64,000 nucleotides of DNA from Methylocapsa acidiphila B2 (GCF_000427445.1 NZ_KE386496.1:2495504-2559503); one strand, 5' to 3'. Positions 1 through 64,000 are shown, counted from the first letter of the stretch. Notes: generated from the letters alone by a model not told the origin. Numbers and translations are program-made.

Positions 1-590
1 TCAACGCCGCGCACCAGAAGGTGAACATGAGGATTGTCGGTGTTCCAGTGATCGACGGCGACCCAATCGAGCTTCGCGCCAAGATCGATTTCCATCTGCC
101 GGGCGAGGTCCCGGGTGAAGGCTCTGAGGTCGGTCATCTCGGCCGCATCTTCGGGCGAGACGATGAAGCGGAAGTGATGCCGATCATCCTGGCAGCGGTC
201 GGCGAAGGCGGCATCATCGGCGCCGTCGGTCTCGGCATCGAACATGCGCGCCTTCTCGTCGTCCCGGGTGACGCCCTCGCGCTTGAGATAGGAGAGATGC
301 GCCGACATTGGAGCGGAGCGGAAGCCACGGCCCTGATGACGCGCGATCCGCGCCTTCACCATGACGCGGCGGCCGGCCCTGAACAGGCGGTTGCGGCTGA
401 AGGCGATCCGGCCGCGGCCGAAAGTGGAGCGACCCAAGCCGCCGCGCTTGCCGGCGCCGGTCTGGGACGCCTGATGGCCAGCCTTCTTCGCGGCGCGCAG
501 CACCTGATTGATGAAGCTCTTGGGCCTGCCCGCGCGGGCGCCACGGATGCGTCCAGGCCGGATGCGAAAATCCTCGCCGCTGCCGCTCAT
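1..590 (-). CDS. rlxS: Relaxase / mobilization nuclease with DUF3363 (partial, N-terminal 196 residues)
   Basis: This frame starts with ATG at 590 and runs off the left edge, so only the N-terminal part is present. The translation opens MSGSGEDFRIRPGRIRG and includes HLSYLKREGVTRD, DDRHHFRFIVSPEDAAEMTD and DHWNTDNPHVHLLVRG. The last is the paired-histidine metal motif of VirD2-type relaxases, and the N-terminus is typical of the ICE relaxases with a C-terminal DUF3363. The enzyme nicks oriT and leads the strand into the recipient. It would be the last gene of the minus-strand operon from rdfS, but an IS66 element now lies directly upstream. The plus-strand and other-frame readings here are alanine- or proline-rich shadows. 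The family call is firm; the symbol follows the Mesorhizobium ICE nomenclature. Confidence 0.9.
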   Translation of the reverse strand, partial: MSGSGEDFRIRPGRIRGARAGRPKSFINQVLRAAKKAGHQASQTGAGKRGGLGRSTFGRGRIAFSRNRLFRAGRRVMVKARIARHQGRGFRSAPMSAHLSYLKREGVTRDDEKARMFDAETDGADDAAFADRCQDDRHHFRFIVSPEDAAEMTDLRAFTRDLARQMEIDLGAKLDWVAVDHWNTDNPHVHLLVRGV

Positions 591-863
591 TGGCGGCCGC
601 CGAACTGTGGGAGGTATGGGGCAGTGCCGCAAACCTCGTTGAAATCGTTGATCTTATGCCATGGAGCGGCACACGACCCGACCGACCGGCACGGAGAAAG
701 ACAAGCCCTATCAAGGGCTTGGATGGCGACCGGAGAGCCGCTTTTATCTTGCCGTCTTTTGGTCGTGCGCCCCTGATCTCTGTAAGCGTCCGGTTCTCGC
801 ACATCGAATTGGGGGTGCGTTGGCGGTCCATTTCGGGTTCCTTCGTGCATTGGAGGATCTCCG

Positions 864-1751
864 GTGGCGTCGAAACATTTTGAGAACAAAGCTCGGCAGG
901 CGTGGTGGTCGGTCCACATCGAGGCATGGCAGCGGAGCGGCCTCGACCGGACCAAATATTGTCGCCAGCATCGGTTGACGAAGCATACGTTCGATCGCTG
1001 GCTGCGGTATCTGGAAGGCGAGGAAGCCGCACGTAAAGCGAGGGAACTCCCGCAAGAACAGCGTCGTCAGCGCCGCCGTCGAGGCGCCTCTCCGCTGTGC
1101 ACGTCGAAGCGGTCGACCGCCGTCCAGGCGTTCTGGGCGATGCATGTCGAAGCGCTGAACTGGAGCGGATTGGCCGCCGCCCATTACGCCGCCGCGCATC
1201 GGATCTCGGCCCACAGTCTGCGCCGCTGGCGCGATCTGCTGGAGTCCGGCGAGGTGGAGGTCGACTGGCGCGCCCGTCTTCATCCGAGCGCCCGCCCGCC
1301 AATAAGCACTAGTGCTAAGGGTAGTGCTAACGATTGCGCGGCCGAATCCGGCTTGACAGCCGCATCGGACGATGATCCGCGGACGCCAGAAAAGCAAACC
1401 CGCCGCAGCTTCAGCGCAGAAGAAAAGCTGGCGATCGTGCTGGAAGCCGAACGCGCCGGCGAGACGGTATCGTCGGTCGCACGGCGGCATGGCGTGGTTG
1501 CTAGCATGTTGTTCCGGTGGCGCGCCGACCTCAGCTTCGGCAAGAACAAACGCGCGAAGCTGGCAGCTGTGAAAATGGCCGATGGCCAGACCAGCACATT
1601 GGCTGCGCCGCTTGTGCTGCATAATCTGTTGCAGCCGCCCGACGGCATGACGGCAGTCGAACTGGGTGACGGGCGTCGCGTCTTCGCGCCGATCGGCAGC
1701 GATCCGGAAGCCGTCCGGCAGCACGTTCTCAACCGGGAGGCGGCGCGATGA
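864..1751 (+). CDS. tnpA: IS66 family accessory protein TnpA
   Basis: This 295-residue protein starts at GTG 864 behind a GGAGG at 852-856. It has two N-terminal copies of an IS66 TnpA-like helical unit (around QAWWSVHIEAW and QAFWAMHVEAL), a low-complexity linker with serine and aspartate, and a C-terminal helix-turn-helix of the IS3/IS66 OrfA type (RRSFSAEEKLAIVLEAE followed by SSVARRHGV). Family members with one unit are shorter, so the duplicated N-terminal unit makes this one long. It overlaps tnpB by 4 nt, suggesting coupled translation. Its role in transposition is accessory and poorly defined. Confidence 0.9.
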   Translation: MASKHFENKARQAWWSVHIEAWQRSGLDRTKYCRQHRLTKHTFDRWLRYLEGEEAARKARELPQEQRRQRRRRGASPLCTSKRSTAVQAFWAMHVEALNWSGLAAAHYAAAHRISAHSLRRWRDLLESGEVEVDWRARLHPSARPPISTSAKGSANDCAAESGLTAASDDDPRTPEKQTRRSFSAEEKLAIVLEAERAGETVSSVARRHGVVASMLFRWRADLSFGKNKRAKLAAVKMADGQTSTLAAPLVLHNLLQPPDGMTAVELGDGRRVFAPIGSDPEAVRQHVLNREAAR

Positions 1752-2101
1752 TGATCATTCCGGCCGGCGTGAAGGTGCATCTGGCGCTGGGCTACACCGA
1801 CATGAGGAAGGGCATGGACGGGCTCGCGATGCTGGTTCAGGATACGCTGAAGAAGGATCCGTTCTCGGGCCATCTGTTCGCCTTCCGGGGAAAGAGGGCG
1901 CAGATAATCAAGATCCTTTTCTGGGACGGAAACGGAATGTGTCTGTTCACCAAACGGCTCGATCAGGGCGGGTTCGCATGGCCCCGGATGGCAGGCTTCG
2001 AAGGCTCCATTACTCTGTCTCCAGCACAACTCGCCATGCTGATCGAAGGCATCGACTGGCGCATTCCCGAGCGCGTCTGGAGACCGGCGATCGCCGGTTG
2101 A
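1748..2101 (+). CDS. tnpB: IS66 family protein TnpB (IS66 Orf2)
   Basis: The 117-residue product has the conserved IS66 Orf2 signature: GYTDMRKGMDGLAMLVQ near the N-terminus, LFAFRGKRAQIIKILFWDGNG in the middle and a C-terminal WPRMAGFEGSITLSPAQL block. The length is normal for the family. It starts inside the last codons of tnpA with a 4-nt overlap and is followed 72 nt later by tnpC. TnpB is required for IS66 transposition but has no known catalytic motif. Confidence 0.95.
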   Translation: MMIIPAGVKVHLALGYTDMRKGMDGLAMLVQDTLKKDPFSGHLFAFRGKRAQIIKILFWDGNGMCLFTKRLDQGGFAWPRMAGFEGSITLSPAQLAMLIEGIDWRIPERVWRPAIAG

Positions 2102-2173
2102 AAAAGTGCCAAATCCCGAGCCGCTCAAGGCACTATTGCTTGGGAAACAAGGCGCCTTGAAGTAGAATCGGGC

Positions 2174-3703
2174 ATGCGGCTCGATCTCGAAAACCTGCCC
2201 TCCGACGTGGACCTCCTGCACCGGCTCGTGCGCGAGATGGCGAGCGTCGTCGAGAGCCGCGATGGCGAGATCGAACGTCTCCAGTCCATCATCAAGAAGC
2301 TCCAGCGGGCGCAGTTCGGCCGCCGTTCCGAACGCCTTGATCCCGATCAGCTGGCGCTCGCGCTGGAAGACCTCGACAGCGACATCGCCCGCATCCGGGA
2401 GAGCCGTCCGAGCATCGAGAAGCAACCATCCGAGCGGCCATCCCATCGCAAGCCGCTGCCCGATCATCTGCCGCGCGAGGACGTTCTGCTCGACATCGGC
2501 GACGCGGTTTGTGCGTGCTGCGGCGGCGTGCTCCATGCGATGGGCGAGAGCGTCAGCGAGATGCTCGACTGGGTTCCGGCGCAGCTTCGCGTGATCCGCG
2601 TCACCCGCCCGAAATATGCATGCCGTGTCTGCGAGACGGTGGCGCAGGCGCCCGCGCCGGAGCGACTGATCGCAGGGGGCCTGGCGACGCCGGCGCTGAT
2701 CGCGCAGGTGTTGATCGCCAAATATTGCGATCACACGCCGCTCTATCGGCAGTCGCAAATCTTCGCCCGGCATGGCGTCGATCTGGCGCGTTCGACGCTG
2801 GCCGGATGGGTCGGCGGCGCCTGCTGGTGGCTCGAAGCTCTGCACGAGCGGCTGTGCAAGAACGTGTTCGCCTCCGACCATCTCTTTGCCGACGACACGC
2901 CGGTTCCGGTGCTCGATCCGGGCCGCGGACGCACCAAGACGGGGCGGCTGTGGGTCTACTCGCGTGAGCAACGGCCGTGGGCCGGACCCGAGCCGCCAGC
3001 GGCGGTCTATCTGTTCGCACCCGACCGCAAGGCTGAACGGCCGGCGTCGCATCTCGAGCGCTTCAAGGGCGTGCTGCATGTCGACGGCTATGCCGGCTTC
3101 GAGCGATTGGCCGCCAACGGCGACATCGCGCTCGCCGCCTGCTGGGCGCATACGAGGCGCAAGTTCTACGAAGTCGCCGAGGCTACGGACTCGCCCGTGG
3201 CGGCCGAGGCTTTGCGCCGGATCGGCGAAATCTATGCCGTCGAGGCGGAGGTGCGCGGACAGTCGCCGGCGCATCGGTTCGCGGCCCGAAGGGGCCGATC
3301 GAAGCCTGTCGTCGATGCCCTGCGCGCCTGGCTGGAAGCCCAGCTTCCGCGCATCCCTGGACGAAGCACGTTGGCCGAGGCGATCCGCTACGCGCTCTCG
3401 CGTTGGGATGGCCTGACCCGATTCCTGCACGACGGCCGCGTCGAACTCGACACCAATCCGGTCGAACGCGCGATCCGTCCCGTGGCGCTCGGCCGCAAGA
3501 ATCATCTGTTCGCCGGCAGCGATGGCGGCGGCGACCGTTGGGCGATCGTCTGCTCGCTGATCGAATCCGCCAAGCTCAATGGCGTCGAACCCTACGCCTA
3601 CCTCGCCAACGTGCTCCAGAGCATGGTCAATGGACATCCCATCAACCGGCTCGACGAACTGCTGCCGTGGGCCTGGAAAGCCGGAAATCCTGTCAAGACC
3701 TGA
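2174..3703 (+). CDS. tnpC: IS66 family DDE transposase TnpC
   Basis: The 509-residue transposase has an N-terminal coiled-coil/leucine-rich segment (residues about 10-60), a zinc-finger-like part (VCACCGG, YACRVCE) and the IS66 DDE core. The first acidic residue lies in LFADDTPVPVLDPG, the second in LHVDGYAGFERL, and the third in ELDTNPVERAIRPVALGRKN. It ends 3 nt before the right inverted repeat. No frameshift or internal stop is present, so the gene appears functional. Confidence 0.96.
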   Translation: MRLDLENLPSDVDLLHRLVREMASVVESRDGEIERLQSIIKKLQRAQFGRRSERLDPDQLALALEDLDSDIARIRESRPSIEKQPSERPSHRKPLPDHLPREDVLLDIGDAVCACCGGVLHAMGESVSEMLDWVPAQLRVIRVTRPKYACRVCETVAQAPAPERLIAGGLATPALIAQVLIAKYCDHTPLYRQSQIFARHGVDLARSTLAGWVGGACWWLEALHERLCKNVFASDHLFADDTPVPVLDPGRGRTKTGRLWVYSREQRPWAGPEPPAAVYLFAPDRKAERPASHLERFKGVLHVDGYAGFERLAANGDIALAACWAHTRRKFYEVAEATDSPVAAEALRRIGEIYAVEAEVRGQSPAHRFAARRGRSKPVVDALRAWLEAQLPRIPGRSTLAEAIRYALSRWDGLTRFLHDGRVELDTNPVERAIRPVALGRKNHLFAGSDGGGDRWAIVCSLIESAKLNGVEPYAYLANVLQSMVNGHPINRLDELLPWAWKAGNPVKT

Positions 3704-3797
3704 CGTCATGTGCAAACTCCGGACGCGTACTGATCTCTTCCCCCCACCGCCAAGCCTGCGATGAAGTCCGCGAGAACCCGGTGGGACGCGCCGGCGC

Positions 3798-4529
3798 TCA
3801 TCGCACTGGCTCCCGGGCAGAGACTTGCACGAAGAGGCTGTCCGAACGCGGCACGAGGGCGGACACATCGACAACGCGACGGCTGTTGGACGGGTGGTTC
3901 GGTGGCGCCGGAGGCGATGCCTGGTCGACGGCCGGCGCGCTGTCATCTTGCCCGATAAAGAGCGGCGCTGCTGTCCATGATCGCGCCGCGGTGGCGACAA
4001 GAACCGTGTGATCGATGCGGTCATCGTCGATCAGAGGCGCGAGTCCGGCGACATAGGCCCGCGTCTCGGCCGGCAGCGGTCGACCGGTCGCCAGATGGTT
4101 TTCATATCGACCAGGACCGGCGTTATAGGCGGCCAGAAACCCCGGCGATCCGTAGCGATCGTGCAGTTCCCGGAGGAAGGCCGCGCCGGCAAGAATGTTG
4201 TCGCGCGGATCGTATGGATTCGCGCCGAGACGGAGACGGACGCGCAGAAGCATCCAGGTCGACGGCATGATCTGCATCAGGCCCATCGCGCCTTTCGGAG
4301 AGGTGGCGTGGACATCGCCCCGGCTTTCGGCGCGCATGACCGCGCGTATCCACGATGCCGGAACGCCGAAACGTAGCGAGGCTTCGGCGACGAAGGCCCC
4401 GTAAGGATCGGCAAGGCGCGCCACAGAGGCCGGGTCGCTTTCCGCGTATGCCGGCGACGCGAACGGCGTTGTGATTGGCGCGCTGACCATCGCGATGGCG
4501 ACGGCAGCTATGGCCGCTCTTCTATTCAG
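3798..4529 (-). CDS. Lytic transglycosylase, conjugation-associated (VirB1/slt-like)
   Basis: The mature protein has an SLT domain: VPASWIRAVMRAESRGDV with the catalytic glutamate, GAMGLMQIMPSTW, and NPYDPRDNILAGAAFLRELHDRYG followed by FLAAYNAGPGRY. It would locally cut peptidoglycan to let the transfer apparatus pass. I chose a CTG start at 4529 because a GGAGA lies 7 nt upstream and the product then begins with a clean signal peptide (NRRAAIAAVAIAMVSAP to SPAYA). An ATG-started reading from 4631 or 4730 would put about 34-67 extra hydrophilic residues before the signal. The C-terminal tail is proline-rich. It lies downstream of DUF736 in the transfer operon; its former downstream neighbour rlxS is now cut off by IS66. 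Confidence 0.85.
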   Translation of the reverse strand: MNRRAAIAAVAIAMVSAPITTPFASPAYAESDPASVARLADPYGAFVAEASLRFGVPASWIRAVMRAESRGDVHATSPKGAMGLMQIMPSTWMLLRVRLRLGANPYDPRDNILAGAAFLRELHDRYGSPGFLAAYNAGPGRYENHLATGRPLPAETRAYVAGLAPLIDDDRIDHTVLVATAARSWTAAPLFIGQDDSAPAVDQASPPAPPNHPSNSRRVVDVSALVPRSDSLFVQVSAREPVR

Positions 4530-4734
4530 AAGCCAGTCTCCGGTGGGATGTGAGCGGGCCGCCGAGCGCGCATCCGAATGAGCGCCGACTTGTGGCCGCC
4601 CCTGACCAACGCCGCGCGCAATTGCGTCCATCGCGCCGATCGGCACTAAGGTATTGATCAACTGCCAATCGAACAAAGGAATTGGCCTTACGCGACATGG
4701 GCGCCGGGCGAGAGGTGAGCGAACGTGCATGACG

Positions 4735-5073
4735 TCATGCTCGCTCTTCGCGCTTCGGCGGACGGTTCCAGAGGAGATGAAAACGCGATCCCTTCGCCTC
4801 GGCCTGGAACAGGTTGGCGCGGATCGGCTGGGTGAAGACCGGATCGTTGATCAGCAGCGAGACATACGCTCCGGCCTTCTCGCCGGTGCGCTTCCAGCCC
4901 GCGCCGACCTCGGGGCCATCGGCGCTCGCGCCGTGGTGAATCCGGAAGTCCGGCGCATTCTCGCCATCGCCAGAATTGGCCGGAAAGAGAGTGAGTTCGA
5001 CGTCGAGCGTGAGCGTGCGAAGTCCGCCGGAATAGCCGTCGGCCGTGCGTGTGAACGTGCCGATATGAGCCAT
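4735..5073 (-). CDS. DUF736 family protein (transfer operon copy)
   Basis: The 112-residue protein starts MAHIGTFTRTADGYSGGLRTLTLDVEL and contains NDFRI/GWKRTGEKAGAYVSLLINDP-type segments characteristic of DUF736, a small beta-rich family almost confined to conjugative elements. Its biochemical role is unknown. It sits between traF and the lytic transglycosylase in the same orientation, with an AAGGA-type ribosome binding site. A second DUF736 gene lies at 10508-10831, and the two share the N-terminal motif and the YV/YLS..DP core. Confidence 0.92.
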   Translation of the reverse strand: MAHIGTFTRTADGYSGGLRTLTLDVELTLFPANSGDGENAPDFRIHHGASADGPEVGAGWKRTGEKAGAYVSLLINDPVFTQPIRANLFQAEAKGSRFHLLWNRPPKREERA

Positions 5074-5108
5074 CGAGATGTCCTTTCCTTAGCGGTGTTG
5101 CGGCGGCA

Positions 5109-5654
5109 TCACTGGGTTGCGGCGCGCCACACGAAGCGGCCGTCGCCCTCTTCGTCGGTCCAGAGAGGCGCGGCGCTGCCGATGATCGAACTGGCGGGAA
5201 GAGGACCGAAATACCGCCCGTCCAAGCTGTCGGGGACGCCCGGGTTCATCAGAAAAACTTCGCCCAGGCGGAGCGTCCGGCATCCTTGCCAGGTGGGGAG
5301 ATTACGCCCACGACGGTCACGGGCTTGCGCCTCGCCGACCTCGACATGATCGATGGTGATGCTGACCCCGTCGCGGCAGACGGTCTGTCCTGGCAGGCCG
5401 AGAACGCGCTTCATCAGCGGCACGCCGCGCGGCAGGTAGCCGCCATCGGCGAGTAAGCTTGCGGTCGGTTCCGGCGGCATATCGGCGACCAGCTCGGTGT
5501 CGTCGAGGGCGCCTATCGGTCGCAAGGCATAGAGACCGACGGGCACGCTCGCGCTGGCGTTCCAGATGAGCTTCAGTGGTGGATTGACAAACGCGGCGCC
5601 CGTCGCCGCCATCGCCGAGAGAGAGGTCGCCACGACCCATCCGAAGCTGGTCAT
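5109..5654 (-). CDS. traF: Conjugative transfer signal peptidase TraF (S26 family)
   Basis: The 181-residue protein is an S26 serine protease of the TraF type that matures conjugation components, classically the pilin. An N-terminal membrane segment (residues 4-24) is followed by the nucleophile in SASVPVGLY (Ser36) and the general base in PLMKRVLGLPGQTV (Lys82). The C-terminal box FLMNPGVPDSLDGRYFGP is also conserved in TraF proteins. It overlaps the end of DUF2840 by 4 nt (ATGA), indicating translational coupling. Length and motifs are complete. Confidence 0.94.
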   Translation of the reverse strand: MTSFGWVVATSLSAMAATGAAFVNPPLKLIWNASASVPVGLYALRPIGALDDTELVADMPPEPTASLLADGGYLPRGVPLMKRVLGLPGQTVCRDGVSITIDHVEVGEAQARDRRGRNLPTWQGCRTLRLGEVFLMNPGVPDSLDGRYFGPLPASSIIGSAAPLWTDEEGDGRFVWRAATQ

Positions 5655-6172
5655 GGCTGCGCCCTCCGCCGCAAAAGCCAGGCGTCGTGCTGCGCGCGCG
5701 TATAGGCCCGCGCCTCATACCCGGCGGTCAGACGGCTGTGGAGGTGGCGCCAGTGCTCAGGCGCGGCGTCGCTCGGATCGACGCCGATCGCCTCCACGCC
5801 ATCGACCGCCTGCAGCACCCGCTCGACCTTGGGCCAGCCATCTGCGCGCAGCAGGATCTCGCCGCCGGGGCGGACGAAGGGCAGCGTCTGATAGGGTTCA
5901 GCCGCGCCGACGGCGCGCACGATGTCGATGCGCGAGACGACTGTTCCGAAGTCGTTGGAGGCCCAGCGAACGAAGGCGAAAATGCTGCCGGCCCGGAAAC
6001 TGATGACGCGCCGGCGATGGTCAAGGATCTTCTCTTCGACGTACTGGCCGAAGCGAATCCAGTGCTCGATCTTCTTCTCGACCCAGGTCAGTTCGACATG
6101 AGTGAGGGTATCGGACGGGCTGATCGCGAGCGTCCCGTCACGATGCGCGGTCGACGGCGCGGCGTTATTCAT
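5651..6172 (-). CDS. DUF2840 family protein
   Basis: The 173-residue product contains LTHVELTWVEKKIEHWIRFG and the block RVISFRAGSIFAFVRWASNDFGT typical of DUF2840, a family found in alphaproteobacterial ICE transfer operons. No catalytic motif is visible and function is unknown. It overlaps both neighbours by 4 nt, the ribbon-helix-helix gene upstream and traF downstream. Ordinary codon usage and strict synteny make the gene call firm. Confidence 0.92.
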   Translation of the reverse strand: MNNAAPSTAHRDGTLAISPSDTLTHVELTWVEKKIEHWIRFGQYVEEKILDHRRRVISFRAGSIFAFVRWASNDFGTVVSRIDIVRAVGAAEPYQTLPFVRPGGEILLRADGWPKVERVLQAVDGVEAIGVDPSDAAPEHWRHLHSRLTAGYEARAYTRAQHDAWLLRRRAQP

Positions 6173-6423
6173 GATGCGTCTCCAAGGCTTTCGGGGAATT
6201 CGCGCGCGAGCAGTTCGCGCAGCATGTCGGCGACGGTGACGCCGCGCCGGAATGCGGCGACCTTGATCCGCCCACGCAATTCAGGCGTGACGTCGATCGT
6301 CAGACGAGCGGCAAAAACATCGGCCTTCGCCGGAGCGGCAGGCAGCGTTTCCGACGCCTTGATCCAGCTCTCGGGGTCGCCGGGGCGGGAAGCGAAACCG
6401 CGTCTTGAATCGCGGCCGGTCAC
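6169..6423 (-). CDS. Ribbon-helix-helix DNA-binding protein (ParB-position partner of ParA)
   Basis: The 84-residue protein ends in a typical RHH fold: ARLTIDVTPELRGRIKVAAFRRGVTVADMLRELLAREFP. It lies directly downstream of parA with a 4-nt overlap, where small DNA-binding partners of ParA occur. I infer that it binds a centromere-like or operator site and works with ParA in partition or in autoregulation. In annotated ICEs this gene is sometimes labelled ParB-like without having a ParB domain. Confidence 0.82.
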   Translation of the reverse strand: MTGRDSRRGFASRPGDPESWIKASETLPAAPAKADVFAARLTIDVTPELRGRIKVAAFRRGVTVADMLRELLAREFPESLGDAS

Positions 6424-7058
6424 CGGGCGATCCTCCCGACCTCGGCGGCGAGCGCTGCAATCTCGCGGGCGGCTGGACTGTTCGAATCGAGATCGGAGAC
6501 AAGGCGGCCAGTGCGAGCGGCATCGGCGAAGGCGACGCGCTGGCCGATTGTGGCCGCGAGGAGCTGCGGCTCGTGGCCGGCCAACATCTCGGCTGTCTCG
6601 CGAGCGATGATCGTGCGCGCATCGCAGCGATTGAGTACGAAGCGCGCGCCGAGCTGGGGGCGGAAGATCCGCGCCTCGTCGATCAGCTTCAGCGTCTCGC
6701 CGGAGGCCCAGCCATCGAATGGCGACGGTTGGGCCGGGATGAGGACCAGATCGGCTGCGAGCAGCGCCGAGCGCATCAGGCCGGCGACGCGGGGCGGGCC
6801 ATCGATGACGACATGGTCGGCGGCGCGAGCAAGCTCGGGCGCTTCGCGATGCAGGGTATCGCGGGCAAGGCCGATGACGCTGAAGAGCCGCGGGAGTCCT
6901 TCGCGCGCCCGCTGCTCGGACCAGTCGAGGGCCGAGCCCTGCGGGTCAGCGTCGATCAGAGTGACGCGCTGTCCTTGCCGAGCCCATTGGCCGGCAAGAT
7001 GCAAAGCCAGCGTGGTTTTGCCGACGCCGCCCTTCTGATTGAGGAGCGCGACGATCAT
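6420..7058 (-). CDS. parA: ParA family partition ATPase
   Basis: The 212-residue protein starts MIVALLNQKGGVGKTTLALHLAGQWA, with the deviant Walker A motif KGGVGKTT at residues 9-16, and continues with LIDADPQGSALDWSEQR and VVIDGPPRV, the A' and Walker B regions. It is a short ParA (type Ib-like) without an N-terminal HTH. It probably segregates or stabilises the excised circular ICE, or positions the transfer machinery. It overlaps repA and the RHH gene by 4 nt each. Confidence 0.95.
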   Translation of the reverse strand: MIVALLNQKGGVGKTTLALHLAGQWARQGQRVTLIDADPQGSALDWSEQRAREGLPRLFSVIGLARDTLHREAPELARAADHVVIDGPPRVAGLMRSALLAADLVLIPAQPSPFDGWASGETLKLIDEARIFRPQLGARFVLNRCDARTIIARETAEMLAGHEPQLLAATIGQRVAFADAARTGRLVSDLDSNSPAAREIAALAAEVGRIAR

Positions 7059-8215
7059 AGCGCCCCTCCAGGCTTCGCGGAGAAGGGAAGCTCTGATGCG
7101 CTCGACGAATCGGATTGAGATGTAGAAACGGTTTTACGGAAAGACGTGCGTTGCGCCTGGTCCTGATCGTATCGTCCCTCCGTCCCGGCATGCGGGTCGG
7201 AGTCGTTTTCCTCAGGCGTCGCGGCAGCAGTATAGTTAGATTCTTTGTTAGACTCTAAGTTAGGGGCGCGAATTTCATTTGTACGCCCGTGGCTTAAGTG
7301 CGATTCGGGTTCCCGATAGCACGAGGGTCCGGTTCCTGATGGCACGATAGTCTCGGTTCCCGATAGCACGAGCCCGTCCACAGGTTGTCCACAGGGCACC
7401 GGCTCGAAGGCGAGCAGTACGCGACCGCCTGCTTCGACTTCGACGCATAGGGCGTATCCGGGCAGCGGCTGGCGGCGGATGATGTCGCGCAGCTCGAAGG
7501 CGAAGCGCTTGAACGGCGACAAGCTGCCGGACTTCAGGTGAAGGTGGCGGAAGTCGAACCGCCAGCCGGCGCGCTGCCGGCCGCCATGCTTGCGGACCAG
7601 GCGATAGAGCCAACGCTCCAGTCCTCCCGTCAGAGTGAAATAGGCCCGGTCGATCGTCAGCACGAGCGCGTCGTCAAGGACGGCGCGGTAGAACCAGTCG
7701 GGCACGATCAGTTCGACGCCGCCGGGATGGCCATGGCAGTCGGCGCGCTCCGTCCATTCGTTGATCCAGGAGAAGCGGTGCATCCGCCGCTCAGTCGGCT
7801 GGCGGAGCGATGTCGCAACCGTGGTCGATTGCAGCCGATCGAGCGCCGCCTTGAGCCGCTGATAATCGCGCAGCGAGGTGCCGCGGCCGATAAAGGTCAG
7901 GATCTCATAGGGCGTCGCCGCCATCAGACGGGATGTGCGAAGGCCGACGTCACGCGCTTCCACGATCTGGGAGGCGGCCCAGATCAGAACATCGGCGTCC
8001 CAGATGGTCGCCATGCCATGCTCGGGTACGGCCTCGACCCGGATGGCGATATCGCCCGAGCGGAAGTCGATCGGCGTCGTGCGGTGGGACTTGGCGAGAC
8101 TGAAGAAGGGGTAGGCCATGAGGTCCTGAGCGTCTCGCGGCGCGAGATCGCCGGGGAGTGCGCGGAACAGCTCGAGCTGCTCCCGTTCCGATCTTGGGCG
8201 ATGTCGCGTCGACAT
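7055..8215 (-). CDS. repA: Plasmid-type replication initiator protein A (RepA/TrfA-like)
   Basis: The 386-residue protein opens with a short charged tail and then LMAYPFFSLAKSHRTTPIDF, ATIWDADVLIWAASQI, GRGTSLRDYQRLKAALDRL and LERWLYRLVRKHGGRQ, the two winged-helix blocks of the RPA-type initiators found on plasmids and ICEs. Residues after about 265 are poorly conserved and of low complexity; the DNA encoding them carries three iteron-like repeats, a DnaA-box-like site and an AT-rich tract. It starts 20 nt after the rdfS-like gene and overlaps parA by 4 nt. It probably allows the excised ICE to replicate. Confidence 0.9.
   Translation of the reverse strand: MSTRHRPRSEREQLELFRALPGDLAPRDAQDLMAYPFFSLAKSHRTTPIDFRSGDIAIRVEAVPEHGMATIWDADVLIWAASQIVEARDVGLRTSRLMAATPYEILTFIGRGTSLRDYQRLKAALDRLQSTTVATSLRQPTERRMHRFSWINEWTERADCHGHPGGVELIVPDWFYRAVLDDALVLTIDRAYFTLTGGLERWLYRLVRKHGGRQRAGWRFDFRHLHLKSGSLSPFKRFAFELRDIIRRQPLPGYALCVEVEAGGRVLLAFEPVPCGQPVDGLVLSGTETIVPSGTGPSCYREPESHLSHGRTNEIRAPNLESNKESNYTAAATPEENDSDPHAGTEGRYDQDQAQRTSFRKTVSTSQSDSSSASELPFSAKPGGAL
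7228..7290. other. AT-rich tract inside repA, possible unwinding element
   Basis: Within otherwise GC-rich coding DNA this stretch is strikingly AT-rich and contains three GTTAG-type repeats (around 7234, 7249 and 7260). It lies just beside the iteron-like repeats at 7308-7372. The arrangement is that of a theta origin, where initiator and DnaA sites flank an easily melted region. Assignment as a DNA unwinding element is inference. Confidence 0.45.
7308..7372. repeat. Three iteron-like direct repeats within repA
   Basis: The 18-bp unit GGTTCCCGATAGCACGAG occurs at 7308-7325 and again exactly at 7355-7372; a variant with three substitutions lies between at 7331-7348. Start-to-start spacing is 23 and 24 bp, about two helical turns, as in iteron arrays bound by RepA proteins. 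The repeats are read through by repA, where they encode repeated SGT/SCY-like tripeptides in the variable tail. The pattern is seen directly; binding by RepA is inferred. Confidence 0.7.
7385..7393 (+). promoter_or_regulatory. Candidate DnaA box next to the iterons
   Basis: TTGTCCACA differs at one position from the DnaA box consensus TTATCCACA. A weaker related site, CCGTCCACA, lies at 7374-7382, making a direct repeat of GTCCACAGG (7376-7384 and 7387-7395). The pair borders the three iterons. The motif is short, so its significance depends on the context. Confidence 0.5.
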
Positions 8216-8235
8216 GATGGGAGCGGCCGGAAGGA

Positions 8236-8520
8236 TCAGCGGCGCGGCTGGCCGGCGTAGGCCGGCGAGATGGAAGGATGGCGCTTGGCAGGGAGCACCT
8301 GACCGCCGCCCGGATCGGAGGTCGAGGCCTTGGCGCCGAGCTCGACCCAGGCCTGCAGGTCTTCCAGCCGATAGACGACGCGGCCGCCGAGCTTGGAATA
8401 GCGCGGGCCGGTGCCATAGGTGCGGTGCTTTTCGAGCGTACGCCCCGAAAGGCCGACGAAGCGCGCGGCCTCGGGCGTGCGCAGATAGCGTGGGGGAAAC
8501 TGGGTCGTTGCGGCGGACAT
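8236..8520 (-). CDS. rdfS: AlpA/RdfS-like winged helix-turn-helix protein (putative recombination directionality factor)
   Basis: The 94-residue protein starts at ATG 8520 behind a GGAGG; an upstream ATG at 8601 would only add sequence without family character. Its core, RYLRTPEAARFVGLSGRTLEKHRTYGTGPRYSKLGGRVVYRLEDLQAWVE, is a MerR/HTH_17 fold like excisionases. In the Mesorhizobium R7A ICE the gene in this position, RdfS, turns the integrase toward excision and is switched on by FseA. Here the fseA-like gene lies directly upstream and repA 20 nt downstream. Alternative role: repressor of the replication/transfer operon. The HTH call is strong, the RdfS role is inferred from synteny. Confidence 0.82.
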   Translation of the reverse strand: MSAATTQFPPRYLRTPEAARFVGLSGRTLEKHRTYGTGPRYSKLGGRVVYRLEDLQAWVELGAKASTSDPGGGQVLPAKRHPSISPAYAGQPRR

Positions 8521-8672
8521 GATCGAGCCTCCGTGATGCCTTGGAAGGCCGCCGGGCATGGGCGGCTGCTGGCGATCACGGTGGCGAAGAAAGGCCGGCA
8601 AGGGGGATGGCGAAGATGAGGGGCGCCGAATTCGCTACCCCGTGCGGGAGGGCGATCTTGGGCGCAGATCGG

Positions 8673-9261
8673 TCACTCTCGTCGGCGCGGCCCGAGGAGA
8701 TTGCGGTAGCCTCCGCGCATCATGGCAAAGCCGGTGCGCGCCAAACGGATGACCGTGTCGCGGATAGACGCGGTCTTCCAGGGTTCGGAGGCGATGCGGC
8801 TTGGGTCGAACAGAGCTTCGGCGATGGCCCGATAGCTGGCGCCATCGAGCCGGCCATCGAGCGCGCGCAAGGCCGCGACCAAACGATCGGCTCGACGAAT
8901 CGGAGGACGAATCGGAGTTGGCGGCGTTCGAAGCCGACCGTGAGCCATAAGTCGCCAAAAGCGCAATGCAGCCTCGGCGCGTTGCGGGGCGCTCGCGTCG
9001 AGGGGGACGACCGCGGCCAATGGCGCGACGTTCCCCGGCGGATCAGGCGCCCAGAGCTGGTGGATCGTCCCGTCTTGTCTGACGATCAGATGCGCACCAT
9101 CTTCGGCGTCACGCCGCACGACGTCGCCTGACAAGTCAGCTAACGAGATGGTCGTGGGTCTGGCGCCATCTGGCGCCGCCGTCAGGACGACGACAGACGC
9201 CAATTCGTCGGGACGCCAGAAGACGGGCGACTTATCAGCGCGTTGGTTTGGATCGGCCAGA
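8673..9261 (-). CDS. fseA: DUF2285 domain, downstream part of the two-frame FseA-like activator
   Basis: This frame, entered at about 9260, encodes LADPNQRADKSPVFWRPDEL and then a C-terminal DUF2285 with RFWRLMAHGRLRTPPTPIRPP, LRALDGRLDGASYRAIAEALF and IRLARTGFAMMRGGYRNLLG. DUF2285 is a helix-turn-helix variant that acts as activator or antiactivator in ICE control. The frame has no good start of its own: the ATG at 9407 would give a meaningless N-terminus that is an out-of-frame copy of the DUF6499 gene. It must therefore be reached by a +1 shift from the upstream frame. The fused product would be 255 residues. It is predicted to activate the rdfS-like gene downstream. Confidence 0.85.
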
Positions 9262-9441
9262 AAATCGCAACCCCCAACACCAGGCTGGGCCGGCGGCGCC
9301 GTCATCGGCCTCGGCGCGAGCGGTCTCGTAGGCCGTTCGATAGTCGGGGTTGCGCCGCAGGAACTCCCAAGCAAGGCCCGGGGCTTCCATGGTTGTGGCG
9401 TAGTCATAGGCGGTGCGAGACCGCCAGTCCTCCCTGAACAT
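9235..9441 (-). CDS. fseA: DUF6499 protein, upstream part of the two-frame FseA-like activator
   Basis: The frame starts at ATG 9441 with a GGAG 8-11 nt upstream and encodes MFREDWRSRTAYDYATTMEAPG, then AWEFLRRNPDYRTAYETA, the DUF6499 signature. Homologous sense would end at GLRF (residue 60); after that the zero frame reads an unrelated SGRSKPTR and stops. The +1 frame continues with LADPNQRADK, the conserved continuation into DUF2285. In the R7A ICE the equivalent pair (msi172/msi171) is joined by programmed +1 ribosomal frameshifting to form FseA. The short product may have its own role or merely reflect unshifted translation. Confidence 0.85.
   Translation of the reverse strand: MFREDWRSRTAYDYATTMEAPGLAWEFLRRNPDYRTAYETARAEADDGAAGPAWCWGLRFSGRSKPTR
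9258..9267 (-). promoter_or_regulatory. Putative +1 ribosomal frameshift site between DUF6499 and DUF2285
   Basis: On the minus strand the junction reads CGA TTT T CTG GCC. Reading CGA TTT as Arg-Phe and skipping one T puts the ribosome in the CTG GCC frame (Leu-Ala), which restores the family sequence exactly. The run of four T residues at 9264-9261 gives a place for the tRNA(Phe) to slip. The junction geometry is seen; programmed shifting is known for the R7A homologue, and its use here is inferred. A simple loss-of-function frameshift would look the same. Confidence 0.7.
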
Positions 9442-9530
9442 TGGTTTGTCTCCGCTTTAGCGAATCACCGGATGCCTTGGATTGTGACGGTCGATTTGTG
9501 TCGTCAATCGGGAGCTTTGCTGGACAGGAA

Positions 9531-9550
9531 TCGGCATAGCGTCATGCCGA
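9531..9550. promoter_or_regulatory. 20-bp dyad upstream of the fseA-like gene, candidate activator site
   Basis: The sequence TCGGCATAGCGTCATGCCGA has 7-bp perfect arms around a 6-bp centre. Its centre is about 99 bp upstream of the DUF6499 start. It has the length and symmetry of LuxR/TraR-family boxes, and in the R7A ICE the TraR quorum-sensing regulator acts upstream of msi172. The sequence does not match the classical Agrobacterium tra box, and no luxR or luxI gene is in this window. Confidence 0.4.
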
Positions 9551-9637
9551 AATCGGCTCGGTGGTTTTCAGGGTCGACGTAAAATCTCAAGCGTGCATTT
9601 GAGGGGAGGCTGACGTTGGAGCCGCCGCTCACCGCAC

Positions 9638-9907
9638 TCAGCGCGGCGATCGAAGCAGCTCGCGATAGCCGTGCTCGGTCAGCCAGCGAGCGCGCGCCAG
9701 ATGTGTTTCATGGGCTCTTCGGGCTCGAGCGGGCTCGCGCGCCGGGTCGAGGCCAAGCACGATGCGGGCGACCTCTTCCCAAGGCGCTCCCTCGGACGCC
9801 GCGTCGAGCAGCCGAAGATAGGTCGTCAGATGCATTCGATCATAATCGGTCACCTGCGCCTCAGACGGCGCAAAATCGGCGACCGACGAAGTGGGTGCGG
9901 GGCTCAC
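9638..9907 (-). CDS. qseM: QseM-like antiactivator (short DUF2285 protein)
   Basis: The 89-residue product starts with GTG at 9907 and contains DFAPSEAQVTDYDRMHLTTYLRLLDA, EEVARIVLGLDP and THLARARWLTEHGYRELL, the compact DUF2285 form known from QseM. In the R7A ICE QseM binds and blocks both TraR and FseA, keeping transfer off in most cells. It is divergent from the HTH gene at 10081, exactly as qseM is from qseC, and convergent with nothing; fseA follows on the same strand after about 200 nt. Synteny and sequence both support the name. Confidence 0.85.
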   Translation of the reverse strand: MSPAPTSSVADFAPSEAQVTDYDRMHLTTYLRLLDAASEGAPWEEVARIVLGLDPAREPARARRAHETHLARARWLTEHGYRELLRSPR

Positions 9908-9958
9908 GGTCTTGGGTTCCCTTGGCGAGGACCGGCGGTATTTAGGATATTAGCCGAA

Positions 9959-9975
9959 GAACTTTTCAAAAGTTC
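9959..9975. promoter_or_regulatory. Perfect palindrome in the qseM-qseC intergenic region
   Basis: GAACTTTTCAAAAGTTC has 8-bp perfect arms about a single central base. It lies 52-68 bp upstream of the qseM start, overlapping a possible minus-strand -35 (TTGAAC, 9977-9972) with a TAATAT-like -10 further on. This is a natural place for an operator controlling qseM. Confidence 0.5.
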
Positions 9976-9998
9976 AACGAGACAGAGTGGCAGGCGTC

Positions 9999-10038
9999 GA
10001 TACACATTATCCCGGCCATCGTCGATGATACATATTAT
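9999..10038. promoter_or_regulatory. Paired 12-bp repeats, candidate QseC operators
   Basis: GATACACATTAT (9999-10010) and GATACATATTAT (10027-10038) differ by one base and are 28 bp apart. They are followed by a pair of ATAGTG repeats at 10037-10042 and 10054-10059, just upstream of the HTH gene start at 10081. In the R7A ICE QseC controls both divergent promoters through operators in this interval. The repeats are seen; binding is inferred. Confidence 0.5.
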
Positions 10039-10080
10039 AGTGGATAAACCTCATAGTGTGTAACCGTCCAGCCTGTCCGC

Positions 10081-10338
10081 ATGGACATGCGGCGATTGGT
10101 TGGACGGAACGTGAAGCGCGTCAGGCTTGAGAAGGGCCTGACCCAGGAGCAATTCGCCGAGCGGTCTGGCTTCACCCAGCAATATCTGAGCGATCTCGAG
10201 CGCGGTCGCCGCAACCCGACGGTCGTGACCCTGTTCGAAGTCTCTCAAGCTCTCGGCGTCGAGCCCGTCACGCTGGTGACGCCGGATGAAGAGGCGCTGG
10301 CAGGAGACGCCCAACGTGTGAAGCCCAGGAAGAATTGA
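10081..10338 (+). CDS. qseC: QseC-like XRE-family controller protein
   Basis: The 85-residue protein is almost entirely a Cro/C1-type HTH: RRLVGRNVKRVRLEKGL, TQEQFAERSGFTQQYLSDLERGRRNPTVVTLFEVSQALGV. Its basic C-terminal tail ends PRKN. It resembles restriction-modification controller proteins, as QseC does. It is the only plus-strand gene of the ICE regulatory block and shares a 170-bp divergent control region with qseM. It probably forms a bistable switch that represses qseM in some cells and so permits excision. Confidence 0.83.
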   Translation: MDMRRLVGRNVKRVRLEKGLTQEQFAERSGFTQQYLSDLERGRRNPTVVTLFEVSQALGVEPVTLVTPDEEALAGDAQRVKPRKN

Positions 10339-10467
10339 TCAGCCGCAAACCGGAAAGGCGGAGAAACGCAATTCCGGCTGGCCGTGCTCCATCCTTGCGG
10401 CAATCGATTTCCTATTGGCGCATCCTGGACGCGGGGGCCGGCGTTCCTCACCGATTCGCAAGAGAAC

Positions 10468-10491
10468 CCCCGCCCGGTTTCCCGAGCGGGG
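10468..10491 (-). terminator. GC-rich hairpin after the second DUF736 gene
   Basis: CCCCGC (10468-10473) pairs with GCGGGG (10486-10491) and the stem extends inward around a TTT loop. It lies 17 nt past the stop of the minus-strand DUF736 gene. The following minus-strand sequence GGTTCTCTT has only a weak U-tract, so the terminator call is tentative. Confidence 0.5.
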
Positions 10492-10507
10492 CGTCGCAGC
10501 GTGCGGC

Positions 10508-10831
10508 TCATTCGCCGTTGGCCTTGCGGCCGCGGGACCAGATGAGGGTGTAGCCTTCGCCGTCCTCGTCGTCGAAGAGGTTGGCGTAGATCGGCGCGAT
10601 GAAGCTCGGATCGTCCAGCTTGACCGAGAGATAGTCGCGGCCCTCGTTGGAGCGCTTCGACCAGGCGGCCCCGATCTCGGCCCGGCCGACATAGATCCGA
10701 TGGCTGGGGGCGTTGTCGTTGGCTCGGTTGGTCTCGGGGACGATGCGAACGTTCCTGGTCTGGACGCTCAGGGTGACGATCTCGCCCTGGAACTCGCTGC
10801 CGGACTTCTTGAAGGAACCGATGTTGGCCAT
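10508..10831 (-). CDS. DUF736 family protein (second copy)
   Basis: The 107-residue protein starts at ATG 10831 (AAGGAG 9 nt upstream) with MANIGSFKKSGSEFQGEIVTLSV and contains GAAWSKRSNEGRDYLSVKLDDPSFIAPIYANL. It is clearly paralogous to the 4735-5073 product but belongs to the more widespread DUF736 type. Its role is unknown. An upstream ATG at 10867 would add 12 residues without family support. A long structured repeat lies at 10972-11090 in front of it. Confidence 0.93.
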   Translation of the reverse strand: MANIGSFKKSGSEFQGEIVTLSVQTRNVRIVPETNRANDNAPSHRIYVGRAEIGAAWSKRSNEGRDYLSVKLDDPSFIAPIYANLFDDEDGEGYTLIWSRGRKANGE

Positions 10832-10971
10832 GATGCTTCTCCTTGCCTGTTTCGAGCCCGCGACCACCGCGGCCTCGATGGCGATCGGGAAGCCGAAGGC
10901 GATCGACGACGCACCCGCAGCTCGGGGTCCCCGTCGCGCTTGCGCGATGGGGTGAGCCGGGCCGGAGCGCA

Positions 10972-11090
10972 GCGGAGGATGGCGGCGGTAGACTTTCTTG
11001 CCTCGCGAGGAATGGGCGAACCGGGGTCCCCGCGCGACTTGTCGCGTGGGGTGGAAAGCCCAGGGGAAGAAAGTCGATCCGTCCGCCGTT
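10972..11090. repeat. Long structured intergenic element, copy A
   Basis: GACTTTCTT (10991-10999) is the exact reverse complement of AAGAAAGTC (11067-11075), and GGCGG (10981-10985) pairs with CCGCC (11083-11087), giving an interrupted stem around a GC-rich inner hairpin. The outer sequence CGGAGGATGGCGG and the TTGCCTCGCG block recur at 17087-17172 (copy B). It lies between the truncated membrane gene and DUF736. It could be a leader RNA, a bidirectional terminator or a REP-like element. Confidence 0.6.
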
Positions 11091-11095
11091 GCGTC

Positions 11096-11644
11096 TCAGG
11101 CGATCGAGGCGTAGCCGGTCTTCGGCCAGATCAAGCCATGGAGAGGCCGTGTGGTCCGCGCCCCGAACAGCATCCTCGGGAGAAGACGTGGCGGACGTCG
11201 ATTGAGCAAGAGGCCCGGCTTTCCATGCGAAGAAAAGGAAACTTTGGCGTTCCGAAAAGATGACGTCACGACCCGGCAATCCGTACAAACGGCGACCCTA
11301 CCGACGGAACCTCTCCCTGTCGGCCTGGAGGCGCTGGCCAACACGAGCGTTGCTGGGACCGTGGCATTCCTGTTACGCGGACGAGCGGTCATCGCTCTGA
11401 AATCCAACCGACCTACGAGCGGCGTTCGCACCATTGCGAAGGCGATCCGCCCAATCGCCAGGGTCGCCGCGCCGGCGAGAACGCCAACAACAAGCGCGTC
11501 GATGACGCACGAGCCGCTGTGGAAGGCGGCGAGGCCTGCGGTCAGGCCCGCGAAGAACGGCGGCGCGTAGACTGCGAGCGTGAACAGCAGCGAACAAAAC
11601 AAACCGAGGCCAAAGACGCTCAGGACAATGCCGATGATGGTCAT
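11096..11644 (-). pseudogene. ICE-conserved small membrane protein, C-terminus replaced
   Basis: The first 77 or so residues (MTIIGIVLSVFGLGLFCSLLFTL, then FFAGLTAGLAAFHSGS, VVGVLAGAATLAIGRIAFAMVRTPLV) look like a polytopic membrane protein that I recognise from related ICEs. After RTPLV the expected further membrane helices are missing and the frame continues with arginine- and serine-rich sequence of no family character to a stop at 11096. I infer that the 3' half was lost when DNA was rearranged next to the cargo gene. It is also possible that this is an intact divergent gene. Confidence 0.6.
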
Positions 11645-11907
11645 GGTGATCTCCGTGACAAAGGGTCAAACGGGCGCACCTTCTACCACAACCGCGTTGC
11701 TTTCGTCAGAATAGCGGGCGCGGGGTGCAGTGGCAACAAGGTATTGAAACACGCCAAATCCGTAGAACCGAGTCTCCCACACACGACTACAGCGCGGAGG
11801 ATAGCCATCGATCTATAGCAATTTTTGGAACTGCCCGTTCGCTCCAAGCCAATCATCGAGGCAACGAAGCTATCGTTCGAGGTGCGCCTTGAATCATTGT
11901 ATGGCGC

Positions 11908-14900
11908 TCAGATTTCCTCGGCAGTTGAGAGGGGCGGGCTGGTTCCTTCACGTAAACCGGCTGCGGTTACATTTTTCTCGGCAGTGTAGCTTGGCTTCAG
12001 TTTCGGCCAAAGGTACCGGACCGCCCGCGCGTATAGTCGACCCAAAAAGCGGATGTCCAAATTCACGAAACACATCTCACCCGCCTTCGTTAGTGCCAGC
12101 CCTCCTGCCACTTCGGCCGGAAGTTCATCAGAAAGTCCCGGAAGTGCGGTCGCTTCAACAACCCAGTCCCGGCTCAACGCGCCCGCAAAGTCATCAGACA
12201 GAGTTCGCAAAGACTGGAGAAGGTGCTTCCGCAGCAACGTTTGCGGCTGAAACGTGTGGAGGCACATGGTAAACAACTCAGTCACTTGTGTGTTGTCTGC
12301 ATCAAACTTTGGGTCTCCTGCAGCCATCTCTAGGTTTTCTTGCCAATTGACGCACCCAACCAATCCCACCGCAGTCAAATAGCTCTGTATAGAGTCATGA
12401 AAGAATCGGACTGTGTGGGGATTTCCCGGGTCAGCTGGATTGACTTCTGCGGCTACGACGAGATCAGCTCCCATCAGCGCAGACAGAAGCTCTTTCGAGT
12501 CCTGCGAGGCGGTTGCAAATCGTATTCGCCGCTCACCAGTTTCCCAGTAGGTATCCAAGCAAAACTGCACGGCAGCGTCAGTACTCACCCCTTTGTTGGC
12601 CAAAATCTGATTAACGGCGGCGGCGTAAACATCCCGTATGGACTGCATTTCCGTTCCACGAGCCAAAAGTGCTAGACGAATCAGGATTGGCAAATAGGTG
12701 CCATCCTCGTCCCGACACGCGGCCCTGACCTCTGGAGTCAGATTGTCGAAGGACCTCCCGTAGGCCTTCACAAAATCTCTCAAAGTCTCATCGCTTAGCC
12801 TCTCAGGCTCGATCACTATCCACGATGCAGCCGCCTGCTCAATCACCCCAATGTGGGCTTTGCTCGGACGGGTAGATAATAGTAACGGGACTGTCATGCC
12901 GAAGGTGGCGAAATGCTCACGCAAAGTCTTAGCCGTGACTGTCGATTCTGTCAGCCCGTCAAGAACAAATAAAAATGCACCCGATCTTGCACTCGCTCGC
13001 AAGAGCGAGTCAGAGAAGCCGTCTTGTCCCAACGATTCTCGCATGCGGTCGTAGAGCGTAACTCCGTCCCCATCGCAGATAACGGGGATTGGCGAACGAG
13101 GATCTTTATTAGATCTTTCAACCATTAATCTTAGGACTTCTCGGACCAGCGCGCTCTTTCCACGACCGCCCGGAGCCTCAAGGATAATGCATGTCCGCTC
13201 ATCGGAACGGTCAGCTGAAAAGGCGTTGCATATCCGCTCTGCTGGTGAAGCAGCGTCCCCCTCTAAGTCTATGTTGCTACTTTCCTTGATTCTAATCGGA
13301 ACCGGCGTGTAACTTTCACCGTTCGCCTGCTGGCGCTCCCTCTCGATTCGATTCAGAAGTCGAGCGGAGTACGCAGCAAACAGCCTTCTTCGAACTGTGG
13401 GAATTGACGTGGCAAGACCTGCAAAGGGCCGGAATGGATCGAGGGGTTCAAGTTCTCTGAACAGCGTGGGCGACATTAGCCCCAGAACCGACCCCGCCAA
13501 AAGCGAGGCCCCGAGCAAGCCCACAAGGACGCCTGGATCCAAAAAGTCCTTTCCGACCCAAGGCGCGCCAATGGACCCAATGTAGAGGACGTAGCGGGTG
13601 AAGGTCTGCGGGCTTCCAGCAAGCCGCTTGGTGACCAGAGCGACAAAGCAGATGGCGAAAAAGACTAATACAGCGCGAAACCAGGGTCGGGCGAGAAGGG
13701 GCTCAGGATTCGTAAAGACAACTCCCGTCCAAGTCCACGATACGTTCGTGCCAAGCGGGTCCGAAAGAGTAACTCGGATCGAAGCCGCGCGGCCGTACTC
13801 GATGCGAGCCTTTGGGTCTGAGTCTTGCCCGGCGACGGCTTGAGCGAGAGGATACCTCTCTTCACCATTCGTCAGACTTGGCGTTACCCACTTCCGTTGG
13901 TGACCAGAGCCTTCTTCAGTGATAACAACCTGAAATGTTGCTTGGTCGTCTAGCAAACCCTCGACAGGTCTTGGGCCGAATTTGAGATCTCCGGAATCGC
14001 TGTTCGGTGCAAACGATATCGGACCGTCTGGAAGTGAACCAGTTGTGAGAGTGCTCCCTCCTAGTTGCAGCGCGGGACCAGGCATGCTCGCTTTCATGTC
14101 GATCAGGTAGAGCCCACCTCTCACATCGTTTGCGAACGCGTGCCGTCCATCGCGCAACGGAACAACGTCGGGCAAGTCAAGCTGATGTTGGAAAAGTGGT
14201 TGTCCGGAATTTATTGGCGCTCCTTGGCTTCGGTCCCAGTTAATGATTCCGCGCCCAGCGGCGTCATCCACATAGTTAATTAGCCAAAGGTGCCCAATGT
14301 CATCTGGCACAACCGTTGGCGCAACGAACCGGTTGACATCCTTCTCATCGTGACTCGCCAACAAGGCAAGGTGACCTATAGTTCCTGCTTCGAAATGGAA
14401 TGCAAAGTCACGAGCACGAACGACAAAGGAGTGACTCGTTTGGTCCGGGAATACTTCAACAACGCCGCCTTCCATAGGATCTTGCCAAGGTGCTAAATCA
14501 ACACCTAATTCGATCGTCTTCCCGACCTCTTGCACAGGTTTATCCCGCGGCAAATATATGACGTGCTGATCGTCGAGGTTTACCCCTAGCTGTGCAAGGT
14601 AACCGTCCTTTCCGAGAACTACTATGTTGTCTACAAGCGTATCCTGGAGCGCTGGGATTGGTGTGATTGAATTGGTGCCGGCGTCGAACAGCGAAGCCCC
14701 GCGCAAGGGTGACAGCGACTCCTTCCGGCCGCCCCAACGAGGGGTCGGGAAACCAATGGCCCTTGTGGCGTCAAATGGGCGTAGGGTCATTTGTGACGGC
14801 GGATTAAGCTCCAGCGGGAGGTAGCTAGCCGTCGCGGAGGCACTTTCGAGAGTCTTTTGGACGTCCACGAAATAGACAGAGGTGAGACCAGATCGGAGCC

Positions 14901-15690
14901 AAAAACTTCTAGCGTCGGGTGTGGGTATGATCTCAGTTATTCCATCGTGTCCTGTGGCCTGTAGTGCAGGGCCGAGAGCTAGTCTAATCGGTATGGCGCC
15001 TACGCGGGGATCTACGAGGTAGCAGTGCAGCTTATTGCCCGCATCGATAATGCCAGCGGTCACAAGCGTCGAGCCAACAACTCGTTCATCTCGATTACCG
15101 AGAAACTCAACCTTCCACGGTCCATCCAGTTTCGTGTGGCCATTCGCAAGGAAGTAGTAGTCATTCTTAAGCCAAACGGTTCCCTTCTCCTGACTAGGCT
15201 CCCGCTTTTCGGCGTGAATCCAGGTACCTTCCGAAGTTTGAAAAGTTCGAATCTGATCATAACCCGGCGGCAGTAGAAGTTCAGAATGGGAATCTCCTGA
15301 CGAGAGCCCTACCAAATATGCATTAGAGGGCGCTGAGGTAGTCCCGTCGTCTACAATTACAAGGCCACGGCGTTTGTCGCCGGCGGGAAAGATTCCCCAG
15401 CGGGGTTCGATGTTCGGCAGGAACGGTGTCTGCGCATTCAGCGTGCGCCCAGACGAATCGAGGAGCCAGACGCCCTTTTTTCCGACCTCCCAAGCCCATG
15501 CGTGTGTTCCATCCTCAACCGCACTGACGCGCCAGCGTCCGCCTCTTATCTTCGATACGAGCCATCCAGATTGAGAAAACGTCACCTTCTCCTTGTCGGA
15601 AGTCGCCGGTCGGCAAGCAGACAGGCCGATAAATGCCAAGAAAGCTACGGCTGCAACCGTCAGGCAAAGGAGACGTTTGTGGCGCGTCAT
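11908..15690 (-). CDS. Membrane-anchored NACHT/STAND ATPase with extracytoplasmic propeller-like region (candidate defence protein)
   Basis: The 1260-residue protein begins with a lipoprotein-type signal ending LSAC (Cys26). Residues about 35-640 are beta-rich, with recurring short WxLD/YLxD-type strands like a beta-propeller. Hydrophobic segments at 671-688 and 719-740 cross the membrane. The C-terminal part is a NACHT NTPase: Walker A in APGGRGKSAL (839-848), Walker B in FLFVLDGL (906-913), STRPS (939-943), and the NACHT winged-helix box VRFFHDSIQSYLTA (1094-1107). The topology suggests sensing outside and ATP-dependent signalling inside. No separate effector gene is adjacent, so the effector may be built in. 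GC is visibly lower than in its neighbours, indicating cargo. NACHT proteins in bacteria include antiphage systems; defence is inferred, not shown. Confidence 0.85.
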   Translation of the reverse strand: MTRHKRLLCLTVAAVAFLAFIGLSACRPATSDKEKVTFSQSGWLVSKIRGGRWRVSAVEDGTHAWAWEVGKKGVWLLDSSGRTLNAQTPFLPNIEPRWGIFPAGDKRRGLVIVDDGTTSAPSNAYLVGLSSGDSHSELLLPPGYDQIRTFQTSEGTWIHAEKREPSQEKGTVWLKNDYYFLANGHTKLDGPWKVEFLGNRDERVVGSTLVTAGIIDAGNKLHCYLVDPRVGAIPIRLALGPALQATGHDGITEIIPTPDARSFWLRSGLTSVYFVDVQKTLESASATASYLPLELNPPSQMTLRPFDATRAIGFPTPRWGGRKESLSPLRGASLFDAGTNSITPIPALQDTLVDNIVVLGKDGYLAQLGVNLDDQHVIYLPRDKPVQEVGKTIELGVDLAPWQDPMEGGVVEVFPDQTSHSFVVRARDFAFHFEAGTIGHLALLASHDEKDVNRFVAPTVVPDDIGHLWLINYVDDAAGRGIINWDRSQGAPINSGQPLFQHQLDLPDVVPLRDGRHAFANDVRGGLYLIDMKASMPGPALQLGGSTLTTGSLPDGPISFAPNSDSGDLKFGPRPVEGLLDDQATFQVVITEEGSGHQRKWVTPSLTNGEERYPLAQAVAGQDSDPKARIEYGRAASIRVTLSDPLGTNVSWTWTGVVFTNPEPLLARPWFRAVLVFFAICFVALVTKRLAGSPQTFTRYVLYIGSIGAPWVGKDFLDPGVLVGLLGASLLAGSVLGLMSPTLFRELEPLDPFRPFAGLATSIPTVRRRLFAAYSARLLNRIERERQQANGESYTPVPIRIKESSNIDLEGDAASPAERICNAFSADRSDERTCIILEAPGGRGKSALVREVLRLMVERSNKDPRSPIPVICDGDGVTLYDRMRESLGQDGFSDSLLRASARSGAFLFVLDGLTESTVTAKTLREHFATFGMTVPLLLSTRPSKAHIGVIEQAAASWIVIEPERLSDETLRDFVKAYGRSFDNLTPEVRAACRDEDGTYLPILIRLALLARGTEMQSIRDVYAAAVNQILANKGVSTDAAVQFCLDTYWETGERRIRFATASQDSKELLSALMGADLVVAAEVNPADPGNPHTVRFFHDSIQSYLTAVGLVGCVNWQENLEMAAGDPKFDADNTQVTELFTMCLHTFQPQTLLRKHLLQSLRTLSDDFAGALSRDWVVEATALPGLSDELPAEVAGGLALTKAGEMCFVNLDIRFLGRLYARAVRYLWPKLKPSYTAEKNVTAAGLREGTSPPLSTAEEI

Positions 15691-16020
15691 TTTTGCGCAG
15701 ACCTTCTGAACAGGGTATCCCCGACACGTTTAGGTCGGCTCCCGGACCCAAGGGAGAGAGTAGCCGAAGCTTTGGTACCCCGGAAGCGTCGAATGCGCGT
15801 CGGTCTGCGACCCTAGCCGAAAGTGTTAGCGGTCTTGCTTGCCTGGGCTTGGTGCTTCGGGGTGGTTGGCCTCGGAAGGCTTTTACTCGCGTAGCCGACG
15901 CTGAGAGCCGATCTTTGGGTCGGTTTGGGAACAGAGGCAGGAGGTGCACCGACATGCGACCCCGCGGGACGACTATCCAGAACGGCCTTTGCGCGCGCGG
16001 CGCGGGTGACGCGTCCGGAT
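15691..16020. other. 330-bp intergenic region upstream of the NACHT gene
   Basis: No coding frame with family character is present; the longest minus-strand reading (to 16063) is arginine- and proline-rich and overlaps two real genes. The region must contain the promoter of the NACHT gene, but I cannot point to convincing -35 and -10 boxes. The right edge marks the return to typical ICE composition. Confidence 0.5.
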
Positions 16021-16974
16021 CTATGATCGTGCCTTTGTGACGCGCCCCTCGCTGAAGCGCCACACCGGGATGCCGAGCATTCGTGCCTTGTCAGCGAGGT
16101 TCTCCTGAATGCCGGTGCCGGGGAACACCATGACCCCGATCGGCAGGACGTCTAGCATCGCATCGTTGCGCTTGAAGGGGGCGGCCTTGGCGTGCTTGGT
16201 CCAGTCGGGCTTAAAGGCGATCTGCGGCGCCTTGCGGTGGGCGGCCCATTTGGCGGCAATGAGTTCCGCGCCCTTCAGTGATCCGCCGTGCAGCAGCACC
16301 ATGTCGGGATGCTTGGCGTGGACGCGGTCGAGCTTGTCCCAGATCAGGCGATGATCGTTGAAGTCGAGCCCGCCGGTGAAGGCGATCTTGGGTCCTGCGG
16401 GCAATAGCACCTCGTTTTCGGCCCGGCGCCTGGCGGCGAGGAAGTCGCGGCTGTCGATCATGGCCGAAGTCAGATTGCGGTGGCTGACCTTCGATCCTGA
16501 GCGCGGCCGCCAGGCCGAATGCATATGGCGCTCGAACTGGTCGGCGGCCTGGTCGCGGAAGAACTCCATGCTGTTCCTGCGCTCGATCAGCGTCTGTCCT
16601 TCGGCGGTGAGGCGTTCGAGTTCGACCGAGCGGATCTCGGAGCCATCCTGCTCCTTCTGGCTGCGCTTCTGTGCCTGCTCGTTGTCGTCGAGCTCGCGCT
16701 CGATCCGGCTGGTGGCGCGGCGGAAGAGGTTGACGGTCGACCAGAGCAGGTCTTCGAGATCGGGTTCGAGGCGGGTGTCCGCAAGGGTGACGACCAGGGC
16801 GTCGAAGATGTCGGCCACGGCGCCAGCGATGGTGCTGCCTTCGGGAAGCGGTCTCGGGTCTGGTTCGTCCTGGAAGGGGCGATAGCCGTAGAGCTGGAGT
16901 TCGGCGAGGACGTGATCGGTCGTGGATGAGGTGTGCGGCGGCTCGTAGCCGGTGTCGTCGTGTTCGGTCGTCAT
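16021..16974 (-). CDS. DUF2493 (SLOG/YpsA-like) nucleotide-binding protein
   Basis: The 317-residue protein starts at ATG 16974 with AAGGA upstream; the alternative ATG 17019 lies in sequence without family support. The C-terminal domain reads KIAFTGGLDFNDHRLIWDKLDRVHAKHPDMVLLHGGSLKGAELIAAKWAA and ends with VMVFPGTGIQENLADKARMLGIPVWRF, the DUF2493 Rossmann-like fold related to YpsA/SLOG proteins that bind nucleotides or sense nucleotide signals. The N-terminal 200 residues are helical and specific to ICE members. Function is unknown; it lies in the same orientation as the Toprim gene behind it. Confidence 0.9.
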   Translation of the reverse strand: MTTEHDDTGYEPPHTSSTTDHVLAELQLYGYRPFQDEPDPRPLPEGSTIAGAVADIFDALVVTLADTRLEPDLEDLLWSTVNLFRRATSRIERELDDNEQAQKRSQKEQDGSEIRSVELERLTAEGQTLIERRNSMEFFRDQAADQFERHMHSAWRPRSGSKVSHRNLTSAMIDSRDFLAARRRAENEVLLPAGPKIAFTGGLDFNDHRLIWDKLDRVHAKHPDMVLLHGGSLKGAELIAAKWAAHRKAPQIAFKPDWTKHAKAAPFKRNDAMLDVLPIGVMVFPGTGIQENLADKARMLGIPVWRFSEGRVTKARS

Positions 16975-17086
16975 GGTGCTTTCCTTCGTCGGATCGACCG
17001 CGCCCATCGCGGCCTTCATGGTGACGAAAGGCGGCGGGCGGACCGGGCCTGCACCGCGCAGCGAAGCGGAAGCGGCCGAAGCAAAG

Positions 17087-17172
17087 CGGAGGATGGCGGG
17101 GGCCGGCTATTTTGCCTCGCGATGTAAAGGCGGGCTTGCCCGCCGACGGGAAATAGTCGGCCATCCGCCATT
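17087..17172. repeat. Long structured intergenic element, copy B
   Basis: This copy shares CGGAGGATGGCGG and TTTGCCTCGCG with copy A at 10972-11090. Its stem is GGCTATTT (17105-17112) with AAATAGTC (17151-17158), and an inner hairpin GCGGGCTTGCCCGC sits at 17130-17143. The stem differs from copy A yet remains paired, so structure is kept while sequence changes. It fills most of the 336-bp gap between the Toprim and DUF2493 genes. Confidence 0.6.
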
Positions 17173-17310
17173 GCCGGGCCGGGCCGTTTGCCGCAAGGGT
17201 CGCCCTCTCAGAAGGCCGTGGGCGCGGGCCTCTCCGACAAGGCTGGAAAGCACCACGCCCGAATCCGAGATGAGACCGGCACCCCGGCAGACATCATTTC
17301 CCGTGCCGCT

Positions 17311-18351
17311 TCATGTCGCCAATTCCATGAAACGAGCGACGTCTTCCGGAGCGATCTGCACCCGCAACGCTGCCCGTAACGCATCGATGCCGAGCGTGCG
17401 GAGATCCTCGTTGAAGTCACCCAGTCGTGGCGACAGGGCTATCGCCTCGATCCCAGCCTCGGTCGCCCGGTCGATCAGGCTCGCCATGGCGCCGTCCCCG
17501 GCCGGATCGTTGTCGCGGGCGATGTAGAGCCGGCGCAGTGTCGCGGGGAACAGGATGGCGGCGAGGTGTGCGGCCGAAAGAGCGGCCACCATCGGCATGG
17601 TCGGCACGACGCATCGAAGCGACAGCATGGTCTCGATCCCTTCACCGGCCGCCAGGCAATCGCGCCCCACATCGAAACGAACGGCGTTGCCCAGGAGGTT
17701 GCCCATCGCTCTTCTCGGCGTGTCGATCGCCGCCTTGTCCCGCCTCAATGGGTCGAGCCAGGTACGATGTGCCCCGGTGATCTTGCCGTCGAAATCGGTG
17801 ACGGCTGCGATCATCGCCGGCCAGGTCTCGGTCGGGGAATGCCGATCCGGACGGTAGTAGCAGCGTGGGTGGAAGCGGAGACTTCCGGTTCCGTGCAAAG
17901 CCGTAATGCCGCGTTTGCGCAAATACGCTTCCACGACTGTGCCCGTAATCGGCTGCGCCATGGCGAAAAGACGGCGTGCTGATTCCGGTGATCCCGCCGG
18001 TGCGGACGATGTTCGCCGGTCATGGTCTGGCTCCGGCGCCGATCTTGGTAGGCTGAGAAAGCGCTGAGCCTCATTGGCGACGTCGCGGAATTCGACAAGG
18101 CCGCGGTTCTCGCGGACGACGTCGAGGAGGTCGCCGTGATCGCCGGTTGCCGCGTCGGTCCATTTGCCGGCCGCACCCTTGCCGGATTCCAGTCCTTTCA
18201 GCCGGACGAATAGGGAGCGACCGGGCGCATTGCGAACGTCGCCAACCAGCCAGTACCGGCCCTCGCGGCGGCCGTTGGAGAGATAATAACGGCACACCGC
18301 TTCGGCATCGCGCGCGAGCCGGTGCGCCAGTTCGGCGGCACCGAGCGCCAT
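17311..18351 (-). CDS. Toprim-domain protein (DUF7146/primase-like)
   Basis: The 346-residue protein starts at ATG 18351 (or the overlapping GTG 18357) directly after the helicase stop. The N-terminal part has a CHC2-like/primase fold without clear zinc ligands (YYLSNGRREGRYWLVGDVRN, KWTDAATGDHGDLLDVV). The C-terminal Toprim domain is marked by CLAAGEGIETMLSL and RLYIARDNDPAGDGAM, with the conserved glutamate and the DxD acidic pair. Such proteins on conjugative elements resemble TraC/DnaG-type primases that prime the transferred strand in the recipient. This role is inferred. Confidence 0.88.
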   Translation of the reverse strand: MALGAAELAHRLARDAEAVCRYYLSNGRREGRYWLVGDVRNAPGRSLFVRLKGLESGKGAAGKWTDAATGDHGDLLDVVRENRGLVEFRDVANEAQRFLSLPRSAPEPDHDRRTSSAPAGSPESARRLFAMAQPITGTVVEAYLRKRGITALHGTGSLRFHPRCYYRPDRHSPTETWPAMIAAVTDFDGKITGAHRTWLDPLRRDKAAIDTPRRAMGNLLGNAVRFDVGRDCLAAGEGIETMLSLRCVVPTMPMVAALSAAHLAAILFPATLRRLYIARDNDPAGDGAMASLIDRATEAGIEAIALSPRLGDFNEDLRTLGIDALRAALRVQIAPEDVARFMELAT

Positions 18352-18353
18352 CG

Positions 18354-21300
18354 TCACGCCGCCGCCCGCTCGGCGACGCGCGCAAGCGGATAGCGTTCCA
18401 GCACCTTCGCCAGGATCGCCGGGCCGGCCGCGTCGGTCGGGACGAACATCCTGAGCTTCCACGAGATGATCTCATGGAACAGGCCGTAGGCTCGCAGCCG
18501 GTCACGCATGGCGTCGGTGAAGCCGGTCAGTTCGATGCGGTTGGCGCCCATGACGCGGACGCGGCGAAGCTGAAGCCCTTCGGCAAGATCGAGGATGGTC
18601 CTGCCATCCATAAGCGCGGTGAAGGCGTCATCGGCCGACAGATTCGACGGGCCGGTTTCAAGCGCGCTGGCCACCCATGGCGGGGATACCTTGCGACCGA
18701 CGATGCGTTCGCCGCTATCGGTCTGGAGCCGATAGACCCGGCTCGACTCGTTGGGGAGACGCTTCCAGATCGGCAGCAAGAGGCCGGCGACGATATGGAT
18801 CTCGCTGTCGGTGAATTCCGGCACATCGGCGAGTTCGGCCGCCCATGCGCGGGCGAAGCTTTCGCGGTCGGCTTCCCGCCAATGCGTCTGTGGCATCATC
18901 GCCAGCGGCATGGCGGGATGCTCCATCGGCCGGATGAGCCGTACGCGGCGTTCGACCTCGCCATCGTCGAGCATCAGACTCGGCGCGGTAACCTGCACGG
19001 CGGCGCGGCCCGACTGGCTGTTGACCAGCAGCAGGGCGCGGGGATCGGAGAGCCGGCCCAGCGCCTCGTCGAGCGTGACCGGTCGGTTGCGCTCGCGCCG
19101 CGTGATCGTCAGCAGGCGGGTTTCCGCCGAGGTGCCGCGGTGGGTGTAGATGGTCTGCCGGCCGGTGACGACGAAGCTCTCCGCCGTCAGCGTCTCCAGC
19201 CCGACGTCGTAGGTTCCCGATGCGATCGCGCCCTCGATACGGGCGGTCAGGAGCTGTTCGAACGCCGTGAACAGGATGTTCTGCAGGTCGATGGTCAGCG
19301 CCAGCAGCCGATTGAGGAAGGTGGTGATCGGCGGCAACTCGTCGCGGATGCCGTTGGTGTCGGTGAGCTTCAGCCCCGTTGCGTCCTCGAACGCGCCCAG
19401 CGAGCACCCTTCGACCTTGCCCATGACCAGCAGGACATAGAGCTGGCGCAACGCGTCGCGCGCGTAGTGGCTCTCCAGATTGTCCTCAGGCCTGAACAGG
19501 CCCTGGCCGCCGGTCTGGCGCTGGCCCTTGGTGATGGCGCCGAGCGTGTCGAGCCGGCGGGCGATGGTCGAGAGAAAGCGCTTCTCGGCCTTCACGTTCG
19601 TCGCGATCGGCCGGAACAGCGGCGGCTGCGCCTGGTTGGTGCGGTTCGTGCGGCCAAGCCCCTGAATGGCGGCGTCCGCCTTCCATCCGGCCTCCAGCAG
19701 ATAGTGGACGCGCAGGCGGCGGTTCTTCGCCGACAGTTCCGCGTGATAGGACCGTCCGGTGCCGCCCGCGTCCGAGAAGACGAGGATGCGCTTGGCGTCA
19801 TCCATGAACGCCTGCGCATCGGCGAGATTGGCCGAACCCGCGCGGTTCTCGACGGCGAGGCGATCGACGCCCTCCGATCCGCATCTGCGGATGATCCGGC
19901 GCGAGCGGCCCGTCACCTCGGCCACCATCTCCGTGCCGAAGCGCTGAACGATCTGGTCGAGCGCGCCATGGACTGGCGGCAGCGACACAAGCTTCTCGAT
20001 CAGCCGGTCTCGGCGGGCGACGGCCTCGCGGCTCTGCACGGGCTGGCCGTCGCGATAAACCGGCCGAGAGGAGAGATTGCCCTCGCTGTCGGTGAACGGC
20101 TCGTAGAGCTGGGTCGGGAAGCTGTGCGCCAGATAATCCAGCACGTATTCGCGCGGAGTGATGTCGACCTGGACGTCGCCCCATTCCTCGGTTGGAATCT
20201 CGGCGAGACGGCGCTCCATCAGCGCCTCGCCGGTCGAGACAATCTGGATCACCGCGGCATGGCCGGCCGTCAGATCGCGCTCGACGGCGGCGATCAGCGA
20301 GGGCGTCTTCATCGCCGTGATGAGATGGTTGAAGAAACGCTGCTTGGCGCTCTCGAAAGCCGAGCGGGCGGCGGATTTGGCCTGCGCGTTCAGCGTGCCC
20401 GTTTCGCCGGTGACGTTGGTCGCCTCCAGCGCGGCGTCGAGGTTATTGTGGATGACGCTGAACGCGCCCGCATAGGCGTCGTAGATGCGGATCTGCTCGT
20501 CGGTGAGCCGATGCTCGAGCAGCTCATATTCGACGCCCTCGTAGCTGAGCGAACGGGCCGCATAGAGGCCGAGCGCCTTCATGTCGCGCGCCAGGACCTC
20601 CATCGCCGCGACGCCCCCTGCCTCAATCGCCTCGACGAACTCGGCCCGCGTGGCGAAGGGGAAGTCCTCGCCGCCCCAGAGGCCAAGCCGCTGGGCATAG
20701 GCGAGATTGTGGACGGTGGTCGCGCCGGTCGCCGAGACATAGACAACGCGCGCGTTCGGCAACGCGTGCTGAAGCCGGAGTCCCGCACGGCCCTGCTGCG
20801 AGGCGGCCTGGTCGCCGCGTTCCCCTTTGCCGCCGGCCGCGTTCTGCATGGCATGGCTCTCGTCGAAAATGATCACCCCATCGAAATCGGAGCCCAACCA
20901 TTCGACGATCTGCCGGACCCGTGAAACCTTCTCGTCGCGCGCGTCGGTGCGTAGCGTGGCGTAGGTGGTGAATAGGACGCCTTGCTCCAAACGGATCGGC
21001 GTCCCCTGACGGAAGCGCGACAGCGGAGTCACCAGCAGCCGCTCCTGGCCGATCGCCGACCAATCGCGCAGGGCGTCCTCGATCAGCTTGTCGGATTTCG
21101 ACACCCAGACCGCGCGGCGGCGGCCCTTCAGCCAGTTGTCGAGCAGGATGCCAGCGACCTGGCGGCCTTTTCCGGCGCCGGTGCCGTCGCCGAGAAACCA
21201 GCCGCGGCGGAAGCGGACGGCGTTTTCAGCGTCGTCGGGCGCGGCCGACACGATGTCGAAGGTCTCGTCCACCGTCCACGATCCGGCGAGATGACCGCAA

Positions 21301-22700
21301 TGGGCTTCGCCGGCGTTGATCACGCTTTCGAGCTGGGCGTCGGACAGCATGCCGTCCGCGACGACATTGGCGGGCAGGTGCGGCCGATAGCTTGGCTTGG
21401 GCGGCGCCACCGACGCCATCGCCGCCGATTGCACCAGCTTGGTGGGGTGAGCCTGAGAGCCGGGAATACGGATCGACTGCAATCCGTATCCTTCATAGAG
21501 CGCCTCGGTGATGTGACCGCCCTCGACCGGCGTCCAGTCGATGGTTTCATAAGTCAGCTCAACCGCCTCCGGCTCGGGCGTCGCGGCCGGGACGGAGGAA
21601 GGGCGTGGCGCAACGCGCGGCGGTCGTGCGGCGGCGGGACGAACCGTGGCCCGGGTGATGACCGGCGTGGCGAGCGGGAGCCTTGGCGGAACAGAATTCG
21701 CGATCCAGCCAAGCAAGGTTGCGGCATCGGGGGCGCAACTGTGCAAAGCCGGAAACGCCGTAGGATCGGGCGCGGGCAGACGGTCGATCACGGTCAGGCG
21801 CGTGTCGATGGTCGTGCCATGCTTGGCATAGACCGATCCATCGATGGCGGCCGAGAACACGATGCGCCCGCGCTCCTGCAGCCGGATGAAGGCATCGGTC
21901 CACATCGGATTGTCGGGCCCGCAGTTCGTGCCGGTGATCGCGACCAGCCGGCCACCCTCGGCAAGACGCGCGAGCGCCGAGCCGACATGGCGCAGGGCCG
22001 CGTCGGCCATGCGGCGATCAACATTCGCGAGCGCAGAGAACGGCGGGTTCATGAGCACCACGCTCGGAACGACGCCGGCGTCGAGGTGATCGTGGATGTG
22101 CGCGGCGTCAAAGCGGGTGACGGCGATACCGGGGAACAGATGACCCAGCAGCCCGGCGCGCGTCTCGGCCAGCTCATTGAGAACGAGCGACGCGCCGGCG
22201 AGCTCGGCGAGGATGGCGAGCAGCCCGGTACCGGCCGAAGGTTCCAGCACGAGATCGGCGCGCGTGATCGCGGCGGCGGCGCTGGCCGCGAGGCCGATGG
22301 CGATCGGCGTCGAGAACTGTTGAAGCGCCTGGCTCTCCTCGGAGCGGCGCGTGTGGGTGGGAAGAAGGCCCGCGATCTTGGCCAGCATCGGCAGCATGGC
22401 GGCGGGAGAGGCAGTCCGCGCAAGCATGGCGGGGCCGAACTTGCGCAAGAACAGAACGGTCGCCGCTTCGCAGGCATCGTAGGCGGTCTTCCAGTCCCAG
22501 GCGCCATCGGCGTCGGAACCGCCGAAGGCGGAGACCATCGATCCCCGGAGCGTCGGTGCATCGACACACTGGCCGCGTTCGAGATGGGGAAGGATGATCC
22601 GCGCAGCATGAGCCAGCGCGTCGGCGGTCGCCGGAGCGGGCGGCGCGACCGGGAGCGGCGCGGCCGCAAAAGCGGCCGTGGAAGCGGGATTCGTCGTCAT
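18354..22700 (-). CDS. Class I methyltransferase fused to strawberry-notch-type DEAD/H helicase
   Basis: The 1448-residue protein starts at ATG 22700, downstream of a structured leader; an upstream in-frame ATG at 23021 would read through that leader. Residues about 120-300 form an N6-adenine-type methyltransferase: LEPSAGTGLLA (152-162) and NPPF (218-221). Residues about 440-1300 are the strawberry notch helicase: GDGTGAGKG (504-512), DESH (613-616), and a C-terminal block with VFSDAGGTGRSYHA and QGLGRTNRTNQAQPPLF. Similar giant methyltransferase-helicases occur on many ICEs and resemble phage P1 DarB, which protects incoming DNA from restriction. A function in establishment or anti-restriction is likely but unproven. 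Confidence 0.93.
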   Translation of the reverse strand: MTTNPASTAAFAAAPLPVAPPAPATADALAHAARIILPHLERGQCVDAPTLRGSMVSAFGGSDADGAWDWKTAYDACEAATVLFLRKFGPAMLARTASPAAMLPMLAKIAGLLPTHTRRSEESQALQQFSTPIAIGLAASAAAAITRADLVLEPSAGTGLLAILAELAGASLVLNELAETRAGLLGHLFPGIAVTRFDAAHIHDHLDAGVVPSVVLMNPPFSALANVDRRMADAALRHVGSALARLAEGGRLVAITGTNCGPDNPMWTDAFIRLQERGRIVFSAAIDGSVYAKHGTTIDTRLTVIDRLPAPDPTAFPALHSCAPDAATLLGWIANSVPPRLPLATPVITRATVRPAAARPPRVAPRPSSVPAATPEPEAVELTYETIDWTPVEGGHITEALYEGYGLQSIRIPGSQAHPTKLVQSAAMASVAPPKPSYRPHLPANVVADGMLSDAQLESVINAGEAHCGHLAGSWTVDETFDIVSAAPDDAENAVRFRRGWFLGDGTGAGKGRQVAGILLDNWLKGRRRAVWVSKSDKLIEDALRDWSAIGQERLLVTPLSRFRQGTPIRLEQGVLFTTYATLRTDARDEKVSRVRQIVEWLGSDFDGVIIFDESHAMQNAAGGKGERGDQAASQQGRAGLRLQHALPNARVVYVSATGATTVHNLAYAQRLGLWGGEDFPFATRAEFVEAIEAGGVAAMEVLARDMKALGLYAARSLSYEGVEYELLEHRLTDEQIRIYDAYAGAFSVIHNNLDAALEATNVTGETGTLNAQAKSAARSAFESAKQRFFNHLITAMKTPSLIAAVERDLTAGHAAVIQIVSTGEALMERRLAEIPTEEWGDVQVDITPREYVLDYLAHSFPTQLYEPFTDSEGNLSSRPVYRDGQPVQSREAVARRDRLIEKLVSLPPVHGALDQIVQRFGTEMVAEVTGRSRRIIRRCGSEGVDRLAVENRAGSANLADAQAFMDDAKRILVFSDAGGTGRSYHAELSAKNRRLRVHYLLEAGWKADAAIQGLGRTNRTNQAQPPLFRPIATNVKAEKRFLSTIARRLDTLGAITKGQRQTGGQGLFRPEDNLESHYARDALRQLYVLLVMGKVEGCSLGAFEDATGLKLTDTNGIRDELPPITTFLNRLLALTIDLQNILFTAFEQLLTARIEGAIASGTYDVGLETLTAESFVVTGRQTIYTHRGTSAETRLLTITRRERNRPVTLDEALGRLSDPRALLLVNSQSGRAAVQVTAPSLMLDDGEVERRVRLIRPMEHPAMPLAMMPQTHWREADRESFARAWAAELADVPEFTDSEIHIVAGLLLPIWKRLPNESSRVYRLQTDSGERIVGRKVSPPWVASALETGPSNLSADDAFTALMDGRTILDLAEGLQLRRVRVMGANRIELTGFTDAMRDRLRAYGLFHEIISWKLRMFVPTDAAGPAILAKVLERYPLARVAERAAA

Positions 22701-22717
22701 GAAGGGAACCTCGGGAG

Positions 22718-22780
22718 AGCCGGAACGGGTCGAACCGAGGGGCGCTCTCTCTCGACCCCAACGGCTCAAACCCGTCCCGG
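22718..22780 (-). promoter_or_regulatory. Structured leader of the methyltransferase-helicase gene (radC-like motif, copy 1)
   Basis: On the sense (minus) strand an outer stem pairs ACGGGT (22775-22770) with ACCCGT (22730-22725). An inner stem pairs GGGG (22759-22756) with CCCC (22742-22739), enclosing TCGAGAGAGAG. The start codon at 22700 follows 24 nt after the outer stem. The same TCGAGAGAG loop sequence and outer stem occur before the parB-like and ardC genes. It resembles the radC RNA motif known upstream of DNA-related genes on mobile elements; that assignment is from memory. Confidence 0.6.
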
Positions 22781-22815
22781 CAATCCTCTCCCTCTCGGGA
22801 CGTCCAAGAAGAAAA

Positions 22816-22840
22816 GGGCCCGGCGCTGGGCGCCGGACCC
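22816..22840 (-). terminator. Rho-independent terminator after the 22870-23466 gene
   Basis: GGGCCCGGCG (22816-22825) pairs with CGCCGGACCC (22831-22840). On the minus strand the hairpin is followed by TTTTCTTCTT. It lies 30 nt past the stop codon of the upstream minus-strand gene and before the leader of the helicase gene, so the helicase probably has its own promoter between 22780 and 22816. Confidence 0.75.
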
Positions 22841-22869
22841 TTTGATGTCGCCCGGAAGAAAACGCCTGC

Positions 22870-23466
22870 TCACCCCGGGGGATCGACGAGCCGGTAGGAC
22901 CGGCTCTTGATGTTGGGAATCCGATAGAGGCTGCTGGAGCCGTGCGCACGAAAGAGCACGGTGCGATGGCTGCGCGGGTTGGCGATGACCTCCAGCCGCT
23001 GGAAGCTTCGGCCATCGGCAAAGCAGAGCGGTTCGTCGAAGACGATCACCTGCCCCGCGCACGGGCTCGGCTTGGCGGCCTTCGCGCGGCGGGCGGCGAT
23101 GTTTTCGCGGCAGCGGGCTCGCCACTGCAACGCATATTCGCGGTCGGTCGGCGTCAGCAGATCAAGGATCTGTTCGGGGCAATCGCACTCATACGGAACC
23201 ATCGATTCTTCCATATCCTTGTAGCCGAAGATGTAGCCCTGGGGGTCGCGCGGATTGTATCGAACGAGGCAGATGGCGGCCCAGACCTCGCGCGCACCGG
23301 TGGCGATGCGGACCTGTTCCACGGCGGCATAGTAGACGCGCATGCCGACCAGCGCCGAGCGCAGCACTTTCGATACCGCGTCAGGACGCTCGGAGGTGAA
23401 TTGGGCGTCGAGATATTGGCGCGGGCCGGAATGGCCCTTGAGGGATGTCATGTAGAGCCAGCCCAT
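22870..23466 (-). CDS. Conserved ICE protein of unknown function (DUF6927-like)
   Basis: The 198-residue protein starts at ATG 23466 with GGAG 6-9 nt upstream. It begins MGWLYMTSLKGHSGPRQYLDAQFT and contains AICLVRYNPRDPQGYIFGYKDMEE and CPEQILDLLTP. I recognise it as part of the standard ICE block between the helicase and ParB-like genes but know no activity. A cysteine cluster (YECDCPEQ) and a basic middle (RCRENIAARRAKAAK) are visible. No membrane segment or signal peptide is present. Confidence 0.82.
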   Translation of the reverse strand: MGWLYMTSLKGHSGPRQYLDAQFTSERPDAVSKVLRSALVGMRVYYAAVEQVRIATGAREVWAAICLVRYNPRDPQGYIFGYKDMEESMVPYECDCPEQILDLLTPTDREYALQWRARCRENIAARRAKAAKPSPCAGQVIVFDEPLCFADGRSFQRLEVIANPRSHRTVLFRAHGSSSLYRIPNIKSRSYRLVDPPG

Positions 23467-23544
23467 GGCCGTCTCCTTTCGATGGGGATGAAGACGGTGC
23501 GCGCGGGGAGCGCGGCGTCGGGGTGGGTTTGAAAGTCCCTGCGA

Positions 23545-24288
23545 TCAGCTGACCGGAGCGAGCCGTTGTTCGGCTTTGCGGATCGCCGCGAGAGCGGCGC
23601 GAAAATCGGCGGTGCCTTGCTCCTCCGACAGGTCGCTGCATTCGACGACGGCGAGACAAGCGGCGTGGATGTCGGCATCATTGACCGCGTCGGCCGTAAG
23701 ACGGGTGAGCGTGGGATCGGCCTCGATTTTGTCGATCTGTCGCCTGACGGCGTCTTCGCGGATGCGGAGCAGAACATGCACGCCGTCATCGGCGGCATCT
23801 CCATCCTTCTCCGCGAGGAAATCCTCGAGGATGTCGTTGGTGGATTTGCCTACAATCGCGTCCGCCGTGATCAGGACCGCCATGCCGCCGAAGCCGTCGG
23901 GCCGCATCTTCGAGCAGGTGAAAGACGAAACCGCGGTGACGTAGCGGAGCGTGGATGAACGCCGGACGATGTCCTGGAAGATGAACTCCCAGGACGTGCC
24001 GCTGAAATCGATCTCGATCTCGGTGTCGTCGGTGGATGCGACCGCCACGCGCTCGGCGATGTACGTGGTCGCCGTGCTGTCGATTCCCGCGGATGCATCG
24101 AACGCCGCACGAAGTTCGTCGATCGAAAGCCCGATAGCGTCGGTCGGACCGAGAGATGTGTGGAAGTACACCGCCTCGCCATCCGGCTCGGCATCGAAGA
24201 TGAGGCTGAGCACGAGACGTTCGAGCGGCGTCATGTCGGCGATCGGGATCGATTGCTGAATGACGGTTGGTGAGAAGTGGTCGGCCAT
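23545..24288 (-). CDS. Conserved ICE protein of unknown function
   Basis: The 247-residue acidic protein starts at ATG 24288 with GGAGA upstream. It reads MADHFSPTVIQQSIPIADMTPLERLVLSLIFDAEPDGEAVYF and later IDFSGTSWEFIFQDIVRRSSTLRYVTAVSSFTCSKMRPDGFGG. The pattern suggests a single soluble alpha/beta domain followed by a helical tail. It belongs to the same conserved block as its neighbours. No catalytic motif is visible. Confidence 0.8.
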   Translation of the reverse strand: MADHFSPTVIQQSIPIADMTPLERLVLSLIFDAEPDGEAVYFHTSLGPTDAIGLSIDELRAAFDASAGIDSTATTYIAERVAVASTDDTEIEIDFSGTSWEFIFQDIVRRSSTLRYVTAVSSFTCSKMRPDGFGGMAVLITADAIVGKSTNDILEDFLAEKDGDAADDGVHVLLRIREDAVRRQIDKIEADPTLTRLTADAVNDADIHAACLAVVECSDLSEEQGTADFRAALAAIRKAEQRLAPVS

Positions 24289-24310
24289 GTCGGGTCTCCA
24301 GAAAGGCGAA

Positions 24311-24348
24311 AGCCCGGCGCCCCTTCGACAGGCTCAGGAGGCCGGGCT
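24311..24348 (-). terminator. Hairpin after the 24376-24738 gene, with an inserted small repeat
   Basis: AGCCCGGC (24311-24318) pairs with GCCGGGCT (24341-24348). The loop contains CCCTTCGACAGGCTCAGG, a small repeat sequence common in intergenic hairpins of sphingomonads and other proteobacteria. The minus-strand tail TTCGCCTTTC is a weak U-tract. It separates the 24376 gene from the next gene at 24288. Confidence 0.6.
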
Positions 24349-24375
24349 CTTCGTTGGGTTGACGTGGAAGAGTGA

Positions 24376-24738
24376 TCAGCTGGCGGCGGCGAAGGGATCG
24401 ACGTCGCGATGGATCGGCTGGGCCCGGCCCATCCATGGCTCGGGGCGGATGCAGCGCACCCAATCCGCGAAGCTCGGGATGAAACCGAGGTCCTCGCGCA
24501 CATGCTGCTCGCCGATCAGCCGCACCGGCACCACACGGCCGGTCGAAATCGTGATTGTCGGGCCAAAGAAGCGCTCCAGCATGAAGATGCCTTCGGCATG
24601 ATGGCGTAGCGCTCGGTGCCGGAAATCAGCGGTGATGGCTTTCGACTCGTCGAACCACTGATGCAGCGGCAGATAATCCTCGGGCGCGCCGCCCCATTTC
24701 TTCACCGAGGAAAGCGCGTGATGATAGCAATGTCCCAT
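24376..24738 (-). CDS. Conserved ICE protein of unknown function (DUF6915-like)
   Basis: The 120-residue protein starts at ATG 24738 behind GGAGG (minus strand), giving MGHCYHHALSSVKKWGGAPEDYLPLHQWFDESK, followed by FRHRALRHHAEGIFMLERFFG and HVREDLGFIPSFADWVRCI. The histidines in the N-terminal part (HCYHHA, RHRALRHHAEG) could bind metal, as in small hydrolases of this family type. It begins 10 nt after the DUF6878-like gene ends, so the two are probably cotranscribed. Confidence 0.83.
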   Translation of the reverse strand: MGHCYHHALSSVKKWGGAPEDYLPLHQWFDESKAITADFRHRALRHHAEGIFMLERFFGPTITISTGRVVPVRLIGEQHVREDLGFIPSFADWVRCIRPEPWMGRAQPIHRDVDPFAAAS

Positions 24739-24748
24739 TGTCGCCTCC

Positions 24749-25228
24749 TCAGAATACGTGCTGGGAATAGTCGGACTCCATGTGCCGCTCATTGTAGTCG
24801 AGCGTGATGGTCCGATCGGCGACGTCGAAGATGAAGTCGCCATAGGCCCCGTCGCTGTTCTCCCAGCCGTCGTGGGTTTCCTGGAGAAAATCGTAGGCAA
24901 GCCGCTCGATTGCGTCGCGGACGGACATCACCGTCCGTTCGGGCTCGGCGTGGCCCCAGACGGCGGCGGCGATCTCGACATTGCCCGGCGGCAAGGCAGC
25001 GACCTCGTCGCCGGCCTTGGCTTCGATGTCCTCGATCTGTCCGCTGTCGCCATAGCCGTCGAAACGGACGGTGACGATGGTGAGGCCGGCAGCGGCGAGC
25101 GCATCGAAGACGACCGCCTTGTTCGCGGGACGCAGTTCGGCGTTGAGGCGATCATGCTCGCCGCGCTGGACATCCCAATAGGTGAGCGTCGGGGCGGCTG
25201 TTGGGGTGATGGGGGACGGCTCGGTCAT
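24749..25228 (-). CDS. Conserved ICE protein of unknown function (DUF6878-like)
   Basis: The 159-residue acidic protein starts at ATG 25228 (MTEPSPITPTAAPTLTYWDVQRGEHDRLNAELRPANKAVVFDAL) and contains LTIVTVRFDGYGDSGQIEDIEAKAGDEVA and GAYGDFIFDVADRTITLDYNERHMES. The DGYGDSGQIEDI block is characteristic of the family. It precedes the DUF6915-like gene by 10 nt. An earlier ATG would read back through a terminator hairpin and is unlikely. No activity is known. Confidence 0.83.
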   Translation of the reverse strand: MTEPSPITPTAAPTLTYWDVQRGEHDRLNAELRPANKAVVFDALAAAGLTIVTVRFDGYGDSGQIEDIEAKAGDEVAALPPGNVEIAAAVWGHAEPERTVMSVRDAIERLAYDFLQETHDGWENSDGAYGDFIFDVADRTITLDYNERHMESDYSQHVF

Positions 25229-25252
25229 GGCATGGCTCCGAAAGCGAGAAAA

Positions 25253-25270
25253 CCCGGCGCGATGGCCGGG
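25253..25270 (-). terminator. Rho-independent terminator after the ParB-like gene
   Basis: CCCGGC and GCCGGG form a short stem with a 6-nt loop, followed on the minus strand by TTTTCTCGCTTTC. It lies about 65 nt past the stop of the ParB-like gene and 25 nt before the DUF6878-like start, so the downstream pair may need its own promoter or rely on read-through. Confidence 0.65.
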
Positions 25271-25335
25271 CTTTCGGGTGGAATTGGGTGGAGAAACGGG
25301 TGCGGGGCGGCCGAAACCACCCCGCATATCGACAG

Positions 25336-27426
25336 TCACTCGGCCGCGACCATGTGCGCCGGCTCTTCGTCGGCGTCGGCGGACGCTTCGTCCTCGTCCC
25401 CCGCGAGGAAGTCCGGCAGCGCCTCGGACTCGCTGGTCGACTCGTCGGCGACGGGCGCGACCTCGACGAGACGCAGCGGCTCCGGCAGCCAACCCGTGCC
25501 GGCAAGCAGCCGCTCGGCCTCCTTGGCCATGTCGGTCTTCTTGAGGTGGTCGATGAGCTGCGCCGACTGCTCGCCCTTGGCCTCGCGCACGGCTTCGAGG
25601 ATGCGCGCCTTCGGAACCCGGCCGAGATAGTTATCGACGGTCGGCGCCCAGCCGGCGGCGGCCAGGTCGAGATTGACGGTCCGGGCGAGCTGGTCGCCAT
25701 GCGCGAAAGCGTCCGGACGCCGGTTCCACGGCTCCTTCACAACATTGACGGTGAGCGAGGCGCAGTGGGCCAACAGCGCCGACTGGCTGTCGCTGTCGAA
25801 CGCCGTCAGCGTGTCCCACAGATCTGCCGGCGCTTCCGGCAACTGCTTGGCCCATTGCGCGTGCCGCGCATCGATCGCCTTGGCCGAAGCCGTCTCCGCC
25901 AAACCCGGCGCCTGGGCAGAGAATCCGGAGTGCTTCGCCGTGATCTCCAGGCAGGTGTTCGAGGCATAGCGGTAGAAGGCGTTGAGGCAGAGGGCGTGCA
26001 GCACCGCCTGGAAGGCGATGTGAGGACCGTTCGCCAGCGCATCCCGCAGCGCCAGGGTGCGATGGGCGGTCAACTCTGTCACCAGCCGATCCGAGAGCGG
26101 GCGGATGGTTTCGTCTTCCTCCGGCGTGTCGATCTCGGAACCCGTCGGCGCGCCGCCGATGGTGATGACGGCCCGCTGGATGGCGCCGCTGGCGGTGGCG
26201 GCGGTTTCCGGCGCATCACCATCGCCGCCCTGGACCGGCTCGACCGGCGCTTCGTCCTCGGGGCGAACGAAGCCGCGTTCGATGTGCAGCGCCCCCTCGC
26301 TGTCGATGCTGACGAAGATGCCGGCGCGAGCGATCTCGGCCGGATCGTAGCGGACGGGCCGGTTCTCGAACGCCGCGATGGCGGTCTCGATCTCGCCGAG
26401 GCGCTGATCGACCTCGTCGGGCAACTCGTCGGCTTGCGCGTATTGCTCCTCAAGCGCGTCCTGTTCGGCTTTCAGCGCGGCGAAGCTGGCGTTCTCGTCT
26501 TCGGTGAAATCGACAGTCTCGCCAGTGAGGCGGCGCAGACCGGCGGCGTGGCCATAGGGGAAGTCGGTGGCGACCGTGATCCAATTCCAACCCTCGGCCC
26601 GCAGCGTCTCGGCCTCGGCCTGGAGCTTCTCGGTCACCAGCCGATCGAGCAGCGCCGGATCCTGCAGCCAGCCGCCATCGTCATGCTGGAAGAGGTCGCG
26701 CATGATCGCGCCGCCGGCGGCTTCATAGATGTCCATGCCGACGAATCGCGCGCGGCGGTCGGAGGCCCGGACCGCGCCCTCGGTGAGTTGGCGGCGAATC
26801 AGGTACGGCTCCTTGTTGTAGGCGCGCGATACGGCGTCCCAGACCTGTTCCTGGCGAGCGTGGTCGTTGGTGACGGAGAACGCCATCAACTGCTCCAGAG
26901 TCATGCCGTCCTCTGCATAGATGTCGAGGAGCTTGTCGGAGACAGCGGCCAGGCGCAGGCGCTGCTTCACCACGGTCGGGGTCACAAAGAATCGCGCGGC
27001 GATCTCCTCGTCGCCAAGGTCCTTATCGCGCAGCGCCTGGAAGGCGCGGAACTGGTCGAGCGGATGGAGCGCGACGCGCTGGATATTCTCGGCCAGCGAA
27101 TCCTCCTCGGCGATGCCGCCCTCGCGCACCACGCAGGGGACCGGCGCGGTCTTCGCCAGGCGCTTCTGCTTGACCAGCAGTTCGAGCGCCCGGAAGCGTC
27201 GGCCGCCGGCCGGGATTTCGAACATGCCGGTCTCCCGGCCTTCGGCGTCGAGAACCGGCCGGACGCTGAGGCTCTGCAAGAGCGTGCGTCGGGCGATGTC
27301 CTCGGCCAGTTCCTCGATCGAGACGCCGGCCTTCACGCGCCGGACGTTCGCCTGGCTGAGCACCAGCTTGTTGAAGGGGATGTCGCGCGAGGCGCTGAGA
27401 GTGATCTTCTGAACGGCGGTAGCCAT
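25336..27426 (-). CDS. ParB/RepB/Spo0J-type nuclease-domain protein (large ICE form)
   Basis: The 696-residue protein starts at ATG 27426 just after a structured leader. Residues 15-120 are the ParB/Srx fold (ANVRRVKAGVSIEELAEDI, GMFEIPAGGRRFRALELL, ENIQRVALHPLDQFRAFQAL). Residues 130-190 are the KorB-like HTH (GDEEIAARFFVTPTVVKQRLRLAAVS). The long C-terminal part is acidic and ICE-specific. It is not next to parA, and such large ParB-like proteins are unlikely to be simple partition factors; a role in plasmid-style establishment or DNA protection is possible. The gene is intact. Confidence 0.9.
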   Translation of the reverse strand: MATAVQKITLSASRDIPFNKLVLSQANVRRVKAGVSIEELAEDIARRTLLQSLSVRPVLDAEGRETGMFEIPAGGRRFRALELLVKQKRLAKTAPVPCVVREGGIAEEDSLAENIQRVALHPLDQFRAFQALRDKDLGDEEIAARFFVTPTVVKQRLRLAAVSDKLLDIYAEDGMTLEQLMAFSVTNDHARQEQVWDAVSRAYNKEPYLIRRQLTEGAVRASDRRARFVGMDIYEAAGGAIMRDLFQHDDGGWLQDPALLDRLVTEKLQAEAETLRAEGWNWITVATDFPYGHAAGLRRLTGETVDFTEDENASFAALKAEQDALEEQYAQADELPDEVDQRLGEIETAIAAFENRPVRYDPAEIARAGIFVSIDSEGALHIERGFVRPEDEAPVEPVQGGDGDAPETAATASGAIQRAVITIGGAPTGSEIDTPEEDETIRPLSDRLVTELTAHRTLALRDALANGPHIAFQAVLHALCLNAFYRYASNTCLEITAKHSGFSAQAPGLAETASAKAIDARHAQWAKQLPEAPADLWDTLTAFDSDSQSALLAHCASLTVNVVKEPWNRRPDAFAHGDQLARTVNLDLAAAGWAPTVDNYLGRVPKARILEAVREAKGEQSAQLIDHLKKTDMAKEAERLLAGTGWLPEPLRLVEVAPVADESTSESEALPDFLAGDEDEASADADEEPAHMVAAE

Positions 27427-27435
27427 GTCGGATTC

Positions 27436-27490
27436 TCCGCGACGGGCGGCCGAAAGACTCTCTCTCGACCTCCAACCCGTCACGAAAAAC
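27436..27490 (-). promoter_or_regulatory. Structured leader of the parB-like gene (radC-like motif, copy 2)
   Basis: On the sense strand GACGGG (27481-27476) pairs with CCCGTC (27446-27441), and an inner stem pairs CGAGAGA (27467-27461) with TCTTTCG (27457-27451) including one G-U pair. A GGAGA ribosome binding site follows the outer stem immediately, and the start codon is at 27426. The inner stem differs from the ardC copy but still pairs, which supports an RNA structure. Confidence 0.65.
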
Positions 27491-27578
27491 CCGGCCTTCC
27501 TCTTCCTCTCTTTGAGGCCGCAAACCCGGAAAGCCGCGGAAGCGGAAAGGCGGCTTTCCGGAGACCCGGACGGAATCG

Positions 27579-28532
27579 TCACGCCGCGTCCCGCTCGTCC
27601 GTCATCACATTGGCCTCGATATGGTCGGGCCGGAACGCCAGTAGATAGTCGGCTGCCTTCGACGCGGCGCTGGCGGCGCGGACGATGGCGCGGTCATCCT
27701 CCCGCAGCACTTCCAGCCAGGACCCGAGGTAATCGGCATGGCGCACGGTCGGCATGATGCCGAGCGAAGCGCACACGAAGGCACTGGTCATCTCCGCGAC
27801 GAGCTCTTCCTTGGCGTAGAGGGCGGAGCCAAAGGCGCCCGATAGATCGCGTGCCAGCCGCGAGGGATGTCCGACCCAGTGACCGATTTCGTGCAGGGCC
27901 GTCCGGTGCCAGTTGATCGGCTCGAAATAGGCGTCTGGCCGCGGCACTTGGATGTAGTCGTTGGCTGGGCTGTAGAAAGCGCGGTCGCCGCCGATACGGA
28001 AATCGGCGCCGGTTGCGCCGATCAGGGCCTCGGCCTGGGGCAGGATCATGCCCTCGGGCACGGGCGGCGGCGCGGTGATCAGCCCGTCGGGAAGGTTCTC
28101 ACACTGATCCGTGTTGAACACCGTGAACCGCTTGAGGAACGGGATGGCGCCAGGCTCGTCGCCGTCGCGTTCGGCCCGCCGGCGTTCGTCCTCTGGCGTG
28201 AAGCGATCGGCATAGACGACTGTCGTGCCGTGCTCGCCTCTGCGGACGTTGCCGCCGAGGCTCAAGGCTTGGCGGAAGGTGATCCAGCTTTGGCCGACGA
28301 ACCCTCGCTCAATGACCGCGCCCCACAGAATGAGCACATTCACGCCGGAGTAGCGGCGCTGTGTTGAGGCGTTCTTCGGCATGGCGAGCGGCGCCTTCGC
28401 CGCCGCCGTCCCCCAGGGCTGGACCCAGGGCACACGACCGGCTTCCAGTTCGGCGATGATCTTGTCGGTGATTTCGGCATAGAGGCTCGTCCGGTCCTGG
28501 CCGGAACGGGCGCGAGCGGTGTGTCTGGACAT
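27579..28532 (-). CDS. ardC: ArdC-type antirestriction protein with zincin metallopeptidase domain
   Basis: The 317-residue protein has the N-terminal ssDNA-binding ArdC domain (YAEITDKIIAELEAGRVPWVQPW, RRYSGVNVLILW, WITFRQALSLGGNVRRGEHGTTVVY). The C-terminal metallopeptidase has HEIGH at 214-218 and the downstream acidic KEELVAEM (243-247) for the third ligand. ArdC proteins coat or protect incoming single-stranded DNA and inhibit restriction in the new host. Length and motifs are complete. It is the first gene of the block that runs down to the helicase and has the same type of leader as the parB-like and helicase genes. Confidence 0.94.
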   Translation of the reverse strand: MSRHTARARSGQDRTSLYAEITDKIIAELEAGRVPWVQPWGTAAAKAPLAMPKNASTQRRYSGVNVLILWGAVIERGFVGQSWITFRQALSLGGNVRRGEHGTTVVYADRFTPEDERRRAERDGDEPGAIPFLKRFTVFNTDQCENLPDGLITAPPPVPEGMILPQAEALIGATGADFRIGGDRAFYSPANDYIQVPRPDAYFEPINWHRTALHEIGHWVGHPSRLARDLSGAFGSALYAKEELVAEMTSAFVCASLGIMPTVRHADYLGSWLEVLREDDRAIVRAASAASKAADYLLAFRPDHIEANVMTDERDAA

Positions 28533-28539
28533 CGCGGAT

Positions 28540-28592
28540 CTCCGCGACGGGCGCCGCGAGCCTCTCTCGCGACCTTCAACCCGTCACGGCAA
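28540..28592 (-). promoter_or_regulatory. Structured leader of ardC (radC-like motif, copy 3)
   Basis: GACGGG (28585-28580) pairs with CCCGTC (28551-28546), enclosing a perfect inner hairpin CGCGAG (28571-28566) / CTCGCG (28560-28555) with a 5-nt AGAGG loop. GGAGA follows the outer stem and the start codon is at 28532. Together with the other two copies this shows a conserved outer stem, a conserved loop and a variable but always paired inner stem. Confidence 0.68.
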
Positions 28593-28827
28593 ACCCGGTC
28601 CTCACTCTCACTCTATTTGGCGACCGGCTAGTGTGGGCGGTCGCGACGTTGCGACGCCAGCACCGCATCAGGGGCGTTGCGGGGGGCTCCCCGCAGAAGG
28701 GGTCGGACGAGACGCCCCGTGGCTCGTCCGCAGGGGAAGGCTTTCCCCTCCCGACATGCTTTAACGAAACCTCTTCTTCTTTTCGAGCAGAGGACTTATC
28801 ACCGACGACGTGGATTGCGGTGTAGGC

Positions 28828-28944
28828 TTAGAGATCCGTCAGGTGCTTGGCGATCCTGTCCGAAAGCTGGGTGAGCTTTTGGTTCTTCAGGATACCGATG
28901 AAGTCGGAACCAGAGACGCGTCTTGCTGAGATTGCGCCGCCCAT
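28828..28944 (-). CDS. Possible small ORF or 3' gene remnant
   Basis: This 38-codon frame reads MGGAISARRVSGSDFIGILK, then NQKLTQLSDRIAKHLTDL to a stop at 28828. Its amino-acid composition looks protein-like rather than shadow-like, but there is no clear ribosome binding site. It may be the tail of a gene whose front was lost. I do not recognise it. Confidence 0.3.
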   Translation of the reverse strand: MGGAISARRVSGSDFIGILKNQKLTQLSDRIAKHLTDL

Positions 28945-29010
28945 TCGCGAGGGACGTTAGGGTCAGGTCTGGGTCCTTATCACGGCGTCGACGATATCGG
29001 CGCTGGGAAG

Positions 29011-29199
29011 ATGGCTTTCCGCGAGCACCACGAACGCGGCCGCTGTTGCCCGCTCAGTGACGATACCTTTGGCAAACTGAAAGATGGCAAATCTCGCGGG
29101 CCTCGTCTCGTCGAATGCTTATTTCCCAAGGAATTGCCCGACCGTGTCAAATACCTGTTAAAGGCCAGAGGCATGTCGGAGGACGTGTCTGCGGACTAA
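29011..29199 (+). CDS. Possible small ORF or gene remnant of unknown function
   Basis: The 62-codon frame contains FREHHERGRCCPLSDDTF, then GKLKDGKSRGPRLVECLFPKELPDRVKYLLKARGMSEDVSAD, which has balanced composition and no low complexity. The frame is open for several codons before the ATG (HGVDDIGAGK), so it may be the end of a longer truncated gene. The purine run GGGAAG is only 1-2 nt before the ATG, too close for a ribosome binding site. I do not recognise the family. Confidence 0.35.
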   Translation: MAFREHHERGRCCPLSDDTFGKLKDGKSRGPRLVECLFPKELPDRVKYLLKARGMSEDVSAD

Positions 29200-29289
29200 C
29201 GCTCTTGCTCTAATCGGCTGCCGAACGAGAAGGTATGTGCTCGCTCTGCCGCGCTTTTGCTCGAACATCGGCATCAACGCTTTGCCTAG

Positions 29290-30138
29290 GTCGCGTTGAC
29301 AAATAGGATTCCCATTAGGGCAAGTTTTTGATTCAAGGTCGCTTTCGGAAGGAGGCGGACTTGATTCGGGGATTGATGTCGGATGAGGAATGGGCCTGTT
29401 TTGAGCCCTTCGTGACGGTTCGCGGCGCGCATAGCGGGCGACGGCCGAAGGATCACCGCCTTGTTCTCGACGGGATTTTCTGGCTCGCCCGCACCGGAGC
29501 GCAGTGGCGGGACCTGCACGAACATTTCGGCAAATGGTCGTCGGTCTATCGGCAGTTCCGGCGCTGGACGCTTGCCGGATTGTGGGAGCTCCTGCTGGAA
29601 GCCCTGAACGAGACCGAGGGCGTTGGCGAGAGCGTCCAGATGATCGACTCGACCATTATCCGGGCGCATCAATGCGCAGCCGGCGCTAAAGGGGGACTCC
29701 GCGTCAGGGTCTTGGGCGCTCAAGAGGTGGCTTCACGACTAAAATTCACCTCCGCACCAACGGCGAAGGCTTGCCGATAGCCGCAGGGATCACGGCAGGC
29801 GAAGTCTCGGATTATTCGGGCTTTGACCCCTTGATGGAAGCGGAAGGACCGGAAGCCAAAGTCCTGCTTGCCGATCGCGGCTATGATTCTGATCATATTC
29901 GCGAAACGTTGGAGGAAAAGGGCGCGGCGGCGATCATTCCGACGCGCCGGAACCGCAAGGTGCAAATCCCGGTCGATGGCCACATCTACGCCTTGCGCAA
30001 CCGCATCGAGCGCTGCTTCAACAAGCTCAAAAACTCTCGAAGGCTGGCGACCCGCTACGATAAAACCATCGCCAGCTATCTCGGGTTCGTCCATATCGCT
30101 GCGATCAGGATTTGGATGCGCGCATTTGTCAACAGGAC
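29290..30138 (+). mobile_element. IS5 family (IS427 group) insertion sequence
   Basis: The ends form inverted repeats: GTCGCGTTGACAAAT at 29290-29304 and, reversed, GTCCTGTTGACAAAT at 30138-30124. CTAG flanks both sides (29286-29289 and 30139-30142), the target preference and duplication typical of the IS427 group. About 849 bp long, it encodes one transposase in two frames. It has inserted into the 3' end of the integrase gene. Confidence 0.9.
29328..29780 (+). CDS. IS427-group transposase, upstream frame (OrfA)
   Basis: This frame encodes LMSDEEWACFEPFVTVRGAHSGRRPKDHRLVLDGIFWLARTGAQWRDLHEHFGKWSSVYRQFRRW and VQMIDSTIIRAHQCAAGAKGG, with the first catalytic aspartate in MIDSTIIRAHQ. The start is uncertain: TTG 29328, TTG 29361 (GGAGG 6-10 nt upstream) or ATG 29376. 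After AGAKGG the homologous sequence continues in the -1 frame. The AAAGGGGGA at 29688-29696 is a suitable slippery site for the -1 frameshift used in this group. Confidence 0.85.
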   Translation: MIQGRFRKEADLIRGLMSDEEWACFEPFVTVRGAHSGRRPKDHRLVLDGIFWLARTGAQWRDLHEHFGKWSSVYRQFRRWTLAGLWELLLEALNETEGVGESVQMIDSTIIRAHQCAAGAKGGLRVRVLGAQEVASRLKFTSAPTAKACR

Positions 30139-30142
30139 CTAG
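29771..30142 (+). CDS. IS427-group transposase, downstream frame (OrfB)
   Basis: The downstream frame carries the rest of the DDE domain: LLADRGYDSDHIRETLEEKGAAAIIPTRRNRK with the second aspartate, and RNRIERCFNKLKNSRRLATRYDKTIASYLGFVHIAA with the glutamate. In the fused product this frame is entered near 29695 and reads TPRQGLGRSRGGFTTKIHLRTNGEGLP before the first internal ATG at 29771. The stop at 30140-30142 is contributed partly by the CTAG target duplication. Confidence 0.85.
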   Translation: MPIAAGITAGEVSDYSGFDPLMEAEGPEAKVLLADRGYDSDHIRETLEEKGAAAIIPTRRNRKVQIPVDGHIYALRNRIERCFNKLKNSRRLATRYDKTIASYLGFVHIAAIRIWMRAFVNRT

Positions 30143-31463
30143 GGGAGAAGTCTTCTGTTGCCTCGAGAAGCGTGCGGCGAGTGACGCCGCGGCCAAGCCA
30201 GCGGTGAAGGAGATCGTTCGTGTTGACCGCATCGCCGAGCGCCGCGAAAATCACGGTGCTGATCGCTTGTTGCTGACTACGGAGGTGATTCTCCAGCAGC
30301 TTATGACGGGTAATGTAACCGGCGTTCACACCTGGAATGGCGTGATTCATGAGAAGACGCGCATCAAATTCAGAAACGCCTGCCATCGTTGCAAGTGTAC
30401 GATAACTTTGACGAAGATCATTTCCCCATTTGGACAGCACGTCACGATCTTCTTTCTGTTCCACTAAGTGTCCGACAGCACTATTTGCGGGGAATACCCA
30501 CTTTTCGGCATTTGCAGGATACATTACTCGGCCGAATCGGAGAGCGCGGCTAAGGCAAAGGATCATTTCGCGCGACAGAGGAATGTCGAAAGCGCGTTTC
30601 GAACCGCCTTTCGGCTTCGGGATGCGCAGCATGCGGCGCCTTAGATCGATATGCTCCGGCTTCACTTCCTTCAAGGCGGCTGGACGGCAACCCGAAAGGA
30701 GCGTGAAGAGATGGAACTCACGTCGAATCGGATTGTCCATGGGCGCGAGCTGAAGGAGCCAGCCCTTAACGTCGGTTGCGCCCAAGGCAGTGTCACGCCG
30801 CTTTTCTCCGTTCCAATCAATCGCATTGACTGGGTTATTCGCTGGAAGTTCTCTGTTGGTCTTAAGGGCATGATTATATATTGCGCGGAGAGTCCGCATG
30901 CTTCCATTGGCGATGTAAGGGCCGTTGCTGCGGGTAATTGCGTCATGCTTCCTTGAAACCTGCCCCGGATCGTCAGCCAAATCCTTCAACGGAATATCCA
31001 GCCATTCTACGAAAATGCGTTCAACGTGGTCCCTATAGCTATCTATGGTGCCTTCGCTTCGGCCTTTGCGGACCATATGTGCGTCGCGATACCGCTCCCA
31101 AGCAGCCCGAAGCGTCACGCCAGTCGGTTGCGCGGCTGCGATTCTCGATCCGTCTGAAGAGTTCTCAGAGCGCTTCGCACTGTTTGGGTGCAGCCCGCGG
31201 CTAATCTGGAGAAGATAATCGCGTGCAGTCGCGCGAGCGGCGCGCGTCGAAACCTCACAGACATCCCCAATCGAAACCCTGATCGTCGAAGTCCTTTTTC
31301 CGCCTTGTCGCAGATCTCCTTGAACCGTAAAGGTCTTTTTCCGTTTTCCAACAACGACAAAAAAGCCTTTTAGCTCTGTATCGCGGGCGAGATACCAGCC
31401 GGATTCTGGGTTGGGTAGGCGAGCGATTGCCTTATCATTTAGGAGCAAACGGATGTCAGTCAT
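30129..31463 (-). CDS. int: Tyrosine recombinase (DUF4102-type integrase) of the ICE, C-terminus altered by IS insertion
   Basis: The 444-residue protein has the N-terminal DUF4102 domain (IRLLLNDKAIARLPNPESGWYLARDTELKGFFVVVGKRKKTFTVQ), a SAM-like core-binding region (SYRDHVERIFVEWLDIPLKDL) and the catalytic domain: LLSGCRPAALKEV (Arg), RQSYRTLATMAGVSEFDARLLMNH (His-Arg box) and the nucleophile in VNAGYITRHKLL. It integrates the ICE into a tRNA 3' end. The last residues (RSC-stop) come from the IS427 element. Without the IS the frame would continue about 25 more residues to a stop at 29210. The catalytic residues are upstream of the change, so activity may persist. Lower GC than the ICE core. 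Confidence 0.93.
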   Translation of the reverse strand: MTDIRLLLNDKAIARLPNPESGWYLARDTELKGFFVVVGKRKKTFTVQGDLRQGGKRTSTIRVSIGDVCEVSTRAARATARDYLLQISRGLHPNSAKRSENSSDGSRIAAAQPTGVTLRAAWERYRDAHMVRKGRSEGTIDSYRDHVERIFVEWLDIPLKDLADDPGQVSRKHDAITRSNGPYIANGSMRTLRAIYNHALKTNRELPANNPVNAIDWNGEKRRDTALGATDVKGWLLQLAPMDNPIRREFHLFTLLSGCRPAALKEVKPEHIDLRRRMLRIPKPKGGSKRAFDIPLSREMILCLSRALRFGRVMYPANAEKWVFPANSAVGHLVEQKEDRDVLSKWGNDLRQSYRTLATMAGVSEFDARLLMNHAIPGVNAGYITRHKLLENHLRSQQQAISTVIFAALGDAVNTNDLLHRWLGRGVTRRTLLEATEDFSPRSC

Positions 31464-31472
31464 TGTCGCTTC

Positions 31473-31511
31473 TAAAACGGTTTTCGGATTTTAAAACGGT
31501 ATTAAAACGGT
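31473..31511. repeat. Three 9-bp direct repeats upstream of int
   Basis: TAAAACGGT occurs at 31473-31481, 31492-31500 and 31503-31511. The spacing is 19 and 11 bp, near whole helical turns. They lie between the integrase start and the tRNA-derived attachment site, where arm-type integrase or excisionase sites are expected. They could also be int operator sites. Confidence 0.5.
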
Positions 31512-31663
31512 TTTGGCGAATCAAGGAGTTCTTTGGCCCATGTTCGCCAAAATACGACTGGATACGAAAGGTAGTTGAAAATAAGGTGATTTCTAGGGTT
31601 TCAGACCTAAGAGTCGTATAATAGGCGGTTCAGGCGAAATGTCCAAAATGAACTACGAATCTA

Positions 31664-31697
31664 GGGGTCAGGAGTTCGAATCTCTTCGGGCGCGCCA
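31664..31697 (+). other. Attachment site: 3' fragment of a tRNA(Arg)-like gene
   Basis: A T-arm (AGGAG, TTCGAAT, CTCTT; 31670-31686) is followed by the 3' acceptor strand CGGGCGC and GCCA ending at 31697. The matching 5' half (expected to begin GCGCCCG) is absent upstream. The remnant marks one end of the ICE, with the integrase 200 bp away pointing inward; the intact tRNA gene should be at the other end, left of the window. Assignment to tRNA(Arg) rests on the acceptor sequence only. Confidence 0.75.
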
Positions 31698-31930
31698 ACT
31701 TCCACCGATTCCCCTCCATATTACGCTATAGCCGCTGAACATAAGCACTCGTATTTGGCAGAGGCCCGCCGTATGCTAAAGAGCATAAAAAGGCGGTGTT
31801 CGGCGGCGGAAAAGTTCGAATCGCTTTCGGTCGAGTGATTGCCACAAGAATGCATTGCGGCCTGCTATGGCGGGAACGCGTCTTCGCTTGAAGCAGGCAA
31901 GAAGCGGTCAGGGCAGGTCTGCGCTCGTCA

Positions 31931-32869
31931 TCAAGTCGGCTCTCCCAGATGCTCCCGCATCCAGCGGGCCTCCTCGGTAGCGCTGCGTCCAAAATGCTCA
32001 CGAAAATCACGGCTGAACTGGGCAGCACTCGCATAGCCGACTTGGGCTGCTACAGTGGCGATAGAGCCATGGTTGGATGCGATCATAAGGCGCGCTTCGT
32101 GCAGTCGCATCGCCTTGACGTAGCGGACTGGAGATGTGCCGGTCAGGGCCTTGAAATGGGCGTGATAGGACGGAACACTCATACAGGCTTCTGCCGCCAG
32201 TTCCGGGACGGAAATGCCCGCGGTAAACGATGCGCGAATGCGAGCGAGGCTTTCCACGATCCGGCCGGCAGGCCCCCGGTGACGCAGGGCCGCCCGAAGA
32301 GCGCCCCCCTGAGGCCCGACGAGGACCAGGTAATGCAGTTCCCGCAGAATGCCGGGTCCGAGGATCGCGCATTCGTGCGGGTCCGCAAGCGCGCTCATCG
32401 TTCTGCGCAAGAGATCTCGCAACTTCGGAGACAAGGGACTTGAGACAAGGCTCCGAGCGTGCTCTCGCGCAATATTTCCCCCGTCTTCAAGCATCACAGC
32501 GATCTCGGCAGCGAGATGCAGGTCGAATTCCACGTAGAGTGCTAGCAGTGGCATTTCAGGATTGGCTTGCGACGCCATGCGGAATGGCACTGGAACCGAC
32601 ACGCCGAGGTAGTGATCGGCATCGTAGCGATAGATTTGCCCATCCAGGAAGCCCTGCTTCGCGCCTTGCAGCACAAAGACCGCCCCGGGTCGATAGAGAA
32701 CCGGCACATCCTCCAGAACGGTTTCAGACCGTAAGATGCGCATGCCACCCAAGGCCGTAGGGTTGTATCCAGGGCGCGGTGCGAGCTTGGATGCCTGCCA
32801 GGCAAGGTCGTCAGGTTTCATAGGATTGATCAATTTTATCAGAGGATCCGCGCTGTTTGGCGGGTCCAT
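31931..32869 (-). CDS. AraC family transcriptional regulator
   Basis: The 312-residue protein has an N-terminal AraC_N/cupin-type sensor (GMRILRSETVLEDVPVLYRPGAVFVLQGAKQGFLDGQIYRYDADHYLGVSVPVPF) and a C-terminal double HTH (SVPELAAEACMSVPSYHAHFKALTGTSPVRYVKAMRLHEARLMIASNHGSIATVAAQVGYASAAQFSRDFREHFG). It is divergent from the SDR gene, with 47 bp between the two starts, so it probably regulates that gene. The start may instead be ATG 32821 (MKPDDLAW), which would free more intergenic space. Confidence 0.93.
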   Translation of the reverse strand: MDPPNSADPLIKLINPMKPDDLAWQASKLAPRPGYNPTALGGMRILRSETVLEDVPVLYRPGAVFVLQGAKQGFLDGQIYRYDADHYLGVSVPVPFRMASQANPEMPLLALYVEFDLHLAAEIAVMLEDGGNIAREHARSLVSSPLSPKLRDLLRRTMSALADPHECAILGPGILRELHYLVLVGPQGGALRAALRHRGPAGRIVESLARIRASFTAGISVPELAAEACMSVPSYHAHFKALTGTSPVRYVKAMRLHEARLMIASNHGSIATVAAQVGYASAAQFSRDFREHFGRSATEEARWMREHLGEPT

Positions 32870-32916
32870 CTCAGATTATTTAGCAATTAATCGAAACGCA
32901 CAAGCAAGGCCCAATC

Positions 32917-33744
32917 ATGACAACCAAGACTTTCTTCATTACCGGTGCCAATTCGGGCTTCGGGTTTGCCATCGCCGGGGCAGCGCTGCGGGCGGGACAC
33001 AATGTGATCGGCACTATTCGTTCCGAGGAGGCACGCAGCTCCCTGCTCGAGCGACTTCCAAAAGTCCACGCAGTATTTTGCGACATCACCGATTTCGACC
33101 GCATCGAGGGGATAGCTCAACAAGCCGAGACCGATTTCGGCCCTGTCGACGTCCTGATCAACAATGCCGGTTACGGGCACGAGGGGGTGCTGGAGGAATC
33201 TCCGTTGTCCGAGATGCAGCGCCAGTTCGACGTGAATGTTTTTGGCGCCGTCGCTGTAGCCAAGGCATTCTTGCCACGCTTCCGCCAGAGGCGTTCGGGA
33301 TTTGTCGTCAACGTAACCTCGATGGGTGGCCTGATCACAATGCCGGGGATCGCCTATTACTGCGGCAGCAAGTTCGCGTTGCAGGGCATATCCGAAGTCA
33401 TGCGTGCGGAGATGGCACCGTTTGGGGTGCATGTAACCGCGCTTTGCCCAGGCTCTTTCCGCACCGACTGGGCGGGGCGCTCCATGGTTCGCACAGAGCG
33501 CTCAATCGACGAGTACGACATGCTCTTTGATCCGATCCGCGAGGCGCGGCAAAAAAAGCACGGCGCACAGCTCGGTGATCCTGAAAAGCTTGTTGAAGCA
33601 GTCCTGACCCTCGTTATGTCTGAAAATCCTCCGCCTCAACTGCTTTTGGGCAGCGACGCACTTAGTCTTGTTCGTAATCGGCTTCAGGCGATGCTCCGTG
33701 AGATCGACGACTGGGAGAAATTCACCTGTTCCACGGACGGCTGA
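32917..33744 (+). CDS. Short-chain dehydrogenase/reductase
   Basis: The 275-residue protein has the classical SDR pattern: TGANSGFG nucleotide motif (residues 9-16), NNAG, the catalytic serine in NVTSMGG, and YCGSK. AVFCDITDFD gives the conserved Asp after strand 3. The sequence resembles SDRs annotated as retinol dehydrogenase-like or oxidoreductase of unknown substrate. Together with the divergent AraC regulator it forms a common sensor-oxidoreductase pair. A start upstream is not needed: ATG 32917 gives a normal N-terminus. Confidence 0.94.
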   Translation: MTTKTFFITGANSGFGFAIAGAALRAGHNVIGTIRSEEARSSLLERLPKVHAVFCDITDFDRIEGIAQQAETDFGPVDVLINNAGYGHEGVLEESPLSEMQRQFDVNVFGAVAVAKAFLPRFRQRRSGFVVNVTSMGGLITMPGIAYYCGSKFALQGISEVMRAEMAPFGVHVTALCPGSFRTDWAGRSMVRTERSIDEYDMLFDPIREARQKKHGAQLGDPEKLVEAVLTLVMSENPPPQLLLGSDALSLVRNRLQAMLREIDDWEKFTCSTDG

Positions 33745-33765
33745 AAGCCAATCAGGTAGACCGCT

Positions 33766-33808
33766 GCAAGCCCCACCCAAGCGCCTATAAGCTTTGGGCT
33801 GGGGTTGC
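33766..33808. terminator. Long imperfect hairpin after the SDR gene
   Basis: A stem of about 17 bp with a few mismatches pairs GCAAGCCCCACCCAAGC with GCTTTGGGCTGGGGTTGC around an 8-nt loop, beginning 22 nt after the SDR stop. No U-tract follows on either strand. It may terminate transcription or be the end of a decayed mobile element. Confidence 0.45.
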
Positions 33809-34065
33809 GGATAGATGCGCTCAAGCTGCCCTACGAACTTCCCGACCTGCTTCGCTGACGATGGCCCGATCCCCAAAGATCTGGCCAACCTGCTGGCCTT
33901 GCGAGGGTTCAGATGAAGCGAACGATCGCTTTCGAGGGCCTTCTCACACACCGAACGGCTACAATGGGGCGCCAATCCGCCGAAGACCTCCTATCAACGA
34001 GCGCTCAAAGGCCGCCAATTCTATGCCCAGCCACCTTTGGTACGTAGCACGACGCTACAGCTTAA
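33809..34065. other. Non-coding debris between the SDR gene and the tRNA remnant
   Basis: Short open stretches can be read here, such as DDGPIPKDLANLLALRGFR to a stop near 33915, but none is complete or recognisable. The reading frame that spans 33861-34115 uses the antisense of a tRNA 3' end and is spurious. The stretch looks like junk left by earlier integrations. Confidence 0.45.
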
Positions 34066-34093
34066 TGGCGGAGCGCGCGGGATTCGAACCGGC
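34066..34093 (-). other. 3' fragment of a second tRNA gene (tRNA(Ser)-like)
   Basis: On the minus strand a T-arm (GCCGG, TTCGAAT, CCCGC; one C-C mismatch) is followed by GCGCTCC and GCCA ending at 34066. The matching 5' GGAGCGC half is absent. The acceptor strand is like that of tRNA(Ser). Such remnants are attachment-site scars of integrated elements. Confidence 0.6.
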
Positions 34094-34335
34094 TTCGAGG
34101 AGGGCTATAGCGTAAACGTAGTTATCATCTTCACCCGGTACAGTGCGCCAAACTCATCAACGACTTCAGATGATTGCCGTACCGAATTGGCAATTGGCGC
34201 GGCAATTTCGGTTGCCGAGCCGGCGTTGTGAAGTCGCCGTCAAGATGCGCAGATGACTTTATGACCCGTGGCTAGCCACGCCGGCTTGACCAGCTCGGCC
34301 GAGCGCAGAGCTGCAGGCTCGCGGGAGGCGGCTCT

Positions 34336-34361
34336 TTGGGGGCGTTTTTGAACGCCCCCAA
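34336..34361. terminator. Perfect 11-bp hairpin after the phospholipase gene
   Basis: TTGGGGGCGTT (34336-34346) and AACGCCCCCAA (34351-34361) form a perfect stem with a TTTG loop. It is 65 nt past the stop of the minus-strand phospholipase gene. There is no long U-tract, so it could work as a bidirectional or RNA-stabilising hairpin. Confidence 0.6.
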
Positions 34362-34425
34362 CGCTAGACGGTTGAAACTGCGCTCGCAATTGCAGCCCGG
34401 GCCCAACAGATCGCGACAAACGCTA

Positions 34426-36528
34426 TCAAGAAGCGCGCGGTCCGCGCGTCGCGCCGCCTATCGCCGGATCGCTAAAGCTGTCCTGGCCGTTTTCGACGTG
34501 ACCGGCCAAAACCTGCGTGAAGTTCCCCGCTGCGTTGATCGCCACGGTGAGATCATACCAGCCAAAGGTCTCACGCAGATCGAAGCGCCTGGTGAAACTC
34601 GCGCCTGGCGGCAGCCCCATGACGAGCCTCCTGCCGGTGTAGACGTCGGTGATCGTCACGCCGCCGACGGTTGGTCCCTGGTTGGCGACCGACACGGCGA
34701 TTTCGTGGCCGCTCGCTTCATAGCTGGAGTTCACCACGAAATCGTCCTTGCTCGACGTCGAGCCGACGAATTTGCGCAAGAATCCATTTGGACCATGAAC
34801 CGAATAGGAATAATCGCCATTGAGAGCCCAGCTATCCGACAGAGACGCGCCGGCGCCGACCGTATAGCTTCGAGGGGTGTCGCCGGCGCGGCCTGAACGG
34901 ACCTGAAAGCACACGCCGACGTTGCAGGCGTTGCTGAAATTGATCGTGAACGCTCCGTTCGCGTGATCGACATGCCCCGTCGCGTTCATCACATAGGGCA
35001 GCGCGCGCGCGCGGCGCAGGCCTGGCTCTTGTGACGGTAGGCTCTGAGTCGCCGGAGGAAGCGGGATGTAGTTGGGATGACGCTGATTGTCCGGCGGAAC
35101 ATAAGCTGTCGTGCTCGGCAACGCGGGAACCGCCTGATTAGGCGTCGCGAAATTAAAGGCCGTCGTCAAATCACCGCACACGGCGCGGCGCCACGGCGAG
35201 ATATTCTGCTCGCGCAAGGCCGCGTTGTTCGGGCCAAAGCGCTGCTCGATGAAGCGGATGATCGAGGTATGGTCGAACAGCTGCGAATTGACGAAGCCGC
35301 CTTTGCTCCAGGGCGAGATCACCAGCATGGGGACGCGCACGCCGAGACCATAGGGCCCGGCCGGATAGTTAGCGACGGGATAGTCCGCCGAGCCGGTGAA
35401 CAGCTCGCCGGTCGTATCTACAGTCGACTTGCCCAGATCCGACGAAATCGGGACGGTCGGCGGCACCATATGGTCGAAAAAGCCGTCATTTTCGTCGTAG
35501 CAGATGAAGAGGACGGTCTTGCTCCAGACGTCCGGATTGGCGGTCAATGCGTTCAGCACCTCGGAAACATACCAGGCGCCGTAATTCGGCGGCCAGTTCG
35601 GATGTTCGGTATAGGCTTCCGGAGCCGAGATCCACGAGACCTGCGGCAGGGCGCCGTTCGCGATGTCGCTCTTGAATACGTCGAACAGCGTTCCCTTCGC
35701 GCTGATATTGGTGCCGGTCTTGGCCCGATCAGCCAGGGGCGTGCCCGCCGCAGCGTTCTGGTACTGGAAGAAATAAAGCAGCGACGTATCGCCGTAATTG
35801 CCGATATAGGGGTTCGAGGTCCACCCCCAATAGCCGGCGGCGGTCAGGCCGAGGCCGACGTCCTGATAGATTTTCCAGGAAATGCCTGCCGCCTGCAGCT
35901 GCTCGGGATAGGTCGACCAGCCATAGCCCTTCTCGGCGTTATCGATGACCGGGCCGCCGCCAGCGCCGTCATTGCCGACATATCCGGTCCACATATAGTA
36001 GCGATTCGGATCGGTCGGTCCCATGATCGAGCAGTGATAAGCGTCGCAGATAGTGAAGGCGTCGGCCAGCGCATAGTGGAACGGAATATCGTCGCGCTTC
36101 AGATAGGCCATGGTCAAGGCGCTCTTGTTCGGCGCCCACTGATCATAATTGCCCTGGTTCCAGGCGGCGTGCCCGCTGGTCCAATCGTGCGGCAAGTCGG
36201 CCAGGAACTGGAGCCCGAGATTCGGCGCGGTCGGATGGTACGGCAGCACTTCGGAGGCGCCGTTGGGCTGATGCCAGACTGACTTGCCAGACGGCAATGT
36301 GACCGGATGCGGATCGCTGAAGCCGCGCACGCCGCGCAGCGCGCCGAAATAATGGTCGAACGAGCGATTCTCCTGCATCAGGACGACGATATGCTCGACG
36401 TCGGCGATGGTGCCGGTCAGGTTGTTGGCGGGAATCGCCAAAGCCCGGCCGATGCTCTCGGGCAGCGCCGCTGTGGCTGCGGTCGCGCCCATGAGGCGCA
36501 GGAAATCGCGGCGATCGCTTGTGGTCAT
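34426..36528 (-). CDS. Tat-exported phosphocholine-type phospholipase C
   Basis: The 700-residue protein starts at ATG 36528 and opens with a Tat signal (DRRDFLRLMGATAATAALP, residues 5-23); earlier ATGs would bury this signal. The phosphoesterase domain has HIVVLMQENRSFDHYFGALRGVRGF, IMGPTDPNRYYMWTGY, and FICYDENDGFFDHMVPP, the metal-binding boxes of the acid phosphatase/PLC superfamily. Two C-terminal DUF756 beta domains follow (from about residue 510). It cleaves phosphatidylcholine-like lipids outside the cytoplasm, often to gain phosphate. A pho-box-like sequence lies upstream at 36604-36621. The gene is monocistronic. Confidence 0.94.
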   Translation of the reverse strand: MTTSDRRDFLRLMGATAATAALPESIGRALAIPANNLTGTIADVEHIVVLMQENRSFDHYFGALRGVRGFSDPHPVTLPSGKSVWHQPNGASEVLPYHPTAPNLGLQFLADLPHDWTSGHAAWNQGNYDQWAPNKSALTMAYLKRDDIPFHYALADAFTICDAYHCSIMGPTDPNRYYMWTGYVGNDGAGGGPVIDNAEKGYGWSTYPEQLQAAGISWKIYQDVGLGLTAAGYWGWTSNPYIGNYGDTSLLYFFQYQNAAAGTPLADRAKTGTNISAKGTLFDVFKSDIANGALPQVSWISAPEAYTEHPNWPPNYGAWYVSEVLNALTANPDVWSKTVLFICYDENDGFFDHMVPPTVPISSDLGKSTVDTTGELFTGSADYPVANYPAGPYGLGVRVPMLVISPWSKGGFVNSQLFDHTSIIRFIEQRFGPNNAALREQNISPWRRAVCGDLTTAFNFATPNQAVPALPSTTAYVPPDNQRHPNYIPLPPATQSLPSQEPGLRRARALPYVMNATGHVDHANGAFTINFSNACNVGVCFQVRSGRAGDTPRSYTVGAGASLSDSWALNGDYSYSVHGPNGFLRKFVGSTSSKDDFVVNSSYEASGHEIAVSVANQGPTVGGVTITDVYTGRRLVMGLPPGASFTRRFDLRETFGWYDLTVAINAAGNFTQVLAGHVENGQDSFSDPAIGGATRGPRAS

Positions 36529-36861
36529 GTCGGTCTCAACGGTCCGGGGTTGGCGTCGGCGGCCAGACATAACCCCACGATTCGACGAAGCGATAACCAT
36601 CGCATTACAGTTACGTTAAAGCTTGATGAGTAATTGACGACATAAGCCGGTTCAACCCGTATAAAACCAATGTCGGACTTCGTTCTGGATCGAATGGCTT
36701 CGTCGATCGTCTCGATATTTGCCTCTCGATAATTTGCGCCGCGAGGCCGCAGGCCGCTTCCTCAGCGCCGGCGGCTCTATCGCGTCACCGAAAATCAATG
36801 TATCGGGACCCCAGCGAGACTCAGCCTCTTTCCGTCTCGCTCGTCCCTCAGGAGCACCTTC
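36529..36861. other. Divergent intergenic region of the phospholipase and DUF1348 genes
   Basis: The region holds the control sequences for both divergent genes. A candidate PhoB site on the minus strand at 36621-36604 reads CTTTAACGTAACTGTAAT, matching about 12 of 18 positions of the pho-box consensus. No coding frame with family character is present. Confidence 0.35.
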
Positions 36862-37326
36862 GTGAGCCGTCCTCCGCTTCCCCCTTTTTCGGCAGAATCG
36901 GCGGCGCAGAAAGCGCGCGTGGCCGAGGACGCCTGGAATTCGTGCGATCCGGCCCGCGTCGCGCTCGCCTACACGGTCGACAGCCGCTGGCGCAATCGCG
37001 CGGAGATTTTCGAGGGACGCGCCGCGATCGAGGCTTTTCTCACCCGCAAATGGGCGCGCGAGCTCGACTATCGCCTCGTCAAGGAGGTTTGGGCGTTTCA
37101 CGAGAACCGCATCGCCGTGCGCTTCGCCTATGAATGGCGCGACGACAGCGGCCATTGGTTTCGCAGCTATGGCAATGAAAATTGGGAATTCGACGAGCAT
37201 GGCTTGATGCGCAGGCGCATCGCCAGCATTAACGACCTGCCGATCGCAGATCGCGAGCGCAAGTTCCATTGGCCGCTCGGCCGGCGCCCCGACGACCACC
37301 CTTCCCTGTCGGAACTCGATCTCTAA
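36862..37326 (+). CDS. DUF1348 / SnoaL-like NTF2-fold protein
   Basis: The 154-residue protein starts at GTG 36862 and contains [78 protein letters not shown], the compact DUF1348 signature, ending with [30 protein letters not shown]2-fold proteins form a cavity for a small ligand; no activity is established for this family. Length is normal. It stands alone with a strong hairpin just downstream. Confidence 0.93.
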
Positions 37327-37335
37327 ATTGAACGC

Positions 37336-37353
37336 CGCCGCCGAACGGCGGCG
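37336..37353. terminator. Hairpin after the DUF1348 gene
   Basis: CGCCGCCG (37336-37343) and CGGCGGCG (37346-37353) form a perfect 8-bp stem 10 nt after the stop codon. The tail AATGTCGG has no U-tract, so strength as a terminator is uncertain. Confidence 0.5.
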
Positions 37354-37490
37354 AATGTCGGCCGTTTCCGCGTCGCCGGAGTCGTCCGCGCTTTCTATTC
37401 CGGCGCGGTAGGCCTTCGCAGCTTGGCCATAGCATTTTGGCCGCGCGGCGAGAAGATCGGCGATCTTGTATATGTCGGTTGGGTAAGGCT

Positions 37491-37643
37491 TTAGTAGATT
37501 CCACCGAGTTGCGCGATGCGTTCCGCCATTTCATGCGCGGCGATGAATTGATGCCGCAGGGCGAGGTCGATCGAACCGGCCGAGCGCGCGTTCAAAAGCT
37601 CGTTCAACGCCGTTTTGACGCTGGACTTCAAATCATTCAGCAT
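37491..37643 (-). CDS. Possible small protein (50 residues)
   Basis: The frame from ATG 37643 reads MLNDLKSSVKTALNELLNAR, then SAGSIDLALRHQFIAAHEMAERIAQLGGIY to a TAA. It is predicted to be almost wholly helical and amphipathic, with protein-like composition unlike the arginine-rich shadows around it. The ribosome binding site is poor (GCGCGGG next to the ATG). I do not recognise it. It could be a genuine small gene or the end of a decayed one. Confidence 0.4.
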   Translation of the reverse strand: MLNDLKSSVKTALNELLNARSAGSIDLALRHQFIAAHEMAERIAQLGGIY

Positions 37644-38059
37644 CCCGCGCGGGGGGCCTGCTTGTCGTTTCGCCGATTTTTGTCTAGCCAGGCCCCTTAA
37701 ATCTGACGTATCAGGATTGATCGTATTTTTTATTATATTCCGAGGGGCACCGGAGGAAGACCAGCGAAAGCGCCTCTCGGCTTATGGCCGTGGCGAAGGC
37801 CCGCTCCAGCAAAGAGGACGTTCGCCGCCTCGCCAATTCGCGATTTGGCGAAAGGTTCATTACCCCCGGCCTCGACGCCGACGCGGATGGGGGGAATCGC
37901 TCGGATTTGACTATGCCCCCTCGCTCCCCCATCTTCCGGCGGCGACGCCGACCGCTGATAGCGACGGGACGGAGGCCCGACGCACGCCCGTCATAGTTTC
38001 GTTATTTCACGCAAGACCGGACCCTATCGAACGGCCTGCGCATGTGAGGACCGCTGTCT
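37644..38059. other. Intergenic region upstream of topA
   Basis: About 416 bp without a convincing coding frame. In many relatives dprA precedes topA, but no dprA sequence is present. The region includes an AT-rich stretch (about 37,715-37,745) that could be a promoter. The longer plus-strand readings across it are arginine-rich and run antisense or out of frame into topA. Confidence 0.5.
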
Positions 38060-41032
38060 ATGAATGTCGTCATTGTCGAGTCGCCGGCCAAGGCCAAGAC
38101 CATCAATAAATATCTCGGCAAGGACTATTTGGTTTACGCTTCCTATGGCCATGTCCGCGATTTGCCGGCGAAGGACGGCTCCGTCGATCCCGACGCCGAT
38201 TTCGCCATGCTGTGGGACGTCGATTCCAAATCCGCCAAACGCCTATCCGACATCGCCAAGGCGGTGAAGGATGCCGACCGCGTGATCCTGGCGACCGACC
38301 CGGATCGCGAGGGCGAGGCGATTTCCTGGCATGTGCTCGAGGTCCTGAAGGCGAAGCGCATCCTCAAGGACAAGCCGGTCGAGCGGGTCGTCTTCAACGC
38401 GATCACCAAGGCCGCCATTCTCGACGCGATGAAAAATCCGCGCCAGATCGATGAAGCTCTGGTCGACGCCTATCTCGCAAGGCGCGCGCTCGATTATCTG
38501 GTCGGCTTCAACCTGTCCCCGGTCCTCTGGCGCAAGCTGCCGGGCGCGCGCTCGGCTGGGCGGGTCCAGTCCGTCGCCTTGCGCCTCGTCTGTGACCGCG
38601 AACTCGAGATCGAAAAATTCGTCTCGCGCGAATATTGGTCGATTCTGGCGCATTTGAAGACTGCGGCGGGCGCACCCTTCGTCGCGAGGCTCGTCGGCGC
38701 CGACGGCGAGAAGATCACGCGGCTCGACATTGGCTCGGGCCCGGAAGCGGAAGCCTTCAAGGCCGCCCTCGAGGCGGCCAAATTCTCGGTGGCGAGCGTC
38801 GAGGCGAAGCCGGCAAAGCGTCATCCATGGGCGCCGTTCACCACCTCGACCCTCCAGCAGGAGGCCTCGCGCAAACTCGGCTTCGCGCCGGCGCGGACCA
38901 TGCAGCTCGCCCAGCGCCTCTACGAGGGCGCCGAGGTCGACGGCGAAACCGTCGGCCTCATCACCTATATGCGAACCGACGGCGTAGACCTTGCGCCAGA
39001 GGCGATTACGAGCGCCCGCGCCGTGATCGGCAAGGAATTCGGCGCCGCCTATGTCCCGAAGGCGCCGCGCAAATATACCGTAAAGATGAAGAACGCGCAG
39101 GAAGCGCATGAGGCGATCCGCCCAACTGATCTCGCCCGGCTGCCGGCCAAGGTCGCGCGCGCCGTCGAGCCGGACCTGGCGCGGCTTTACGAGCTGATCT
39201 GGAAGCGCACCATCGCGAGCCAGATGGAATCCGCCGAGCTCGAACGCACGACGGTCGACATTCTGGCCGAAGCCGGAACGCGCCGGCTTGATCTGCGCGC
39301 CACCGGCCAGGTGATCCGCTTCGACGGCTTTCTGAAGCTTTATCAAGAAGGCCATGACGACGAGGAAGACGAAGAGAGCGGCCGCCTGCCCGAAATGCGC
39401 AACGACGAAATCCTGACCAAGGACAGGATCGACGCAAGCCAGCATTTCACCGAGCCGCCGCCGCGCTTCACTGAGGCGACGCTGGTCAAGCGGATGGAGG
39501 AGCTCGGCATTGGGCGGCCCTCAACCTACGCCTCGACTCTCGCCGTCCTGCGCGAGCGCGACTATGTCCGCATCGACAAAAAGAGGCTCTATCCCGAGGA
39601 CAAGGGCCGGCTCGTCACCGCCTTTCTCGAGGCATTTTTCACGCGCTATGTCGGCTATGACTTCACCGCCGAACTCGAGGAAAAGCTCGACCGCGTGTCG
39701 AACCATGAGATCGACTGGAAACAGGTTCTGCACGAATTCTGGGCGGATTTCTCCGGCGCTCTCGCCGGCACAAAGGATTTGCGCACGACGCAGGTGCTGG
39801 ACAGCCTGAACGAAATTCTAGGCCCGCATATTTTTCCGGCCAAGGCGGACGGATCGAACCCGCGCGCCTGTCCGTCCTGCAATGACGGCCTACTCTCGCT
39901 GAAGCTCGGCAAGTTCGGCGCCTTCATCGGCTGCTCAAACTATCCCGAGTGCAAGTTCACCCGCACCCTGGCCAATGCGGAGGCGGCCGGCGCGGTCGAG
40001 GGCGAAAGGCCCGGCGTCAAATCACTGGGGTTCGACCCCGAGACCGGCGACGAGATCACTCTGCGCGACGGGCGCTTCGGCGCTTATGTCCAACAAGGCG
40101 AAGGCGAAAAGCCGAAACGCGCCTCGCTGCCGAAGACTCTCGCGCCCGGCGATTTGAGCCTCGATCAGGCGATCGGACTTCTTTCCCTGCCGCGCGAGGT
40201 CGCCAAGCATCCCGAATCCAAAGAGCCGATCCTCGCCGGGATCGGCCGCTACGGTCCCTATGTTCAGCACGGCAAGACCTATGCGAATATCGGCAAGAAT
40301 GAAGATATCTTGAGCATCGGCGCCAATCGCGCGATCGACCTCATCGTCGCCAAGGAAAGCGGCCTCACCGGCCGGCGCTTCGGCAAGTCCGAGGGCGCGG
40401 CGGCGCGATCGCTCGGTGAGCATCCCTCGGGCGGCGAAGTCACCATCAAGGCCGGCCGGTTCGGCCCATATGTCAATCACGGCAAGATCAACGCCACCTT
40501 GCCGCGCGAGGCCGACCCCACCACATACACGCTTCAAGATGCGCTGGCGCTGCTCGCCGCGAAATCGACTGGCGACCGCGCCGTTCAGGGCCGCCTGCTC
40601 GGCGAGCATCCGGCGGGAGGCGCGATCACGGTCCGCGAAGGCCGTTTCGGCCCTTATGTCAATTATGGCAAGATCAACGCGACTTTGAAAAGCGGCGCCT
40701 CTGCCGATGCGATCACCCTCGAAGAGGCCATTCGACTGATCGAGGACAAGGAGGCGGCCGGAGGCGGCGCGAAAAAGAAAGGCGCTCCCGCCAAGAAATC
40801 GGCTTCCAAAGAGCCCGCGCCCAAGAAGACGGCGGCTAAATCTTCGCGAAAGACCGCCGCGAAGAAGGATGAGGCGGCGGCTGACCGCGAGCCGGCCTTT
40901 GATGAAGACGAGACGCCGCCCTTCGAGCCAACCTCTCGAAGCGAGGCGCCGCCGCTTTCGTCCAGACCCGCCGCGAAACCGGCGGCCTCAAAAACGAAGG
41001 CGACGACAACGAAGAAGGCCAAGCGAGCGTGA
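38060..41032 (+). CDS. topA: DNA topoisomerase I
   Basis: The 990-residue protein starts MNVVIVESPAKAKTINKYLG with the Toprim domain, whose acidic motif is ATDPDREGEAISWH. The active-site tyrosine lies in GLITYMRTDGVDLAP (Tyr303). A zinc ribbon (CPSCNDGLLSLKLGKFGAFIGCSNYPECKFTR, around residue 600) is followed by several C-terminal topoisomerase repeats (GRFGPYV) and an extended lysine/alanine-rich tail of about 100 residues, typical of this order. It relaxes negative supercoils during transcription and replication. It overlaps rnr by 4 nt. Confidence 0.98.
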   Translation: MNVVIVESPAKAKTINKYLGKDYLVYASYGHVRDLPAKDGSVDPDADFAMLWDVDSKSAKRLSDIAKAVKDADRVILATDPDREGEAISWHVLEVLKAKRILKDKPVERVVFNAITKAAILDAMKNPRQIDEALVDAYLARRALDYLVGFNLSPVLWRKLPGARSAGRVQSVALRLVCDRELEIEKFVSREYWSILAHLKTAAGAPFVARLVGADGEKITRLDIGSGPEAEAFKAALEAAKFSVASVEAKPAKRHPWAPFTTSTLQQEASRKLGFAPARTMQLAQRLYEGAEVDGETVGLITYMRTDGVDLAPEAITSARAVIGKEFGAAYVPKAPRKYTVKMKNAQEAHEAIRPTDLARLPAKVARAVEPDLARLYELIWKRTIASQMESAELERTTVDILAEAGTRRLDLRATGQVIRFDGFLKLYQEGHDDEEDEESGRLPEMRNDEILTKDRIDASQHFTEPPPRFTEATLVKRMEELGIGRPSTYASTLAVLRERDYVRIDKKRLYPEDKGRLVTAFLEAFFTRYVGYDFTAELEEKLDRVSNHEIDWKQVLHEFWADFSGALAGTKDLRTTQVLDSLNEILGPHIFPAKADGSNPRACPSCNDGLLSLKLGKFGAFIGCSNYPECKFTRTLANAEAAGAVEGERPGVKSLGFDPETGDEITLRDGRFGAYVQQGEGEKPKRASLPKTLAPGDLSLDQAIGLLSLPREVAKHPESKEPILAGIGRYGPYVQHGKTYANIGKNEDILSIGANRAIDLIVAKESGLTGRRFGKSEGAAARSLGEHPSGGEVTIKAGRFGPYVNHGKINATLPREADPTTYTLQDALALLAAKSTGDRAVQGRLLGEHPAGGAITVREGRFGPYVNYGKINATLKSGASADAITLEEAIRLIEDKEAAGGGAKKKGAPAKKSASKEPAPKKTAAKSSRKTAAKKDEAAADREPAFDEDETPPFEPTSRSEAPPLSSRPAAKPAASKTKATTTKKAKRA

Positions 41033-43374
41033 AAAAAGGCGCCGGCGCAATTGAGCCCGGCCAATGCGACAGCGGTCTCGTGCCGCCGCAAGACGAGGCG
41101 AGTCCCGCTGCGCTCCCCTCGCAGGCGGATATTCTCGCCTTCATCGCGCGAGAGCGAGAGGCGCTTGGCGAAAAAGCGCCCGCCAAGATCGGCAAACGCG
41201 AAATCGCCCGCGCCTTCGGGATCAAAGGCGCGGACCGGATCGCGCTCAAGCGTCTCTTGAAAGAGATGGAGGCCGAGGGCGCGATCGAGCGGCGGCGCAA
41301 GACGTGGCACAAGCCGGGCGTCCTGCCGGCGATCGTCCTCGCCGATATTTTCAGTCGCGACCGCGACGGCGATCTTTTGGCCGCCCCGGTCGAATGGGAC
41401 GCGACAGAGGGCCCGCCGCCGAAGATCCTGGTTTCCATTCCACGCCGGCAAAGGCCCGGCGCGCCGGCGCCCGGCATTGGCGACCGCGCGCTTTTGCGCG
41501 TCGAATTTCTGCCAGAGGCCAAAGCCGGCGAGCCAGCCTATACGAGCCGCGTCGTCAAGCTTTTGCCGAAAGCGAAATCGCAGATCCTCGGCGTCTTCCG
41601 CGCCCATCCGGGCGGCGGCGGACGCATCCAGCCGATCGATAAGAAAAACGCCAATCGCGGCGAGCTCCAGGTGCTTCCGGGCGGCGAAGGCGAGGCCCGC
41701 GACGGCGATCTCGTCGCCGTCGAGCTGCTTCGCTCCGGCCGTCTCGGCCTGCCCACGGCGCGGGTGCGCGAAAGGCTCGGCGCGGTCGACAGCGAGAAGG
41801 CGGTGAGCCTGATCGCCATCCATACGCATCAGATTCCGAACGTCTTTCGCCCCGAGACGATCGCCGAGGCCGAGCGCGCCGCCGCCGCCGCCATGACCGG
41901 CCGTGAGGATTGGCGCGCCCTTCCGCTCGTGACCATAGACCCGGCCGACGCCAAGGATCACGACGACGCGGTCCATGCCGAGAGAGACGACGATCCAGCC
42001 AATCCGGGCGGCTTCGTCTTGCGCGTCGCCATCGCCGACGTCGCGGCCTATGTGAAGCCGGGCGCGGCCCTCGACCGCGAGGCGCTCGACCGGGGCAATT
42101 CGGTCTATTTTCCGGACCGAGTCGTGCCCATGCTGCCGGAGCGAATCTCCAACGATCTCTGCTCTCTGCGCCCGCACGAGGATCGCCCCGCGCTCGCCGC
42201 GCGCATGGTCATCGCGGCGGACGGCCATAAGCTTCGCCATAGCTTCCACCGCATCATGATGCGCTCGGCCGCGAAACTCTCCTACGCCCAAGCGCAGGCG
42301 GCGATCGACAGTCGGCCCGACGCCACGACAGCTCCGCTCTTGGATTCGGTCCTCGCGCCGCTCTACGACGCCTATAAAGCCTTGAAGCTCGCGCGCGACA
42401 AACGCGGGCCGCTTGATCTCGATCTACCCGAACGCAAGATCATCCTGAACGATGAAGGCAAAGTCGACCGCGTCGTCATCCCGCCGCGTCTCGACGCGCA
42501 TCGGCTGATCGAGGAATTCATGATCCTCGCCAATGTGGCGGCCGCCGAGACGCTCGAGTCGCGCGAGCGGCATTTCATCTATCGCGCGCATGACGAGCCT
42601 TCGATCGAAAAACTCAATAATCTCGCCGAGTTCCTGGCCTCGATCGGCATTAAGCTCGCCAAGGGCGAGGTGATGCGGGCGGCGCAATTCAACGGGATTC
42701 TCGCCCGCGTCAAGGGCACGGACAATGAGCATCTCGTCAATGAAGTCGTGCTTCGCACCCAGGCCCAGGCGGAATATATCGTCCAGAACTACGGCCATTT
42801 CGGCCTCAATCTGCGACGCTACGCCCATTTCACCTCGCCGATCCGCCGCTACGCCGATCTCATCGTCCATCGCGCCTTGATCTCGGCCCTCGCCCTCGGC
42901 GGCGACGGCCTGCCCTCCTCGATGCAGGTCGAGCAATTGGCCGAGATCGCGGCGCGGATCTCCGCCGCCGAGCGCCGCGCCATGGCGGCCGAGCGCGAAA
43001 CAATCGATCGGCTGATTGCGGCGCATCTTTGCGATAAGATTGGCGCGACATTCGAGGGCCGGATTTCGGGCGCGACAAAGGCCGGGCTTTTCATCCGGCT
43101 GAGCGAGACAGGCGCCGACGGATTCATCCCCGCCGCCATGCTTGGCGACGATTATTTTCGCCACGATGAGACCTTGCACGCGCTGATCGGCTCCCGAACA
43201 GGCAAGATGCATCGGCTCGGGGACGTCGTCACCGTCCGGCTCGTGGAGGCAGCGCCTCTTGCGGGCGCCTTGCGATTCGAACTTCTGAGCGAAGCGCCTC
43301 CGCGCATGCGGCCGCGCGGCCGGACGGAACGGCCGAAGCCGTCCGTCAATCGCCGCGCCAAATCGAGAGCCTGA
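41029..43374 (+). CDS. rnr: Ribonuclease R
   Basis: The 781-residue product starts at GTG 41029 overlapping the topA stop (GTGA). It has an N-terminal winged-helix/cold-shock region, the RNB catalytic core with VTIDPADAKDHDDAVHAERDD (metal-binding aspartates) and SVYFPDRVVPMLPERISNDLCSLRPHEDRPALAARM, FAHFTSPIRRYADLIVHRAL-type RNB motif III, and a C-terminal S1 domain (GRISGATKAGLFIRLSETGADGFIP). A basic tail follows. It degrades structured RNA 3' to 5'. Coupling with topA is common in Hyphomicrobiales. Confidence 0.97.
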   Translation: MKKGAGAIEPGQCDSGLVPPQDEASPAALPSQADILAFIAREREALGEKAPAKIGKREIARAFGIKGADRIALKRLLKEMEAEGAIERRRKTWHKPGVLPAIVLADIFSRDRDGDLLAAPVEWDATEGPPPKILVSIPRRQRPGAPAPGIGDRALLRVEFLPEAKAGEPAYTSRVVKLLPKAKSQILGVFRAHPGGGGRIQPIDKKNANRGELQVLPGGEGEARDGDLVAVELLRSGRLGLPTARVRERLGAVDSEKAVSLIAIHTHQIPNVFRPETIAEAERAAAAAMTGREDWRALPLVTIDPADAKDHDDAVHAERDDDPANPGGFVLRVAIADVAAYVKPGAALDREALDRGNSVYFPDRVVPMLPERISNDLCSLRPHEDRPALAARMVIAADGHKLRHSFHRIMMRSAAKLSYAQAQAAIDSRPDATTAPLLDSVLAPLYDAYKALKLARDKRGPLDLDLPERKIILNDEGKVDRVVIPPRLDAHRLIEEFMILANVAAAETLESRERHFIYRAHDEPSIEKLNNLAEFLASIGIKLAKGEVMRAAQFNGILARVKGTDNEHLVNEVVLRTQAQAEYIVQNYGHFGLNLRRYAHFTSPIRRYADLIVHRALISALALGGDGLPSSMQVEQLAEIAARISAAERRAMAAERETIDRLIAAHLCDKIGATFEGRISGATKAGLFIRLSETGADGFIPAAMLGDDYFRHDETLHALIGSRTGKMHRLGDVVTVRLVEAAPLAGALRFELLSEAPPRMRPRGRTERPKPSVNRRAKSRA

Positions 43375-43391
43375 TCGAAAAGGAGCATCCC

Positions 43392-43793
43392 ATGCCGACG
43401 GACGGTCTGGCGACCCTGCCAAGCGCATATTCCGCCGACGATACCATCCGCCGGCTGGAGGCGGCGATCGAGGCCCGCGGCCTCGCCATTTTCGCCAAGA
43501 TTGACCATGCGGCGGGCGCCGCCGAAGTCGGCCTGGCTTTGCGGCCGACCTTTTTAGTGATTTTCGGCAATGCGCGCGCGGGCACGCCCTTGATGCAGGA
43601 CAATCAAGAGATCGGCATTGACCTTCCCTTGAAGGCGCTCATCTGGCAAGACGCAGCGGGAAAGGCCTGGGTCGGCTATAATGATCCGGCTTGGCTTGCG
43701 GCGAGGCATCGTCTCGGCTCCGAGACCGCGCCAGCCGCAGAGGCCCTGGCGCATGGAATCGCCGCCCTGGCGAAGGAAGTCGCCGGCTGCTGA
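43392..43793 (+). CDS. DUF302 domain protein
   Basis: The 133-residue protein begins 17 nt after rnr with AAAAGGAG before the ATG. It reads YSADDTIRRLEAAIEARGLAIFAKIDHAAGAAEVGLALRPTFLVIFGNARAGTPLMQDNQEIGIDLPLKALIWQDAAGKAWVGYNDPAWLAARH, a complete DUF302 fold with the PTFLVIFGNPxxGT-type box. No signal peptide is present. Function is unknown; the family often occurs near oxidative-stress or envelope genes. Confidence 0.94.
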   Translation: MPTDGLATLPSAYSADDTIRRLEAAIEARGLAIFAKIDHAAGAAEVGLALRPTFLVIFGNARAGTPLMQDNQEIGIDLPLKALIWQDAAGKAWVGYNDPAWLAARHRLGSETAPAAEALAHGIAALAKEVAGC

Positions 43794-43847
43794 GATTTCA
43801 ACATGGCTGCGCGTCCATTCGTTTAATTTGTCGAGGAGTTCCCGCTG

Positions 43848-44291
43848 ATGTCCGCACTGGACCTGCCCATCTTTGCGCCGAAGGGCGTCGATCGTCCGCG
43901 CCGCGAGGCCTGGCCCTCGATTCGGCGCGGCTTCAAGGGCCGTTGTCCCGCCTGTGGCGAAGGACGAATGTTCAACGCCTATCTCAAGGTCAATGACGCC
44001 TGCCCGAATTGCGGCGAGGAATTGCATCATCACCGCGCCGACGACGCCCCGCCCTATATGACGATCTTCGTCGTCGGGCATATCGTCGGGACCTTAATGC
44101 TCCTGACCGAGGAATTTTCGCCGGACGCCCCGATCTGGCTTCACGCCATGGTCTGGCCGACGCTGGTCCTCATCCTCTCGCTCTGGCTGCTGCCGATCAT
44201 GAAGGGCGGCCTCATCGCCCATCAATGGGCATTGCGCATGCATGGCTTCGAGGCCGCCCCGGCTCAAAAGGATCGGGTCTCGGCCGCCTAA
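43848..44291 (+). CDS. DUF983 membrane protein
   Basis: The 147-residue protein has an N-terminal zinc ribbon (CPACGEGRMF and CPNCGEEL) and two membrane helices (MTIFVVGHIVGTLMLLTEE and MVWPTLVLILSLWLLPIM), the DUF983 arrangement. It follows rnr in many Hyphomicrobiales genomes, as here with DUF302 interposed. Role unknown. A GC hairpin (GCCCCGGCGGGGC) lies just after the stop near 44300. Confidence 0.94.
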   Translation: MSALDLPIFAPKGVDRPRREAWPSIRRGFKGRCPACGEGRMFNAYLKVNDACPNCGEELHHHRADDAPPYMTIFVVGHIVGTLMLLTEEFSPDAPIWLHAMVWPTLVLILSLWLLPIMKGGLIAHQWALRMHGFEAAPAQKDRVSAA

Positions 44292-44333
44292 CAAACGGTT
44301 GCCCCGGCGGGGCGCTGAAAAAGGAAAGCGATC

Positions 44334-45533
44334 CTGGCCCGGCGAAACTTCAAAGCTCGCGACCGCAAGATCAATTGGATCGCGACGCCCGGCTCCACCA
44401 GCGCGCTCGCCTGCGCCATCGCCAGCGTTTCCATTGTCGGCGTCGGTCTCTCGTTGACCATCGCGCTCATCGCGGTCCGACTCGCCGAGCAAGGCTATAG
44501 CGCCCGCGCAATCGGCCTCAACACCGCCGCCGCCGGGGTCGCGACCTTGGTCGGAGCCGCTTTCGTTCCGGGCCTCGCCCGCCGGATCGGCGTCAAGGAG
44601 TTGCTTTTCCTCTCGCTGTTCGTCTCCGTCCTTTGCCTTGCGGTCATGGCGCTGACCCAGAATTATTGGGCGTGGCTCGGCATTCGCGCCATTTTCGGCC
44701 TCGCACTGACCGCGCTCTTCGTCGTCAGCGAATTTTGGATCAACGCCATCGCGCCGCCCGGGCGTAGGGGCTTCGTCATTGGCTTTTACGCTTCGAGCGT
44801 CGCCCTGGGCTTTGCCGCCGGCCCGACGCTCCTCGCCCTCGTCGGCACGGCGACCGCGGCGCCTTTTCTCGCCGCCATCGCGCTTTTCGCCTTGGCGGCC
44901 GCGCCGATCGTCGCCAACAGCGCCGCCGCGCCGCATATTAAAGACGCGCCCTCGGCCTCGATCCCGGCCTTTATCCTCGCCGCGCCTATCGCCGCGCTCG
45001 CCGGACTCCTGCATGGCGCGATCGAGACGGCCAGCATGGGCCTCCTGCCCGTCTACGCCCTGCGCGCGGGGCTCGCCGCCGAGACCGGAGCCGTCTTCGT
45101 CACGCTCTTCGCCTTCGGCAATGTCTTGGCGCAAATGCCGGTCGGCTATCTCTCGGATCACATGGATCGGCGTAAATTATTGGTTCTCATCGCGCTTTTG
45201 AGCCTAGGCGGCGCGCTCGGCCTGGGCTTTCTCGGGCCGACGAAGCTCATTCTATTCGGCGTCCTGCTCACGCTTTGGGGCGGGGTCGTCGGCAGTCTCT
45301 ACGCCGTCGCGCTCGCCCATCTCGGCGCACAATATCATGGCGCCGATCTCGCCAACGCCAATGCCGCCTTCGTGATGCTCTATGCGCTCGGCATGCTGGC
45401 CGGCCCGCCGATCGTCGGATTTGGGCTGGATCTGCTGGCCCCGGCCGGGTTTTTCGTCAGCGTCGCGGCGCTGCTCGCGCTTTATCTAAGCGTCGCCAGG
45501 TGGCGCGCGCGCAGCCAGCGGGTCAATTCATAA
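44334..45533 (+). CDS. MFS transporter with a non-ATG start
   Basis: Membrane-protein sequence continues upstream of the first obvious start at TTG 44454: the frame from CTG 44334 encodes LARRNFKARDRKINWIATPGSTSALACAIASVSIVGVGLSL, which supplies a basic N-terminus and the first membrane helix. AAGGAA lies 8-12 nt before that CTG. The 399-residue product then has 12 hydrophobic segments and the MFS loop motif GYLSDHMDRRKLL (between helices 8 and 9 region), with GFYASSVALGFAAGPTLLAL. It resembles the YcaD/DHA-type exporters. Substrate unknown. Without the extension helix 1 would be cut. Confidence 0.85.
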   Translation: MARRNFKARDRKINWIATPGSTSALACAIASVSIVGVGLSLTIALIAVRLAEQGYSARAIGLNTAAAGVATLVGAAFVPGLARRIGVKELLFLSLFVSVLCLAVMALTQNYWAWLGIRAIFGLALTALFVVSEFWINAIAPPGRRGFVIGFYASSVALGFAAGPTLLALVGTATAAPFLAAIALFALAAAPIVANSAAAPHIKDAPSASIPAFILAAPIAALAGLLHGAIETASMGLLPVYALRAGLAAETGAVFVTLFAFGNVLAQMPVGYLSDHMDRRKLLVLIALLSLGGALGLGFLGPTKLILFGVLLTLWGGVVGSLYAVALAHLGAQYHGADLANANAAFVMLYALGMLAGPPIVGFGLDLLAPAGFFVSVAALLALYLSVARWRARSQRVNS

Positions 45534-45914
45534 GTCCGGGCCCTCGGCTGAGATTCGTCCATGGTTTATGCACGCTGAAGACGATTGATATAATTGAGGG
45601 ATGTCGCAGCACAGAAATTTCGAGCCTTGCACGCATATTGCCGCCTTGCGTCATGGTCGGGACAAGAAACTAAGACCCTCGCTATAGGTTCAGATTGTGC
45701 CCTTGCGATGATGCACGCCGCTCTTGCAACAAATTAAGGCGCAATGGCAAGTCCTAGCGCGCGGCGCCATGCCGCGCCGAGCGCTATTGGACCTCTTTTC
45801 GTCAAGGCCCCGCCAGAAATATAACACAGTTATTTTGCCATAAATCTCATATAGAAGAACGCTGACTGTTCCAATGAAACGGTCACATTAGTCAATTGGT
45901 TAAGGATCTGGGCC
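45534..45914. other. Intergenic region of about 380 bp
   Basis: No coding frame, RNA gene or strong hairpin is evident. AT-rich blocks near 45,580-45,600 and 45,820-45,850 could contain promoters for the downstream small gene. I see nothing further to assign. Confidence 0.4.
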
Positions 45915-46217
45915 ATGAAAAGCAAACTTCGCAGCTGCCTGTCAGCAGGCGGCACGAGGCTAATCTCGCTCAAAAAATTGGTGAAAGTTGCGCCATTACT
46001 GTTGGCGGCATCTCCTGGGATCTGCAACGCCGATCCGCGATTCGATGAAGAGGGGCTGCGACAACATTGCGCCGAGACATATCATCGTGATAGCGACTAT
46101 GCGAAATGCGTTATGCGCGGTTTGCGGTCGCCCCAGGTGAACAGTTTTCTCGATCACGATCCCGCCTACAAGAAGCAGCCCTTTGTCGGGTCGCAATCCT
46201 CGTCAACGACGGATTAA
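45915..46217 (+). CDS. Small putative periplasmic protein
   Basis: The 100-residue protein has a basic N-terminus and a hydrophobic segment (KLVKVAPLLLAASPGICNA) that could be a signal peptide cleaved near residue 40, leaving DPRFDEEGLRQHCAETYHRDSDYAKCVMRGLRSPQVNSFL. The two cysteines (HCAET and KCVMRG) may form a disulfide. A possible ribosome binding site AAGGAT lies 9-14 nt upstream. I do not recognise the family; the cysteine spacing is like small exported proteins. Confidence 0.6.
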   Translation: MKSKLRSCLSAGGTRLISLKKLVKVAPLLLAASPGICNADPRFDEEGLRQHCAETYHRDSDYAKCVMRGLRSPQVNSFLDHDPAYKKQPFVGSQSSSTTD

Positions 46218-46701
46218 AACCGGAGCCGCCAAGGCGGAGCAAAACCAGGCGGTCGCCGCGGACGGAAAGCGCGATATGCTGCCTCCTGCGCGGTGGTGAG
46301 GGCCGGCGCTTCGCAAGGCATATTCCGATCGGATCGAATCAATCCTTCGACCACGAATATGCCTAAGCATTTAAAATTGGAGCAATTTCTTATTGTTCGC
46401 ATGACTTCATGCGATCAGAAATCGCTCTGGTCTCGACGGCCGGGACGTTCAGGAGGCGCGGCTTTCCGCGCCTCCGAATCAGCGGATCGGCCGCCACGCC
46501 CTCCGACGCGACTTTACCTGCGACGAGCGGCGTATTTTCTGAACCTGCCGCTCAAGCGGAAGCAACCGCCAAAGAATTTGAGCTCATCCGCTTGCTTCGC
46601 TCAAATTAGCCGATGATCGGTTATAATTGATGGCCGTAATCCAAAGCTTGATGCGTTTGGAAAAAGTTCAATCTTAACCAGGGCCAACGGCGCAGGATTT
46701 C
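46218..46701. other. Intergenic region upstream of the rpmG promoter
   Basis: About 480 bp without a credible gene. The readings across it on both strands are rich in arginine, proline and serine and have no family character. Its right edge contains the rpmG promoter. Confidence 0.45.
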
Positions 46702-46729
46702 TTGACAAGCCGGGCGCGATCCGTATGGT
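46702..46729 (+). promoter_or_regulatory. Sigma-70 type promoter of rpmG
   Basis: TTGACA (46702-46707) and TATGGT (46724-46729) are separated by 16 bp. The -35 box is a perfect consensus. The distance to the rpmG start at 46806 leaves a leader of about 70 nt. High promoter strength is expected for a ribosomal protein gene. Confidence 0.7.
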
Positions 46730-46805
46730 CGCGGCTTTCCCGGAATCCCCCGAGCCTGCGGGCGGGGGCCGCGCGCCTTGCGCCGCACTGAAGGACGATT
46801 GAGAG

Positions 46806-46973
46806 ATGGCCAAGGCCGCGATGATCAAGATCAAGCTCCTGTCGAGCGCCGACACGGGCTATTTCTATGTGACCAAGAAGAACGCCCGCACCAAGACCGA
46901 GAAGCTGTCGTTCAAGAAATACGATCCCGTCGTGCGCAAGCATGTCGAGTTCAAGGAAACCAAGATCAAGTAG
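46806..46973 (+). CDS. rpmG: 50S ribosomal protein L33
   Basis: This 55-residue protein, [20 protein letters not shown], continues [35 protein letters not shown], is L33 without zinc-binding cysteines (the C-minus form). It is a component of the large ribosomal subunit near the E site. GAGAG lies just before the ATG. It is convergent with recO, and the last 8 nt of the two genes overlap (46966-46973). Confidence 0.97.
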
Positions 46974-47715
46974 GCGTTGCGCCCCAGCCCGCGCGCTTGG
47001 CGAGTTCCGCGAGATAGGCCCCCCGCGCCTGCGGCAAGGGCAGGCCGCGCGGTCCGAAAAGATCCCGCATCAGGAAAAATTCGGTCAGCCTGAACCCGTC
47101 GCGAATGTCGTCGGGCGGCGGACTTTTTGTCGTCGGCTCAATGCGCAAAAAAGCCGGAAGCGGCAAAAGCCGGTTACGATAGGGCTCGCCGGCCGCCCGC
47201 GATACGGCGCGGCCAGATTTCGGCGAGACATAGACGAGATCCGTTTCGACGCCGGTCGCGGCGCATTGCGCAAGATCGAGGCCGAATCCCGTCTCCGTCA
47301 GAATCGCCGCCTCGAAACGCACCAGAAGCTGCGGCAGATCGTCGGTATCCTCGACATGGTCGGCGATGAAACAGGCCGTCTCATAGAGCGCCGGATGCGG
47401 ATCGCGCTCGGCGACGAGCCGCAGCAGGGCGCCGACAAGGCCGATCGCATGCAAGGCTTCCGCGCTCGCCATTAGCCGCGCTGTGCGCAAAGTCGTCGGC
47501 TCGACAGCAAGCAGGCCGAGATGCTCGTCGAGCCGCGCGCGCCAGACGAGCAAGGCGCTATTGCCCGCTTGCAAATAGGGTTGCATGCGCTTGGCGCGTC
47601 CGCCTTTGACAAGGCCCAAATGGCGGCCATGGGCGCGGGTCATCGCCTCGAGGATGACGCTTGTCTCCCCATGCTTCTTCACCCCGATGATCAGGCCCTC
47701 GTCCCGCCATTCCAT
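46966..47715 (-). CDS. recO: DNA repair protein RecO
   Basis: The 249-residue protein begins [39 protein letters not shown], the OB-fold of RecO, followed by the helical domain [32 protein letters not shown] and [22 protein letters not shown]. It ends with the alphaproteobacterial tail [20 protein letters not shown]. It loads RecA on gapped DNA together with RecR. The zinc cysteines found in some RecO proteins are absent except one, as is usual in this order. The gene overlaps rpmG convergently. Confidence 0.96.
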
Positions 47716-47763
47716 GCAGGGAGTTCACCTTTCCTCCGGCCGGCCGCCGGACGGAGCGATGCG

Positions 47764-48738
47764 TTACGGCAGGAGCACGACCGCTCCGGTCGTCTGACGA
47801 CCCTCCAGCGCGCGATGCACATTGACCGCGTCGTCGAGCGGATAGGTCGCGCGCAAGGGAATATCGACCGCGCCGCTGGAAATCGCGCGGAAGAGATCGC
47901 GCGCGCCCTTGTCGAGATCCTCGCGTTTCGCCGTGTAGGTATGGAGCGACGGGCGAGTGGCGAAGAGCGAGCCTTTCGCCGAGAGGAGATTCATGCTGAA
48001 GGCCTCGATCGGCCCGGAGGCCGAGCCGAAGCTCACGAAAAGGCCGAGCGGCTTGATGCAGTCGAGCGAGGCCGGGAAAGTGTCCTTTCCGACTCCGTCA
48101 TAGACCACGTCGCAGAGCTGGCCTTTGGTGATGTCCTTCACGCGGGCGACGAAATCCTCGTCGCGATAGAGGATCACATGCTTGGCCCCGGCCTTCTTGG
48201 CGAGCTTGGCCTTTTCCGGCGAGCCGACCGTGGCGATGACCGTCGCGCCGAGCGCCTTCGCCCATTGGGTGAGGACGAGGCCGACGCCGCCCGCCGCCGC
48301 ATGGATGAGGATCACATCGCCGGCCTTCAGCTTGAAAGTGCGACGCAGCAAATATTGCGCGGTGAGCCCCTTGAGGAGAATCGCCGCCGCGGACTCGTAG
48401 GATATGGCTTTCGGCAGCTTGACGAGGCGGGAGGATTCGACGAGCCGCTCCTCGGCATAGGCCCCGAGCGTCGCGACATAGGCGACCCGATCGCCGATCT
48501 TGAAATCCTTGACGCCTTTGCCGACCTCCACCACTTCGCCGGCCGCCTCATTGCCGGGCGTGAAGGGAAGCGCGGGCGCCGGATAGGCCCCGCTGCGGAA
48601 ATAAGTGTCGATGAAATTGACGCCGATCGCATGGTTGCGGACGCGAACCTGGCTGCGCTCAGGACGCGCGAGCTCGATGTCCTCGATCCGCATAACCTCG
48701 GGGCCCCCGAGTTCATGAACGCGGACTGCCTTTGTCAT
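47764..48738 (-). CDS. qor: NADPH:quinone oxidoreductase (MDR/zeta-crystallin type)
   Basis: The 324-residue protein starts at ATG 48738 (MTKAVRVHELGGPEVMRIEDIEL) and has VNFIDTYFRSGAYPAPALPFTPGNEAAGEVVEVGKGV and the NADPH-binding AAAGGVGLVLTQWAKALGATVIATV. There are no structural or catalytic zinc ligands, as in quinone oxidoreductases. It reduces quinones using NADPH. It lies where lpxA usually follows fabZ, in the same direction but 164 nt after it, so it is not an obvious part of the lipid A operon. Confidence 0.94.
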   Translation of the reverse strand: MTKAVRVHELGGPEVMRIEDIELARPERSQVRVRNHAIGVNFIDTYFRSGAYPAPALPFTPGNEAAGEVVEVGKGVKDFKIGDRVAYVATLGAYAEERLVESSRLVKLPKAISYESAAAILLKGLTAQYLLRRTFKLKAGDVILIHAAAGGVGLVLTQWAKALGATVIATVGSPEKAKLAKKAGAKHVILYRDEDFVARVKDITKGQLCDVVYDGVGKDTFPASLDCIKPLGLFVSFGSASGPIEAFSMNLLSAKGSLFATRPSLHTYTAKREDLDKGARDLFRAISSGAVDIPLRATYPLDDAVNVHRALEGRQTTGAVVLLP

Positions 48739-48902
48739 TAGGTCTTGCCTATTTGAAGCGAGATGCGCCCGAGTCGCCGTTTCGCGGCTCGACGCGCCCG
48801 CATATATCATGCGGCGGTTCACCTGCGCTGACAAGTCGCCGCCCGCCGCGCGCTGAAGCGATAGCGCCTAGCAGCGATCTGGAGCGATCGACCGGCTCGG
48901 CG

Positions 48903-49388
48903 TTAGGCCTTGGCGGACTCGTCCTCGACCACCAGCGTGGCGGCGATCTCGGCCTCGCAGACCAGCGTCCCATCGACCAATGCGCGCCCGGCGTACCACC
49001 ACATATTGCGGCGATGATTGGTCTTGGTCATGTGAAACTCGACGCGGTCTCCCGGCGTGACCGGCTTGCGGAATTTCGCTTTATCTATGCTCATGAAATA
49101 GACCAATGGGGCGGCCTTGCCAGCAAACGCATGCGCATGAATGCAAATGGCGCCCGCTGTTTGCGCCATGCCTTCGATGAGCAGCACGCCCGGCATGATC
49201 GGGCGCTCGGGAAAATGACCCTGAAACTGCGGCTCGTTCACGCTGACATTTTTCAGGCCGATCCCGAATTCATCGCCTCTCGCCTCGATGATTCGATCAA
49301 TCATGAGGAAGGGATAGCGGTGCGGCAGCAGCTTCAAGAGCCGCTGAATATCGATCGTTTCAATCGTCGTGGACGCAGCCTCGGTCAT
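48903..49388 (-). CDS. fabZ: 3-hydroxyacyl-ACP dehydratase FabZ
   Basis: The 161-residue protein starts at ATG 49388 and contains [14 protein letters not shown], the catalytic histidine in [13 protein letters not shown] (His58) and the glutamate in IEGMAQTAG (Glu72), then [15 protein letters not shown]. It dehydrates 3-hydroxyacyl-ACPs in fatty acid synthesis and competes with lipid A synthesis for the same substrate, explaining its linkage to lpxD. Length is complete. It follows lpxD by 150 nt. Confidence 0.97.
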
Positions 49389-49538
49389 CGTGCAAGCAAT
49401 CCTATGTCGTTTTCGGCGACGGCCAACAGCGCCGGGCCGCGCCCCAGCGAGGTCGATCATCCTGTAGAGGAAAATGTTGCGGGGCTCCACCGTCTTGATG
49501 GATCGAAAGCGAAAGCGGCCGCGCTCTGCCGCCGAATT

Positions 49539-50507
49539 CTAGCCGCCCTCCGAATCGTCCGACACAACGCCGGACCGCGCCGCGATCCACGCGCCCGAGC
49601 CGACTCGCGCGTGGGCCGAGAGGCCGGCCTGCGGGCCGATCGAGACGAAATCCCCGAGCCGCGCGCCAGCGCCTATGCTCGCCTTGGCCTCGATGATGCA
49701 ATAGCGTCCGATCGCCGCCTCTCCGGAGATCTGCACGAGCGCGCCAAGAAGAGCTCCTTCTCCAATCACGGTATCCCGCAGGCCGCCGCGGTCGATCGTC
49801 GAATTGGCGCCGATCTCGACATTATCCTGAATGATGACGCGGCCAATTTGCGGCGCTTTCGCGCGCTCGTCCTGGCGCTGACGCGGCTCGAATTCCTGGA
49901 GAGCGCGGCCAGCCTGACCGACCCTGGCGCCGGGATCGACAATCACGCGATTGCCAATCAGCGCATGCGTGATCGCCGCCTGGGCTCCGATCGAGCAATC
50001 GCGACCGATCCGGACATCAGGCCCGATGGCGACGCCCGCCGCGATGATCGTGCCCGCGCCTATTTCCGCGCGCGGCCCGATCACGACGCCCGGATCCACA
50101 ATCACGCCGGGCTCGAGCCGCGCCTCTGGATGAACTGACGCACCGGGATTGACGCCGACCGCCGCGAACAAGGACTCTGGTCGAACCGCGGCCGGATAGA
50201 GCCTCGCCAAGGCGCGCGCAAAGGCGCGCGCTGGATCATCGGCAATGAGCGCGATCACGCCGTCCGGGACGCGATGAGCGTCGCGCAGCTCGACGAAACA
50301 GGCCGTCGCGCGCGTCGTCTCGAGCGAGGCGCCGGAGCTGAAACGATCGGCGTAGGCGAGGTCGCCGACATCGGCCTCGTCGAGGGGCGCCGCGCCAGAA
50401 ATTGGAATCGATAGGTCGACCCTGGCGTCGGCCCTCGCGTCGGCGCAGGCGAGGATTTCGCCGAGCGAAAACTGCCGCTCACGGGAAAAGAATGCCGGAT
50501 TGCTCAT
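49539..50507 (-). CDS. lpxD: LpxD-like UDP-3-O-acylglucosamine N-acyltransferase, atypical active site
   Basis: The 322-residue protein begins [27 protein letters not shown], the LpxD N-terminal domain, followed by left-handed beta-helix hexapeptides and [33 protein letters not shown], an LpxD hallmark. The next block should contain the catalytic QIxHNVxIG, but here reads [11 protein letters not shown]: the histidine is a glycine (about residue 262) and the asparagine a glutamate. The usual GxDGFGF box is replaced by [10 protein letters not shown], and the sequence ends at VVSDDSEGG without the C-terminal helix. It may be inactive, divergent or repurposed. It lies between bamA and fabZ as expected. 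Confidence 0.88.
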
Positions 50508-50717
50508 GTCGGGCCCTGAGAGCCTGATGAGGTGAGGCGTCCGTTTCAGGCCTAGAACGACTTCCCGCCGGATGGAGCCATCCGGTCGACGAGACATCGC
50601 TCAAACAGCCGAAGCATAGCCAACTTTTCGATCGACCGAATCGGCCCAATCGCTCCTATCGGACCATGCAAAAGGCGGCGTGGGAATTGGTCCCCGCGCC
50701 GCCTGTCGCGAGAATTG

Positions 50718-53174
50718 TCAGAAGGTGGTGCCGCCAGTGAAGCGGAAGAACTGCGTCTGGTCATATTGGCTCTTTGTAAGAGCCTTGGCGAAGTCGAACC
50801 GAATCGGCCCCATCGGCGACGCCCAGATGATCGACCCGCCGACTGAGGTGCGGATGTAAGGACTGTTGGAGCCGACGGCGATGCAAGTGCCCTGCGTGTA
50901 GTTAGGCGCGACATTATTCGGAGTGCAAACGCCATCCGAGCTGAAATTCCACTTGCCGCTATAGCCGAACAAAGTTCCCGCGTCCGCGAAAATCGCCCCC
51001 TTCAAGCCGAGATCTCTCGGAAGGCCGAAGATGGGAAACTGCACTTCCAAACTGGCGCCGACATATTTGGTGCCGCCAAGCGCGTTGCCCGACGTGTTGC
51101 CGTAGGTCGCGGCATCCGACACGTCGCGCGGGCCAATGCCGTTCGGAGCGAAGCCGCGGACGAGGCTCGGCCCCATGTTGAAATTATCGACGATGCGCAG
51201 CTGGCTCGAGCCCAAACTTTGAATATCGCCGGCCTGAAGATGGACGAGACCGACGATCTGATCTGCGATCTCATGATAGTAGCGCAGGTCGCCCGTGCTG
51301 CGGACAAAGTGGGACTGGCCGCCGGCGCCGGCCACATCCTGGCGCAGTTCGGCGTACATGCCGCCCGACGGCGATTTATTATTGTCGAGCGTATTGTAAG
51401 ACAGCGTGTAGCCAACCATCGAGGTAAGGACATTGCCTTGCGCCTGCTTCAGCGCCAACGAGGCCTCGCCATTGGTCAAGCAACTATTCCAATAATTCAC
51501 ACTGGTTCCATTGTATCCAGGCGTCGTGCCCCAAATTGGGTACTGACAATCGTTATAGGGATGCTTGTAATCATTCGGGATGGTTATGTCGGTGTTGTAG
51601 ATCGAGTAGCGCGGCGAGAAGGTGAGCTCTTCCGTTATGGGAAGGCCCAGGCGCAAGGTGCCGCCGGTCACGAAGCTGCTGTAGTAGGAATATTGCGAGA
51701 CGTCAGACTTCTTGGCGTAGACGTCAAAGCCCGCCGCCATGCGGTTGCCGAGGAAATAAGGCTCGGTGAAGCTGAAGTCGACGCCGCGGGAATGCTGGCC
51801 CTCGGAGACGGCGAGCTTCACATATTGGCCCCGACCCATGAAATTCGTCTCGGTCACCGAGACCTCGGCGACGAATCCGTCGGACGTCGAATAGCCGCCC
51901 GACAAGGACAAGGCGCCCGTCGCCTGATCTTCAACGTCGACGACAATAATCACCCGATCCGGCGCCGAGCCTGGTTCGTTGGTGATCTTCACCCTCTTGA
52001 AATAGCCGAGATTATTGAGCCGCCGCTCCGCCCGCTCCACGATGACGCGATTATAGGCGTCGCCTTCGCCGAGATCGAACTCACGCCGAATGACATAGTC
52101 GCGCGTCCTCGTGTTTCCGCGGACCACGATCCTCTCGACATAGACCCTCGGACCTTCGTCGATGACGAAGGCGATGGTGACGGTGCGGGTCGCCGGGTCG
52201 CGGTCGCCGCGCGGATGCACTTGCGAAAAGGCGTAGCCGCGCCGCGCGACCTCCTTGGTCAAGGCGTCGACGCTCTTCTCGACCATATCGCCATTGTAAA
52301 TTTGGCCGGCGGACAGGCGCAACAGCGGCAACAAAGACGCGCCGTCGATATCGGCTATATGCGATTCCACGACGACCGAAGCGATCGAATATTGAACGCC
52401 TTCCTCGACGGTGATGGTGATGATGTAGCCGCCCTGCGCAGGATCATATTGCGCATCGGAGCCGACGACGCGGAAATCCGCATAGCCGTTCTTCAGGTAG
52501 AACCTGCGGATGAGCTCGAGATCGGATGCGATCTTGTCCGGATCGTAAACGTCAGACGTCTTGATGAAGGACAGGAAATTCATCTCTGTCGTCTGCATGA
52601 GATCGCGCAACTTGCCCGACGAATAAACGACGTTGCCGACGAAATTGATCGCCTTGATGCCGGTCTTTTCGCCCTCATCCACGGTGAAGACGACGTCCAG
52701 CCTGCCGTTCGGCAGATCGACTGTGCGGGCGGTGACCGACGCGGCGGAACGGCCGGAGCGGCGGTAAATATCCTTGATTCGCTCGATATCCGCGTCGACG
52801 GTCGCCCGGCTGTATGGACCGCGCGACTTCGACTGGATCTCAGCCTGAAGCATCTCGGTCTTGACCTTGCTGTTGCCCTCAAACGCGACGCGGTTGATGA
52901 TATTGTTTTCGGTGACCCTGATGACGACGCGGCCGCCCTCGCGCAGCACCCGCACATCTGAGAAAAGGCCGGTAGCGTAAAGATCCTTCACGCCCTTATT
53001 GACGGCGGCCTGATCGGACCCGGTGAAATAGCTGGCGATGGTTTCGCTATCGATGCGCTTGTTGCCCTGCACGGAGACGCCTTCGGCGGCGGCTCCCGAA
53101 GCAAGCGCGGCCAAACAAGCGACCGCCAAAGCCGTCGCGACGAACCGGTTCAAAAATCTACGCATGAACTGCAT
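50718..53174 (-). CDS. bamA: Outer membrane protein assembly factor BamA
   Basis: The 818-residue protein starts at ATG 53174 with a signal peptide (VATALAVACLAALASGAAAEG). Five POTRA domains follow (residues about 30-430), for example INRVAFEGNSKVKTEMLQAEI and RVYVERIVVRGNTRTRDYVIRREFDLGEGD. The C-terminal 16-strand barrel includes the conserved loop SLVRGFAPNGIGPRD and ends in a strand finishing FFRFTGGTTF, an outer membrane insertion signature. It folds outer membrane proteins. A terminator separates it from rseP, so it has its own promoter. Confidence 0.98.
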   Translation of the reverse strand: MQFMRRFLNRFVATALAVACLAALASGAAAEGVSVQGNKRIDSETIASYFTGSDQAAVNKGVKDLYATGLFSDVRVLREGGRVVIRVTENNIINRVAFEGNSKVKTEMLQAEIQSKSRGPYSRATVDADIERIKDIYRRSGRSAASVTARTVDLPNGRLDVVFTVDEGEKTGIKAINFVGNVVYSSGKLRDLMQTTEMNFLSFIKTSDVYDPDKIASDLELIRRFYLKNGYADFRVVGSDAQYDPAQGGYIITITVEEGVQYSIASVVVESHIADIDGASLLPLLRLSAGQIYNGDMVEKSVDALTKEVARRGYAFSQVHPRGDRDPATRTVTIAFVIDEGPRVYVERIVVRGNTRTRDYVIRREFDLGEGDAYNRVIVERAERRLNNLGYFKRVKITNEPGSAPDRVIIVVDVEDQATGALSLSGGYSTSDGFVAEVSVTETNFMGRGQYVKLAVSEGQHSRGVDFSFTEPYFLGNRMAAGFDVYAKKSDVSQYSYYSSFVTGGTLRLGLPITEELTFSPRYSIYNTDITIPNDYKHPYNDCQYPIWGTTPGYNGTSVNYWNSCLTNGEASLALKQAQGNVLTSMVGYTLSYNTLDNNKSPSGGMYAELRQDVAGAGGQSHFVRSTGDLRYYHEIADQIVGLVHLQAGDIQSLGSSQLRIVDNFNMGPSLVRGFAPNGIGPRDVSDAATYGNTSGNALGGTKYVGASLEVQFPIFGLPRDLGLKGAIFADAGTLFGYSGKWNFSSDGVCTPNNVAPNYTQGTCIAVGSNSPYIRTSVGGSIIWASPMGPIRFDFAKALTKSQYDQTQFFRFTGGTTF

Positions 53175-53417
53175 TGTGAAACCGGTCCTCACATTCCTCG
53201 ACGTCGGTTGGCGGGCCGCACGGCGAGTGAGTTGCATCAACTGGCTTTATTCCAGAGGTCAAGGCGCGGATTGCACGCCTCTTCCCAAGCTCAGCTTCTA
53301 CAGCGTTTAAACCACGCCGCAAATCAAGATTGAATTTGATGAGCTATTTTAAGCCGGGCGTTGCGAACAAGACACGGTTTGCAGTGATCAAAACGTAAAG
53401 AGGTAAGGTTAACAAAA
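53175..53417. other. Intergenic region upstream of bamA
   Basis: With the terminator beside it, this completes the 308-bp gap between rseP and bamA. AT-rich stretches at 53,325-53,350 and 53,390-53,415 are candidates for the bamA promoter on the minus strand. No coding frame is credible. Confidence 0.4.
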
Positions 53418-53441
53418 CGGCGAACGCAGGTGCGTTCGCCG
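53418..53441 (-). terminator. Rho-independent terminator after rseP
   Basis: CGGCGAACGC (53418-53427) and GCGTTCGCCG (53432-53441) form a perfect 10-bp stem with a 4-nt loop. On the minus strand it is followed by TTTTGTT. It lies 41 nt after the rseP stop and before bamA, which is normally cotranscribed with rseP in many relatives. Confidence 0.8.
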
Positions 53442-53482
53442 ACTGATCAAGCCTTTATCGCCTTTATATCGCCCAATTCCTG

Positions 53483-54628
53483 CTATCCGAGATGCAGCAA
53501 CTGGCGAGTCAGGCGCACAATATCGTTATAAGTTGCGAAGATCATGAGGCTCGCAACCAAGGTCAGGCCGAGCTTGAAGCCAAATTCCTGCGCCTTCTCA
53601 TGCATCGCCTTCCCCTGAACCGCCTCGACGGCATAGTAGAATAAATGGCCGCCATCGAGCAGCGGGATCGGCATGAGATTGAGAATCCCGACAGAAATGG
53701 ACAGAATTGCGGCGAGATTCAACAAAGCCGCCAAACCGATCTTAGCCATCTCGCCCGAGACCTCGGCGATCCGGATCGGGCCAGACAATTGGTCGGTGGA
53801 TTCGCGTCCCATGACCAGGCCGCCGACATAAGACCCGGTCCGCGCGACGACGAACCAAGTTTCGGAGCCGGCCCGCTTGACGGAGTCGATCAAGCCGAAA
53901 CGTTGCGTGCGCCAATTTTCTGGCTTGGCGCCGGCCTCGACTCCAAGAACGCCGACCCGCGTGGTGCCGAAGGGCGTCTTGATCTCCCGCCGATGCGGCG
54001 TGGCGACGAGTTCGATGAGTTTGTCCTGGCGCTCGACTTCGAAGGTCAAGGCCACGTCGCTCGAAGCTTGAACGATCCGTTGCATGTCTTCGAAACTGGC
54101 GATCTTGTCTCCATCGATCGCGACGATCCGGTCACCCGGCTGAAAGCCCGCGCCCTCGGCGACGCTTCCGGCCGCAACCTTATCGACAACGGGCGACAGC
54201 ACAGCGCGGCCGTTGAAATAGAAGATGCAGGTGAAAATGACGATCGCCAGCACGAAATTCGCGGCTGGCCCGGCGGCCACGATCGCCGCGCGCTTCCACA
54301 CTTTTTGCGCGAAAAAGCTGACTGCACGCTCGTGCTCTGGCATGGCGGCCGCGGCCTCGCGATCCGTCACAGAGGCGCCGTTCGCATCGCCGTGGAACTT
54401 TACGTAGCCCCCGAGAGGAAGAACGGCGAGCCGCCAGCGCGTCCCATAACGATCGACGAAGGCGAAGATCTCCGGCCCGAAGCCGAGGGAGAAAGCGTCA
54501 ATCTTGACGCCGCACCAGCGACCAACGAGAAAATGTCCCAGTTCATGAAAGAAAACGACGAGGCTCAAGACGAAAATGAATGGGACTATATACACGCCGG
54601 CCGACCAGATATGCGCTATGATTGACAT
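53483..54628 (-). CDS. rseP: Site-2 protease RseP (M50 zinc metallopeptidase)
   Basis: The 381-residue protein has HELGH at 28-32 within the first membrane helix, a PDZ domain (GSVAEGAGFQPGDRIVAIDGDKIASFEDMQRIVQ) and the second metal-binding block NLMPIPLLDGGHLFYYAVE, followed by a C-terminal membrane helix (LGLTLVASLMIFATYND). One PDZ domain is the usual number in this order. It cleaves membrane-embedded anti-sigma factors and signal peptide remnants in the envelope stress response. It lies between dxr and bamA, with 665 nt from dxr. Confidence 0.97.
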   Translation of the reverse strand: MSIIAHIWSAGVYIVPFIFVLSLVVFFHELGHFLVGRWCGVKIDAFSLGFGPEIFAFVDRYGTRWRLAVLPLGGYVKFHGDANGASVTDREAAAAMPEHERAVSFFAQKVWKRAAIVAAGPAANFVLAIVIFTCIFYFNGRAVLSPVVDKVAAGSVAEGAGFQPGDRIVAIDGDKIASFEDMQRIVQASSDVALTFEVERQDKLIELVATPHRREIKTPFGTTRVGVLGVEAGAKPENWRTQRFGLIDSVKRAGSETWFVVARTGSYVGGLVMGRESTDQLSGPIRIAEVSGEMAKIGLAALLNLAAILSISVGILNLMPIPLLDGGHLFYYAVEAVQGKAMHEKAQEFGFKLGLTLVASLMIFATYNDIVRLTRQLLHLG

Positions 54629-55293
54629 TGGAGCTCCTAGAGCATGATCCAGGATCGATGAACGAAACCCGGGATCAATGCTTCGATTGACGACGATAGA
54701 CAGTTATTCCAAGTCCAACTTCCAAGTCCCCCACCCCTCTCGGACCACGGCGCATCCTTTTTCGGGAGGCCGCTAGAGCGAATTCCAACCAAATTCGAGT
54801 CATCCAATCGATTTGGAATTCACTCAATCTTTAAAGCTTGAGCATATACTTCCCGATCAGATCGACTTAGGTCCAATCGGAACGCGCTCTAGGCCCAAGC
54901 AAGAACGATGCGCACGAAACGTGGGCGGATATTCTTAGTTGGCCAACGCCATTCCGCTCGGACCGCGCACACTCGGATCGGGACCCAGGATCAAATATCG
55001 TTCGGAGCGACCGAAAACAAAGCCTCATCGCATATTCATAGCGCGATTAAATGCGACCGATCATGAACATGCGGTTACGCCTTTTCGCCTCGCACGCACT
55101 CGCGGCGGCGCCTCATTTCGCGCCGATTCCGCATAGAACTGGTCCTAAACGAAAGCAATCGAACCAATCGCATTGAGCGGAAAGGAGGCGGGGCGCTACT
55201 TGGCCGTCCTTAATTAACATCTGCCGCTTTAGCAATTCAATGGAGCCGAATGCAAGCGTCGCCTATGCGCCCGCGCTTCCCCTCCAGTCATCA
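54629..55293. other. 665-bp non-coding gap between dxr and rseP with palindromic repeats
   Basis: No credible gene is present. The region contains an AGAGCATGATCC-type sequence at about 54,639-54,650, which recurs in Hyphomicrobiales intergenic DNA, an imperfect palindrome at 54776-54825 and a related TCCAATCGGAACGCGCTCT segment near 54,873-54,891. These look like dispersed intergenic repeats. In close relatives dxr and rseP are usually only a short distance apart. Confidence 0.55.
54776..54825. repeat. Imperfect palindromic intergenic repeat
   Basis: GAGCGAATTCCAA (54776-54788) is matched by TTGGAATTCACTC (54813-54825) with one mismatch, around a 24-nt AT-rich centre. Such small palindromes are scattered through intergenic DNA of this order. 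Function unknown. Confidence 0.6.
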
Positions 55294-56535
55294 CTAGTTC
55301 AAACGGACCGCCGCGCGCAGACCGCCATTACGCGGCAAAACGCCGCGCGCGAGCTCTCGCGCGGCCATATCCATCTCGAGCGCGTCGGCGACCGTTTCCG
55401 GCGCATGCGCCGCGCCCGCCGCCCATGCCGCCTCGCAGACCTCCTCGACGATGCTCGCGATCTCATGAAAGGAGATGCGCCGATCAAGAAAGGCCTCGAC
55501 GGCGATCTCATTGGCCGCATTCAAGACAGTGGGGAGCCCCTGCCCCGCGCGCAAGGCCTCCAAGGCGACGCGCAGGGCGGGGAACCGCACGAGATCCGGC
55601 CGTTCGAAGGTCAATTGGCCGACCGCCGCCAGATCGAGGCGCCGCGCGGCCGTCTTGATCCGCTCGGGATAGGACAGGCAATGGGCGATCGGCACTTTCA
55701 TGTCGGGGGCGGCGAGGCCGGCGGTGACGGAGCCGTCGACGAAAGCGACGAGGCCGTGAACGACCGATTGGGCGTGAACGAGAACATCGAGGCGCGCGGC
55801 TTCAATCGCAAAAAGATAATGCGCCTCGATCAGTTCGAGGCCTTTGTTCATGAGTCCGGCGGAATCGATCGTGACCTTCGGCCCCATGGACCAGTTCGGA
55901 TGCGCCAAAGCCTGTTCCGGCGTCGCCGCGGCTATGGCTTCGCTGGTCCAGGTCCGAAACGGTCCGCCCGAAGCCGTGAGCGTGATCATCTCGATGGTCG
56001 CGAGATCAGCGTCGCCCATGGCCTGGAAAATGGCGTTATGCTCGCTGTCCACCGGCAGAAGCCTCGTTCCCATCGCCGCGGCCTGACGCATGAAAGGCGC
56101 GCCAGCGCAAACCAGGCATTCCTTATTCGCGAGCGCGATCGTTCGTCCCGCCGAAAGCGCCGCAAAAGTTGGCGCGACGCCCGCCGCGCCGGCGATGGCG
56201 CCGACGACGATATCGGCCGGATGCAAGGCCGCCTCGACGACGGCTTCCGCCCCGGCGGCCGGCTCGATCGAGGTGCCGGCCAAAGCCTCCTTAAGCTCGG
56301 CATAGCCCGAGGGGTCGGCGAGAGCCGCGAATTTCGCGCCAAGCTCGCGAGCGACCCGAGCGAGGGCCAGAGCGTCGCGGCCTCCGGCGACCGCCGCGAC
56401 CCGAAACGCGCCGCCGGCGCCGGAGATGATTTCGGCGGTCGATTTCCCAATCGATCCGGTCGCGCCGAGGATCACCACGCTGCGCGCATCCCCGGACTCC
56501 GCCGCGGCGCGCGGCGATTCGATGACTTTCTCCAT
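55294..56535 (-). CDS. dxr: 1-deoxy-D-xylulose 5-phosphate reductoisomerase
   Basis: The 413-residue protein has the NADPH-binding VVILGATGSIGKSTAEII (GATGSIG at 24-30), the metal and substrate site LLPVDSEHNAIFQ, the flexible loop NWSMGPKVTIDSAGLMNKGLELIEAHYLF and QSVVHGLVAFVDGSVTAGLAAPDM. It makes 2-C-methyl-D-erythritol 4-phosphate, the committed step of the non-mevalonate isoprenoid pathway. The usual upstream genes frr, uppS and cdsA are not here; a proline-rich membrane protein gene follows upstream instead. Confidence 0.97.
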   Translation of the reverse strand: MEKVIESPRAAAESGDARSVVILGATGSIGKSTAEIISGAGGAFRVAAVAGGRDALALARVARELGAKFAALADPSGYAELKEALAGTSIEPAAGAEAVVEAALHPADIVVGAIAGAAGVAPTFAALSAGRTIALANKECLVCAGAPFMRQAAAMGTRLLPVDSEHNAIFQAMGDADLATIEMITLTASGGPFRTWTSEAIAAATPEQALAHPNWSMGPKVTIDSAGLMNKGLELIEAHYLFAIEAARLDVLVHAQSVVHGLVAFVDGSVTAGLAAPDMKVPIAHCLSYPERIKTAARRLDLAAVGQLTFERPDLVRFPALRVALEALRAGQGLPTVLNAANEIAVEAFLDRRISFHEIASIVEEVCEAAWAAGAAHAPETVADALEMDMAARELARGVLPRNGGLRAAVRLN

Positions 56536-56723
56536 GCCGGTTCAGCCGCTCTTTCTTCGTGGCGTCGCGATGGGCCTCACAGGTTCGATCCAAAATGACC
56601 GACCAAGCCTATGGCGGGATTATCAGGAAACCATTTGCGCCGCGACTCCCGATATGCCTAGGAAGCCGCGAAGCACAAACATTGCCAGGTCAAATGAGCC
56701 GGGCGCAATGGCCAAGCAAGGCC

Positions 56724-57896
56724 TCAGCCTTGCGATTCCATAAAGGCCTTCAAATCCGCCATCGACTTGAAATGATAGACGCCGCGTTCCGATTGGGCGT
56801 CGATCGATCCATCGGCGTACATGACGTAAGACGTGCCTTCGGATTCATAGCGGCCGGCGATCGCGAGGCCTTGGTCCGTGGGCGGCGAGTCCGGCTCTTC
56901 CAGTTCGCGCGAAAGCGTTTCGAATTCAGCCATCTCGTCCGGGCCTTGCGGCGGCGAGGCGATTCGGCTGGCGCCTGAACGACTCCTGGAGTCCCCGCCA
57001 ACCGATGGACCGAAGCCGGAAGCGACGTCCGTCCCGGTGGGCAGCCCCGCGCGGAACGACGCCGGCCCCTCTCCCGCACCAGCAGCGGCCACAGTCGAGG
57101 CGGGCGCCCCTGGTGCAAAGCTCGAGCTAGTTCCGCTGATTTCACGCGTTCCGGCCGCGACCGAACTCGAAGGCCCCATTCGGGCGGCGGGATCGCGCAA
57201 TGGCGCCCCGGGCGGCGAGCCGGCGACAACGGCGGGCCCGGAAATGCTGGGCGCGCCGACCGCTTGCCCAGGGCCGGGGCGTGATTTCGGCCAGGCCTCG
57301 ACCTTGGCCGCCACGAGCCGACGCACGTCCTCGATCGACGCGCGGGACATAGTCGCGGCGTCCCGCACCGCCTCGCCCGGTTGCGGCGGCGGAACGCGCG
57401 ATCGGCCGCGGTGAACGTCGATTTGCTCCACGACCCGCGGTGGCGGCAGCGGCGACGCGTTCTTGGCGTCAGCGATCCGGGGTTCGGGCGAAGCCGCGGC
57501 GGGCGGCGGCGCAAGGCTTGCCCCACGACGCTCGCCCCTTTCGAGCGGCGGCTCTTGGGAGGGCGGCGCTTCGGAAGGCAGCGCTTGGGACGGCTGCGCC
57601 TCTCGGGGTTGCGGCGCCGCCTCATCCAGCGGTCGGATCGCCGCCGCAACCTGCTCCTGCGGCAAGGGCAGCGGCGCGGCCTCGAGCGCGGCCTGCTCCA
57701 AGAACAGCCGTAGCCGGGTCAAGGCCTGCAGGATGAAACCGAGCGCAATGGTGACGATTCCGCAAGACAGCGCGGTCGCGCCGGCGATCACGCTCGACCA
57801 GCCGCGCTCGACGTTCACGATGCCATAGCCGAAAGAGACGGCTGCGGCGCCGCAAACCGAAAGCGCAAGCCCGAGGGCGAAAACCAAATAACTCAT
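56724..57896 (-). CDS. Proline-rich two-helix membrane protein of unknown function
   Basis: The 390-residue protein starts best at ATG 57896 (MSYLVFALGLALSVCGAAAVSFGYGIV), giving two membrane helices; the second is SSVIAGATALSCGIVTIALGFILQAL. A long cytoplasmic or periplasmic middle rich in proline, alanine and serine follows (residues about 85-320). A conserved-looking C-terminal domain of about 45 residues reads IAGRYESEGTSYVMYADGSIDAQSERGVYHFKSMADLKAFMESQ. That tail resembles modules seen on Hyphomicrobiales membrane proteins. Role unknown. It is divergent from sodB. Confidence 0.75.
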   Translation of the reverse strand: MSYLVFALGLALSVCGAAAVSFGYGIVNVERGWSSVIAGATALSCGIVTIALGFILQALTRLRLFLEQAALEAAPLPLPQEQVAAAIRPLDEAAPQPREAQPSQALPSEAPPSQEPPLERGERRGASLAPPPAAASPEPRIADAKNASPLPPPRVVEQIDVHRGRSRVPPPQPGEAVRDAATMSRASIEDVRRLVAAKVEAWPKSRPGPGQAVGAPSISGPAVVAGSPPGAPLRDPAARMGPSSSVAAGTREISGTSSSFAPGAPASTVAAAGAGEGPASFRAGLPTGTDVASGFGPSVGGDSRSRSGASRIASPPQGPDEMAEFETLSRELEEPDSPPTDQGLAIAGRYESEGTSYVMYADGSIDAQSERGVYHFKSMADLKAFMESQG

Positions 57897-58154
57897 CTGC
57901 CTTTGTCCACGCGCCGCTCCGCCTTTGACCCAGCCAGCTATGGCCAAGAGAGCCAGAAGTTAGCGCAAACCGAAGCGGCCGCAAAATTGCTCGCTTTCTG
58001 ACGGCCTCCCAGGGCACAGGAGATATACTATAACATTAGTCGAATTTATCCCGCCGCGGCGGTTGCCGGCTTTGGCGAGGCCGTTTACTTATGCCGCGCA
58101 TGCGGCCGCCGAGCGTCGGCTTCGTCGACCGCGTCGCGCTATCAGGAGCACCCT

Positions 58155-58754
58155 ATGTCCTTCACTCTGCCCGAACTTCCCTATGGCTACGAGTCCCTGC
58201 AACCCTATCTGTCCAAAGAGACTTTGGAATATCATCACGATAAGCACCACGCGACTTATGTGACCAACGCAAATAATCTCCTCAAGGACAGCGGCCTCGA
58301 AGGCAAGTCGCTCGAGGAGATCGTCAAGGATTCCTACGGCAAGAACGTCCCGCTGTTCAATAATGCGGCGCAGCATTACAATCATTCGGAATATTGGAAG
58401 TCGATCAAGCCGAATGGCGGCGGCGCCATTCCCGGCGCGCTGGAGAAAGCCCTGATCGACAGCTTCGGCTCGGTGGCCAAAGCCAAGGAAGATCTGGTTC
58501 AGGCCGGCGTGACCCAGTTCGGATCGGGCTGGGCTTGGCTCGCCGTCAAGGACGGCAAGATTTCGGTCTCGAAGACCGGCAACGCCGACAATCCGCTGAC
58601 CCAAGGCGCGACCCCGATCCTGACCGTCGACGTTTGGGAGCACACCTATTACATCGACTATCGCAATCGCCGCCCCGATTATCTGAAGGCTTTTGTCGAT
58701 AATCTGGTCAATTGGGAATATGTCGCGGAACGCTACGAGGCGGCGATCAAGTAA
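58155..58754 (+). CDS. sodB: Superoxide dismutase (Fe type)
   Basis: The 199-residue protein has all four metal ligands: His27 (EYHHDKHH), His77 (NAAQHYNHSEYW), and Asp159 and His163 (DVWEHTYYIDYRNRRPDYLKAF). The motifs FNNAAQHYNHSEYW and GSGWAWLAV indicate the Fe/Mn family; FNNAAQ and Ala/Gln placement favour iron. It detoxifies superoxide in the cytoplasm. AGGAG lies 8-12 nt before the ATG. A hairpin follows the stop. Confidence 0.97.
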   Translation: MSFTLPELPYGYESLQPYLSKETLEYHHDKHHATYVTNANNLLKDSGLEGKSLEEIVKDSYGKNVPLFNNAAQHYNHSEYWKSIKPNGGGAIPGALEKALIDSFGSVAKAKEDLVQAGVTQFGSGWAWLAVKDGKISVSKTGNADNPLTQGATPILTVDVWEHTYYIDYRNRRPDYLKAFVDNLVNWEYVAERYEAAIK

Positions 58755-58759
58755 TTTTT

Positions 58760-58793
58760 GGAGCGCCGCGCGGAGTCCGCGCCACGGCGCTCC
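58760..58793 (+). terminator. Hairpin after sodB
   Basis: GGAGCGCCG (58760-58768) pairs with CGGCGCTCC (58785-58793), with an additional inner pairing of CGCGG and CCGCG. It begins 5 nt after the stop. A TTTTT run precedes rather than follows the stem, so on the minus strand it would also make a terminator-like shape. Confidence 0.6.
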
Positions 58794-59098
58794 CCGAGAG
58801 CGAAAGCCTATCATCGGCCGCGCCCGCGCGGCCGCTTCCATCGCCCGGCCTCGGCGCTAGAGATCGGCCTTCTTCAAGTCTTCGATTTCGCGGATCGGCC
58901 CAGCGACCACGGCCTTTGGCCAACTTGGTCGAATACGCTGCGCGTGCGCGTTATCCGCCGAACTGCCCAACTCCGGGGTTCTGCTGTGCGCTCGTCTTTC
59001 GACAGACGACGCTTTCGACCGCGCGTCCCTTTGACCGCGCCGCGACGCCGCCAGCGCCAACGACTGGTTCGTAAACTACATAATCGCCCCCCCTTGCC
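58794..59098. other. Intergenic region between sodB and the lexA control site
   Basis: No convincing gene is present. Short arginine-rich readings on both strands have no family character. The region leads into the lexA operator at 59099. Confidence 0.4.
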
Positions 59099-59128
59099 GA
59101 ACGCAGCGCGAACATATTGGGTATGTTC
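59099..59128 (+). promoter_or_regulatory. LexA operators (alphaproteobacterial SOS box) upstream of lexA
   Basis: GAAC-N7-GAAC (59099-59113) is the direct-repeat SOS box of alphaproteobacteria. Its second half also forms a perfect dyad, GAACATA-TTGGG-TATGTTC (59110-59128), so a GAAC direct repeat and an inverted repeat overlap. The site is about 90-120 bp upstream of the lexA start and indicates autoregulation by LexA. Confidence 0.8.
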
Positions 59129-59216
59129 ACCGTTTGTGCGAAGCCCCGCAATGCTGTATCAGTCGGCGAGATCGAAGCGATTCGGAGCCGCGCGGCTCGG
59201 GAGAAGGCCAAGGCCC

Positions 59217-59930
59217 ATGTTGACCAAAAAGCAAAGCGAGCTCTTGCGCTTCATCCATGAGCGCCTCAAGGAGACCGGCGTGCCGCCCTCCTTCGACGAG
59301 ATGAAGGACGCGTTGGATCTGCGCTCCAAATCGGGCATCCACCGCCTGATCATCGCGCTCGAGGAGCGCGGATTCATCCGCCGCCTGCCCAATCGGGCCC
59401 GCGCGCTCGAGGTCTTGCGCCTGCCGGGCTCCTCGACGCCGGCGGAGCCCAATCGCAGCAAGAAATTCGCGCCGAGCGTCATCGAGGGGAATTTGGGCCG
59501 GGTCCGCCCCATGCCGGCGCACGCCGCCGACGATGATTTGGGACGTTCGGTCGTGGCCATTCCAGTGATGGGGCGAATCGCGGCGGGCACGCCGATCACC
59601 GCCCTACAGAACCGCAGCCATACGATCAGCCTGCCGCCCGACATGCTGCCGCAAGGCGAGCATTACGCGCTCGAAGTCCGCGGCGATTCCATGATCGAGG
59701 CCGGGATCTTCGATTCGGACACGGTCGTGATCCGCAAGCAGGATACGGCCGAGACCGGCGACATTGTCGTCGCCCTCATCGACGACGAGGAGGCGACCCT
59801 GAAGCGCTTGCGCCGGCGCGGCGCCTCGATCGCGCTCGAGGCCGCCAATCCCGCTTATGAGACGCGGATTTTCGGCCCGGACCGCGTCCGCATTCAAGGC
59901 AAGCTCGTAAGCCTCATTCGCCGCTATTGA
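59217..59930 (+). CDS. lexA: LexA repressor of the SOS response
   Basis: The 237-residue protein starts [65 protein letters not shown], the LexA winged HTH. The C-terminal S24 domain has the self-cleavage site Ala123-Gly124 in [10 protein letters not shown], the nucleophile Ser158 in [10 protein letters not shown] and Lys196 in EEATLKRL. RecA filaments trigger cleavage. The start at ATG 59217 is preferred because the upstream sequence holds the operator. It is convergent with comEC, 36 nt apart. Confidence 0.98.
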
Positions 59931-59966
59931 CCGCGGCGTCGGCTGGGCGACGCATCGGCCGTCATC

Positions 59967-62297
59967 CTAATCCAGCGGCGCGCCATCGTCGGCCTCGCCT
60001 TGCTCCAAAACAGGGCTGGTCGTCGTCTCGCCTTGGACGTCCGGTCCCAGGCTCAGCGGTTGCGGCGCCCGACCCCACAGGCGCTTCGGCGCGCGCGACC
60101 AGGGCCTGTCCTCATCCGCCGCGCGCGCCGTGCGGAATTCGACGCCTTTCGCTCCAAAAGACAAGGCGAGCGCGCCGGTCTGCTTCAATTTTTCGCGATC
60201 GATGACAATGCCGGCGGCGCAGCCGAAAGGCGCGAAATAGGGCGTCACGATAATATCGGCGCGGGCGCAATCCTCGGCGAAAGCGCGCCGATCGAGCACC
60301 AAAGCGACGGTTCGCCGGCCGGCCATGCGGCCGACGCAGCCGAGCCGATCGCAGTTGTCTTTTTGAACGGCGGCGCGGGCGGCCCGCCCGTCGGCGTCGG
60401 CCCGTAGCCATTGCTCGGCGGCGAAAAGGCTCGGCCGCAGCCCGATGACGGCGAGACGGCCGTCCGGTCCGCGCAACGCGGCAGAGTCGCCCGACGCCGC
60501 CACGGCGAGGTCGAAGGCGGGGCCGGAGGCTGCGCCGAGAAGCCCGATCAGAACGAGCGGAACAGCCATGGCGCGGAAAGACAGCGTCCGCCACAGCACG
60601 ATGGAAAGCAGGGCGAGGGTGAGAAAGACGATCGCCCAAGGCGCGAAGGCGGGGAGATGGATCGTCGCGCCGGGCAATTCGCCGACCTTCCGCGCCGCGA
60701 ACATGATGGAATCAATGCCGAAGCCGACATAGCGCCAAACCCAGGGATCGAGGCCGAGCGGATAGAGCAGCGCGCCGAGGAGCGCGCCGGGCACTGCGAA
60801 AATCTCGATCACGGTCAGGGTGAGCGGATTGCCGATCAGCACATAGGGGCTCAATTCGTGGAAATTAAAGGCCATGAAGGAGGCCGTGGCCGAGGTCGCG
60901 CAAAAGGTCGCGAAGAGCAGGCCCGCGGGGCCGCTCTGCAAATGCCGGCTCGCCTCCTCCCATAGCAGGCGCTTGCCTGCGCCGGCCACCGGCCGCGCCG
61001 CGACGAAGAGCGGTTCGGCGCGGTCGCTCAGCTTGGCGGCGATGCGGCCTTCATAGACGGCGACCAGCGCCGCGACTGCCGCGAAGGAGAGCTGAAAGCT
61101 CGCGCCCATGATGGCTTCCGGCTCGAGCAGAATCACGATCAGCGCGGCGAAGGCGAGATTGCGCATAGTCAGGGCCTGGCGGTCGAGCAGCACCGCGCCC
61201 AGCATGATCAGCGTCATGAACAAGGCGCGCTCTGTGCCCACGCGTGAGCCGGTCGCGACATCATAGAAGATCGCGCCCGCCATCGCGGCGGCGGCGGCCC
61301 ATTTCTTGATCGGATAGCGGAGGGCAAGTCCGCCGCTGAGCGCCAGAAGGCGGCGCAGGCCGACGAAGAAAATGGCCGCGACCAGCGTCATCTGGACGCC
61401 CGAAATGGTGATGATATGGAAAATTCCCGCTTCGCGAATCACGTCCTTCGCGGATTCGGAGAGGAGATCGCGCTTGCCGGTCACCATCGCCGCGGCGATC
61501 GCGCCGGCGTCGCCGCCAACGATCGCATCGATGCGGCGCGCGAGCGCGTTGCGGCCGCGATCGAGGGCCATCATGGCCGCGAGCATGGGGCCGGGCGGCG
61601 CGGGAGGGGCTGCGAGCTCGATCCGGCCCAGCGCATTGCCGACCGCGCCGAGCCGCGCGAACCAGGCGTCCCTGGCGAAATCATAGCCGCCGGGCAGGCT
61701 CGCGCGGGCGGGCGGCAGAAGCCGGGCTTTCAGGCGAACATAGGCGCCGGCGTCAAAGGGCGGCGTCCGACGGATCGAAAGCCGGACCCGAAAGGGCGTA
61801 TCCTGCCGCGCCAATCCTTCCGCCGCCACGATGCGCAAGATGAAGCGCGCGCCGGCGCGGCGAAAATCCATTTGCTCGACATAGCCCTCGACCGTCGCGA
61901 TCCGAACCCGGTCGATGACGGGGGCAGCGGCGCAGGCAGTCCGCCAGGCCGCCGAAAGCTCGCCGGCGAAAAAGGCGCAAAGGCCGCAGAGGATGAAAAA
62001 AGCAAGCCTATGGTCCCGCACGAACCAGGCGAGGCCTGCAAACAGAGCCGTCAAAGGCCCGATCAGCCAAAGCGAAGGCTCGCGGTCGGCGTAAAAATAG
62101 GCGAGCACACCGGCGCCGGCCGCGACCGGCAGCCAAAGGAAAAGCCGGCGAAGCGCGATCTCGGTCTCGGTCTCGAAGTCGCGCGCCAAACGGTCGAGAA
62201 GCCCTTCGAGACCCGCGCGCAGCCTCGCGGCGAGGCCGCCCGTCTTGGCCGCGCCGCCGTCGTCGATCGCCGTCCCGGCCGTCTCCGCCATCCGCAC
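59967..62297 (-). CDS. comEC: ComEC/Rec2 family DNA channel protein
   Basis: The 776-residue protein has an N-terminal DUF4131 region ([31 protein letters not shown], then [26 protein letters not shown]), the competence channel domain with [31 protein letters not shown] and [19 protein letters not shown], and many membrane helices. The C-terminal region keeps the position of the metallo-beta-lactamase domain but has no HxHxDH, as in other members of this order. ComEC moves transforming single-stranded DNA into the cytoplasm. It lies between lexA and gltX, a conserved arrangement in Hyphomicrobiales. Confidence 0.93.
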
Positions 62298-62473
62298 ATC
62301 CGAAGCCGCGTCCCCGGCGTCGTCGCGCGGACGCTCCGATCAGCCGAGCCCGCCGCCGAGGTCCCTTTTCTTTCGGCGTTTCCATGTTACACGACCCGAC
62401 GCGGCGCGTAAGGCCGAGGAGCCGACCCGCCAATGATTTTCTCCAAGCTTTCAAACGTGCAGGAATTCCGGTC

Positions 62474-63895
62474 ATGACCGATGCTGTGGTCACGCGCTTC
62501 GCCCCGTCGCCAACGGGATTTCTCCATATCGGCGGAGCCCGCACGGCGCTGTTCAACTGGCTCTACGCGCGCCACGCCGGCGGCCGCATGTTGCTGCGCA
62601 TCGAGGACACCGATCGCGAGCGATCGACCGAGGCCGCGATCGCGGCGATTCTCGACGGACTTTCCTGGCTCGGCCTCGATTGGGACGGCGAGGCGGTCCA
62701 TCAATTCCGCCGCGCCTCGCGCCATCGCGAAGTCGCCGAAAGCCTGCTCGCCTCGGGAGACGCCTATCTTTGCTATGCGACGCCGCAAGAGCTCGAGGAA
62801 ATGCGGGAGAAGGCCCGCGCCGAAGGACGCCCGCCGCGTTATGACGGGCGCTGGCGCGAACGGCCCGCTTCGCAAGCCCCGGCCGGCGTCGCCCCCGTCG
62901 TGCGCCTCAAGGCGCCGCAAGAGGGCGAGACCGTGCTCGACGACAAGGTTCAAGGTCGGGTGAGCTTCGCCAACAAGGATCTCGACGATTTCATCCTGCT
63001 GCGCTCGGACGGGACGCCGACTTTCATGCTCGCCGTGGTCGTGGACGATCATGACATGGGCGTCACGCAAATCATCCGCGGCGACGACCATTTGACCAAC
63101 GCGGCGCGGCAGATGCAGATCTATGAGGCGCTCGGCTGGACCGCGCCCGGCATGGCCCATATTCCGCTGATCCATGGCGCGGACGGCGCGAAACTCTCGA
63201 AGCGCCACGGCGCGCTCGGGGTCGACGCCTATCGCGCCATGGGCTATTTGCCGGAGGCGTTGCGCAACTACCTCGTCAGGCTCGGCTGGAGCCACGGCGA
63301 TAAGGAATTCTTCTCGACGCAGGAGATGATCGACGCGTTCGATCTCGGCCATGTCGGCCGTTCGCCGGCGCGTTTCGACTTCGTCAAGCTCGAGAGCATG
63401 AACGGCCATTATATTCGGGCGAGCCGCGACGCCGACCTCGTTGCGGCGCTCGAAGCGACCACGCCCTATCTGCCGCCGGGCGGCGGCGACCCGATCGCGT
63501 TCGACGACGAGACGCGGACGAAATTGCGCGCAGCCATGCCGGGCTTGAAGGAGCGCGCGAAGACCTTGGTCGAGCTGCTCGACGGCGCCGCCTATCTCTT
63601 CGCCAAGCGGCCGCTCGTCTTGGACGCCAAGGCGCTGGCCCTTCTCGACGCGGTCGGACGCGCCCATATCGCCAGCCTTTTGCCCCGTTTCGCCTCGCTC
63701 GAGACCTGGTCGGCGAAAGGGGCCGAAGCCGCTGTGCGCGACTATGTCGAAGAAACCAAGGTGAAGCTCGGTCAGGTCGCACAGCCTTTGCGCGCCGCGC
63801 TGACCGGCCGCGCGACGTCGCCAGGCATTTTCGACGTGCTGGAAGTGCTCGGCCGGGAAGAGAGCCTCGCCCGACTCCAGGACCAGGCCCATTGA
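62474..63895 (+). CDS. gltX: Glutamyl-tRNA synthetase
   Basis: The 473-residue protein starts at ATG 62474 with [29 protein letters not shown] (HIGG form of the HIGH motif) and has [16 protein letters not shown] (KLSKR form of KMSKS). The C-terminal anticodon-binding helical domain ends with [26 protein letters not shown]. It charges tRNA(Glu) and in many members of this order also tRNA(Gln) with a second paralogue. An earlier frame start at 62384 would add residues with no family character. It is divergent from comEC. Confidence 0.97.
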
Positions 63896-63925
63896 CCGGG
63901 CGCGGCGATGGACTACGGGGTTCGC

Positions 63926-63944
63926 AACCGGACAGAAACCGGTT
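63926..63944 (+). terminator. Hairpin after gltX
   Basis: AACCGG (63926-63931) and CCGGTT (63939-63944) form a 6-bp stem with a 7-nt loop, 31 nt after the gltX stop. There is no U-tract. A possible promoter with TTGAAC and TAGTAT spaced by 17 bp lies just beyond, near 63,958-63,986, and probably serves a gene outside the window. Confidence 0.4.
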
Positions 63945-64000
63945 CGTCCCGGCGGCTTGAACGGGGACCGCGCATAAGATAGTATTTTTGCGTCGCATCA

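Follow-up and report, generated by a model that had tools for sequence, protein, structure and literature searches.

The 64,000-nucleotide stretch of Methylocapsa acidiphila B2 DNA analyzed here (hereafter, the window) contains backbone genes of an ICE and, in a cargo slot among them, a gene for a 1260-residue protein, P0001, that combines a signal sequence, a large N-terminal part, a membrane segment and a C-terminal NACHT-like module resembling the immune switches of plants and animals (Table 1). The assignment of the surroundings to an ICE, proposed in the original prediction, is borne out by genes for RepA, ParA, a traF-like S26 peptidase, DUF2840, DUF736 and ArdC, and by TrbE-type, T2SSE (TrbB-like), TraG-type and DUF3363 genes located to the left of the window, which show that the element is conjugative in kind. 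If the DUF3363 protein is counted as relaxase-like, as we take it to be, the features of a Tn4371-type ICE are all present, namely, a T4SS, a coupling protein, a relaxase-like gene and, as far as the fetched loci reach, the backbone order. The same kinds of backbone genes (DUF736, DUF2840, traF-like peptidase, transglycosylase, traG and trb) are shared with the Tn4371/Mesorhizobium-type ICEs in the excerpts of PMC8627217, from which the present element differs in carrying a 4.34-kb block with a NACHT-like gene. Transposase genes flank the ICE segment of the window (864-3703 and 29376-30142; HTH_Tnp_1 matches at 864-1751 and the rest was assigned by eye), and the sequence at 30129-31400, with a match to Arm-DNA-bind_3 and none to a catalytic integrase domain, may represent the ICE integrase or a remnant.

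Table 1. Features of the P0001 locus (coordinates refer to the window, residues to P0001)
Feature	Residues	Coordinates	Strand	Basis
ICE backbone in the window: SLT, DUF736, S26/TraF-like, DUF2840, ParA, RepA, RovC-like, Toprim, strawberry-notch helicase, ParB-like, ArdC		3798..28532	-	profiles
DUF736 ICE gene, past the opposite end of the slot		10508..10831	-	profile
Cargo block to which none of 40 related ICE loci aligns		11697..16035	.	blastn
P0001, signal-ectodomain-membrane-NACHT-like protein, 1260 aa		11908..15690	-	ORF, open-frame controls
Tail at the C-terminus, modelled as mostly helical	1149-1260	11911..12246	-	ORF, model
STAND/NACHT-like NTPase with winged-helix-like part	~829-1148	12247..13206	-	profiles, fold comparison
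FFHDSIQSYLTA box	1096-1107	12370..12405	-	motif; FFHDSIQ identical in the homologue
Walker B, AFLFVLDGLTE	905-915	12946..12978	-	motif pattern
Walker A, APGGRGKS	839-846	13153..13176	-	motif pattern
Conserved positively charged juxtamembrane region	745-828	13207..13458	-	alignment, charges
Membrane segment; helices near 669-689, 694-713 (weak), 719-741	~664-744	13459..13701	-	hydropathy, charges, model
Putative extracytoplasmic part	27-663	13702..15612	-	predicted beta-rich; 1 Cys in 27-660; homologue dissimilar overall
Signal sequence with lipobox LSAC	1-26	15613..15690	-	hydropathy, lipobox pattern; cleavage and lipidation predicted
DUF2493 (YspA-like SLOG, PF10686) ICE gene bounding the slot		16021..17019	-	profile

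Of 298 genomes from the same family, 90 contain the DUF2493 gene, and 40 DUF2493 loci, mostly the best-scoring of those listed, were compared together with their downstream DNA, six of them ending at a contig end (3.5-10.2 kb). All 40 contain the DUF2493 gene and none aligns by blastn within positions 11,697-16,035, while 18 align up to 11,689-11,696 and 17 from 16,036-16,046 onward, as expected of the variable slot that had been predicted. The alignment edges therefore delimit a block of ~4.34 kb in which P0001 is the sole large gene, and tblastn revealed no P0001-like stretch in any of the related loci. The distance from the DUF2493 gene to the next backbone ORF is ~4.4 kb here; among the 40 related loci, it could be measured in 25, with values of 256-3,141 bases. 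The core order, which is widespread but not universal, is DUF2493, slot A (occupied here by P0001), DUF736, slot B, RovC-like, HTH, RepA, ParA, DUF2840 and S26. Among the 40 loci, DUF736 (>60% identity) and the RovC-like gene are each present in 27, RepA in 24 and DUF2840 in 19, counts that fall below 40 partly because the fetched stretches end. The sole pair of repeats bracketing the block, an imperfect 27-nt inverted pair, lies in the flanking backbone.

In agreement with the claim of an intact gene, none of the five remaining frames over the P0001 stretch has an open run of more than 120 codons, and those in 200 first-order Markov simulations reached 345 codons at most; a single ORF of 1260 codons is thus not a chance occurrence. 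The low GC content noticed originally (0.54-0.57 vs ~0.65 in the surroundings) holds for every section of the gene (0.53-0.58), and GC3 is 0.553 compared with 0.84-0.87 for three adjacent ICE genes. The counts of promoters (3 vs 1.6 +/- 1.3) and terminators (4 vs 4.5 +/- 2.5) at the locus are near chance. Foreign GC and codon composition, along with the lack of close relatives in the genome samples and contigs searched, might mark P0001 as a decaying or functionless passenger, but with 1260 of 1260 codons open and the catalytic motifs intact, this explanation appears highly improbable.

P0001 is nearly an orphan. When genome contigs were scanned with a DNA pattern encoding FFHDxIQxYL, an exact pattern that would miss members with an altered motif, 15 stretches were retrieved, one of which encodes a homologue (locus L081, on contig JAFIGX010000016.1 of a Pseudobacter sp. 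MAG); the other 14 are non-homologous by tblastn (best E 0.42). The homologue consists of 1205 residues and shows 27% identity to residues 664-1225 of P0001 (blastp, E 3e-45), with the similarity starting at the first membrane helix. Across the membrane segment and the switch, the two proteins score 76 (local) and 96 (end-gap-free) SD above shuffles. They share the order of parts, similar length and an identical FFHDSIQ, and differ in the N-terminal part, which shows no significant overall similarity, in the Walker B motif, which is D-D in the homologue, and in the genomic context, where the homologue lies beside a divergent Fic gene. This Fic-domain gene (L081 5822-7318), ~270 bp from the start of the homologue, could be a partner or a chance neighbor.

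The distribution of both genes is sparse in the genomes sampled, some of which are shared between samples. A two-member profile detected the homologue in one of six genomes of the genus Pseudobacter (its own) and matched 3 of 244 genomes in a sample of its family, its own included, the two extra matches (E 1e-5 to 4e-5) covering only the part from the P-loop to Walker B, and 1 of 178 in another sample, again with its own genome included. Missing from the five other genomes of the genus and rare in the family, the homologue is an accessory gene and not a core housekeeping one. With the own genome counted, P0001 was found in 1 of 298 genomes and in 1 of 15 in the genus; two further samples yielded 3 of 385 genomes, two of these with matches to the membrane stretch only (E 0.002-0.003), and 3 of 398, the two others at E 0.002-0.008 and one of them with stops. 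Protein searches of plasmids and phages revealed no relative with either P0001 or the homologue as the query. Pattern matches in viral contigs (1, 93 and 6 stretches) and 14 stretches matched in genome contigs with the P0001 query yielded no confirmed member, and motif scans of viral contigs gave none at all.

The presence of P0001 as single-gene cargo of a conjugative element, with an exposed part that would be the first to meet a mating partner, would befit an exclusion device, in which this part recognizes the mating apparatus or a related element on its way in, and contact makes the switch block or kill. Exclusion factors, however, usually are backbone genes, none of the 40 related loci encodes a protein that matches P0001, and inspection of the ORFs in the 16-kb surroundings of the homologue, few of which were searched against profiles, shows no conjugation genes, so we consider this possibility quite improbable.

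The Walker A, Walker B and FFHDSIQSYLTA motifs ascribed to the C-terminal module were all located, with the Walker B core at 905-912 followed by E915. The Walker A sequence conforms to the P-loop pattern [AG]xxxxGK[ST], with A at a position where G is commoner, and the homologue has APGGQGKS. The hallmark of NACHT domains is a Walker B motif of the form hhhhD followed by a small residue; P0001 has this form (FLFVLDGLTE, D-G), whereas the homologue carries D-D (YLFIIDDFSE), so the small residue is not constant in this family. No match of P0001 to PF05729 was listed at E 10, none was found in the genome at E 1e-5, and the homologue scores 20.1 bits (E 5.9e-4), below the cut-off of 26.7. Because the curated cut-off is not reached, we use the label NACHT-like to indicate the nearest named kind of STAND and not Pfam membership. 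Sequence searches of the PDB gave no relevant match (one chain at E 1.1 in one search and none in the second), and comparing profiles with those of single P-loop proteins gave no information, as a weak match to a protein that we take to be RadA (L098) scored above that to the NACHT-like L096. Judging from sub-threshold profiles and from fold comparison of a low-confidence model, the assignment of P0001 to the STAND NTPases appears to hold. The originally predicted membrane-spanning NACHT-like protein with a large, exported-looking N-terminal part, carried in a variable ICE slot, is supported. Two outcomes had been named beforehand as speaking against that prediction, lack of a NACHT fold and homologues found only as core housekeeping genes; neither occurred.

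Hydropathy analysis revealed two strong hydrophobic segments in P0001 (~664-694 and ~715-744), where membrane segments had been placed at about 671-688 and 719-740; these segments stand but a topology with two helices does not. Following an exported N-terminus, two helices would leave the P-loop ATPase outside, where ATP is absent, and this topology was rejected for that reason. Three helices, with a weak middle one, agree with the charges, the residues shared with the homologue and the predicted helices, and the charges fit the order out-in, in-out, out-in, placing the switch inside the cell. The model contains helices at 669-689, 694-708 and 719-739, with pLDDT <50 there; the insertion scale applied does not by itself call the middle helix. 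Between the two strong segments, the homologue shares Y700, L702, I704, S706, P710, W711 and G713, two gaps being needed to align the proteins in this region.

The N-terminus of P0001 appears lipoprotein-like, as was suggested originally. Lipoprotein signal sequences end in a lipobox with the consensus [LVI][ASTVI][GAS]C, and in P0001, LSAC at positions 23-26 terminates a hydrophobic signal spanning residues ~4-26, whereas the homologue has FCNC at this place, a poor match. The proposal of a beta-rich propeller fared less well: the N-terminal part is indeed predicted to be beta-rich but the propeller was confirmed neither by Pfam, where this part of P0001 has no match, including Reg_prop and Y_Y_Y, nor by the structural model, which is very poor (pLDDT 36). 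The Foldseek matches of this model include several proteins with propeller folds, at TM-scores of ~0.1, and given the pLDDT of 36, this search was not counted as evidence. The N-terminal parts of P0001 and the homologue, with bounds chosen by us, comprise ~635 and ~575 residues and contain one and two cysteines, respectively. Overall, they score only 0.7 (local) and 0.2 (end-gap-free) SD above shuffles but residues 30-300 reach 4.1 SD end-gap-free (2.5 local), so the two parts may be remotely related.

In hybrid two-component (Reg_prop-Y_Y_Y) receptors, a large, beta-rich periplasmic N-terminal part precedes a membrane helix and a cytoplasmic histidine kinase. P0001 resembles these in having a large, predicted beta-rich N-terminal part directly before a helix and a putative cytoplasmic output, and differs in that a NACHT-like switch takes the place of the kinase and that Pfam recognized no propeller repeats in it. 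By analogy with the layout of the propeller-Y_Y_Y hybrid histidine kinases, P0001 could be an ordinary environmental receptor with a NACHT-like output, which senses a nutrient or another chemical and regulates metabolism or stress. The large beta-rich part fits this possibility, as do a sandwich-like stretch (~585-659) seen with low confidence in the model right before helix 1 and a faint Reg_prop match of the homologue (E 6.5), the sole one obtained for its N-terminal part. Yet neither protein has a significant match to Reg_prop or Y_Y_Y, the cargo block includes no regulator, transporter or enzyme partner, and the distribution is that of a patchy accessory gene, which makes an environmental receptor unlikely.

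At E 10, P0001 itself has no match among the families of PADLOC and NCBIfam; a single PHROG matched it, at E 0.15. The two slots of the related ICEs contain 111 coding-like ORFs of at least 150 aa, of which 56 were searched (21 of 22 in slot A and 35 of 89 in slot B). Among the PADLOC matches listed (25 of 302 families) are GajB, type I restriction, CD-NTase, a 4TM effector, SIR2 and HerA, Argonaute/SIR2 models, and SoFic. GajB (Gabija), the product of the L047 gene beyond DUF736 and hence in slot B, is the sole match with a fixed place; the positions of the ORFs suggest that the others also belong mostly to slot B. Ten of these proteins, of which eight belong to slot A and two to L062, a locus with no detected DUF736 boundary, were also scanned one by one, and hits at E 0.001 were obtained for three, all partial (LmuA, 7.8e-11; PD-T7-5, 8e-6; mREase IV, 3.4e-4). 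Transposases, a LysR regulator, a phosphatase and flavin reductases are also among the 56 ORFs. Given the mixed cargo of slot A and the location of GajB beyond DUF736, the original description of the P0001 site as a usual place for defence genes suits slot B better than slot A, where the defence-like matches are weak and partial.

In the excerpts of PMC12169576 and PMC10907252, bNACHT antiphage proteins consist of an N-terminal effector, a central NACHT domain and a C-terminal sensor. P0001 shares with these and other antiviral STANDs the Walker A and B motifs and a putative winged-helix-like part but not the order of parts: the switch is C-terminal, the variable N-terminal part is apparently exported, helices lie in between, and no effector was recognized. 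The common order would be retained if the switch or the tail detected phage products in the cytoplasm and the N-terminal and membrane parts together formed a very large effector, as the arrangement of bacterial NACHT proteins in the excerpts of PMC12169576 might suggest. However, only ~110 residues follow the NACHT/winged-helix-like part, with scant room for a sensor and no large one there, and the divergent part is the N-terminal one, so that cytoplasmic sensing seems rather improbable. The STAND targets of Thiohalocapsa DGR 3 are likewise NACHT proteins with a proposed role in sensing, one of them with a predicted periplasmic placement; unlike in P0001, where the two ends appear to be separated by the membrane, prediction puts their NACHT and lectin domains together, either both in the cytoplasm or both in the periplasm (excerpts of PMC10907252). 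Membrane or periplasmic placement of parts of STANDs or conflict systems is mentioned in excerpts of PMC10907252, PMC8195603 and PMC7159879, and an N-terminal ectodomain joined to a cytoplasmic C-terminal NACHT domain is not described in the excerpts of these three papers or of PMC12169576, nor does the layout of P0001 appear in the titles and opening lines of abstracts of the best matches listed from the open-licence literature.

Compared with the bNACHT proteins, P0001 thus apparently places the known STAND switch in reversed order across the membrane. If this is correct, the NLR switch would be used also for outside-in receptors, which in plants and animals are separate receptor families. 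The testable question arises whether a STAND ATPase can be triggered from the periplasm, for which the two known members provide a natural domain-swap pair, their switches being related and their ectodomains lacking significant overall similarity.

The exported-looking N-terminus, the divergent part of ~635 residues, the conserved membrane segment and the C-terminal NACHT/winged-helix-like switch that keeps its motifs across two phyla are well supported. Taken together, these features give about an even chance that P0001 is a single-gene, membrane-spanning STAND (NACHT-like) receptor that is most likely defence or exclusion cargo of the ICE, phage defence being a plausible candidate role. Under this scenario, the N-terminal part, in the periplasm or on the surface, would sense an event at the envelope, namely, adsorption of a phage or entry of DNA, contact during mating, or damage; the signal would pass through the three helices; and the cytoplasmic switch would exchange ADP for ATP and oligomerize. 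The output would come from the protein itself, most likely through helices that assemble into a complex which disrupts the membrane or signals, since neither a catalytic effector domain nor a partner gene was seen. The effector is the weakest step of this mechanism; it could reside in the helices, in the tail at the C-terminus or in a partner supplied by the host. More tentatively, and with the odds against it, P0001 and its homologue could represent a class of cell-surface bacterial NLRs, in which a constant executing module of three helices and a NACHT-like switch is combined with an exported sensor that is swapped or diversified. Such receptors would spread between phyla on mobile elements, detect phage or mating contact at the envelope before anything reaches the cytoplasm, and disrupt the membrane without a separate effector.

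Slot B, between DUF736 and the RovC-like gene (L036-L075), with matches to Gabija and, judging from the positions of the ORFs, also to CBASS, type I restriction, SIR2/HerA and other systems, is a promising place to search for new defence genes. In one related ICE, this slot includes a 1241-aa ORF (L072 3908-7630) near ORFs that are SIR2-like by eye. In the present ICE, to the left of the window, a Multi_ubiq gene is followed in a row by a small ORF, a Mu-type transposase and a ThiF gene (L094 11227-16554); this is a bacterial ubiquitin-like cassette, further cargo of the element, apparently interrupted by the transposase.
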